In this document: piece after piece, positions 1 to 33,107 of the stretch | Layout of the letters: each line of letters starts with the position of its first letter | How positions within the stretch are numbered: position 1 is the first letter of the stretch | Source of the DNA: a virus | Reading direction: 5' to 3' (one strand) | DNA length: 33,107 bases | IMG/VR virus record: IMGVR_UViG_3300030085_002040 | Span: 1-33,107 of that record | The notes under the pieces: model-generated | Database searches by the model: none | Seen by the model: the letters and a program-made list of their open reading frames with translations, nothing else | Told to the model about the DNA's origin: nothing | Made by a program: the position numbers and the translations under genes

Positions 1-13
1 TCCAAAAACAATG

Positions 14-49
14 TCCAAGGTGGTGTTAATACCCCTTGGATTTTTTATT
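14..49 (+). terminator. Rho-independent terminator
   Basis: A perfect 7-bp outer stem (TCCAAGG at 14-20 with CCTTGGA at 34-40) continues past one bulged T at 21 into a 3-bp inner stem (22-24 with 31-33). It closes on a 6-base loop and is followed at once by six T residues (41-46), then ATT. The polarity is + strand, so it would end transcription of whatever lies upstream of the window. Its downstream half also overlaps a promoter-like -35 box. Confidence 0.85.
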
Positions 50-64
50 GTTCTGATCTATAAT
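36..64 (+). promoter_or_regulatory. sigma70-like promoter overlapping the terminator
   Basis: A perfect -10 hexamer TATAAT (59-64) lies exactly 17 bp after TTGGAT (36-41), a weak -35 box with three of six consensus bases. The -35 sits in the 3' arm of the terminator hairpin and the first T of its tract. It would drive the small gene at 131. The -10 and spacing are seen directly; activity is inferred. Confidence 0.5.
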
Positions 65-130
65 GCCCTTACGTCGTAGACCAAACGGAGTGCGATAAAT
101 CACTGTGAGTAAAAAAATCCCGGAGGTAAA

Positions 131-355
131 ATGAACCCCACAAAGGTCTTTCACATATACGCTAAGGAAGAGTGTATATACAACAATCTAACAGAAGAAG
201 AGTTCAGTGAGAAGTGGACAGAATTAAATGCAATGGTAGGGTTATTGCATACTGATTATTCGCCCTCTGATTTTTCCTATGAGGAATGTAGAAGGTATCA
301 TGGAGGGTATTGTGCGGATACTACTACAGAACCAGAAGGATCAGATTCCTATTGA
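131..355 (+). CDS. small hypothetical phage protein
   Basis: A 74-residue acidic protein of unknown function. The start is well supported: GGAGGT (122-127) lies just upstream of the ATG. The body has an aromatic N-terminus (KVFHIYAKEE) and a helical, charged middle (LTEEEFSEKW). The C-terminus is polar (EPEGSDSY), a kind of ending I recall from small T4-like cyanophage proteins. There is no signal peptide or membrane segment. It lies between two promoter-like sites, and its stop codon overlaps the -35 box of the next gene's promoter. The role cannot be assigned from sequence. Confidence 0.75.
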   Translation: MNPTKVFHIYAKEECIYNNLTEEEFSEKWTELNAMVGLLHTDYSPSDFSYEECRRYHGGYCADTTTEPEGSDSY

Positions 356-380
356 CGTACTACATAGACCATACTATAAT
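352..380 (+). promoter_or_regulatory. near-consensus sigma70 promoter
   Basis: TTGACG (352-357, five of six -35 consensus bases) is followed after exactly 17 bp by a perfect TATAAT (375-380). Transcription would start near 387, leaving only about 15 nt before the ATG at 402, with no Shine-Dalgarno sequence. The -35 overlaps the TGA stop (353-355) of the preceding gene. In T4-like cyanophages host-type sigma70 promoters are expected to serve early genes, so this gene may be expressed early although it sits beside the late structural cluster. Confidence 0.7.
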
Positions 381-401
381 TGAATTGAGTTACTTAAACT
401 T

Positions 402-1175
402 ATGGCAAAAGGATTTACAGTTAAAGCAAACACTCCTGAGAAGAAGAAGGAGGAGTGGGATATTGCTGCTATCAAAGAACGAATGAAAGGTAAGACGATT
501 GTCTTCTGTCTACCTGGACGTGGAGTATCATATATCTTTCTGAAGAACTTTGTTCAACTTTGTTTTGATATGGTACAGAATGGTATGGCCATTCAGATCA
601 GTCAAGACTATTCGTCTATGGTTAACTTTGCACGTTGTAAGGTATTGGGTGCAAATGTATTGCGTGGTCCTGATCAAATTCCTTGGGATGGTAAATTGCA
701 ATATGATTATCAACTGTGGATTGACTCGGATATTGTCTTTGACACAAACAAGTTCTGGCAACTCTGTGATCTTTCTCTTTCAGAAGATGGTACAGAGCGT
801 GCAATTACTGCAGGGTGGTATGCTACTGAAGATGGTCACACAACCTCTGTCGCACATTGGTTGGAAGAAGATGACTTCCGCAAGAATGGTGGAGTTATGA
901 ATCATGAGACTGTAGAGTCCATTCAGAAGCGTCGTAAACCCTTTACTGTTGACTACACTGGTTTTGGATGGGTTATGATTCAGAAGGGAGTCTTTGAGGA
1001 TACTAAGATGAAGTATCCTTGGTTTGCTCCTAAGATGCAAGTCTTTGAATCTGGGTCTGTTCAGGATATGTGTGGAGAAGACGTATCATTCTGTCTTGAT
1101 GCAATTGAGGCAGGTTATGAAATCTGGTGCGATCCTCGCATTAGAGTTGGGCACGAAAAAACTCGCGTAATCTGA
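402..1175 (+). CDS. glycosyltransferase-like protein (GT-A fold, putative)
   Basis: A 257-residue protein resembling family-2-like nucleotide-sugar transferases carried by T4-like cyanophages. After a charged N-terminus there is a hydrophobic beta strand followed by LPGRG (residues 37-41). A DSD motif at 108-110, inside LWIDSDIVFD, is the usual metal and nucleotide-sugar binding DxD site. A GED at 225-227 followed by helix, and a histidine at 251 (VGHEKT), fit the acceptor and catalytic end of a GT-A domain. No membrane segment is visible, so it is probably cytoplasmic. The substrate could be virion protein, host surface sugar or DNA; the sequence does not say. A strong sigma70-like promoter sits directly upstream and no ribosome binding site is seen, so translation may be leaderless-like. 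Confidence 0.75.
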   Translation: MAKGFTVKANTPEKKKEEWDIAAIKERMKGKTIVFCLPGRGVSYIFLKNFVQLCFDMVQNGMAIQISQDYSSMVNFARCKVLGANVLRGPDQIPWDGKLQYDYQLWIDSDIVFDTNKFWQLCDLSLSEDGTERAITAGWYATEDGHTTSVAHWLEEDDFRKNGGVMNHETVESIQKRRKPFTVDYTGFGWVMIQKGVFEDTKMKYPWFAPKMQVFESGSVQDMCGEDVSFCLDAIEAGYEIWCDPRIRVGHEKTRVI

Positions 1176-1177
1176 AC

Positions 1178-1333
1178 GTGACTCGTTTTAACCTTTATTA
1201 TGAAAACAAATTGATGCATCGCGACCTCTCGTTTGAAGACGCAACAGAGGTCCTGCAAGACTTAGCAGAGCAATTTTACTCTGGTGAGAATTCTATTAAC
1301 CCAAATAAAATTGAACTAAAGGAGATTGAGTAA
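1178..1333 (+). CDS. 51-residue hypothetical protein (GTG start)
   Basis: A short frame begins with GTG two bases after the stop of the glycosyltransferase-like gene. It ends in TAATG, where the last A is also the first base of the next gene's ATG. The product starts MTRFNLYYENKL and continues with an acidic helix (DLSFEDATEVLQDLAEQFY). I recall a similar small protein beside the basic 48-residue protein in other T4-like cyanophages, which supports it being real. The tight coupling on both sides suggests translation as part of one message. An internal in-frame ATG (at MHRD) is a possible alternative start. Function unknown. Confidence 0.65.
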   Translation: MTRFNLYYENKLMHRDLSFEDATEVLQDLAEQFYSGENSINPNKIELKEIE

Positions 1334-1479
1334 TGGCAAGAGGTAAAGTTGGTCTTTCGGGTGAGAAGATGATTGAATCACTCCCCAAGAAGACTCGACA
1401 GGGTGCAGGTAAACATACGAAGTATGCTGCTACATCCCGTAATGGTAAGAAGAAGCGTTATCGTGGGCAAGGTCGTTAA
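1333..1479 (+). CDS. 48-residue basic protein
   Basis: A very short, strongly basic protein beginning MARGKVGLSGEKMIESLPKK and ending KKKRYRGQGR. It overlaps the previous stop codon by one base (TAATG), with GGAG (1321-1324) about 8 nt upstream as ribosome binding site. Lysine, arginine and glycine dominate the C-terminal third, which suggests nucleic-acid or acidic-protein binding, but no known fold is visible. The sequence looks highly conserved from memory of other cyanophage genomes. Its last 17 bases are overlapped in another frame by the proposed GTG start of the next gene. Confidence 0.75.
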   Translation: MARGKVGLSGEKMIESLPKKTRQGAGKHTKYAATSRNGKKKRYRGQGR

Positions 1480-2029
1480 TTTATTCGCATCTCCAATTTA
1501 TACTGAGGAGATGCTTTTTAATGTGGATAGTATCAGTAAAGAATGCTATCGGAGACAAAAGAATAATTCTGGTAGGGTAATTTCTAATGTTGGAGGTTAT
1601 CAATCAGAAAGTTTTCATCTTCCTGATCCATTCTTTAATGATCTGTTCTCAAAGGTTGAAGATGCAGGTAATGCACTTGCAGAGTTAATTGGTATTGCTC
1701 CATGTAAAATGAATAATTTTTGGATTAATATCAATCGTAGAGGTGATCTTAATCAAAGACACGGACATCCTAAATGTCAGTTATCTGGTGCATATTATGT
1801 TAAAGTACCACCAAATTCTGGTTTGATTAAATTCTTTCATCCAAGTGATAGATTTATTGTAAGAGATTGGACGATTAGAGAGTATACACCATACAGTTCA
1901 GAAGTATGGGGATTTGAACCAAAAGAGAATGAACTGTTTATCTTTCCTTCTTGGCTTGATCATATGGTATCTCAAAACTTAAGTAATGAAGATCGTATTT
2001 CAATCTCATTTAATTTGATGAGTAAATAG
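1463..2029 (+). CDS. 2OG-Fe(II) oxygenase-like protein
   Basis: A 188-residue protein of the phage 2-oxoglutarate/iron dioxygenase type (PF13759-like). From the GTG at 1463 it reads VGKVVNLFASPIYTEEM, the typical N-terminus (NLFxxPIY) of this family. The double-stranded beta-helix core shows RHGHPKCQLSGAYYVK with H100 and H102, then FPSWLDHMV with H167 as the distal iron ligand. R178 in DRISISFN is expected to bind 2-oxoglutarate. The frame is open further upstream to a TTG at 1373, but that part is out-of-frame shadow of the 48-residue gene and looks nothing like the family, so I reject it. The likely role is hydroxylation of a protein or small molecule; the target is unknown. Confidence 0.8.
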   Translation: MGKVVNLFASPIYTEEMLFNVDSISKECYRRQKNNSGRVISNVGGYQSESFHLPDPFFNDLFSKVEDAGNALAELIGIAPCKMNNFWININRRGDLNQRHGHPKCQLSGAYYVKVPPNSGLIKFFHPSDRFIVRDWTIREYTPYSSEVWGFEPKENELFIFPSWLDHMVSQNLSNEDRISISFNLMSK

Positions 2030-2031
2030 TT

Positions 2032-2047
2032 GTAACGACTTCGTTAC
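2032..2047 (+). promoter_or_regulatory. hairpin just before a start codon
   Basis: A perfect 6-bp inverted repeat, GTAACG and CGTTAC around the loop ACTT, ends two bases before the ATG at 2050. It occupies the place where a Shine-Dalgarno sequence would be and no T-tract follows, so it is not a terminator. It may modulate translation of the next gene. Confidence 0.4.
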
Positions 2048-2049
2048 TT

Positions 2050-2727
2050 ATGGCTGCACTAATTTGTAACCTACCTTCTGTTGAAGTATGGGTAAGAAAA
2101 GAATATCTCACTGATCACCAAAGTGGTCATGGTGAATTTGTTAAGGGCGTCTGGGTGTCGTGTAAATCGATCCCTGGACGTGCTTTTTATTTTGAGACAT
2201 ACTTACCAGAGTATGCGGCAATGTATGATAAACTGCCTATCAGTGCCTTTGTAAGCGAACCTGAGACCCCTTCACCTGATATGAACCTACCTAACCTACA
2301 ATTCTGGAATTGTATGGACTATGGCGTCGTATCTGTAACCAAACAATTCATTGGTTCAATGGATTTTGAGTTATATACTAGGGACCATGGGATTCAAAAA
2401 GGTACTTATATCTGTACCATTGATAATTATCACCAGGATCCTGATACAATTGATTATGCAACCAGTGAAAATCCTGCTGAACACAAGTCTCATAACTTAA
2501 TTGAACTTGATAATGGACAATATGCACTCTATCCAAACAATAGAATGCGTATTTTTGACAATAGTCTGACACCAGAGAATCCGAAGATGCCTGATTTTAA
2601 GGTATCAACGCAATATTATAGTGTTGAGAATGGTTTTGACCGTCTTGGTATGGGACGTGAAGACGAATACTTCTGGAAAACAGCAAAAGAACGTAATTTA
2701 GAGGAGGACAATGAAGAGGACACCTGA
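2050..2727 (+). CDS. hypothetical cyanophage protein, 225 residues
   Basis: A soluble acidic protein with no domain that I can name. It has a beta-rich N-terminal half (CNLPSVEVWVRKEYL, then GRAFYFETYLPEY). A middle section is rich in D, N and Y (YICTIDNYHQDPDTIDYATS). The tail is charged and helical (WKTAKERNLEEDNEEDT) and overlaps the start of the next small gene by 17 bases. I recall a similar protein upstream of gp25 in T4-like cyanophages, which suggests a conserved phage role, perhaps late. No signal peptide, membrane segment or catalytic motif is visible. Its start has no ribosome binding site and is preceded by a small hairpin. Confidence 0.75.
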   Translation: MAALICNLPSVEVWVRKEYLTDHQSGHGEFVKGVWVSCKSIPGRAFYFETYLPEYAAMYDKLPISAFVSEPETPSPDMNLPNLQFWNCMDYGVVSVTKQFIGSMDFELYTRDHGIQKGTYICTIDNYHQDPDTIDYATSENPAEHKSHNLIELDNGQYALYPNNRMRIFDNSLTPENPKMPDFKVSTQYYSVENGFDRLGMGREDEYFWKTAKERNLEEDNEEDT

Positions 2728-2821
2728 AGAATTAATCGAATTTGAGAAGAAACTCAAGCGATTAGCAGATGAAGAACGAATGAAAGAAGAAGGATTAAAG
2801 GAGCAAGAGGAAAATGAATGA
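2711..2821 (+). CDS. 36-residue charged helical protein
   Basis: A very short frame beginning MKRTPEELIEFEKKLKRLAD and rich in E and K throughout, almost certainly one amphipathic helix. GAGGAGGA (2701-2708) is an excellent ribosome binding site for the ATG at 2711. It starts inside the 3' end of the 225-residue gene in another frame and overlaps the next small gene by 8 bases. The strong ribosome site and chained overlaps support translation; function unknown. Confidence 0.55.
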   Translation: MKRTPEELIEFEKKLKRLADEERMKEEGLKEQEENE

Positions 2822-2993
2822 TTTTTTAGACAACATGGCAAACCATCAACACCAAAAAATGCTTCGTGAGATCGCAGAAGACGATCTGACACCCAAAAAG
2901 AAGGATAAAAAGGTCGAACAAGAGATCTGGGAGAGAGTTGATACTGGTGATGCCTCACCAGGAGTATGGACAAGAGATATCATCCGTGAGTGA
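2814..2993 (+). CDS. 59-residue hypothetical protein
   Basis: A short frame, MNDFLDNMANHQHQKMLREI and onward, ending WTRDIIRE. It is helical and charged, with a lysine patch (PKKKDKK) near the middle. AGAGG (2806-2810) precedes the ATG at 2814. A second ATG at 2818 is in another frame and stops after three codons. It is the third of a chain of overlapping frames and ends 6 bases before the late promoter of gp25. Function unknown. Confidence 0.6.
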   Translation: MNDFLDNMANHQHQKMLREIAEDDLTPKKKDKKVEQEIWERVDTGDASPGVWTRDIIRE

Positions 2994-2999
2994 TACCCC

Positions 3000-3007
3000 T
3001 ATAAATA
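3000..3007 (+). promoter_or_regulatory. T4-type late promoter upstream of gp25
   Basis: TATAAATA, the exact T4 late promoter -10 element read by the gp55 sigma factor with gp33/gp45 help in T4, lies 29 nt before the ATG of gp25. It is followed by AGT, matching the context TAAATAAGT also seen at 6905 and 18164. It begins the baseplate operon. Confidence 0.8.
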
Positions 3008-3036
3008 AGTCAGAACATACTATACAAACATAAATA

Positions 3037-3438
3037 ATGCCTTTAGAAGGGGTAAGTCAGGGTTTTAAGGATATAAGTGCATCATTTAAAAGTCATCCAT
3101 TGACTAATGATGCAATTGCTCTTAAGAATGCATCTGCAGTAGCGCGATCTGTTCGTAATATTGTGATGACTTTCCCTGGAGAGAAACCTTTTAACCCTAC
3201 CTTCGGTTCAAAGATAAGTAAATCACTTTTTGAGAACATTGATAACATTTCGGCCATTACAATAAAGGACGAAATTGCAAATTCCATTCGTAGATTTGAA
3301 CCTAGAGTTATCTTGGACGATCTTATCGTCAAACCAGACTTTGACAATAACTCTTTTGACGTATTAATTGTTTATAGAATTGTTGGAATTAGTATTCCAG
3401 CACAACAGTTAGAGTTTGTATTACAATCGACTCGATAA
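3037..3438 (+). CDS. 25: baseplate wedge protein gp25
   Basis: A 133-residue homologue of T4 gp25 (132 residues), the small wedge subunit with a lysozyme-like fold that contacts gp6 and the sheath/tube start. The conserved core is clear: KPFNPTFGSKISKSLFEN (residues 50-67) corresponds to the T4 segment RPFDPEFGCDLSDQLFEN. IRRFEPRV (86-93) corresponds to VRNYEPRI. Length and position before gp6 agree with cyanophage baseplate operons. The stop codon TAA is directly followed by the ATG of gp6, so the two are probably translationally coupled. A TATAAATA late promoter is 29 nt upstream. Confidence 0.95.
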   Translation: MPLEGVSQGFKDISASFKSHPLTNDAIALKNASAVARSVRNIVMTFPGEKPFNPTFGSKISKSLFENIDNISAITIKDEIANSIRRFEPRVILDDLIVKPDFDNNSFDVLIVYRIVGISIPAQQLEFVLQSTR

Positions 3439-5370
3439 ATGGCACTAGTAAATTTCGCAAATCTGGATTTCGACCAGATAAAGTCCACCTTAAGAGAATA
3501 TCTTAGGAATAATTCTAATTTTACGGATTATGACTTTGAAGGATCGAACCTGTCAAGTATTTTAGACGTTCTGGCCTATAATACTTACATCACATCATAT
3601 AATGCGAATATGGTGTCTAATGAATGCTTCATTGATAGTGCCACATTGAGAGAAAATGTGGTCGCATTAGCAAGAAATATTGGATATACCCCTAGATCTA
3701 GAAAAGCAGCAACTGCTTATATTAGTTTTTTCGTTGATACAACAGGAATTACACCTGCACCTGTATCAATTACACTAAACAGAGGACCAATTGCAACGTC
3801 TTCTGGTACTTTTGGCAATGAATCATACATTTTCTCTATTTTAGACGACGTAACTATCCCTGTTGTAGACGGAATTGCAACAGTTGACTTCCTTCCAATC
3901 TATGAAGGCGTCTATTTGACGGAATCTTACACATATAGTTCCAGAAATCCCAATCAGAGGTTCTTAATTAACAATGCAGGTGCTGATACTGACTTAATTA
4001 GAGTCAGAGTACGTACAAATAGTGGCACTGCACAACAAACTTACACTCGTCAGGATAGTTTGTTTGAAATTGACGCAGATTCTAGAGTATTTTTCCTTCA
4101 AGAAGTTGAAGATGAGCGTTATGAGATCATTTTTGGTGACGGAATCTTTGGAAAATCACTTTCTGAAGGAAATATTGTCGATATTGACTACTTGACGACT
4201 ACTGGAGGCGCTTCAAACGGCGTAAGTTCATTCAGATTCAACGGAAGAATGACTTATGTGAGAAATGGAGTCGAATATACGGTCACTCAGGGCATTTCAC
4301 TGCTTACAACTGACATTGAATCGGATGGTGGAGACGTAATTGAGAAAGTTGACTCAATTAAGAAGTTTGCACCAAGGATTTATGCGTCTCAAAACCGTGC
4401 ATTGACTGCAAATGACTATGAAACGCTGATTCCAGCAAGAATTTATCCAGAAACTGAGTCAATTTCCGTTTTTGGTGGCGAAGAATTGGTTCCACCACAG
4501 TATGGTAAGGTTTTTATCAGCATTAAACCCAGAAGTGGCGAATTTTTGCCCAACTTGATCAAGGAAAACATCAAGAGAGACCTGAAAAAGTATGCGGTTG
4601 CTGGAATTGTTCCAGAAATCCTTGATTTGAAGTATTTGTACCTCGAAACTACTTCACAAATCTACTATAACAAAAATCAAGCACCATCTGCATCCGAAGT
4701 TTCTTCGATTATTCAGAATAATGCGAATGCTTATGCAGATTCAAGTGAAATGAATAAGTATGGCGCAAGATTCAAGTACAGTAGGTTCCTAAAACTGATT
4801 GATGATAGTCATGATTCGGTTACATCCAACATTACCTCTGTAGCAATGCGTAGAGACGTTAGGGCTGCCCTTAACCAACTCGCAGAGTACTCTATAGGGT
4901 TTGGTAACCAATTCCACATCTCCTCTATGGATGGATTCAATATCCGTTCTAGTGGATTTAGAGTTGCTGGTGTTAATAATACCGTATATCTGGGGGATGT
5001 TCCAAATACTGATAGACAATCTGGTTCATTGTTCCTCTTTACCTTAGATAGTCCCACTTCTACGGTTCCAACAATCGTAAGAAGAAACGTTGGCTCCATT
5101 GATTACGTAAAAGGAGTTCTTACACTCTTCCCAATCAATATTCAGGCAACACTTAAGGTTATTGACGGTCAATCAACCATTCAGATATCAATAGCACCTC
5201 TGTCAAATGACGTGGTAGGTCTTCAAGACCTTTACCTTCAACTTGATGTAAACAATAGTGTGTTTGAGATGGTTAATGATACGATTGCTTCTGGATTAGA
5301 CCCATCAGCATCGACTTACACAGTTTCGTCAAGTTACAACTTCAATAATGGTTTACTTGTAAGAGCATAA
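3439..5370 (+). CDS. 6: baseplate wedge protein gp6
   Basis: A 643-residue homologue of T4 gp6 (660 residues), which dimerises to form the iris that joins wedges around the baseplate hub. The N-terminus (LREYLRNNSNFTDYDFEGSN, then LAYNTYITSYNANM) matches the T4 gp6 motifs around DYDFEGS and LLAYNT. Later segments FGDGIFGKSLSEG, QNRALTANDYETLIP (about 312-326) and VFISIKPRSGEF are hallmarks of the gp6/gpJ-like wedge family. The C-terminal region (DSPTSTVPTIVRRNVGSIDY) also follows T4 topology. It abuts gp25 and is separated from gp7 by one base. No inserted modules are evident, unlike gp7, gp8 and gp14, which fits its buried position. Confidence 0.95.
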   Translation: MALVNFANLDFDQIKSTLREYLRNNSNFTDYDFEGSNLSSILDVLAYNTYITSYNANMVSNECFIDSATLRENVVALARNIGYTPRSRKAATAYISFFVDTTGITPAPVSITLNRGPIATSSGTFGNESYIFSILDDVTIPVVDGIATVDFLPIYEGVYLTESYTYSSRNPNQRFLINNAGADTDLIRVRVRTNSGTAQQTYTRQDSLFEIDADSRVFFLQEVEDERYEIIFGDGIFGKSLSEGNIVDIDYLTTTGGASNGVSSFRFNGRMTYVRNGVEYTVTQGISLLTTDIESDGGDVIEKVDSIKKFAPRIYASQNRALTANDYETLIPARIYPETESISVFGGEELVPPQYGKVFISIKPRSGEFLPNLIKENIKRDLKKYAVAGIVPEILDLKYLYLETTSQIYYNKNQAPSASEVSSIIQNNANAYADSSEMNKYGARFKYSRFLKLIDDSHDSVTSNITSVAMRRDVRAALNQLAEYSIGFGNQFHISSMDGFNIRSSGFRVAGVNNTVYLGDVPNTDRQSGSLFLFTLDSPTSTVPTIVRRNVGSIDYVKGVLTLFPINIQATLKVIDGQSTIQISIAPLSNDVVGLQDLYLQLDVNNSVFEMVNDTIASGLDPSASTYTVSSSYNFNNGLLVRA

Positions 5371-5371
5371 A

Positions 5372-6907
5372 ATGTCAGAAACTAGAGTAGAATTCAAAAC
5401 TATCGTAAAACACCAACTTCCCGACTATGTTCGGGATGAGTTTCCTCTTCTTGGTGAGTTTTTATCACAATATTACTTGTCCCAAGAGTTTCAAGGGGCA
5501 CCTGTTGATTTAATTCAAAATATTGACAGATATATCAAACTCAATACGAATGCGACTACAATCAATTCGACAAGATTGAGAACTGACGTTACTGATAGTG
5601 CTTCTACCATATCTGTAGACAATACTGCTGGATTTCCTGATCAGTATGGTCTTCTTAGGATTGGAAATGAGGTAATCACATATACAGGAAAGTCTACGTA
5701 TCAATTTACTGGTTGTGTTCGTGGATGGTCTGGTTATGTACATCATACGACCAATGACCAGTTTGTTTTTTCTGATACTCTAGCAGAAACTCATTCAAAA
5801 CTTGATACTGTTGAAAACTTAAGCGTTAGTTTCCTTACTAAGTTTTTAACAAAGGCAAAATATCAACTTCTCCCTGGATTAGAAGATACTAAACTCTTCA
5901 GCACTCTTAATAAGAATCTTTTCCTGAAACAGGCAAAGGATTTTTATACTTCAAAGGGAACAGACGAATCATTCAAGATTCTTTTCAAGGCATTATATGG
6001 CGAGGACGTTGAAATCGTCAGACCATCGGAAAATCTTCTTACACCATCAAATTCTCTGTATAATATTACCAGAGATATGATCGTAGAACCAGTTGCTGGC
6101 AATATTGAAGATATTGAGGGGTATACGTTATATCAAAATTCATATGGAGATACTATCTTCAAATCATATGCCCCAATTGTTCGTGTAGAAAGAATTTTGG
6201 TTGGTGGAGCATCAACGGACTATTATAAAGTCAGTTTTGACGCCAACTATAATAGAGATCTTCAATATAACGGTGCAGAGTATGGTTCTTTTGTGTCATA
6301 TCCTAAAACAAGACTGATTGGAGATTATGCAGAAGATGCGACTACCTTTGATGTTGATTCAACTGTAGGATTTCCAAAGTCTGGTGAATTAAATGTCACT
6401 TATGCTGATAGGACTATTGGAATTGTAACTTATACCTCAAAATCATTGACACAGTTCTATGGACTTTCTGGTTTAACTGATGGAGTTAGTGATAATACGC
6501 CAGTTGGAGTCAATACCTCTGCTTCTGTAACATTGAATACTGGAGAAGTGATACAAATGAAGATTACCAATGTCTTATCAGACTTCCATGCTGGAGAACT
6601 GGTTGGATGGGTAGATGGTAATCCATATTATGGTCCATTCCATGTTCATATGAATAGAAAGATGGTTGGAGCGAAACATGTGAGAACTCCACATGCATAC
6701 ATATACGATACTAAGGAAGAAAGTCTACGGAACCCAAGTGTAGCGTCGGCAACCGTCTCTACAACCCCAACACAACAACTTGCTTCGACAACTAGCAGCA
6801 ATACATCGAGCACTACAACTAGCACTGGTGCCGCTAGTGGAGGTACTAGCGGTGGCACATCTGGCGGCAGCACAGGCGGCGGTGGAGGCGGTGGATACGG
6901 GTACTAA
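5372..6907 (+). CDS. 7: baseplate wedge protein gp7, short form with inserted modules
   Basis: A 511-residue protein that matches only a C-terminal part of T4 gp7 (1032 residues), the wedge initiator that binds gp8, gp6 and gp10. The key match is KDFYTSKG (about 189-196) and LFKALYGEDVEI (about 204-215), against T4 FYSTKG and LFKVLYNEEVEI. The segment FPLLGEFLSQYYLSQ near residue 24 fits the helix preceding it in T4. A beta module (72-134, DNTAGFPDQYGLLRIGNE and CVRGWSGYVHH) splits these two parts. A second degenerate copy lies at 315-381. GNPYYGPFHVH (416-426) begins a YHYH-like segment, and the last ~30 residues are a Ser/Thr/Gly tail ending GGGGGGGYGY. One base separates it from gp6; its stop overlaps a late promoter motif. 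Confidence 0.85.
   Translation: MSETRVEFKTIVKHQLPDYVRDEFPLLGEFLSQYYLSQEFQGAPVDLIQNIDRYIKLNTNATTINSTRLRTDVTDSASTISVDNTAGFPDQYGLLRIGNEVITYTGKSTYQFTGCVRGWSGYVHHTTNDQFVFSDTLAETHSKLDTVENLSVSFLTKFLTKAKYQLLPGLEDTKLFSTLNKNLFLKQAKDFYTSKGTDESFKILFKALYGEDVEIVRPSENLLTPSNSLYNITRDMIVEPVAGNIEDIEGYTLYQNSYGDTIFKSYAPIVRVERILVGGASTDYYKVSFDANYNRDLQYNGAEYGSFVSYPKTRLIGDYAEDATTFDVDSTVGFPKSGELNVTYADRTIGIVTYTSKSLTQFYGLSGLTDGVSDNTPVGVNTSASVTLNTGEVIQMKITNVLSDFHAGELVGWVDGNPYYGPFHVHMNRKMVGAKHVRTPHAYIYDTKEESLRNPSVASATVSTTPTQQLASTTSSNTSSTTTSTGAASGGTSGGTSGGSTGGGGGGGYGY
5585..5772 (+). repeat. GFP-IG-E beta module in gp7 (copy 1)
   Basis: Codes for residues 72-134 of gp7. The pattern is a short beta lead (ASTISVDNTAGFP), a central LLRIGNEVITYTG, and a closing CVRGWSGYVHH. 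The same pattern occurs at 6314-6514 (gp7), 15083-15286 (giant), 26060-26287 (DUF4815 protein) and 30597-30803 (gp15). It is protein-level similarity; DNA identity is low. Confidence 0.65.
6314..6514 (+). repeat. GFP-IG-E beta module in gp7 (copy 2, degenerate)
   Basis: Codes for residues 315-381 of gp7: DYAEDATTFDVDSTVGFPKS, then GIVTYTSKSLTQFYGLSG. It keeps the VDSTVGFP lead and the VTYT strand but lacks the RG turn of copy 1. Confidence 0.55.
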
Positions 6908-6910
6908 ATA
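6904..6910 (+). promoter_or_regulatory. late promoter motif overlapping the gp7 stop
   Basis: CTAAATA contains the TAA stop codon of gp7 (6905-6907) and lies 24 nt before the ATG of the giant gene. The 14 bases TAAATAAGTAAAAA (6905-6918) recur exactly at 18164-18177 before gp8, supporting a common extended late element. Confidence 0.65.
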
Positions 6911-6934
6911 AGTAAAAATGTCTCTAAGGCAGAT

Positions 6935-9900
6935 ATGTCGCAGCAGTTGAACAGCAAATATTACGAAAAGGATGATGTCATCCTAGTACAGACTCTTGGT
7001 ACTGTCGCAAAGGACGTTGCGGCAAATTCTTGGGTATTTAACTCTGCCACAAGTTATAAAGCAGAGAAACTTGAACTGATCAATTCTGCTAGTTACAGAT
7101 ATAGAGCAACTTTAACGTCTGAGCACATCTTCAAGGTTGGAGATAAGATTTCTATCACTGGAAGTGGTGGACTGAATGTTACTGGAAAGATATATTCTGT
7201 AACTGGAGCAAAAGAGGTTACTTTTGGCGATCAGGGTAATCTTGGTTCCTATCCTGCTTCATCTTTGACCATCAAGAGAGTTCTGTCAAAAGCAGACTTC
7301 AAAAATTTCGGTGTAGATAACTTAGTTACTGACGTACAGAACGTATATAAAAGAAGAGACGACATTTTAGTAGCAACCTCGTCCCTTCCAAACTTTGACA
7401 CTAAATTACAGACAAAACATCCCATTATAACTTTCAGTGGCACATTCCCACCAACAGGAACTGCTGCAACAGATACTTTTAAGATCGTATCAACAGGTGA
7501 TCATGGTTTTTACACTGGTGATCCTGTTTATTACAAACCACAGGTCATAACAACAACATCTACGGATATTGACGGCAATACTGTCACAACAACTGTTGTC
7601 CAAGATGGTATTGTTGAAGAAGGAATCTATTTCATAAAAAGAACCAACGATCCAACAGAGATTAAGTTAGCAAAAAGTAGAACCGAACTCTATAACAACA
7701 CGTTCATAACTACTGAACCAGTCACTGTTACTGACAACACTCTTGTATATTATGATTTTTATGGAAAAGACCTAGAGAACCAAAAACTGTTTAGAGAGAT
7801 TCCTAAGCAGAATAATAACCTGAATAGAACTGAAACTGTACCTGGATCAAAGAATGCTATCCTTGCAGATGGTGTAGAGGTACTTAACTATAAGTCAACC
7901 GATTTTATTCATTACAATAAATTAGAAAAAATCTTTGTTGACAGTTCTGGTGGCGGTTATGATGTAATTAATCCACCAAATCTTGTAATTTCGGACGTAA
8001 CTGGTATTGGTGCTACTGGACACGTCAGAGTCAATGGAGCATTTGATAGAATTGATCTCCTTAGTGGTGGTTTTGACTATGTTGACGTTCCCACTGTCAC
8101 TATCACTGGAGGTAATGGTCAAGGTGCCACTGCGGATGTAAATACTAGACTTATCACTCATGCAGTAGACTTTAATGCTGAAGCCAAATTTAATCTGGTA
8201 AACTTAACGGACAATAGCATTGGGTTTAACACATATCACAAATTCAGAGATCAAGATAAGGTAATCTACCAGACCAATAGCGGTGATGGTATTACTGGAC
8301 TTGTTACAGGCGCGTCGTACTACGTTTCTGTCGAAAATGCCACTACAGTCAAACTCTACAATAGATATGACGACGCTGTTTCAGGTATTGCTACAGTAGC
8401 ACTGACTGGATATGGTATTGGAAGACATACTCTCCTTGCAGAGAATCCTAAGAGAGTTATAAGTGCAATTAACGTTGTAAATCCAGGAACTGGATATGAA
8501 ACAAACCAGACAACAGTTTCTGGTATATCTACAGCACTGAATCGTCTTACAATCACCGATCACGGATATTCTTCTGGGGAAAAGATTGTATATTCCACTA
8601 GCGAAACAGTTATTGGCGGTCTTACTTCTGGAACAGAATACTATGTCAATGTTGTAGACATCAACACCATTCAATTATCCGAAGTTGGTCCTACAAGTGA
8701 TCCAGAAAAGAATTATAGACAAGCAACATATGTAAATCTTACCACACCATATAGTGGTGTTCATAGTTTCAATTATCCCGCAATTGCAGTAACAGTTTCT
8801 GGCCAGATTGGTATTGGTGGAACTATTTCTGTAGATGACTATAGAGCGACATTCAATCCTGTTGTTACGGGAGAAATCACTGCGGTAAACCTGGAAGATA
8901 AGGGAGTTGGTTATGGTTCTTCCGAAGTTATCAATCATATTCGCACACCTGAGGTAATCGTTCAAACTGGATCGGCTGCACAATTAGACCCAGTGGTTGA
9001 TGCCAATGGTCAGATTATTCAAGTAATCGTTCAAAATGGTGGTAAAAACATCAATGCTATTCCAAGAGTTGATGTAGTATCTGATAGTGGATCTGCTTGT
9101 GTTTTAGTTCCAGAGATTTCTGGAGGTCAAATTACTAGAGTTAATATTCTCAACAAAGGATCTGGTTATATCGCTGGAGAAACATCTATCGCTGTAACAT
9201 ATCCTGGAGAAGGTGTTCTCTTTGAACCAGTTCTTCAAACTTGGAATATAAACAATTATCAGAAACATATTGTAAACGTAGAATCCGATGATGGATTTGT
9301 AGATAGTTCTCTTGATTCTGATTATGGCATTCAGTATGTCCATTTGTATAGTCCTAGACTTTTAAGACAGAAACTGTATACAAAAACATTGGATGCGGTA
9401 ACTCTGTATAATAATACAGATCTTGCTCTTGAAAATGGTGCAGAAAAACTAACGTCAAAGAACCACTCTGCAATTATTGGATGGGCCTATGATGGCAATC
9501 CAATTTATGGACCATTTGGTTATATTAACAAGTCTGGTGGCATTGTTGCTCAGATGAGATCTGGGTATGAGTTGTCAATTCAACCTAATAGACCACCCCT
9601 CTCAATCTATCCCGCTGGATTCTTTATAGAAGACTATACTTACATCGCATCTTCCGATGATAGAGTTCTTGATGAAAATAATGGCAGATATTGCGTAACT
9701 CCAGATTTTCCAAATGGAACATACGCTTATTTCTCAACATTAGCAGAGACCACCAATTCCCAAGGTCCTTTTGCAAAATACAAAGAACCACAGTTCCCAT
9801 ATTTGATTGGTAAGTCTTTACATTCCGTTCCTTGTCCTTTTAATTACAAAAAATCTTCCAATCAGGATTCTTATGACATTCAGGCAAATGGTTGGATAAG

Positions 9901-12900
9901 AAACACCAAGTATTACAATCTGGATGAAGATATTGCATCATACCAGTATGTTGAAAGACCATACAAACTCAGTAACAACCAGATTTCGGAAGTTACCTAT
10001 GCTTCACCTGGTTCTATTGATTATGTTGGTATTTTAACTGGCGGAAGAAACTATAAGGTAGATGATGCTCTGGTTTTCCAAGAGGCAGGGACCGATGGAT
10101 TTGGTGTTGACATCAGAGTATCTAAAGTTGGTGGTAAAGAAGTATCGCAGATTAGTTGTGCAACTACTGAGACAAATAATGTTGAGGTTGTTCCTGTAGG
10201 AGCAGGAGAATACTTACTTTATGCAGCAGATCCTCATGGATATACTAAATCTGAACTTGTTTCAATTAGTGGAGTAAGCACTTCAAAAGTTGACCTTGCT
10301 GGTGTCTACAGAGTTGGTATTTCCACAAGATCTTTTGCTTTGAGATCTGCTATTGGAACAGTTGGGGCAACAGGAATCGTAACTTACTTCCCAATCTATG
10401 CAAATGGACTTGATGGCATTGAAGAGAATGATATCTTTGAGGTAGATGATGAAAAAGTCAAGGTTCTCAATATTGACAGAATATCAAGTAGACTTAGAGT
10501 TCTGAGAGAGGTTGCTAGCACAACTGGAGCAGCACATACTGCAGGCGCTCTTGGAAATGAGGATGCTAGAAAGTTCAGTGCTACAATTGGATTTAAAACG
10601 ACCTTTGATTTCCAGCGTAATAGAGAATTGTATTTTGACCCACAAAATGCTGTTGCTATTGGAACGGCAGTTGGCGTAGGAACAACAATCGTATTTGTAA
10701 ATCCTGGATCTGGCGCTACAAATGTATTTGCTCCTGCCAAGAGTCTTTATATTCCAGGACATGGACTGAAGACTGGCGATGAACTGGAATATAACTTGAA
10801 TGGCGGTGCTGGTATCGTTTACAACGAACCAAACAACGTCGGAGTCGCATCTACACTTCAAGATGGTCAGAGAGTCTTTGTTGCAAGACTGACAGACGAC
10901 TTTATTGGTATTGGAACTGTCAAAGTTGGTCTTGGTTCTACAGGAACATTCGTTGGAGTTGGAACTACAACGTCATCCCAAAGCACAGTGTTCTTCACTG
11001 GTGTTGGAACTGGACTGAACCATAGTTTCACTACAGTTTATCCAAATGTGATTACAGTAACCTCTTCTAAGAACGTCGTAACGGTTGCAACTTCATCCAC
11101 TCACGGACTTCAAGCAACAGACACTGTTTTCGTTGACGTAAGACCTTCTATTGCTGCTACCGTAGCAGTATCTTACAATGACTTCAATAGAAGAGTAGTT
11201 ATTAACAAAAAAGATGTCCTTGCTGCTGGCATCTCAACTACTACCAATAAAATTACAATTGCCGATCATGGTTATGACGAAGGTCAAGCATTAATCTATT
11301 CTGCAACAACTCCAGCAGGCGGATTGACTAATCAGGCAATTTACTATGCAATTATCAATGATAAAGATACTATTCAGTTAGCATCTACTTATGAAACTGC
11401 TACAAAGAATGTTCCAACTGTATTGAACATTTCTGAGGCGCAGGATTCTACATTCTCACCAATTAACCCACCAGTTAAACTTTACAAGGATCAGTCTGTA
11501 GAGTTTGACATGTCAGATTCAAGTCTTTCTTTCACGTCAAACAGCATTCAGTATCCTGCGTTTAAGTTGGGTATCTTTATTGATGAAAGATTCACAACAG
11601 AGTACAACAAACCCGAAACCACTGAAGACTTTGATGTTGTTGCAACAGGAACTGTTGGTCTTGATGGTAAAGTGACTCTGACTCTTAGAGAAGAGACTCC
11701 AAAGGTACTTTACTACACTTTGGTTCCAATTAACAATGATACCTTACCAACCAGGAAGTCTGAGGTTATTTGTGATAAGTTGATTTACAATTATAACCAA
11801 CTTCAGGTACTTAATAGCGAATATTCTGGAAAGTATAAAGTCTCTGTCACTACTCCTACAGAATTCCAGTATTTCATACCAGAAGCTCCAGAAAAGAGTT
11901 CATATACTTCTACAAATGGATTGATCAATTATATCACATCATCTAGAACTGGAATTGGATCTATTGCAGAACTTAGAACTTTCAATGGCGGAGTAAACTA
12001 TAAGAAACTCCCAAGAATCTCTAGTGTTACTACTGGAATCGGTTCAAATGCTGCATTTGAAATTTCTAGTGATACAATCGGTGTAGTTCAGAGAACTAGA
12101 TTAAGAAGTATTGGATTTGACTATCCATATGATAAGACTCTGAGACCAAGTGCCAAACTTCCCGAAATTCTTAAGATTGACAAACTTGCAATTCTTGATA
12201 ACGTTGGAGTTACTTCTTATGGTTATGGTTATGGATCTATTGCTCCAAAAGTTCTTCTCTTTGATGGAGAAACTGGAGAACAATCGACAGAAGTTGATCT
12301 TGAATTCAAGTTTGGAACTAATCAACTCACGATTATAAGAAACACATTTGGCATTACTCCTGTAGAACCAACCTTACTTCCAACTGGAAATACTAATGGA
12401 GTTGGCATTTCTTCCTTATCATACAACTCTTCAACCAAAGATGTTTATGTAACCCTGAATACTGGGTTTACTACTGCCAATACCTTCCCATTTGAAGTTG
12501 GCGATAAAGTTATGGTAGAAAGCACCAATGTTGGTATTGCTTCTACTGTCCAAGGTGCTATACAATTTATTCCTACTGGAAAAGGATACAACAGTGAAGA
12601 CTATAACTATAAACTATTCACTCTTACTGCAGTTGATGCGAATGTGGGTGGAATTGGCACAATGGCATTCAATCTTTCGGAGTTCCTTGAAGATGGAGAA
12701 GCGCCAGGTACATTTAATAGTCTGAAATCTGCAGGAAGAATTATTCCAGAAAAGCACTTCCCAACATTTGATGTTGCGTTGACTTCAACTGGATTTATTG
12801 CTGGAGAAGATATTATTTGCTTAGACGATTCCACTATGACGGGTGTTGTTGAGTCTTGGGATGGCGCAAATGGATATCTGAAAGTAAGAACTAGTAAAGA

Positions 12901-15900
12901 GTTCACAGAAGGCCATATCGTCGAAGGTCAGTCTTCTGGTTCTAGAGGAACTATTTCTTCTGCCATCAGATTTGCAGCAAATTATGACGTTGATGCCACA
13001 TCTAGGTTTGAAAACGGATGGGATGACGTAAGTGGATTCCTTAATGATAGTAGACAGGTCATTCAGGATAGCGATTACTATCAGAAGTTCTCTTATGCTC
13101 TGAAGTCTAGAATTGACATGGAAGATTGGGATGAACTTGTCGGTTCATTAAACCATACTTCTGGATTTAAGAGATTCTCTAACTTGGTAGTAGAAACAAC
13201 TGCTGAAGGTGGACCTGCCGTTGTTGGTCTTGGAACGACTACTTACTTCGATAAACTCATCGACTTTATCAGTGATATTGATCTTAATTGCTACTACAAC
13301 TTTGATAATGTAAGAGAAAATAATAAGGACGGACACCATCATGGATTGTCTGATCAGATTATCTTTGAAAATCAAATTCTAACTGATTATTCACAATCAA
13401 CTGGAAATAGAGTTCTTAACGTTGATAATGTTGCAGATACCTTCAACAGCAACCCTAGAGTAACAAGATTCAAAGAGATTGCAGAATGGAATATTGATGA
13501 TGTTAAAGCGAATAAATTTGTAATCTATATCCAAGACGTACAATACAATAATGAAGCAGAACTTGGAATGGTTAGTGTTCTCACTAACGTTGACGCTGAA
13601 GGATACATCAACCAATATGGTGATATTGAAACTGTAGGCCATCTTGGAGACTTTGAATTCTCTGCAACAGGAAACACTGGTCATTTGAGGTTCTACCCAA
13701 CTAAGTGGGAAGACAATAACTACAATGTCTTTGCAGTACAGTATGCTGTTGGCGCAGATGCTGGAGGAATCAATACTCACTTTGGTGGTTCTGTTAATAT
13801 TGAATCTGGATTCACAACTTGTAACCCAGGATCAGCAACCAATATCGTCAGTTTTGGATCAACGTATCAAGCTGCTAAGATTCTTGCAGAAGTCTGCCTT
13901 GCTGATGGAGAGCAAGAATTTGTAGAAATGACTCTTATTCATGATGGTTCTACGGTAGGAATTTCTCAGTATGGTCAACTGTGTAGTACTAGTGGCCCTT
14001 CAAATTATTCCCAGCAAGCAGGATTTGGAACATTCTTCCCATACATTGACGGATCAAATATTAAGATTGACTTTACTCCAGATGCAACTGTCTCGGTTGC
14101 ATGTACTGTTGCAACTAACATTGTTGCAATTTCTTCAGAAGGAGCAGGTATTGGTTCATTCGGTCTGAAGCACGCTGTAATCGGTGCATTTGATCCCGTA
14201 TCAATCTCCGCAAGTGGTTCTCCAACTGCTACCAACATTGCGTTCCATAATAATGACGCATTCAACGGTTGTTATTACATTGTCGAAGTATCTGATCCAG
14301 ACGCCAACCAACACCAGATCTCAGAACTTCTTGTTCTTGATCAAGGACCTGACTTCCCAGGCGTAACCTATCATAATGAATTTGGATATGCTGCTAGTGA
14401 TTTGACTCCAAATAGTGGACTTGGAACCTTTGGAACTGGCATTTCAGGAGACTTTGCAACTCTGACATTCACTCCTGCTGCAAATAGAAATGTTGAGGTT
14501 AGAGGTTTCTATAATCACATTAGAAATATTGATCCAGATGCTGCAGACAACACACTTCTTTTACCTGCATCATACATTAAGTCGCAGTTTGGTCCATACA
14601 CCGCTGCTACCGCTGACGTTAAGAGAGCATTTGGATTGACCTATCAAGGTTACAATGTATTTGAAAGATATGTTGACGCAGAAGATGCAGTTGCTATCGG
14701 TGCCTCTTCTAGTTCTGATGTAGAGGACGCAATCAATCTTCCAAACCACTTCTTTGTAACTGGTGAGAAGATTTCTTATTCAACTTTGGGTGCTGGTACA
14801 ACAGAGAATATTAACATCGCTTCTCAGAATGTAAGTGGTTTTGGAGTTACTGATAAAATGCCTTCTACGGCATATGTCATTAAAGTCGATGCCAACAACA
14901 TCAGACTTACAGATACTCCAACAAAAGCACTTCAAACTATCCCAGAATACTTTGACATTACTTCAGTTGGTATTGGTAATTCTCACAGATTTACAGCAAC
15001 CAATCAGAATGCTAAGTGTCTGATTGCCGTTGATAACTACATCCAATCACCTGTTGTTGGAACAGCAGTTACATTCGCTGTTGTTGATCAACTTCTGTCT
15101 AGTTCTGACGATCTTTACCTTGCAGGCATTACTTCAATCACTGGAGGAGATCTTCTTCAGGTTGAAGATGAGATTATGAAGGTAAGATCAGTTGGTGTTG
15201 GTAGCACTAATGTTGTTTCGGTAGATAGAGCATGGTTGGGAACTCTTCGCGTAACTCACTCTTCTGGAACTGTTGCGACTAAGGTTCAAGGCAACTATAA
15301 CATTGTCAACAACACTCTAAACTTTGTTGAAGCACCTTACGGTAACAATCCACTCTCTACGACTACAAATCCACCAGACGAAAGAGACTGGACGGGTATT
15401 ACTACAAGTTCTACATTCCAAGGAAGAGTGTTCATCAAGAGTGGAACTCCTGGTGCTACAGTTGACACATATTCTAACAACTATGTCTTTGACGATGTAT
15501 CTGAACAGTTCACAGGAACGAATGATAAATTCCCACTCAAATTTGAGGGTTCAAATACGACTGGATACGCAGACGATAATGCATTAGTCTTAATCAATGA
15601 CATTCTGCAGGTTCCTGGACTGAACAATAACTTCACTCTCGCAGAGAATGCAGGAATCACATCAGCATTGTTCATTAATGATGATCAAGTTCCAACCTAT
15701 GACATTAACTCAGTTAATCTTCCTGTTGGTGGCGTAATTGTATCTGTCGGTTCTTCTGAAGGATTTGGTTATCAACCAAGACTAGGAGCAGGCGGTACTG
15801 TAACCGTCTCTGCTGCGGGAACAATCTCCGCAGTTACAATCGGAAGCACAGGTTCTGGTTACAGAGCTGCTGAGTCATATGACATCGAAACCACTATCAC

Positions 15901-18127
15901 AACTACGGTTGCCGCTGGTGCTACAGTAATGACTATCGATAATAAGAATAGCGTCTTCAAGATTCTTGAATTCAATGTCGGTAGTGCTTCCTCAATCGGT
16001 GTTGGAACATTCTTCAGCAGACCCACTCCAATCATTTCTGTCGGAGCAACTTCTGTCAATATTGGAATTGGAAGCACAGCATCCGTTGAAATCCCAGCAG
16101 GAACCACTGCATTCGTCAGAGTCTTCAACCCAACTGTTGGTGTTGCAAGAGTAGGCGTTGCAAGCAGTTCTGTTGGTATCGTTACGACCACACATATTGG
16201 TATTGCTTCTATTAGTGGCGGTCACCTGCTCCCAACAGTTCATATTACAAGCGTTGGTAGTGGTTATACTAGCACGATCCCACCAATGGTCAATGTTGAA
16301 GAACCTCTTGCTTATGACAACATTCCTCTGATCTATCAGACTGACGGTCTTGCAGAAGCATCTACGGGTGTTGGTACACAAGCAAAACTTACCTTCAATG
16401 TTGGATTTGGATCTGAAATTACTGACTTTGAATTATCAAATACTGGATTTGGATATGCTCCAGGTCAGACTCTTACAATCCCAACTGGAGGAGCAACTGG
16501 AATTCCTACAGATCCAACTCTTGGTGGAGACTTTAGAAGATTCTCTCTTGAAGTTAAGAAGCAGTTTACCGATAAGTTCTCTGCTTGGAGTGTAGGAGAA
16601 CTCCAAACACTAGATAATTTTGCTAGTGAGTTTGATGGTGTCACTAAGGACTTCCAGTTGAGAATTGCAGGCAATATTACGTCAATTATTGCTGCTCAGG
16701 GATCGCCAATTAATGTTCAAGATGTTCTGATTGTTCTTTATAACAACATCCTGCAAATTCCTGGAGAAGGTTATCAGTTTGAAGGTGGTAGCACGATCAT
16801 CTTCCCAGAACCACCAAAACCTGGCGATACTTGCGAAATTCTCTTCTACAGAGGAAATGGTGACGTTGACGTACAGGATATTGATATTCTTGAGACTGTC
16901 AAAGAAGGCGATACTCTCCAGATTGTAAATGACACATCTCGTGGTCAGACAATCTATCTGGAAGAAGATCCAAGACTTGTTTATAGCGTAGATGCAACCG
17001 ACAGAGTTACAACTAATGCATATTATGGTCCTGGCAATACTTCAGATATTAATTTGGAAAGACCAGTAATCTGGTGTAAGCAAACCGAAGACGTAGTAAT
17101 CAACGGTAAGAGAGTTGCAAAAGATAGACCTCAATACAAGGCAAATATCTTCCCAACCACAAATATTATTCAAACTGTTGGAGTTGGTTCTACTACAATA
17201 TATGTCGAAAATGTACGTCCTCTGTTCACGCAGGCAAATGAAAATGATACCTCTGTCGTATTCCAAAAAGATCTCCTGCTGATTTCACAAGACGCAAGAG
17301 TTGGTGCTTCTGCTACCGCAATTGTCGGAACTGCTGGATCAATCACATCAATCGCTATCAGTGATGGTGGTGTTGGTTATACAACTGCCCCAACGGTTAC
17401 TATTGGCAACCCAGTCGGTCTTGGTTCTGATCAAAGACAGACTGCAACTGCAACAATCACTAATGGCGTTGTTACTGCAGTCAATCTTGGAACTGCTAAG
17501 ACTGGATATGCATCGACAACTCCTCCCGTAGTTCTTATTGAACCTCCTACACCTCTGATCGAAAGAATTAACGCAGGAATCACCTTCGCGGGCGACTTTG
17601 GAACTATCGTTGGCGTTACAACAACAAACGTCGGTGTTGCAACTGGACTCGTCTTCCAGTTCTTCATTCCAAATGATTCCCCATTCAAGGATGCTACGCT
17701 TGTAGGAACTGCTGACACTGTATCTACAATTGCCGCAGGTGACTTCTTCGTTGTCAGTGAGTCCAACATTGGTCTTGGCGTAACTTCACTCAAACCAGGT
17801 GGAGTAGTTGCAGTCGGTGTCGGAACCACTTGTATCGACAACGTATATGAAGCGGTATCAGTAGCACAGGCACAAAAGACTCTGCCTGGATATGGTCAGA
17901 CAACTGTAGTCAACGTTACGGTCAGCGTCTTAAGTTACAATGGTTATGACTTCTCTTCACTTGGAGTCAATACACACTTCGGTAATTATAGTTTCGGTAA
18001 GATTGAAACTGCAGGAAGAACATCCACATTACCATTCAATTCATACTTGGATAATGGTCTGACTGGACTGTCAACTTCTGCACAACTTAGAAGAACTCTG
18101 CCACTGAAGATTTCCAATTACGGGTAA
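6935..18127 (+). CDS. giant modular virion protein (baseplate periphery), 3730 residues
   Basis: One uninterrupted frame between gp7 and gp8, so most likely an outer baseplate or fibre-network protein. In order I see: HG-x-GD-Y modules (~182-256, 426-485, 533-586, 1437-1489, 2600-2667); GxGY beta repeats (~338-403, 510-530, 647-761, 1676-1778, 2931-2990, 3097-3186, 3471-3547); and a YHYH-like segment DGNPIYGPFGY at 853-863. Further on are a segment with DSDYYQKFSYALKSR (~2045), GNRVLNVDN (~2155) and three tandem ~120-residue repeats (2193-2530). A GFP/IG-E module lies at 2717-2784. Two gp10-like NNILQIPG/NDILQVPG modules are at ~2864-2918 and ~3238-3315. There is no signal peptide, membrane segment or enzymatic motif. 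T4 has nothing of this size here; multi-kilobase structural ORFs are known in cyanophages. The start has only a weak AAGG ribosome site. Confidence 0.85.
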   Translation: MSQQLNSKYYEKDDVILVQTLGTVAKDVAANSWVFNSATSYKAEKLELINSASYRYRATLTSEHIFKVGDKISITGSGGLNVTGKIYSVTGAKEVTFGDQGNLGSYPASSLTIKRVLSKADFKNFGVDNLVTDVQNVYKRRDDILVATSSLPNFDTKLQTKHPIITFSGTFPPTGTAATDTFKIVSTGDHGFYTGDPVYYKPQVITTTSTDIDGNTVTTTVVQDGIVEEGIYFIKRTNDPTEIKLAKSRTELYNNTFITTEPVTVTDNTLVYYDFYGKDLENQKLFREIPKQNNNLNRTETVPGSKNAILADGVEVLNYKSTDFIHYNKLEKIFVDSSGGGYDVINPPNLVISDVTGIGATGHVRVNGAFDRIDLLSGGFDYVDVPTVTITGGNGQGATADVNTRLITHAVDFNAEAKFNLVNLTDNSIGFNTYHKFRDQDKVIYQTNSGDGITGLVTGASYYVSVENATTVKLYNRYDDAVSGIATVALTGYGIGRHTLLAENPKRVISAINVVNPGTGYETNQTTVSGISTALNRLTITDHGYSSGEKIVYSTSETVIGGLTSGTEYYVNVVDINTIQLSEVGPTSDPEKNYRQATYVNLTTPYSGVHSFNYPAIAVTVSGQIGIGGTISVDDYRATFNPVVTGEITAVNLEDKGVGYGSSEVINHIRTPEVIVQTGSAAQLDPVVDANGQIIQVIVQNGGKNINAIPRVDVVSDSGSACVLVPEISGGQITRVNILNKGSGYIAGETSIAVTYPGEGVLFEPVLQTWNINNYQKHIVNVESDDGFVDSSLDSDYGIQYVHLYSPRLLRQKLYTKTLDAVTLYNNTDLALENGAEKLTSKNHSAIIGWAYDGNPIYGPFGYINKSGGIVAQMRSGYELSIQPNRPPLSIYPAGFFIEDYTYIASSDDRVLDENNGRYCVTPDFPNGTYAYFSTLAETTNSQGPFAKYKEPQFPYLIGKSLHSVPCPFNYKKSSNQDSYDIQANGWIRNTKYYNLDEDIASYQYVERPYKLSNNQISEVTYASPGSIDYVGILTGGRNYKVDDALVFQEAGTDGFGVDIRVSKVGGKEVSQISCATTETNNVEVVPVGAGEYLLYAADPHGYTKSELVSISGVSTSKVDLAGVYRVGISTRSFALRSAIGTVGATGIVTYFPIYANGLDGIEENDIFEVDDEKVKVLNIDRISSRLRVLREVASTTGAAHTAGALGNEDARKFSATIGFKTTFDFQRNRELYFDPQNAVAIGTAVGVGTTIVFVNPGSGATNVFAPAKSLYIPGHGLKTGDELEYNLNGGAGIVYNEPNNVGVASTLQDGQRVFVARLTDDFIGIGTVKVGLGSTGTFVGVGTTTSSQSTVFFTGVGTGLNHSFTTVYPNVITVTSSKNVVTVATSSTHGLQATDTVFVDVRPSIAATVAVSYNDFNRRVVINKKDVLAAGISTTTNKITIADHGYDEGQALIYSATTPAGGLTNQAIYYAIINDKDTIQLASTYETATKNVPTVLNISEAQDSTFSPINPPVKLYKDQSVEFDMSDSSLSFTSNSIQYPAFKLGIFIDERFTTEYNKPETTEDFDVVATGTVGLDGKVTLTLREETPKVLYYTLVPINNDTLPTRKSEVICDKLIYNYNQLQVLNSEYSGKYKVSVTTPTEFQYFIPEAPEKSSYTSTNGLINYITSSRTGIGSIAELRTFNGGVNYKKLPRISSVTTGIGSNAAFEISSDTIGVVQRTRLRSIGFDYPYDKTLRPSAKLPEILKIDKLAILDNVGVTSYGYGYGSIAPKVLLFDGETGEQSTEVDLEFKFGTNQLTIIRNTFGITPVEPTLLPTGNTNGVGISSLSYNSSTKDVYVTLNTGFTTANTFPFEVGDKVMVESTNVGIASTVQGAIQFIPTGKGYNSEDYNYKLFTLTAVDANVGGIGTMAFNLSEFLEDGEAPGTFNSLKSAGRIIPEKHFPTFDVALTSTGFIAGEDIICLDDSTMTGVVESWDGANGYLKVRTSKEFTEGHIVEGQSSGSRGTISSAIRFAANYDVDATSRFENGWDDVSGFLNDSRQVIQDSDYYQKFSYALKSRIDMEDWDELVGSLNHTSGFKRFSNLVVETTAEGGPAVVGLGTTTYFDKLIDFISDIDLNCYYNFDNVRENNKDGHHHGLSDQIIFENQILTDYSQSTGNRVLNVDNVADTFNSNPRVTRFKEIAEWNIDDVKANKFVIYIQDVQYNNEAELGMVSVLTNVDAEGYINQYGDIETVGHLGDFEFSATGNTGHLRFYPTKWEDNNYNVFAVQYAVGADAGGINTHFGGSVNIESGFTTCNPGSATNIVSFGSTYQAAKILAEVCLADGEQEFVEMTLIHDGSTVGISQYGQLCSTSGPSNYSQQAGFGTFFPYIDGSNIKIDFTPDATVSVACTVATNIVAISSEGAGIGSFGLKHAVIGAFDPVSISASGSPTATNIAFHNNDAFNGCYYIVEVSDPDANQHQISELLVLDQGPDFPGVTYHNEFGYAASDLTPNSGLGTFGTGISGDFATLTFTPAANRNVEVRGFYNHIRNIDPDAADNTLLLPASYIKSQFGPYTAATADVKRAFGLTYQGYNVFERYVDAEDAVAIGASSSSDVEDAINLPNHFFVTGEKISYSTLGAGTTENINIASQNVSGFGVTDKMPSTAYVIKVDANNIRLTDTPTKALQTIPEYFDITSVGIGNSHRFTATNQNAKCLIAVDNYIQSPVVGTAVTFAVVDQLLSSSDDLYLAGITSITGGDLLQVEDEIMKVRSVGVGSTNVVSVDRAWLGTLRVTHSSGTVATKVQGNYNIVNNTLNFVEAPYGNNPLSTTTNPPDERDWTGITTSSTFQGRVFIKSGTPGATVDTYSNNYVFDDVSEQFTGTNDKFPLKFEGSNTTGYADDNALVLINDILQVPGLNNNFTLAENAGITSALFINDDQVPTYDINSVNLPVGGVIVSVGSSEGFGYQPRLGAGGTVTVSAAGTISAVTIGSTGSGYRAAESYDIETTITTTVAAGATVMTIDNKNSVFKILEFNVGSASSIGVGTFFSRPTPIISVGATSVNIGIGSTASVEIPAGTTAFVRVFNPTVGVARVGVASSSVGIVTTTHIGIASISGGHLLPTVHITSVGSGYTSTIPPMVNVEEPLAYDNIPLIYQTDGLAEASTGVGTQAKLTFNVGFGSEITDFELSNTGFGYAPGQTLTIPTGGATGIPTDPTLGGDFRRFSLEVKKQFTDKFSAWSVGELQTLDNFASEFDGVTKDFQLRIAGNITSIIAAQGSPINVQDVLIVLYNNILQIPGEGYQFEGGSTIIFPEPPKPGDTCEILFYRGNGDVDVQDIDILETVKEGDTLQIVNDTSRGQTIYLEEDPRLVYSVDATDRVTTNAYYGPGNTSDINLERPVIWCKQTEDVVINGKRVAKDRPQYKANIFPTTNIIQTVGVGSTTIYVENVRPLFTQANENDTSVVFQKDLLLISQDARVGASATAIVGTAGSITSIAISDGGVGYTTAPTVTIGNPVGLGSDQRQTATATITNGVVTAVNLGTAKTGYASTTPPVVLIEPPTPLIERINAGITFAGDFGTIVGVTTTNVGVATGLVFQFFIPNDSPFKDATLVGTADTVSTIAAGDFFVVSESNIGLGVTSLKPGGVVAVGVGTTCIDNVYEAVSVAQAQKTLPGYGQTTVVNVTVSVLSYNGYDFSSLGVNTHFGNYSFGKIETAGRTSTLPFNSYLDNGLTGLSTSAQLRRTLPLKISNYG
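13511..14522 (+). repeat. three tandem ~120-residue repeats within the giant protein
   Basis: Protein-level tandem repeats start near 13511, 13871 and 14267. Each has an opening strand (KFVIYIQDV / KILAEVCLAD / YYIVEVSDPD), a central strand with EMTLIHDG or ELLVLDQG, a tyrosine turn (QYG / QYG / YHN) and a closing LRFYP, IDFTP or LTFTP. Units are 120 and 132 codons apart. Copy 1 is the most diverged. Confidence 0.65.
15083..15286 (+). repeat. GFP-IG-E beta module in the giant protein
   Basis: Codes for giant-protein residues 2717-2784: LYLAGITSITGGDLLQVEDE, then VSVDRAWLGTLRVTHSSGT. It preserves the lead strand, the x-VEDE-I core, and the R-x-x-x-GT...H-x-x-GT closing pattern seen in gp15 and the DUF4815 protein. 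Confidence 0.6.
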
Positions 18128-18133
18128 TCTCAA

Positions 18134-18140
18134 CTAAATA
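18134..18140 (+). promoter_or_regulatory. late promoter motif upstream of gp8 (distal)
   Basis: CTAAATA lies 7 bases after the giant gene's stop, in a 60-bp gap that has no gene. It also reads on into TATAAT (18139-18144). A second late-type motif lies 22 bp further on. Confidence 0.45.
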
Positions 18141-18161
18141 TAATTTGGTTCAAACTACACT

Positions 18162-18169
18162 AATAAATA
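18162..18169 (+). promoter_or_regulatory. late promoter upstream of gp8 (proximal)
   Basis: AATAAATA, one base off the T4 late consensus, is followed by AGTAAAAA. Bases 18164-18177 are identical to 6905-6918 before the giant gene. It lies 18 nt before the gp8 ATG, closer than the 24-29 nt seen at other genes here. Confidence 0.65.
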
Positions 18170-18187
18170 AGTAAAAACTCCACTAAA

Positions 18188-19744
18188 ATGGCTGCAATTA
18201 TAACTGATCAAATTAGAATATTGAATGCCAGGAACTTTCTGTCTGGCGTGACTACTGCTGGTAGTTCTTATTATTCTTTTATTGGATTGCCAAACGCAAC
18301 TGATATTCAATCTGATTGGGATAATGCTCCTCCAGCACCCATTGATAACTTTGATTATCAGAATGAGGTTTGGGAAACAGTAATTGGTCTTAAGAAGATC
18401 ACTGCTAGTGATGCCAGGTTGGTTGTACCCAAGATCACTTGGAGATCTGGTAATACATATGATCTGTATCGTCACGATTACACGACATCAAATAGTGCCA
18501 AGGTTTCGGGTGCAACCAATCTTTATGGTTCATTCTTCTATGTAATGAACAGTGATTATAGAGTTTATATCTGTCTTCAGAACGGAACATCACCAGAAAA
18601 TCCAAATGGTGCTCCATCTCTTGACGAACCAACATTCGTTGACCTCGAACCAAGAGCAGCAGGCGCAAGTGGAGACGGTTATATTTGGAAGTATCTGTTT
18701 ACTATCAGCCCTTCTGATATTGTAAAATTTGATTCTACAAATTACATTCCCGTCCCAAGTGATTGGTTTACCTCTACGGAGAATGCTGCAGTTAGAGACA
18801 ATGCTGTAAATGGTTCGATTAAGACTGTAATCATCAACAATAGAGGATCAGGTGCTGGTGCGGCAAGTACAGCATATTATAATGTACCTATCAAGGGTAA
18901 TGGAACTGGTGCAGAATGTACCATTACAATGAACGCTGATTCACAAATCAATAGCGTTGTTATTTCTAATCAAGGTTCTGGTTATACCTGGGGAAATGTT
19001 GATCTTGCTGCAGGTGGAGTTCCAACAGGAACTACTCTTCCTGTGCTTGACGTAATTATTGGTCCAAAAGGTGGACATGGCGCAGATATCTTTAGAGAAC
19101 TTGGAACAAAGAATGTTCTTCTCTACTCTAGATTTGAAAATGATATTCAGAATCCTGACTTTATTACAGGAAACCAGGTAGCAAGAGTTGGTATCGTAGA
19201 AGCACCAAATACCTACGGAACCAGTTCACCTTTCCAAGGAGACAAAGCTAGCGCAGTTACTGCTTTGAGATTGACTGGTACTGGATACAGTTCTGCAACT
19301 TATACCGCAGACTCTTTTGTATCACAGACCGTTTCCACGGGAACTACTGCAATTGGAAGAGTCGTTAACTACGACCCATCAACTGGCGTATTGAAGATCT
19401 GGCAAGATAGAACCCAGTCTGGATTTACAACTGTTGGCGTAGCAAGCACAAGTCCACAATATGGTTTTGATCAAGTTGACTTTACTTCATCTCCAGGAAC
19501 AGATGGTTCTTTGACAATTATTGGTGGATCTGTATCTGGTGGATTGTCAATTGACAGCACATTTACGGGTGTATCAACCGTAATAAATAATAGAACATTC
19601 TACCTTGGTCAATCATTTACTAATGGAATTGCAAACCCTGAGGTTGCAAAATTCTCTGGCAATATCATTTATGTTGACAATAGACCTAACGTGACAAGAT
19701 CAACCAATCAAAAAGAAGACATCAAGGTTATATTACAATTCTAA
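18188..19744 (+). CDS. 8: baseplate wedge protein gp8 with central insertion
   Basis: A 518-residue homologue of T4 gp8 (334 residues), a wedge subunit that dimerises and binds gp7 and gp10. The N-terminal ~205 residues follow T4 gp8, including GDGYIWKYLFTISPSD (T4: GDGYVWEYLFEIPPD). The last 27 residues, IIYVDNRPNVTRSTNQKEDI and the terminal VILQF, match the T4 C-terminus (IYMENRPP...TEEINILFTF). Between them, residues ~211-490 contain GxGY beta repeats (VIINNRGSGAG, VVISNQGSGYTWG, LRLTGTGYSS) and other beta strands that T4 lacks. Net excess over T4 is ~185 residues. The gene has its own late promoter pair upstream and is followed after 9 bases by the DUF4815 gene. Confidence 0.93.
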   Translation: MAAIITDQIRILNARNFLSGVTTAGSSYYSFIGLPNATDIQSDWDNAPPAPIDNFDYQNEVWETVIGLKKITASDARLVVPKITWRSGNTYDLYRHDYTTSNSAKVSGATNLYGSFFYVMNSDYRVYICLQNGTSPENPNGAPSLDEPTFVDLEPRAAGASGDGYIWKYLFTISPSDIVKFDSTNYIPVPSDWFTSTENAAVRDNAVNGSIKTVIINNRGSGAGAASTAYYNVPIKGNGTGAECTITMNADSQINSVVISNQGSGYTWGNVDLAAGGVPTGTTLPVLDVIIGPKGGHGADIFRELGTKNVLLYSRFENDIQNPDFITGNQVARVGIVEAPNTYGTSSPFQGDKASAVTALRLTGTGYSSATYTADSFVSQTVSTGTTAIGRVVNYDPSTGVLKIWQDRTQSGFTTVGVASTSPQYGFDQVDFTSSPGTDGSLTIIGGSVSGGLSIDSTFTGVSTVINNRTFYLGQSFTNGIANPEVAKFSGNIIYVDNRPNVTRSTNQKEDIKVILQF

Positions 19745-19753
19745 TAAGGAATT

Positions 19754-22700
19754 ATGTCGCAAATTACAAATCTCAATGTTGCCCCATATTATGATGACTT
19801 TGACCCTACGGACAACTATCATAGAGTACTGTTCAAACCTGGATATCCAGTTCAGGCGAGAGAACTAACTTCACTTCAATCGATTCTCCAGAATCAGATT
19901 GAAAGATTTGGGCAGCATTTCTTTAAAGAAGGTGCTAAGGTAATTCCAGGTAATACTGCATATAGTCAGAATTACTTTGCAGTTGAGTTAAACGTTACGT
20001 TCCAAGGTGTGCCTGTTGATGCATACCTGGATCAGTTGATTGGATTGAAGATCACAGGACAAAGATCTGGAGTCACTGCGACAGTCTCCAGTGTTTTGTC
20101 TTCTGCAGATTCTGAAAGAGGGAATCCAACCCTTTATGTAAGTTACCTTGGTTCTAGTACTCAGGACAATACCACCCAAGTATTTTTCAATGGAGAAACC
20201 ATTGCTGCAGAGGGTGATATTGTAAGTGGTCTTCTTGGCAATGAAATTATTGCTTCTGGAGAACCATTTTGCTCTACTTTGGCAGAAGATGCAACCTCAA
20301 CAGGTTCTTCATTCTCTATTGTTAATGGAGTTTACTTCATCAGAGGACAATTCGTCAATGTTGCTGACGAGACTCTGATTCTTGACCAGTATTCAAACAC
20401 CCCTTCATATAGAATTGGTCTGTATGTTCTGGAGGAGATTATCACTCCAGATCAAGATGAAGAATTAACGGATAATTCACAAGGATATAATAACTATGCA
20501 GCACCTGGTGCTGATAGACTTAGAGTAACTACAAGTCTCTTCAAGAAACCTCTTACCGACTTCAACGATGAGAACTTCGTAGAACTTGCCGTTATTGAAA
20601 ACGGAATCTTAAGATCTAAGAAAAAAACAACACAATATAGTTTAATTGGAGACGAGTTAGCAAGAAGAACCTATGACGAGTCTGGAAACTACTATGTAAA
20701 CCCCTTTGACGTAAGAGTCAAAGAATCCCTCAACAATGGGGAAGGAAATAGAGGTGTTCTTGAAGAAGGACAACTTACCGCTGGTGGTAGTGTTCCTAGA
20801 GAAAGTCTTGCACTATATACAGTCTCTCCTGGCAAAGCATACATCCAAGGATATGAAGTTGAGACTATTAGTACGACTGCTTTAGATGCTCCTAAAACTA
20901 GAACTACAAAAACTGTAGACAATGAGTCTATTTTTTACAACACTGGAGCAACTCTTGAACTGAATAGAGTTTATGGTTCCCCTCTTGTAGCTGCTGGAAG
21001 CACATATACTGTAAGTTTAAGAAGTGAGAGAGTTGGTTCCGTTGGTGGTGCAGTTGGAGTTGCACAAACAGAACCTGCTGGAGAAGAAATTGGTGTTGCT
21101 AGAGTCTATGACTTCAGACTGGAGTCTGGTTCATACAATACATCAAATAGCGATCTCAATCAGTGGAATGTTTCTCTGTTTGATGTTCAGACAATTACTA
21201 AGATTCAACTGAATGAGAATACAACTTTAACAACTCCAGTGTTTGTTGAAGGAACTGCAAGTGGAGCAACTGGATTCCTGAAGGATTCTATCACTGACTC
21301 CGCTCAAATTACATTGTATGATACTTCTGGAACTTTCAATAAGTTTGAAGGATTTAAGTTTAATGGTGTATCAAATGGTAGAGTTGCTGTTGCTATCACC
21401 GAATTTGGTATGTCTGACGTTCAGTCAGTCTATGGTAAAGTTGGTGTAGGAACAACTTTTGCTGGTGACGTTATCCAAACAGCAACTGCACCTATTGGAG
21501 TTGCAGATATCACCACGGTAAACTCCTCAGGTGAAAGCACCATAACTTCTACTGCAGCAAAATTCCCAGGACTGCTTGAGGTTGGTGATCTTGTTTCATA
21601 TACAAGCACAGATACTGCACAAACATTTACAGATCCAGTCTTTGCTAGAGTCAAGACTGTTAATGCATCTAATGTTGTAGTTACTGGTGTTACAACCGTA
21701 TCTGGAATCTGTCAAGGAAGACTTCCAGAAACTGCTGGTGGAATTAGTGTATCTGATCTGAAGCGTATCGAGACACAACTGTCTGGAGCATTTGATGAGA
21801 GTCTTTATACTCCTCTACCAAAAGATCATATCGCGACAGTCAATATCAACGATTCCCACATCAATATTAGAAAGTATGCAAAGGTCAACATCACTGCTGA
21901 TGGAGAACTATCTGCTGCTATTGAGTTGGATGAGAATGAAACCTTCCTTCCATTCGATGAGGAAAGATATTCTCTGATTAGAAGCGACGATGGAACTGCA
22001 GAAGTCCTCACTGCTGATAAGTTTGATTTCACTCTCTCTAACACCAAAATGCAAATCCGCAATCTGAGCGGTGCTGATACTGGTGCTCAATTGATCTACT
22101 CTATTAAGAAGATCAAACCAACTTCAAAGACCAAGAGAAAGAATAGAGTAAACAGTGTAATCATCAATAAGTCCAAACTTGTAGGTTCTGGCATTGGTCT
22201 GACTACTCTCAATAATGGTCTTGTTTATGGCAACTATCCATTCGGAACCAGAGTTGAAGATGATAGAATTTCACTGAACGAACCCGATATCATTGGAATT
22301 CATGCAATTTATGAATCAAGAGACACTGATGCAGCGTCTGCTCCAACAACTACTCTTAATACTCTGACTGGACCAAGTGCAAGCACTGCAGATCTTTTGG
22401 TTGGAGAGAAGTTTACTGGATCTACAAGCAAAGCAAAGGGTGTAGTTGCTGAGATACTTTCTGATACTCAAATTTCATTTATTAGACTTAACGATTTCAA
22501 TTTTGATGAGGGAGAGACTCTGGTATTTGATGAGTCTGGTATAAATGGAATTATTGGTGCATTGGATGAACCAAGTATTGACGTATCCAAGAATTACAAA
22601 TTTAATACAGGACAAAGAAGCACTTTCTTTGGGCACGGTTCTATCACTAGAAGAGATGGTATTGAACCAGCATCCAAGCAATTAAAAATCTACTTTGTAA

Positions 22701-25700
22701 ATGCATATTTTGAAGAGAGTGATAGTGGAGATTTTGTAACTGCAAATTCTTATGGAGATTTTGATTATATCAAGGAAATTAGAGAAATTGATGGAATCAG
22801 AAATACTGATATTCTTGACGTAAGACCATCAGCGACTACCTATTCTGTATCAGAGGGTTCTAGATCACCATTTGAGTTCTATGGAAGATCATTCAATAGA
22901 CTTGGAAATTCCTCAAACGTTCTTGTTTCTGACGATGCATTTGATATTTCATATTCATTCTATCTGCCAAGGATTGACAGACTGTATGTCAGTAGAGATG
23001 GCAAATTCATAGTCAAGTATGGAGAACCTGCAGAACTTCCAGAAAAACCAGGTAGTGTTGCAGATGCTCTTGAAATTGCAACGGCATTCATTCCACCATA
23101 TGTGTATGACGTAAGTCAAATACAACTAGATTTCTTGAAATACAAGAGATTTAGAATGGACGATATTGGAAAACTTGAGCAAAGAATCAAGAATCTTGAA
23201 TATTATACATCTCTGTCTCTTCTTGAGACTAATACATCCAACTTCTTCATTCCAGATGAAGAGGGTCTGAACAGATTTAAGTCTGGATTCTTTGTCGATA
23301 ACTTCACTTCTGTTCGGGCACAAGAAGGTTCTGACGGATTTAGGAACAGTATTGATATGCCTAATAAGGTATTGAGACCTGCTCACTACACAACTTCTAC
23401 GGACCTTATCCAGGGCCCTGTCGAAGGCGTCGATGCTTCAGAAGATCTTAGATTCGCTCAACCCGAAGGTGTCAACATTAGAAAAGCACCAAATGATATT
23501 ATCACTCTTGACTATGCAGAAGTTGAGTGGTTGGCACAAAACTTTGCTACCAGAACTGAAAGTGTAACTCCTTTCCTTATCAGTTTCTGGCAAGGAAGTC
23601 TTGAACTGATTCCAGCAACAGATACTTGGATTGATACTGTAAGACTTGAACCCAAGATTATTCAAACTGAAGGTAACTATGCAGAAACCTTCAATAGAAT
23701 GGTTGATGAGCAAGGAATTGATCCACAGACTGGTTTTGGTCCTACGATTTGGAATGCTTGGGAGACCAACTGGACTGGTCAAGAAATTACCGAATTTACA
23801 AGAGTAAGAACTGAAGGTAGTATCCCTGACAATTTCCAGGCACAGGTTAATCTCCAAGGTGCTGGTGGACGTTCTAGACAAAGAAGTTGGACCAATACAT
23901 TCCAGAGAACTACCGTTGAAGAAACACTCCGTGAGGTAAGTGAGACTGGAGTGATGTCCAGAACAGGAGTTAGAACTCAGATCACTGAGCAGTTTGATCA
24001 AGAATCAATTGGTGACAGAACTGTAAGTCGTGATGTGATTCCATTCATGAGATCTAGAAACATCTCATTCTTTGCTAAGAAAGTAAAACCATTGACAAGA
24101 TTGTATCCATTCTTTGATGGTCAAGACGTAAGTAAGTATTGCATACCAAAACTCCTTGAGATTGCCATGACATCGGGCACTTTCCAAGTTGGAGAGACCG
24201 TAGTTGGTAGACCAAAAGAAATTGGTATTCAAAGACTTGCTCCTGGAGCACCTGGAATTACTTTCAGAGTAGCACAGGCAAACCATAGAGAAGGTGTTTA
24301 TGATTCTCCCGATGTAGTTTACAGAGAGAACCCATATAATGCTCAACCACTCTCCGAAACTTATTCTTCAACATCTACCCTCCTCAACGTAGATACATTC
24401 TCCCTTTCTAATCAACCACAGGGTGATTTCTTTGGATATGTTGCAACGGACATGACTCTGGTAGGTCAAACTAGTGGAGCACAAGCAACGATCACTAATG
24501 TAAGACTTGTTAGTGATATTGGAGCATATCTCCAAGGAAGTTTCTTCGTTCCAGATCCTAATATCGAATCTAATCCAAGATTTGAGGCAGGAACTAAGGT
24601 TCTGACTTTAGTCAACGATGAGAATAATAATCAGGATGTTGCAACAACAATTTGTGAAGAGGGATATACCGCTTCTGGTACTCTTGAGACTGTCCAAGAG
24701 AACATTATCTCTGTAAGAAATGCAAGAATTGAAAACAAGAGAGACTTTGAAGAGCAGGCAGTTGCGAGAACAACTGGACTCCAAGTTGTTGATAGTCAAA
24801 TTCTCAGTCAAGAGACAAGAACTCAAAGAGTTACACTTTGGTATGACCCTCTGGCACAATCATTCCTTGTCGATGATCCTACTGGAATCTATCTCACTAA
24901 GTGTGATGTTTACTTCAGAACTAAGGACGACACTGATGTTCCAGTAACTCTCCAAATCAGAACAATGAAGGGTGGTCTTCCTACCCAGAGAATTCTTCCA
25001 TTCTCTGAAATTGTTCTTGATCCAGATCAGATTAATCTCTCTGCTGATGGAAGTGTTGCAACCTCATTTGAATTTGATGCTCCAGTATTCTTAGAAGGAA
25101 GCACTGAATACGCAATTTGTATCGCATCACAGTCAACTAAGTATAGCGTATACATCTCCAGAATTGGTGAGAATGATCTCCTTTCGGACACCTTCATTTC
25201 TAACCAACCATATCTTGGATCTCTGTTTAAGTCACAGAACGCATCTACTTGGGAACCAAGTCAGTGGGAAGATCTTAAGTTCGTTCTCTATAGAGCAGAC
25301 TTTGTTGAAACTGGTTCGGTTGAATTCTACAACCCTTCACTGAAGAAAGGAAACAACCAGATTCCTCTCCTCACAGAGAATCCTATCAAGATGAGTTCCA
25401 AAGAAGTCAGAGTTGCTCTGTCAACAGACTTCAATGATCCCGATCTGGCGTTTGGTAATACTATCATTCAGGTTGGCACAAATGCATCTGCAGACTTTGT
25501 AGGAACTGCTGGAACGGCAAACGGAACCCTTCAGGTCATCAATGCAGGTATTGGATACACTGGACCATTTACCCACACTGGAGTCGCTCTGACAACAGTT
25601 ACAGGTAACGGAAGAAACCTGACTGCCGATATTCAAATCAAGCAGGATGGAACTGTTGGTTTCGCCACCGTCAATACTTCTGGAGCAAATCCTGGTGGAG

Positions 25701-27295
25701 CTGGTTATCAAGTCGGTGATGTCTTGGGCGTAACAGTCATTGGTCAGAACAATATCGGTTCTGGTATGCGCCTGTCCGTAACGGGAATTGGTCGTAGTTC
25801 TGAACTTCTTCTGAATAACGTACAAGGCGACTTTGAAGTTGGCGTTGCTAAAACCATTCAGTTCACTAATAGTGCTGGAGTTACGACAACTCTGAACTAT
25901 GCTGGCGGATCTGCTCTTGGTCCTTGGCCTTCTCCAACAGAGATTACAACAATCACTGACGGAACTCATATTGTTGTAAATCATAAGAACCATGGAATGT
26001 ATTCTAGCGACAACCAAGTCGCACTTTCTGGAATCAGACCTGATCTTAAACCAACCAGATTGACTGCTGCATATTCTGCATCTGATACTGGAACAATTTC
26101 TGTTGAGAGTGTTACCAACTTCCAGAGTTTTGAGAACATTGGTGTTGCGGTAACTAACCCTGGTTATCTTCTGATTGGAGATGAAATCGTTGGTTATACA
26201 ACTGCAACTGGCGGATCTATCGACGGTATCACTAGAGGATCTAATCCTGCAGAATATCCAGTTGGAACCCCAGTTTACAAGTATGAAACCAGTGGCGTAT
26301 CTCTCAGAAGACTGAATAAGACACACGATTTTGCTGATGTCACAGTAGCAGATCCAATCACTTTTGACTCCTACAACATCAAAGTAGACATGTCTGCTGA
26401 TGGTATTGATAGAACTGCTGCTTCTGGATGGCCTAAGTTGTTTACTACCGCTACTAAGTCAACTGGTGGTAATCAGGTAAGAGCAACACAGAACATTCCT
26501 TATGAGATCCTTACTCCAAACGTAAGTAACGTAACTCCTAAAGGAACTAGCGTTTCTGCGACTGCTAGAACGGTTAGTGCTCAAAGTTTGAGTGGTGTTG
26601 AAGTTCCATTCATTGATCTTGGATTTGAGAATGTCAGTCTCAACACTCCTAACTACTTTACCTCTGCCAGAATGGTCGCTTCTGACCTCAACGCTTCAAA
26701 TAATCTGACCAATCTCCCTGGCAATAAGTCACTGAACCTTAGCGTTCAAATGGCTAGCACGGATTCAAGATTGTCTCCTGTAATTGATGCTCAAAGAGTT
26801 AGTGCAATCTATACTTCACATAGAGTCAACAGCGTAATTCAAGACTTCGCACTTGATTCTAGAACTGGTTCAATTGCTGGTGATCCAACTGCTTTCAAAT
26901 ATGTTTCGCAAGAAATGACTTTGGAAAATGGAGCAACTTCCTTGAAGATTCTGACCGCAGCGCACTTCAACCCTTACATGGATGTCAGAGCGTTCTATGC
27001 TATCGGTAATGATCGTGGATTTAATCCAATCTTCGTCCCATTCCCAGGATACAAGAATCTCAATGGTCGGGGTCAAATTATCAACCCTCAGGATAGTGAT
27101 GGAAGATCTGATAAGTTTGTTCAGGTAATTCAAACTCCTAGATCACCTGGAGCACCAAGAACATTCCAAGATATTACCTTCACCAGAGACAACTTACCAA
27201 CATTTAAGCATTTCAGAGTGAAGTTGGTTATGACCTCAACCAACCAGGCATATCCTGGAGCAATCAAAGATCTTAGAGTTATCGCCCTTGCGTAA
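19754..27295 (+). CDS. DUF4815-type giant virion structural protein, 2513 residues
   Basis: The N-terminus (NVAPYYDDFDPTDNYHRVLF, then FKPGYPVQARELTSLQSILQ and RFGQHFFKEG) is the signature of the DUF4815 (PF16075) phage structural family. VSPGKAYIQGYEVET follows near residue 358. SSG-type modules (EGTASGATGFL ~498, GEKFTGSTSKAKG ~884, VGQTSGAQATI ~1571) come next, with a short coiled coil at ~1140-1158 (KLEQRIKNLEYYTSLSLLE). A beta-sandwich lies at ~1695-1852 (LWYDPLAQSFLVDD to NASTWEPSQWEDLKF), GxGY repeats at ~1920-2000, and a GFP/IG-E module at 2103-2178. It ends KDLRVIALA. It occupies the place of T4 genes 9-12, so a peripheral baseplate or fibre-attachment role is likely, but I see no direct match to those T4 proteins. 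TAAGGA (19745-19750) is the ribosome site. Confidence 0.85.
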   Translation: MSQITNLNVAPYYDDFDPTDNYHRVLFKPGYPVQARELTSLQSILQNQIERFGQHFFKEGAKVIPGNTAYSQNYFAVELNVTFQGVPVDAYLDQLIGLKITGQRSGVTATVSSVLSSADSERGNPTLYVSYLGSSTQDNTTQVFFNGETIAAEGDIVSGLLGNEIIASGEPFCSTLAEDATSTGSSFSIVNGVYFIRGQFVNVADETLILDQYSNTPSYRIGLYVLEEIITPDQDEELTDNSQGYNNYAAPGADRLRVTTSLFKKPLTDFNDENFVELAVIENGILRSKKKTTQYSLIGDELARRTYDESGNYYVNPFDVRVKESLNNGEGNRGVLEEGQLTAGGSVPRESLALYTVSPGKAYIQGYEVETISTTALDAPKTRTTKTVDNESIFYNTGATLELNRVYGSPLVAAGSTYTVSLRSERVGSVGGAVGVAQTEPAGEEIGVARVYDFRLESGSYNTSNSDLNQWNVSLFDVQTITKIQLNENTTLTTPVFVEGTASGATGFLKDSITDSAQITLYDTSGTFNKFEGFKFNGVSNGRVAVAITEFGMSDVQSVYGKVGVGTTFAGDVIQTATAPIGVADITTVNSSGESTITSTAAKFPGLLEVGDLVSYTSTDTAQTFTDPVFARVKTVNASNVVVTGVTTVSGICQGRLPETAGGISVSDLKRIETQLSGAFDESLYTPLPKDHIATVNINDSHINIRKYAKVNITADGELSAAIELDENETFLPFDEERYSLIRSDDGTAEVLTADKFDFTLSNTKMQIRNLSGADTGAQLIYSIKKIKPTSKTKRKNRVNSVIINKSKLVGSGIGLTTLNNGLVYGNYPFGTRVEDDRISLNEPDIIGIHAIYESRDTDAASAPTTTLNTLTGPSASTADLLVGEKFTGSTSKAKGVVAEILSDTQISFIRLNDFNFDEGETLVFDESGINGIIGALDEPSIDVSKNYKFNTGQRSTFFGHGSITRRDGIEPASKQLKIYFVNAYFEESDSGDFVTANSYGDFDYIKEIREIDGIRNTDILDVRPSATTYSVSEGSRSPFEFYGRSFNRLGNSSNVLVSDDAFDISYSFYLPRIDRLYVSRDGKFIVKYGEPAELPEKPGSVADALEIATAFIPPYVYDVSQIQLDFLKYKRFRMDDIGKLEQRIKNLEYYTSLSLLETNTSNFFIPDEEGLNRFKSGFFVDNFTSVRAQEGSDGFRNSIDMPNKVLRPAHYTTSTDLIQGPVEGVDASEDLRFAQPEGVNIRKAPNDIITLDYAEVEWLAQNFATRTESVTPFLISFWQGSLELIPATDTWIDTVRLEPKIIQTEGNYAETFNRMVDEQGIDPQTGFGPTIWNAWETNWTGQEITEFTRVRTEGSIPDNFQAQVNLQGAGGRSRQRSWTNTFQRTTVEETLREVSETGVMSRTGVRTQITEQFDQESIGDRTVSRDVIPFMRSRNISFFAKKVKPLTRLYPFFDGQDVSKYCIPKLLEIAMTSGTFQVGETVVGRPKEIGIQRLAPGAPGITFRVAQANHREGVYDSPDVVYRENPYNAQPLSETYSSTSTLLNVDTFSLSNQPQGDFFGYVATDMTLVGQTSGAQATITNVRLVSDIGAYLQGSFFVPDPNIESNPRFEAGTKVLTLVNDENNNQDVATTICEEGYTASGTLETVQENIISVRNARIENKRDFEEQAVARTTGLQVVDSQILSQETRTQRVTLWYDPLAQSFLVDDPTGIYLTKCDVYFRTKDDTDVPVTLQIRTMKGGLPTQRILPFSEIVLDPDQINLSADGSVATSFEFDAPVFLEGSTEYAICIASQSTKYSVYISRIGENDLLSDTFISNQPYLGSLFKSQNASTWEPSQWEDLKFVLYRADFVETGSVEFYNPSLKKGNNQIPLLTENPIKMSSKEVRVALSTDFNDPDLAFGNTIIQVGTNASADFVGTAGTANGTLQVINAGIGYTGPFTHTGVALTTVTGNGRNLTADIQIKQDGTVGFATVNTSGANPGGAGYQVGDVLGVTVIGQNNIGSGMRLSVTGIGRSSELLLNNVQGDFEVGVAKTIQFTNSAGVTTTLNYAGGSALGPWPSPTEITTITDGTHIVVNHKNHGMYSSDNQVALSGIRPDLKPTRLTAAYSASDTGTISVESVTNFQSFENIGVAVTNPGYLLIGDEIVGYTTATGGSIDGITRGSNPAEYPVGTPVYKYETSGVSLRRLNKTHDFADVTVADPITFDSYNIKVDMSADGIDRTAASGWPKLFTTATKSTGGNQVRATQNIPYEILTPNVSNVTPKGTSVSATARTVSAQSLSGVEVPFIDLGFENVSLNTPNYFTSARMVASDLNASNNLTNLPGNKSLNLSVQMASTDSRLSPVIDAQRVSAIYTSHRVNSVIQDFALDSRTGSIAGDPTAFKYVSQEMTLENGATSLKILTAAHFNPYMDVRAFYAIGNDRGFNPIFVPFPGYKNLNGRGQIINPQDSDGRSDKFVQVIQTPRSPGAPRTFQDITFTRDNLPTFKHFRVKLVMTSTNQAYPGAIKDLRVIALA
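26060..26287 (+). repeat. GFP-IG-E beta module in the DUF4815 protein
   Basis: Codes for residues 2103-2178: TISVESVTNFQSF, then YLLIGDEIVGYTTATGGSI, then GITRGSNPAEYPVGTPVYK. This is the cleanest copy of the lead, IGDEIVGYT and ITRG...GTPV pattern in the window. Confidence 0.7.
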
Positions 27296-27297
27296 TT

Positions 27298-27528
27298 ATG
27301 AATGAATATGTAAAAGTAAAGGATCACCTCAATTTAGAGAGGGATCCTAGGACCAATGCGATTTTGAATACAAACAAAAATGAATATGAAGAGTACATTG
27401 AGAGAAGAAACAAAAGACGTTCCGAAACCGAAAGGGTCGGAACTCTTGAATCTGAGGTAAAGGATATTAAGAATGATCTGAATGAAATTAAGTCTCTTCT
27501 CCTAGACTTGGCAAGGAAACAAGACTAA
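27298..27528 (+). CDS. small coiled-coil protein between the DUF4815 gene and gp13
   Basis: A 76-residue protein starting 2 bases after the preceding stop. The N-terminal half is polar (VKVKDHLNLERDPRTNAILN), and the C-terminal ~35 residues form a heptad-like helix (RVGTLESEVKDIKNDLNEIK, then SLLLDLARKQD) that should make a coiled coil. I recall similar short proteins at this position in T4-like cyanophages. It may be a virion component or an assembly chaperone for the neighbouring giant protein; the sequence does not decide. Its stop TAA (27526-27528) lies inside the late motif CTAAATA. Confidence 0.75.
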   Translation: MNEYVKVKDHLNLERDPRTNAILNTNKNEYEEYIERRNKRRSETERVGTLESEVKDIKNDLNEIKSLLLDLARKQD

Positions 27529-27531
27529 ATA
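27525..27531 (+). promoter_or_regulatory. late promoter motif overlapping a stop, before gp13
   Basis: CTAAATA (27525-27531) contains the TAA stop of the coiled-coil gene and lies 23 nt before the gp13 ATG. AAGGAG (27539-27544) follows as ribosome binding site. Confidence 0.6.
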
Positions 27532-27554
27532 GCATTATAAGGAGCAATGAGTAA

Positions 27555-28400
27555 ATGGCACAACCATCTACCAGGCAGGAGTTAATTGACTACTGCAAAA
27601 GACAACTTGGATATCCTGTTCTTGAGATCAACGTTGCTGATGAGCAAATTGACGACTTGGTAGATGACGCTATTCAGTATTTTCAAGAAAGACACTTTGA
27701 CGGCGTATACGAAGCATATTATAAGTATAAAATAACTCAAGCAGATATTGATAGAGGTAGAACTAGAGGCGGAAATAATCCTGTAGGTATCGCTACGACT
27801 ACAGCAACGACAAGTATTGTTGGAACTGCCACTACCTTTACCTACGAAGAAAATAGCAACTACTTACAAGTTCCTCCAAACGTAATTGGAGTTACTAAGT
27901 TGTTCCACTTTGACGGAACAAACACAGTCACTAACAACATGTTTAGTGTTAGATATCAGATGTTTTTGAATGATATCTATTACTGGGGTGCAACAGAGAT
28001 GTTGACCTATGCAATGACGAAGACATATCTGGAAGATATTAATTTCTTATTGACCACGGACAAACAGATAAGATTTAATAAACGTCAAGATAGATTGTAT
28101 CTGGACCTTGACTGGTCTGCAGTCAGCGTTGACGACTATCTGATTATTCAGTGTCACTCGACATTAGATCCAAATGATTATGCAAGAGTCTACAATGACT
28201 CATTCCTCAAACCATACCTTACCGCATTGATCAAGAGGCAGTGGGGAATGAATATGATGAAGTTTACTGGAGTCAAACTCCCAGGTGGAGTTGAGTTGAA
28301 CGGTAGACAGATGTATGACGATGCTGAAAAAGACATAGAAAAGATAATGGAGAAAATGTCAAATACTTATGAACTTCCTCCATTCGACATGATCGGTTAA
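27555..28400 (+). CDS. 13: neck protein gp13
   Basis: A 281-residue homologue of T4 gp13 (309 residues), which with gp14 forms the neck ring closing the filled head and joining it to the tail. The N-terminus is typical of the family: STRQELIDYCKRQLGYPVLE, then INVADEQIDDLVDDAIQYFQ and ERHFDGVYEAYYKYKIT. Later segments YYWGATEMLTYAMTK and LDWSAVSVDDYLIIQCH also fit. Residues ~75-95 (TTTATTSIVGTATTF) are a short low-complexity stretch. AAGGAG (27539-27544) is the ribosome site. gp14 begins 4 bases after the stop. Confidence 0.95.
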   Translation: MAQPSTRQELIDYCKRQLGYPVLEINVADEQIDDLVDDAIQYFQERHFDGVYEAYYKYKITQADIDRGRTRGGNNPVGIATTTATTSIVGTATTFTYEENSNYLQVPPNVIGVTKLFHFDGTNTVTNNMFSVRYQMFLNDIYYWGATEMLTYAMTKTYLEDINFLLTTDKQIRFNKRQDRLYLDLDWSAVSVDDYLIIQCHSTLDPNDYARVYNDSFLKPYLTALIKRQWGMNMMKFTGVKLPGGVELNGRQMYDDAEKDIEKIMEKMSNTYELPPFDMIG

Positions 28401-28404
28401 TACT

Positions 28405-29832
28405 ATGGCACTTAATCCCTTCTTTCTACAAGGTGCTCCGTCAGAACAGAATCTGATTCAGGACTTAATCAACGAACAACTCCGCATGTATGGGGTTGAA
28501 GTTCATTATATGCCTAGGAGATATGTCACAGAAAAGACTGTGATTAGAGAGGTTATTGAGTCCGAATTCAAAGACGCATATCCTATTGAGGCATATGTAG
28601 AAAACTTTGAGGGATATGGGGACCAGACAACCATTCTCTCAAAGTTTGGTATTCAATCAACGCAAGAAATAACTCTTACAATCTCCAAAGAGAGATATGA
28701 GGCATATATTTCTCCTCTGATGAGAGGGCAGGAAGATATCAAACTCAGTACAAGACCCAAAGAAGGTGATCTGATTTACTTCCCTCTTGGGGACAGACTC
28801 TTTGAAATTAAGTTTGTAGAACATGAGAAACCCTTCTACCAACTACAGAAGGGATATGTCTACACTCTGAAATGTGAAATGTTCAGATACGGTAATGAAG
28901 TTATCGATACTGATGTTGATGAAATTGATGATACTATTACAAGCAGTCTTGTCGATGAAGATGGCGATGGAATTGTAGAAGGAAGTGCGTTTACAAGAGT
29001 CCTTAATCTCCTTGGAGCAGGAACCACAGCAACTGCTACTGTTTCCGAAATCTGTGACGGTGGTATTAGATTTATCAACGTAACCAACAGAGGTGGCGGA
29101 TATACTTACAACCCAAGAGTTGGTATTTCTTCTTCTCCAACTGCAGGTAAGAGTGGTATTGCTACCGCTACAAGAATTGCGAATATTGTTGCATGTGAAC
29201 TGAATGTCAACCCAGGATCACAATCAGTTCAGAGAGTTGATATTATCAATCCTGGTTGCGGATATACCCAACCACCAGGAATTAGATTTATTGGTGATGG
29301 TGTAGGCGCAGCAGCAACTTCTGCAATTGGTAACGGAGTTGCTAGTGGAGTCATTTCCATCACGGATGGTGGTTCTGGTTATATCCAGTCACTGCCACCT
29401 ACAGTTACCTTCAGTGGAGTTGCTACTGTATCTGCTGCTGCAACTGCTGTTGTTAGTGCTGCAGGTACGATTAGTGCTATTCGCTATACAAACTCTGGTT
29501 TGGGATACACCGCTGTACCTACAATCACGATTGGAGCACCAAACCTGACTGGTATTGGAACCTATCAGAAGAACGAAACCGTCACAGGTTCTTCTTCAGG
29601 AACTACAGCAGTTGTTGTTTCTTGGACCGCTTCTACAAATAAACTGGAAGTATTCAGAGCAACTGGAGACTTTACGGTAGGGGAGCAAATTGTTGGAGCA
29701 GCTTCTTCTGCAAGTTATAAACTCAACACTACAACATTCCCCGAAAGTGGATTTACTTCCAATCAAGAAATCGAAGACGCAGCAGATAATATCATTGATT
29801 TTACCGAAACAAATCCATTCGGTATGCCTTAA
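28405..29832 (+). CDS. 14: neck protein gp14 with ~240-residue beta-module insertion
   Basis: A 475-residue homologue of T4 gp14 (256 residues). The N-terminal ~175 residues match the T4 core: QLRMYGVEVHYMPRRYV, VENFEGYGDQTTILSKFGIQ and PKEGDLIYFPLGDRLFEI (T4 has PKEGDLIYFPMDNSLFEI), then PFYQLQKG. The last residues (DFTETNPFGMP) resemble the acidic T4 end (SSPFDNDFMD). Between them are four GxGY repeats (INVTNRGGGYTYNPRV, VDIINPGCGYTQPP, ISITDGGSGYIQSLPP, YTNSGLGYTAVP; about 224-372) and one SSG module (~390-442, ETVTGSSSGTTAVVVSW, then GDFTVGEQIVGAASS). These are not in T4 gp14. The insert probably projects from the neck. Confidence 0.92.
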   Translation: MALNPFFLQGAPSEQNLIQDLINEQLRMYGVEVHYMPRRYVTEKTVIREVIESEFKDAYPIEAYVENFEGYGDQTTILSKFGIQSTQEITLTISKERYEAYISPLMRGQEDIKLSTRPKEGDLIYFPLGDRLFEIKFVEHEKPFYQLQKGYVYTLKCEMFRYGNEVIDTDVDEIDDTITSSLVDEDGDGIVEGSAFTRVLNLLGAGTTATATVSEICDGGIRFINVTNRGGGYTYNPRVGISSSPTAGKSGIATATRIANIVACELNVNPGSQSVQRVDIINPGCGYTQPPGIRFIGDGVGAAATSAIGNGVASGVISITDGGSGYIQSLPPTVTFSGVATVSAAATAVVSAAGTISAIRYTNSGLGYTAVPTITIGAPNLTGIGTYQKNETVTGSSSGTTAVVVSWTASTNKLEVFRATGDFTVGEQIVGAASSASYKLNTTTFPESGFTSNQEIEDAADNIIDFTETNPFGMP

Positions 29833-29834
29833 CC

Positions 29835-29841
29835 CTAAATA
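29835..29841 (+). promoter_or_regulatory. late promoter motif before gp15
   Basis: CTAAATA begins 2 bases after the gp14 stop and ends 23 nt before the gp15 ATG. The spacing is like that of the other late motifs here. No good ribosome binding site is visible between it and the start codon. Confidence 0.6.
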
Positions 29842-29864
29842 ATTGTTAAACAAGAACCAAAACG

Positions 29865-30869
29865 ATGTTTGAGTATTTTTATAACGAAATTTTTAGGAGG
29901 ACCATTATATCATTCGGTTCTCTGTTTAACGAAATTTCAATCAAGCAGGAGAACTCTTCTGGCAATACTGTAAATGACTTTAGGGTTCCTTTGGCGTATG
30001 GTCCTACGCAAAAGTTTTTAGCAAGATTAAATCAACAACCAGACTTAAACAAGTCTACTTCTTTGACATTGCCTAGAATGTCATTTGAGTTTGTTGGTCT
30101 TGAATATGATCCAAGCAGAAAGTTACAGCAGACTCAGACTTTTAAGAAAGGTTCGGTTTCAGACCCCACTCAAATTCAGAAGGTCTATACTCCAGTTCCA
30201 TACAATATGAATTTTGAACTGGCAATCTTCACTAAGTTGAATGATGATATGTTGCAGATAGTAGAACAGATTCTGCCATATTTTCAACCACACTACAATA
30301 TGACTCTCAATCTTGTAGAGACGATTGGTGAGAAGAAAGATGTCCCAGTCGTTCTCAATAGCATTGATATGAATGATGACTATGAGGGAGACTTCACTAC
30401 AAGAAGAGCACTTATCTACACTCTGAGATTTTCTGCGAAGACTTACCTCTACGGTCCTGTTGCCTCTGCAAGCAGCGATATCATTACCAAGGCAACTGTC
30501 GGGTATGTTGCTGGTTCTACAGGCGGCACAGAGTACAGCAGAGACCTCTCATACAGAGTTACACCAAGGGCGATCAAGAACTACACAGGAACAGTTCTTT
30601 CCAACCTCACTGACGATATCACCCTTGGTGCAACAGTCATCAAGGTTGATGATCCAACCGCATTCACCGCAGATACTTATGTTGAGATTGACGGAGAGGC
30701 AGTATACATCACGGATGTTACTGACGAAAGCATCAAGGTCAAGAGAGGTCAGGATAATACGACTGCCAGCCAGCACCTCAGAGGAGAACCTGTCAAGTCT
30801 ATTACGGCGGCAGACGATGCACTCATTCCTGCAGGCGACGACTTTGGTTTCAGCGTAGATTACATCTGA
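29865..30869 (+). CDS. 15: tail sheath stabiliser / tail completion protein gp15
   Basis: A 334-residue homologue of T4 gp15 (272 residues), the hexameric ring that caps the tail tube and sheath and docks to the neck. It starts FEYFYNEIFRRTIISFGSLF (T4: FGYFYNSSFRRYATLMGDLF). It also has YNMNFELAIFTKLNDDMLQI followed by VEQILPYFQPHYN, nearly identical to T4 (VEQILPYFQPHFN). The T4-like core ends around RVTPRAIKNYTGT (~240). A GFP/IG-E beta module follows at 245-313 (ATVIKVDDPTAF, YVEIDGEAVYITDV, VKRGQDNTTASQHLRGEPV). The module-coding DNA looks richer in G+C than the core: one 60-base line at 30661 has 26 G/C, one at 29881 has 18. Confidence 0.95.
   Translation: MFEYFYNEIFRRTIISFGSLFNEISIKQENSSGNTVNDFRVPLAYGPTQKFLARLNQQPDLNKSTSLTLPRMSFEFVGLEYDPSRKLQQTQTFKKGSVSDPTQIQKVYTPVPYNMNFELAIFTKLNDDMLQIVEQILPYFQPHYNMTLNLVETIGEKKDVPVVLNSIDMNDDYEGDFTTRRALIYTLRFSAKTYLYGPVASASSDIITKATVGYVAGSTGGTEYSRDLSYRVTPRAIKNYTGTVLSNLTDDITLGATVIKVDDPTAFTADTYVEIDGEAVYITDVTDESIKVKRGQDNTTASQHLRGEPVKSITAADDALIPAGDDFGFSVDYI
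30597..30803 (+). repeat. GFP-IG-E beta module at the gp15 C-terminus
   Basis: Codes for gp15 residues 245-313, after the T4-like core. It keeps the lead strand ATVIKVDDPTAF, the core IDGEAVYIT and the closing VKRGQDNTTASQHLRGEPV, with the RG and H-x-x-G positions seen in the other copies. Confidence 0.65.
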
Positions 30870-30876
30870 TAGGACA

Positions 30877-31320
30877 ATGAAAATGACGAAACAGTTTGAT
30901 GAACTCAATGAAACTTTTGATGTTGCAGGAGACATCGTATCCTCAGAACCAGTAAAAGACACTCCAAAACCTGTCCCAACTTCGGCATCTTCTACAGATG
31001 ATATAAAGAAAGATTATGAATATACCAGAGGTAATTTATATTCTATTATCGAAAAGGGACAGGAAGCAATCAACGGCATTCTAGAACTCGCTCAAGAGAG
31101 TGAGATGCCTAGAGCATATGAAGTTGCAGGTCAGTTAATCAAGAACGTTGCAGACGCAACTGATAAGTTGATGGAGTTGCAGAAGAAACTCAAAGATGTT
31201 GAAGAAGAGACAGTTGCTAAGGGTCCAACAAACGTTACTAATGCACTGTTTGTAGGATCCACTGCAGAATTATCAAAACTACTTAAGAACCAGGGTAAAG
31301 ACCAAGACCAATCTAAATAG
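30877..31320 (+). CDS. 16: terminase small subunit gp16
   Basis: A 147-residue homologue of T4 gp16 (164 residues), the ring protein that recognises concatemeric DNA and regulates the gp17 packaging motor. The central two helices are diagnostic: DYEYTRGNLYSIIEKGQEAI, then GILELAQESEMPRAYEVAGQ and LIKNVADATDKLMELQKKLK. The C-terminal NVTNALFVGSTAEL matches T4 NIQNATVFMGSPTEL. AGGA (30871-30874) is only 2 nt from the ATG at 30877 but 8 nt from a second in-frame ATG at 30883, so the shorter 145-residue form may be the true product. gp17 does not follow; small genes and a fibre-like gene do. Confidence 0.92.
   Translation: MKMTKQFDELNETFDVAGDIVSSEPVKDTPKPVPTSASSTDDIKKDYEYTRGNLYSIIEKGQEAINGILELAQESEMPRAYEVAGQLIKNVADATDKLMELQKKLKDVEEETVAKGPTNVTNALFVGSTAELSKLLKNQGKDQDQSK
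31313..31319 (+). promoter_or_regulatory. late promoter motif overlapping the gp16 stop
   Basis: CTAAATA (31313-31319) overlaps the TAG stop of gp16 (31318-31320) and ends 14 nt before the next ATG at 31334. AGGA (31328-31331) is the likely ribosome site. The motif-to-start distance is shorter than at other genes. Confidence 0.5.
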
Positions 31321-31333
31321 TTAAAAAAGGATC

Positions 31334-31669
31334 ATGGCAGCGAATCCAGTCATTAACATTACTATTCCTCAGGGTGCAAATTTTGAGGAGACTTTTCAGT
31401 CCACTGAATCGAATGGATCTGCATCCAATCTTTCTGGATATAGTGGAGAAGCAAAGGTAAAGAAACATCCTGCTGCAACTGAATCCACCGCTTTCTCAGT
31501 CAATATCACTGCTGGAACAGGTGAAGTTGCAATCGCCATGACTAGTGGGGTAACAGGAACTCTTTCTCCAGGTCGTTATTTGTATGACGTTAGATTAACG
31601 TCTTCTGCTGGAACTAAAACTAGACTAGTAGAAGGGATGGCACTCGTAACCGCAGGTATTAGCACGTAA
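31334..31669 (+). CDS. small beta-sandwich-like structural protein
   Basis: A 111-residue protein: INITIPQGANFEETFQ, LSGYSGEAKVKKHP, GTGEVAIAMTSGVT, then LSPGRYLYDVRLTSSAGTKT and RLVEGMALV. The pattern of IPQG, a charged strand, a G-E-V strand and GxYxYDV followed by RLVEG resembles small immunoglobulin-like phage proteins found next to fibre genes (as in the N-terminal domain of some baseplate upper proteins). No enzymatic motif. It stands first in the fibre-side cassette after gp16, so a fibre-attachment or decoration role is plausible but unproven. Confidence 0.75.
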   Translation: MAANPVINITIPQGANFEETFQSTESNGSASNLSGYSGEAKVKKHPAATESTAFSVNITAGTGEVAIAMTSGVTGTLSPGRYLYDVRLTSSAGTKTRLVEGMALVTAGIST

Positions 31670-31674
31670 AAACT

Positions 31675-32016
31675 ATGCCAGTAGTCAGAAAAGCATCAGT
31701 CGCAAATAGAGTTGTTCTAAAGCAAGAATCAACGGATTCTAGTAGCAGAAGTAGAAGAGTATCCTTACAAAGAGCAGCGGCTCAAATGACCGATCTTGGT
31801 GATGTCAGTCTCACTAGTCTTGGATCAGGGCAAGACGGACATGTTTTAATCTATGATTCTGATCTTGATAAATTTAAGTTAGTTGATCCTGATGTTGTAC
31901 TGAGCGCATCTGTAGACGATAACGATCTGCCCGATACTTTCATCGAACAACTTGAAGACGAACTCAATCTTGGAAACATTCAAATTGATGAGATTGATGG
32001 TGGAGGATTTGTCTGA
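31675..32016 (+). CDS. small virion-associated protein, tandem paralogue A
   Basis: A 113-residue protein starting 5 bases after the previous stop. The first ~37 residues are basic and serine-rich (STDSSSRSRRVSLQRAAAQ). The remaining ~75 match the whole of the next protein: LGDVSLTSLGSGQDGHVLIY, FKLVDPDVVL, DNDLPDTFIEQLEDELNLGN, IDEIDGGGF. The L-x-D...LGSGQDGHVLIYD pattern resembles linker motifs in phage fibres. TGATG joins it to the next gene with a one-base overlap. Function unknown; probably a partner of the neighbouring fibre. Confidence 0.75.
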   Translation: MPVVRKASVANRVVLKQESTDSSSRSRRVSLQRAAAQMTDLGDVSLTSLGSGQDGHVLIYDSDLDKFKLVDPDVVLSASVDDNDLPDTFIEQLEDELNLGNIQIDEIDGGGFV

Positions 32017-32255
32017 TGGCATCTCTAAGGAGTTTAGAAGATACTAATTTTGGCACTCTTGGTAGTTCTAAAAACAAACATTTAGTCGTATACGACTCAT
32101 CTCAAGGGGCATTTGTGGTGAAATCTATGGATGATGTTCTCGCATCAACTCAAGTTCTAGACGGCGACTTACCTGACGATTTTGTTACTCAAATTGAAAA
32201 CGAAATTGATATAAGTGAAATGGAATTGGGAGAGGTAGACGCAGGTACTTTCTAA
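32016..32255 (+). CDS. small virion-associated protein, tandem paralogue B
   Basis: A 79-residue protein that aligns end to end with the C-terminal ~75 residues of the preceding protein: LEDTNFGTLGSSKNKHLVVY, FVVKSMDDVL, DGDLPDDFVTQIENEIDISE, LGEVDAGTF. It lacks the basic N-terminal extension of paralogue A. The start overlaps the upstream stop (TGATG), so the pair is translationally coupled and probably made in similar amounts, perhaps as a hetero-oligomer. Function unknown. Confidence 0.75.
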   Translation: MASLRSLEDTNFGTLGSSKNKHLVVYDSSQGAFVVKSMDDVLASTQVLDGDLPDDFVTQIENEIDISEMELGEVDAGTF

Positions 32256-32266
32256 GTATAATCTGA

Positions 32267-32274
32267 TATAAATA
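32267..32274 (+). promoter_or_regulatory. late promoter before the fibre-like gene
   Basis: TATAAATA, an exact T4 late -10 element, ends 25 nt before the ATG at 32300. A sigma70-like TATAAT also occurs at 32257-32262, without a convincing -35. Confidence 0.75.
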
Positions 32275-32299
32275 TCTAAAACAATAGTGTTTAATACAG

Positions 32300-33107
32300 A
32301 TGGCGGCTCCCGTAATTCAGTTTAAGAGAGGCCTCCTTGCAAATCTCCCTGGATTAAGGGCAGGTGAACCAGGCTTTACTACCGATGCTTATGATCTCTA
32401 CGTCGGCATCGACTCTACCACTAATAACAACCAATTCGTAGGTTCTGGTAGATATTGGTCAGTCAATACCAACAGCGTTGGTAGTGGCGTCAAACTTGTA
32501 GAAGGTACAGATAACGGTACGAATGCCGTTACCATTAAGTCACCTAACTCCCTGGCAGCAAGTTATACGCTGACCATGCCTGCGGATGACGGTGATAACG
32601 GTGACGTTCTTACCAGTGATGGTTCTGGTAACCTGTCTTTCGCTGCACCCGCTGCTTCCAGTTTTACACTTGCTGCTGACTCTGGTTCTAATGATACTTT
32701 CAACACTGGTGGTACTTTAACATTTGCTGGTACTGCAAACGAAGTTGAGACTACAGTATCTAACGATCAGATCCAAATTGGTCTTCCTGATAACGTTACC
32801 GTTGGTGGAAATCTCACAGTAACCACCACTCTGGATGTCAACGGTTCAGACCATGATATTGCTGGCGCTATTGCACTGGATCATGTAACTGTATCTGGTA
32901 TCACTACCGTCACTGGTGCTATTGATGGTAACGGTGGTGCTAATATCTCTGGTGCAGAGACAGTCCTTTCTTCGGCAACTGTTAGTGACCTGACTGATAA
33001 CCGTGTTGTTATCGCTGGTTCTTCAGGTGCTCTGGAAGATGATGCAAACCTGACCTTTGACGGATCCACTCTGGCACTTGGTGCTGCACTGGATGTCAAT
33101 GGCGACG
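32300..33107 (+). CDS. fibre-like protein, N-terminal 269 residues (runs off window)
   Basis: The frame is open from the ATG at 32300 to the window end, so the product is truncated here. The N-terminus IQFKRGLLANLPGLRAGEPG followed by FTTDAYDLYVGID resembles the N-terminal domain of phage fibre proteins such as the Mtd N-terminal type (QFRRG...GEpGf.tD...iG). It continues with LTMPADDGDNGDVLTSDGSG and then beta strands of the form VGGNLTVTTTLDVNGS, GAIALDHVTVSGITTVTG and TLALGAALDVNG, typical of repeat-built fibre shafts. Its DNA looks richer in G+C than the baseplate genes (29 G/C in the 60 bases from 32581, 17 in the 60 from 3481). It has its own late promoter. Receptor binding is likely. 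Confidence 0.85.
   Translation, partial: MAAPVIQFKRGLLANLPGLRAGEPGFTTDAYDLYVGIDSTTNNNQFVGSGRYWSVNTNSVGSGVKLVEGTDNGTNAVTIKSPNSLAASYTLTMPADDGDNGDVLTSDGSGNLSFAAPAASSFTLAADSGSNDTFNTGGTLTFAGTANEVETTVSNDQIQIGLPDNVTVGGNLTVTTTLDVNGSDHDIAGAIALDHVTVSGITTVTGAIDGNGGANISGAETVLSSATVSDLTDNRVVIAGSSGALEDDANLTFDGSTLALGAALDVNGD

Follow-up and report, generated by a model that had tools for sequence, protein, structure and literature searches.

The longest gene of the window, a 33,107-nucleotide stretch that makes up nearly all of a 33.4-kb viral fragment, encodes a 3730-residue protein that, judged by homology, is the displaced C-terminal 90% or so of the giant gp7 of marine T4-like cyanophages, split off just after the T4-like core. 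This result corrects the previous reading of the gene. We place at about four in five the probability of the full interpretation, in which these C-terminal nine-tenths of gp7, the wedge initiator, became a gene of their own through a lineage-wide split, the core holds the wedge, and the giant is a docked peripheral arm, probably made from its own late transcript and carrying a YHYH domain that is probably structural. The observed components of this interpretation are homology to single-frame gp7, a split confined to one clade, a conserved stop codon, late motif and new ATG, and purifying selection. Giant gp7 is already annotated in isolates, and the kind of protein is in this respect ordinary; what is new is its form: throughout one clade gp7 is split, and the split has a late-promoter motif of its own and a shared cassette at the end of the core. 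No description of a gp7 split was found in the papers searched, which does not prove that none exists.

Relationship of the giant gene to gp7

An earlier, sequence-only reading of the window proposed one frame of 3730 residues, and the gene is indeed a single frame, open from ATG to TAA (Table 1). That reading also considered an artefact joining separate frames; the same open frame recurs in independent contigs of viruses and in isolate genomes, and is not an assembly join. In comparison with locus L003, dN/dS is 0.05-0.13 in each 500-codon block of the giant (3323 shared codons) and 0.043 in the upstream core gene, and both genes are under purifying selection. Phage records matching the 511-aa core protein number 468. 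Matches fall from 461 for the first 2000 residues of the giant to 120 for its last 1730, so variability lies at its far end. A megablast search of the giant gene against phage records found no counterpart, which is unsurprising for proteins about 43% identical, and an NCBIfam search gave no family.

The names of the flanking genes, gp25, gp6, the gp7 core and gp8, stand, and a head-tail adaptor, head closure protein, sheath stabiliser and terminase small subunit are also encoded around the giant. The description of a real, giant, modular protein of the wedge region with no T4 counterpart of its own was likewise accurate. The claim that failed is that of an extra gene between gp7 and gp8, because core and giant are elsewhere two parts of one gp7. 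On the 4179 positions of PHROG 2885 ("baseplate wedge subunit"), whose place directly after gp25-gp6 and before gp8 the two genes occupy, the 511-aa protein aligns to 5-404 and the giant to 407-3359 (2917 bits), a match that takes in both proteins end to end. The single gp7 CDS of S-SM2 (4156 aa) spans core residues 1-406 and giant residues 6-3729, the latter in one piece at 43% identity by tblastn. Both parts are also in one reading frame in Bellamy (4067 aa) and in one CDS in S-SCSM1 (12,363 nt, 4120 aa), and in all three phages this CDS sits directly after gp6.

The gp7 "baseplate wedge initiator" of S-SM2, Bellamy, P-TIM68 and S-SCSM1 therefore resembles the pair of genes in its position after gp25-gp6, in domain order, in 34-50% identity across both parts and, where tested, in the location of the YHYH domain. 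It differs in being one reading frame (4067-4156 aa where measured in S-SM2, Bellamy and S-SCSM1), with neither a stop nor a His-rich tail at the core boundary. These fused relatives bear directly on the alternative favoured by the sequence-only reading, in which the giant would be an accessory wedge or fibre-like protein in its own right, added between gp7 and gp8. Such a protein would explain why the giant has its own start and its own predicted late promoter and does not match T4 gp7. However, the giant lines up colinearly with the single-frame gp7 of relatives both near and far, and the nearest outgroups are fused, which refutes an origin by insertion; we consider this alternative very unlikely.

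Similarity to T4 gp7 in sequence is found in the 511-aa neighbor and not in the giant. With phmmer on PDB, the core matches T4 gp7 at E=0.0039 (5hx2) and E=1.9e-4 (9f4a), and a profile search gives E=1.7e-6. The two share the segment FYxxKGxxxSxKxLFKxLYxxxVEI (T4 726-767), and their folds are colinear up to around residue 843 (PDB 5hx2, 5iv5). T4 gp7 differs in having 1032 aa, more than 600 of them ahead of this segment, and in lacking the giant C-terminal part and any YHYH match. An AF2 model of the core, too weak for claims at a pLDDT of 53, is colinear with T4 gp7 763-842 (Z 6.7 over 79 residues, rmsd 2.8), a score that would not be convincing apart from the sequence match, and Foldseek with this model returned nothing at E<0.001. 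The giant matched neither T4 gp7 nor solved chains at E<=1, whether by sequence or by a profile of residues 1-1200, and its identity as part of gp7 is consequently drawn from the fused relatives.

These observations bear on a paper on pelagimyophages according to which cyano- and pelagimyophages have no T4 gp7 and carry VrlC in its stead (PMC7029224). The genomes compared here are of the cyanophage type; they encode a T4 gp7 core, with VrlC/DUF4815 as a separate gene, and for this group the core match argues against the published claim. The second giant of the window is of this DUF4815/VrlC type; a 2446-aa protein with the name "baseplate wedge tail fiber connector" has been detected in S-SZBM1 virions (PMC9146016).

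Table 1. Features of the window, with coordinates in the numbering of the 33,107-nucleotide stretch
Feature	Position	Strand	Basis or remark
gp25	starts 3037		profile searches
gp6, baseplate wedge	3439..5370	+	PF21379, phrog_219
gp7 core gene, 511 aa	5372..6907	+	PHROG 2885, T4 gp7 matches
T4-gp7-like core, residues 1-405, ending at split	5372-6586	+	PHROG 2885 5-404, T4 gp7 matches
His-rich cassette GWVDGNPYYGPFHVHMNRKMVGAKHVRTPHAYIYDTKEESL at split core C-terminus	6596..6745	+	limits approximate; recurs in gp5, gp6, fused gp7
Ser/Thr/Gly-rich tail, end GGGGGGGYGY	6746..6904	+	GYGY or GYSY ending conserved in split loci
CTAAATA, predicted T4-type late promoter	6904..6910	+	overlaps last core codon and stop; within invariant 16-nt block 6902-6917
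AAGG, possible ribosome-binding site	6926..6929	+	5 nt before giant ATG; sequence; spacer partly conserved
Giant gene, 3730 aa, C-terminal ~90% of cyanophage gp7 by homology	6935..18127	+	PHROG 2885, tblastn to S-SM2 gp7
Small beta-barrel, residues 37-119	7043..7291	+	AF2 local pLDDT about 80
HG module copy 1, residues 182-261	7478..7717	+	seed
GY module pair, residues 332-406	7928..8152	+	seed
HG module copy 2, residues 427-500	8213..8434	+	seed
HG module copy 3, residues 536-612	8540..8770	+	seed
GY module, residues 626-664	8810..8926	+	E=0.0013, not seed
GY module pair, residues 694-767	9014..9235	+	seed
YHYH domain lacking the namesake HxH, residues 837-939	9443..9751	+	PF14240, 82.9 bits (cut-off 25)
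HG module copy 4, residues 1438-1490	11246..11404	+	E=6e-11, not seed
GY module, residues 1684-1730	11984..12124	+	E=0.006, not seed
HG module copy 5, residues 2604-2681	14744..14977	+	E=0.0018, not seed
GY module, residues 3158-3196	16406..16522	+	E=0.0023, not seed
GY module pair, residues 3470-3538	17342..17548	+	seed
gp8, baseplate wedge	18188..19744	+	PF09215, phrog_438
Second giant, DUF4815/VrlC-type, 2513 aa	19754..27295	+	PF16075, phrog_358

The split junction and its late-promoter motif

Loci containing both parts comprise 21 split and 36 fused rows, some of which are near-copies, and the numbers are therefore counts of loci, not of events. A 100/100 branch of the maximum-likelihood core tree separates the split rows from all others, and the outgroups nearest to them are fused. 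A single polypeptide is the usual form of PHROG 2885, although not a universal one, since B23 has two genes; in the 21 split loci it is interrupted by a stop, a spacer and a new ATG. The core ORF in these loci has 417-520 codons, and the giant begins 23-30 nt further on with ATGTCG(C/A)AGCAG.

The block TACTAAATAAGTAAAA, which runs across the core stop and holds CTAAATA, is invariant in 21 of 21 split loci; none of the 24 fused loci checked has a CTAAATA 60 nt or less from the junction. The window contains five CTAAATA sites (6904, 18134, 27525, 29835 and 31313), all on the + strand and all within 60 nt (14-47 nt) upstream of gene starts (p about 6e-10). Among 105 permutations of its letters, CTAAATA has the most sites before gene starts, and the runner-up, ACTAAAT, overlaps it. 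In form (TATAAATA or CTAAATA-like) and in its placement just upstream of late genes, the motif agrees with a T4-type late promoter. It is identical to the late promoter motif reported for Aeh1 (PMC1524935) and resembles NATAAATA, that of S-PM2 (PMC2984593). The giant is thus predicted to have its own late promoter at the split, from which, given the motif match, it would probably be transcribed. Together, the five sites provide a predicted late-promoter map of the operon.

The split might be only apparent, if ribosomes or a bypass joined the two frames or if the stop were a sequencing error, and the two ORFs do share a frame in the window, L002-L006 and L075. However, other members of the clade have a different frame relation. 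Because core and giant stand to each other in frame 0, 1 or 2 depending on the split contig, neither readthrough nor one shift could join them in all loci, and we rejected programmed frameshifting or bypass. Moreover, the stop, motif and ATG are common to 21 loci, and the core has a conserved C-terminal tail. An apparent split is barely credible on this evidence, and we retain the interpretation of two genes.

Synechococcus phage B23 likewise carries its giant homologue in two genes (2845 and 1081 aa), but its break is elsewhere, near residue 2525-2596 of the window's giant and with a 4-nt overlap, and is independent. Breaks in B23 and other places indicate that the giant tolerates cutting at more than one position. 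In S-SSM7 (L088), two genes are called gp7, with a 340-aa ORF between them; the second (67650-76655) encodes about 3000 aa. S-SKS1 was left out of the count as a split candidate; it has several frame changes, which may be sequencing errors, and no annotated CDS.

Modules and the YHYH domain of the giant

The giant is beta-rich and modular. Modules were sought with three-seed HMMs at E<0.01, using 20 sets of block-shuffled decoys as a control. The sequence-only reading had listed several repeated module types, of which two were recovered: "G-GY-PP" (GY) modules occur six times and "HGF-TGD" (HG) modules five times, with 0 and 1 decoy hits, respectively. A third type, RG, had two seeds only and was inseparable from decoys, which scored too; it is not claimed. 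A run of about four GY modules also follows the conserved N-terminal part of the head-closure protein (28405-29832). An AF2 model of giant residues 1-1200 (pLDDT 58) is usable only for small beta-barrels, and Foldseek with this model found nothing at E<0.001. The barrel at residues 37-119 gives a VIA Z of 9.9 over 76 residues when compared with the N-terminal barrel of the V-ATPase B subunit, a likeness of fold only.

In jumbo phages, YHYH is predicted to be a tail-associated metal-dependent (Zn) hydrolase (PMC7824862). An enzymatic role for the giant on this model is suggested by the PF14240 score, well over its cut-off, and by H844 (the histidine of HSxIIGWAYDG), D853 and LDxNNGR, which are invariant in all 29 phage rows. 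However, cellular YHYH proteins (Acidobacteriia) read EYHYHDNP at the motif, with both histidines, and these two are absent at the aligned positions in 29 of 29 phage rows with residues there. Of the hydrolase triad of histidines and aspartate, where the choice of residues is our own reading of PMC7824862, one of three predicted histidines is left, plus D853. Since two of three predicted metal-binding histidines are missing, the domain is probably structural, and a Zn-hydrolase role in the giant appears unlikely from the residues retained. YAYF at 930-933 was examined as a decayed YHYH motif and ruled out, because cellular proteins also have YAYF there; the genuine motif position is some 40 residues N-terminal to HSPI.

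A gp7-type YHYH protein is also encoded by a 188,235-bp contig of the Nonlabens xiamenensis assembly (L112, NZ_RMVE01000006.1), which may be a T4-like phage genome contained in a bacterial assembly. Several MAG contigs (L097-L111 except L109 and L110) look like it.

The proposed wedge arm and the tail cassette of the core

In T4, a segment of gp7 holds the wedge core together with gp6 and gp25. The 511-aa core, which matches this segment, would do the same job, and the 3730-aa part would form a long, beta-rich peripheral arm of the wedge that docks on the core with no covalent link. A peripheral wedge arm expressed apart from the core is the most likely role of the giant. A protein of this length might reach far out from the baseplate or wrap around it, as the sequence-only reading supposed. 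For fused relatives, the default would be a 1:1 ratio of giant part to gp7 and, should the T4 plan apply, six copies per baseplate. The split lineage has lost the covalent link. This natural cut of a giant wedge protein shows at which point core and arm can be produced separately, and with it the docking and copy number of the arm become open to testing.

Virion mass spectrometry covers fused relatives; the phage of the window is known only from contigs. S-SZBM1_208 (6619 aa), a fused gp7 homologue by our homology check, yielded 71 peptides and 13.5% coverage (PMC9146016), and S-CREM2 ORF122, identified as a fused homologue by position, yielded 91 unique peptides and 27.2% coverage (PMC10665884). 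It is conceivable that in relatives a protease cleaves fused gp7 at the same boundary, and that the split gene makes genetic what was post-translational; the position of the split directly behind the T4-like core and the conservation of each part as a unit would fit this. Nevertheless, each giant appears in the published tables as one entire ORF, partially covered (PMC9146016, PMC10665884), and we regard such processing as doubtful.

A C-terminal extension of about 100 residues is present on the core in 20 of 21 split loci. It is His-rich at first (consensus GWVxGxPYYGPxHxHxxRKMVGAKHVxxPHxYIYDTKE), followed by a Ser/Thr/Gly run and a GYGY-type end. The remaining locus, L020, has the split, the promoter block and a GYSY end without the His-rich part, and is sister to the other split loci with weak support (83/55). 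The split may therefore be older than the cassette, or the cassette may have been lost in L020.

Several contigs encode gp5-like proteins that end in the same cassette as the split core. The C-terminus of S-SSM7 gp5 has 70% identity over 45 aa to it, then a Ser/Thr/Pro/Gly run and a GGYGGGY end, although here the cassette sits on the central hub/spike protein and not on a wedge protein. The gp5-type tail of L077 also ends GGATACTAAATA, gp6 ends in the cassette in L047-L049, and the fused gp7 of L083-L085 has an insertion near residue 573 that consists of the His-rich part alone. A cassette common to gp5, gp6 and gp7 constitutes an unexplained, portable end piece of baseplate proteins. We tentatively suggest, as a minority possibility, that such a portable 3' end (His-rich mini-domain, Ser/Thr/Gly linker, GYGY, stop and built-in CTAAATA), as found on gp5 and gp6, was captured inside gp7, where it would have ended the core, given the rest its own promoter and freed the giant arm from a fixed 1:1 ratio to the core.

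As a unit of about 45 aa, GxVxGxPYYGPFHxHxxxKMVGAKH, the His-rich part was seen on gp5, gp6 or gp7 in L077, L078, L081, L082, L058, L047-L049 and L083-L085. Its GNPYYGPF resembles GNPIYGPF of the YHYH domain.

Follow-up and report, generated by a model that had tools for sequence, protein, structure and literature searches.

The window, the whole stretch of DNA analysed here, comprises 33,107 nucleotides and forms part of an IMG/VR virus record whose full length is 33,446 bases. Homologues of gp13, gp14, gp15 and gp16 are followed in it by a gene designated P0003, two small genes designated A and B, and a fibre gene (Table 1). This gene order is of the T4-like cyanophage type, and the source virus is regarded as a marine cyanobacterial phage. 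A tandem of small genes beside the fibre gene had been placed at 31675–32255 in the initial annotation, and both open reading frames were confirmed at these coordinates. The largest open reading frame of the window (3730 residues, 6935–18127) lies 5′ of frames of 518 and 2513 residues, and in most loci the gp14 homologues (28405–29832 in the window) have NPFG followed by two residues as their C-terminus.

Table 1. Features of the region from the gp13 homologue to the end of the window (positions counted from its first nucleotide)
Feature	Position	Strand	Basis
gp13–gp16 homologues	27555–31320		Named after annotated relatives of like gene order
P0003, collar protein homologue of T5 p132 / DT57C LtfC (Ig-like)	31334–31669	+	PHROG 3304, PDB profile matches, AF2 fold
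Gene A, 113 aa: N-terminal anchor (proposed), fibre-type core, C-terminal tail	31675–32016	+	BLASTP, PHROG 13853, 37-member alignment
A residues 1–35, basic extension, proposed collar anchor	31675–31779	+	B alignment begins at A residue 36
A C-terminal tail IDGGGFV	31993–32013	+	Loose tail pattern, 30/30 distinct pair A
GGAGG within A tail codons, Shine–Dalgarno candidate, 9 nt 5′ of B start	32002–32006	+	21/27 distinct A tails
Gene B, 79 aa: core and tail, without anchor	32016–32255	+	ORF call, BLASTP
B C-terminal tail VDAGTF	32235–32252	+	Loose tail pattern, 28/28 distinct B
TATAAATA, late-promoter-like site between B and fibre	32267–32274	+	Similar sites in relatives
Fibre 1, cut by contig end, Mtd_N-like head at N-terminus	32300–33107	+	Pfam PF18454

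The relation that had been claimed between the two small products is borne out by pairwise alignment. BLASTP aligns residues 36–112 of A with residues 2–79 of B, with 30/79 positions identical (38 %), 50/79 similar and an E value of 2e-16 for a single comparison, and a search of A against its own 33,446-base record returned B as the sole other match (E 1.6e-14). On these alignments A and B are classed as true paralogues. The overlap reported at TGATG is present, the stop codon of A and the start codon of B sharing one base (32014–32018), and the basic Ser/Arg extension attributed to one copy is indeed confined to the N-terminus of A and absent from B.

The Synechococcus phages S-B43, RN05-S and S-B05 also have the A–B tandem, as do many IMG/VR contigs. 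When the collar protein P0003 was used for a profile scan, 80 loci were obtained, and among these and the loci collected earlier (repeats of one contig included) a homologous A–B pair is present in 31, with an overlap of 1 nt between the two genes in 28 loci and of 4 nt in the other 3. Pair loci have the order gp16–collar–A–B–fibre. The phages DSL-LC02, P-HM1 and P-SSM2 are among the relatives that have A in one copy and lack B; in single-A loci the cassette lies mostly before gp13 and in some after gp16. Within a clade of T4-like cyanophages the tandem is retained, with A and B both under purifying selection (dN/dS 0.20–0.32 for A and 0.19–0.30 for B, five pairs each). A, B and single A group strongly in a tree of 80 rows and 107 columns (5 label changes, against a minimum of 2 and 37.6 in shuffles), which is too short to prove a single duplication and includes long branches for A1_L005 and A1_L105. 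In every alignment seen, B was without the anchor.

The collar gene 5′ of the pair, as well as the tail shared by A, B and the fibre family, had been overlooked in the initial annotation. P0003 matches PHROG 3304, labelled 'L-shaped tail fiber protein assembly' (E 1.4e-25), and a profile of 43 P0003 homologues matched T5 p132 (PDB 7qg9_R, E 7.5e-5) and DT57C LtfC (8hqz_Q, E 1.5e-5); no Pfam family was matched at E 1. The AlphaFold2 (AF2) model of P0003 (pLDDT 88.4) has its best fold matches in 7qg9_L and 8hqz_T (Z 12.1, rmsd 2.1 Å, 109 residues, 21–23 % identity), the first non-phage chain appearing at Z 9.4, and further matches include neck chains of Sf14 (Z 9.8) and Bas63 (Z 9.6). Both the profile and the predicted fold identify P0003 as a member of the T5 p132/LtfC-type collar family in T4-like phages. 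The Sf14 neck is reported to bear whiskers (PMC11821841), so that the collar may lie on the virion either close to the baseplate or at the neck.

In T5, the L-shaped fibres are reported to be carried by the p132 dodecamer, and the N-terminal portion of pb1, some 50 residues, may account for density seen between the p132 subunits (PMC10038345); in DT57C, the N-termini of LtfA are described as contributing β-strands to the LtfC ring (PMC10713586). The T5 genes T5.136/T5.135 adjoin ltf. They were read here as one frameshifted p132/LtfC collar gene (L026 10056–10480, AY543070), and the DT57C paper likewise treats them as one frameshifted gene (PMC10713586). In the loci studied here, the gap between collar gene and A has a median of 1 nt (64 loci). 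The P0003 homologue of S-CREM2 (ORF84) is reported to have been detected in virions by mass spectrometry (PMC10665884), and in that genome it is followed by a long tail fibre gene of 4971 residues. The collar homologue of S-SCSM1, a phage described in PMC9602691, bears the depositor's label 'virion protein'.

In other phages, a long fibre follows the collar gene directly, in place of the small A. Single-copy A was matched at the N-terminus by 8 of 9 post-collar long proteins from IMG/VR (best E value of each between 0.004 and 9.6e-9) and by the 1020-residue fibre of HTVC008M (63 residues, E 2e-5); the long protein of locus L067 and S-CREM2 gp85 gave no N-terminal match to single-copy A. Because A-type N-termini recur at the start of long post-collar fibres, A resembles a fibre base that has become detached. 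In phage B23, gp320 (L005 5644–6207) combines a collar domain and an A domain in one protein ending in DLGEY; the next product, gp321, ends in DMGEY and is followed by a tail fibre.

PHROG 13853, which has no function label, is matched by A (E 4.9e-4), by the single A of DSL-LC02 (E 7.4e-8) and by the C-terminal part of B23 gp320 (E 9.2e-4). B from the window had no PHROG match at E 1, and a scan of viral contigs with B as a single protein found no relative. Neither A nor B matched a Pfam family at E 1, tail-fibre chaperones of the T4 gp38 or Tfa type included, a result that is compatible with a chaperone as well. Searches of PDB sequences yielded a phosphate acetyltransferase for A at E 0.32, rejected as a chance match, and RelB3 at E 0.36 for the A profile, with nothing useful. 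For A, AF2 yielded a weak model (pLDDT 64, pTM 0.32), with strands at residues 57–61 and 66–70, helices at 72–80 and 87–96, loose ends, and an N-terminus (pLDDT 51–57) without confident structure.

A, B and the family of the following fibre have a common C-terminal tail, xDGGx[FY]-stop. Both tails in the window fit [DNE]x[GA]x[FYW] with the aromatic residue last or next to last. Tails were counted in distinct sequences in a strict form ([DN]GGx[FYW], aromatic last or next to last) and a loose form ([DNE][GASCLMEY][GA]x[FYW]). The strict and loose forms were found, respectively, in 27/30 and 30/30 of pair A, 20/28 and 28/28 of B, 18/22 and 21/22 of single A, and 24/30 and 25/30 of fibre 1, compared with 0/284 and 2/284 of the collar and gp13–gp16 proteins. 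The 23 of 586 distinct remaining open reading frames that carry the strict tail are module genes by listing (fibres, fused fibres and a small post-fibre protein). Complete homologues of fibre 1 in L006 and L007 end in TIDGGSF. In the whole genome of S-B43 (214 kb), DGGxF-stop occurs at three sites only, namely the ends of A, B and fibre 1, and the reversed pattern is absent from that genome.

Several further matches to the tail pattern were set aside, being antisense in PHM1_170 rather than at a gene end (P-HM1 147428), antisense in annotated genes (S-SCSM1 170065 and 50190) or intergenic (S-SM1 29656). At S-SCSM1 208822, a 'virion protein' gene ends in DAGFY, which may be either chance or a real tail. 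In L029 (3270–10158), L037 and L038, fibre 1 is split into two open reading frames, the distal piece bearing a DGG/DAGxF tail where its end is readable (L029 and L037). A small protein encoded after fibre 1 (L001 8435–8671, L036, L046 and L051) ends, depending on the phage, in DGGTFE, DGGSFE or DDGGTF, or else in a looser acidic-F form.

The tail codons of A also appear to have a function at the DNA level. In the window, 31999–32018 spans both the GGAGG-bearing tail codons and the overlapping start of B, and among distinct sequences GGAGG is found in the tail codons of 21/27 pair A genes, 7/26 B genes, 5/21 single A genes and 1/24 fibre genes. In most pairs, the tail codons of A are thus read as also serving B as a ribosome-binding site, and the combination of GGAGG and overlap points to translational coupling of A and B. 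The last A or B is mostly separate from the fibre gene, the median gap being 36 nt, and a site resembling TATAAATA lies at most 60 nt after B in 21/26 pairs. The copy of TATAAATA in the window is one that we take to be a T4-type late-promoter-like site, and the fibre would appear to have such a site of its own.

At the other end of the fibre, residues 6–36 match Pfam PF18454 (Mtd_N, Major tropism determinant N-terminal domain) with E 3.8e-8 and 33.6 bits, above the curated cut-off of 26.3. A head profile grown iteratively from fibre-1 N-termini of the same loci gathered 204 matches; Pfam Mtd_N was matched by 10/47 head representatives, the heads of second fibres lying mostly outside the Pfam model. 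We know of no described partner of the tail kind for the Mtd_N domain.

The neighbourhood of tails and heads was examined from both directions. When IMG/VR was scanned for tail DNA alone, 79 loci were analysed among 80 listed of 120 stretches; 74/79 of the tail-DNA matches analysed proved to be in-frame gene ends, and the proteins carrying the tail were mostly fibres. A head was encoded in the next gene, or after a small protein, in 56 of the 64 readable cases (27/29 clusters), compared with 16/209 (12/160 clusters) for controls, which were untailed genes of at least 150 residues from the same loci. Tailed proteins with unrelated N-termini also precede heads. In L125 and L318, a tailed protein of 166 residues (MPIFRGK...) lies 5′ of a head gene; in L125 it is preceded by a tailed, 1607-residue protein that has an A-like match, and one tailed protein can therefore come after another.

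When the head-bearing genes of all loci are taken together, those with a tail are followed by a head in 50/69 cases and those without one in 6/59, 19/69 of the tailed genes having no adjacent head gene; after clustering, the proportions are 22/29 and 5/41. With clusters represented by tail-selected loci they become 18/18 and 4/31, a comparison that flatters the rule, since six head genes from tail-selected loci that have no head next to them (L130, L140, L143, L164, L182 and L183) were merged into earlier representatives. Conversely, loci were picked by the second-fibre head alone (80 listed, 78 analysed, 66 readable; 11 were without a near upstream gene and 1 without an open reading frame, and the tail form used there also permits A for G). 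Among the loci listed, a tailed protein was found just upstream of the head in 51/66 (54 with the loose form; 41/52 distinct) versus 1/224 other genes, and none of the complete second-fibre head genes had a tail of its own. In L249 and L257, the order is collar (identified there from its N-terminus), tailed A and head fibre, with no fibre 1 between. The gene after the last A or B, in pair or single form, has a head in 45/48 distinct cases, the exceptions being L052, L072 and L105. All these comparisons are given as counts, since P values drawn from them would take no account of shared ancestry. From these gene orders, the tail looks like a mark of the gene ahead of the next fibre piece, resembling a general plug-and-socket rule for fibre building.

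Exceptions are frequent in the arrangement with the collar before gp13, in which the head gene is not adjacent in 7/11 tailed clusters (collar-selected loci). Where the cassette precedes gp13, a second head was also sought directly after gp16 and was not found there. The second head lies elsewhere in DSL-LC02, in a collagen-like protein (44755–47376), and in P-SSM2 (PSSM2_293), and directly after a small protein in P-HM1 (PHM1_095). When the head profile was run on 12 complete genomes, two heads each were found in S-B43, S-B05, DSL-LC02, P-HM1 and P-SSM2, whose A and fibre 1 carry tails of the form DGGxF or NGGxF, and one in B23, which has variant tails. No head was detected in S-CAM1, S-CREM2 and S-SM2, in which no tail was found, and S-SM1, HTVC008M and S-SCSM1, without a clear tail, have one head each. 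Heads are not used only with tails; yet none of the six tailed complete genomes (0/6) is without a head.

The reading favoured here, with a probability of roughly 0.58, is that A and B are small adaptors of a fibre-attachment module, in which the collar is followed by A/B and then by a putative tail-to-head docking of fibre segments. The initial annotation had suggested a two-subunit adaptor for the following fibre. The adaptor part of that suggestion fits the collar gene 5′, the fibre-type N-termini and the head-bearing fibre 3′; two subunits are not the rule, since many relatives carry a single A without B and some have A fused to a fibre, and the two-subunit form is a derived state.

According to this model, the upstream gene product would be a T5 p132/LtfC-type collar subunit that forms a ring, and the N-terminal extension of A would dock on it in the way that LtfA N-termini add β-strands to the LtfC ring, a proposal for which the shared N-termini also provide a basis. 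The core and C-terminal DGGxF tail of A would face outward from the collar. The tails of A and B would plug into the Mtd_N-like head of fibre 1, the DGGxF tail of fibre 1 would take the head of fibre 2, and fibre 2, distal and tailless, would end the chain. A and B probably link the ring to the fibres. B would be a duplicate of A that lost the anchor and kept the core and tail. Having a core and a tail, with neither anchor nor head, it would most likely co-assemble with A in a mixed oligomer, and each adaptor would then have fewer anchors than tails; a simple A–B–fibre stack does not account for a headless B. More tentatively, and at slightly below even odds, the DGGxF tail and the Mtd_N-like head may constitute two halves of a docking code that operates in many phages, far outside this family too, chaining fibre segments and seating them on collar adaptors. 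A and B would then be the collar-side entry points, and unequal duplication (anchor lost, plug kept) would tune the number of fibres per collar. The neighbourhood counts alone fit docking and co-evolved gene sets alike.

The latter ambiguity bears on the suggestion that the tail serves in folding or trimer capping and has no docking role, being found before heads only because fibre genes come in sets. Such a role would suit a tail borne mostly by fibres and the tailed genes that have no adjacent head gene. It is nevertheless judged unlikely, since untailed head-bearing fibres are followed by a head far less often than tailed ones, complete second-fibre genes among the loci listed are all tailless, tailed proteins with unrelated N-termini also precede heads, and the small A and B bear the same tail. 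The tail could also be explained by its GG codons being kept for the DNA, as the Shine–Dalgarno sequence of the next gene, an account prompted by the frequency of GGAGG in A tails and by the start of B lying 1–4 nt inside the end of A. D-G-G-x-F is kept in B, single A and fibre tails that seldom contain GGAGG, and the last A or B is mostly separated from the fibre gene, so that this explanation is very improbable; as a general cause of the tail it is refuted by the GGAGG counts, and it holds for A only, as a second function.

Two further proposals concern what A and B do rather than what the tail is for, and both are considered quite improbable. A and B are small and adjoin the fibre gene, and the upstream family is labelled as an assembly protein, all of which would agree with dedicated fibre assembly chaperones that are not in the virion. 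The upstream protein, however, is a structural collar by homology, its S-CREM2 homologue is reported from virions, and in other phages N-termini like that of A form a covalent part of the fibre. B might instead be a redundant duplicate, A alone being the adaptor, as the retention of the rest of the cassette by single-A relatives without B would allow; against this, none of the 31 pair loci lacks B, which is under purifying selection and always without the anchor in the alignments seen.

The adaptor model places this locus beside T5 p132 with pb1 and DT57C LtfC with LtfA, which are alike in collar sequence and predicted fold and in having the fibre-side gene directly after the collar. In T5 and DT57C the fibre is attached via the N-terminus of the next protein, and the same arrangement is proposed here for A. 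Unlike in those phages, the fibre-side protein is here a separate adaptor of 65–131 aa, duplicated in one clade and equipped with a C-terminal tail, and the phage is T4-like, with gp13–gp16 neighbours. A fibre stacked from segments is also described for the A-1(L) neck fibre gp82–gp81–gp80, which is reported to start from a trimer anchored in the neck, continue through repeated links and end in a distal piece (PMC10966104), a likeness compared by description only; the A-1(L) links are described as N-terminal β-hairpins on the previous trimer, unlike the C-terminal tails found here (PMC10966104). Stacked fibre segments are thus already known, and the open-access literature yielded no description of the tail, a fibre C-terminal motif, Mtd_N docking or a tail-to-head rule.

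Host range is set by fibre genes, and the joining of fibre pieces is usually unreadable from sequence. If the proposed rule is true, a six-residue tail would make fibre partner assignment testable and the order of fibre parts readable from sequence, and it would help to explain the exchange of fibre cassettes between phages. It would also provide a function for families listed as unknown, such as PHROG 13853. The T5 fibre–collar architecture would be extended to T4-like cyanophages, with support from the published virion proteome of S-CREM2.
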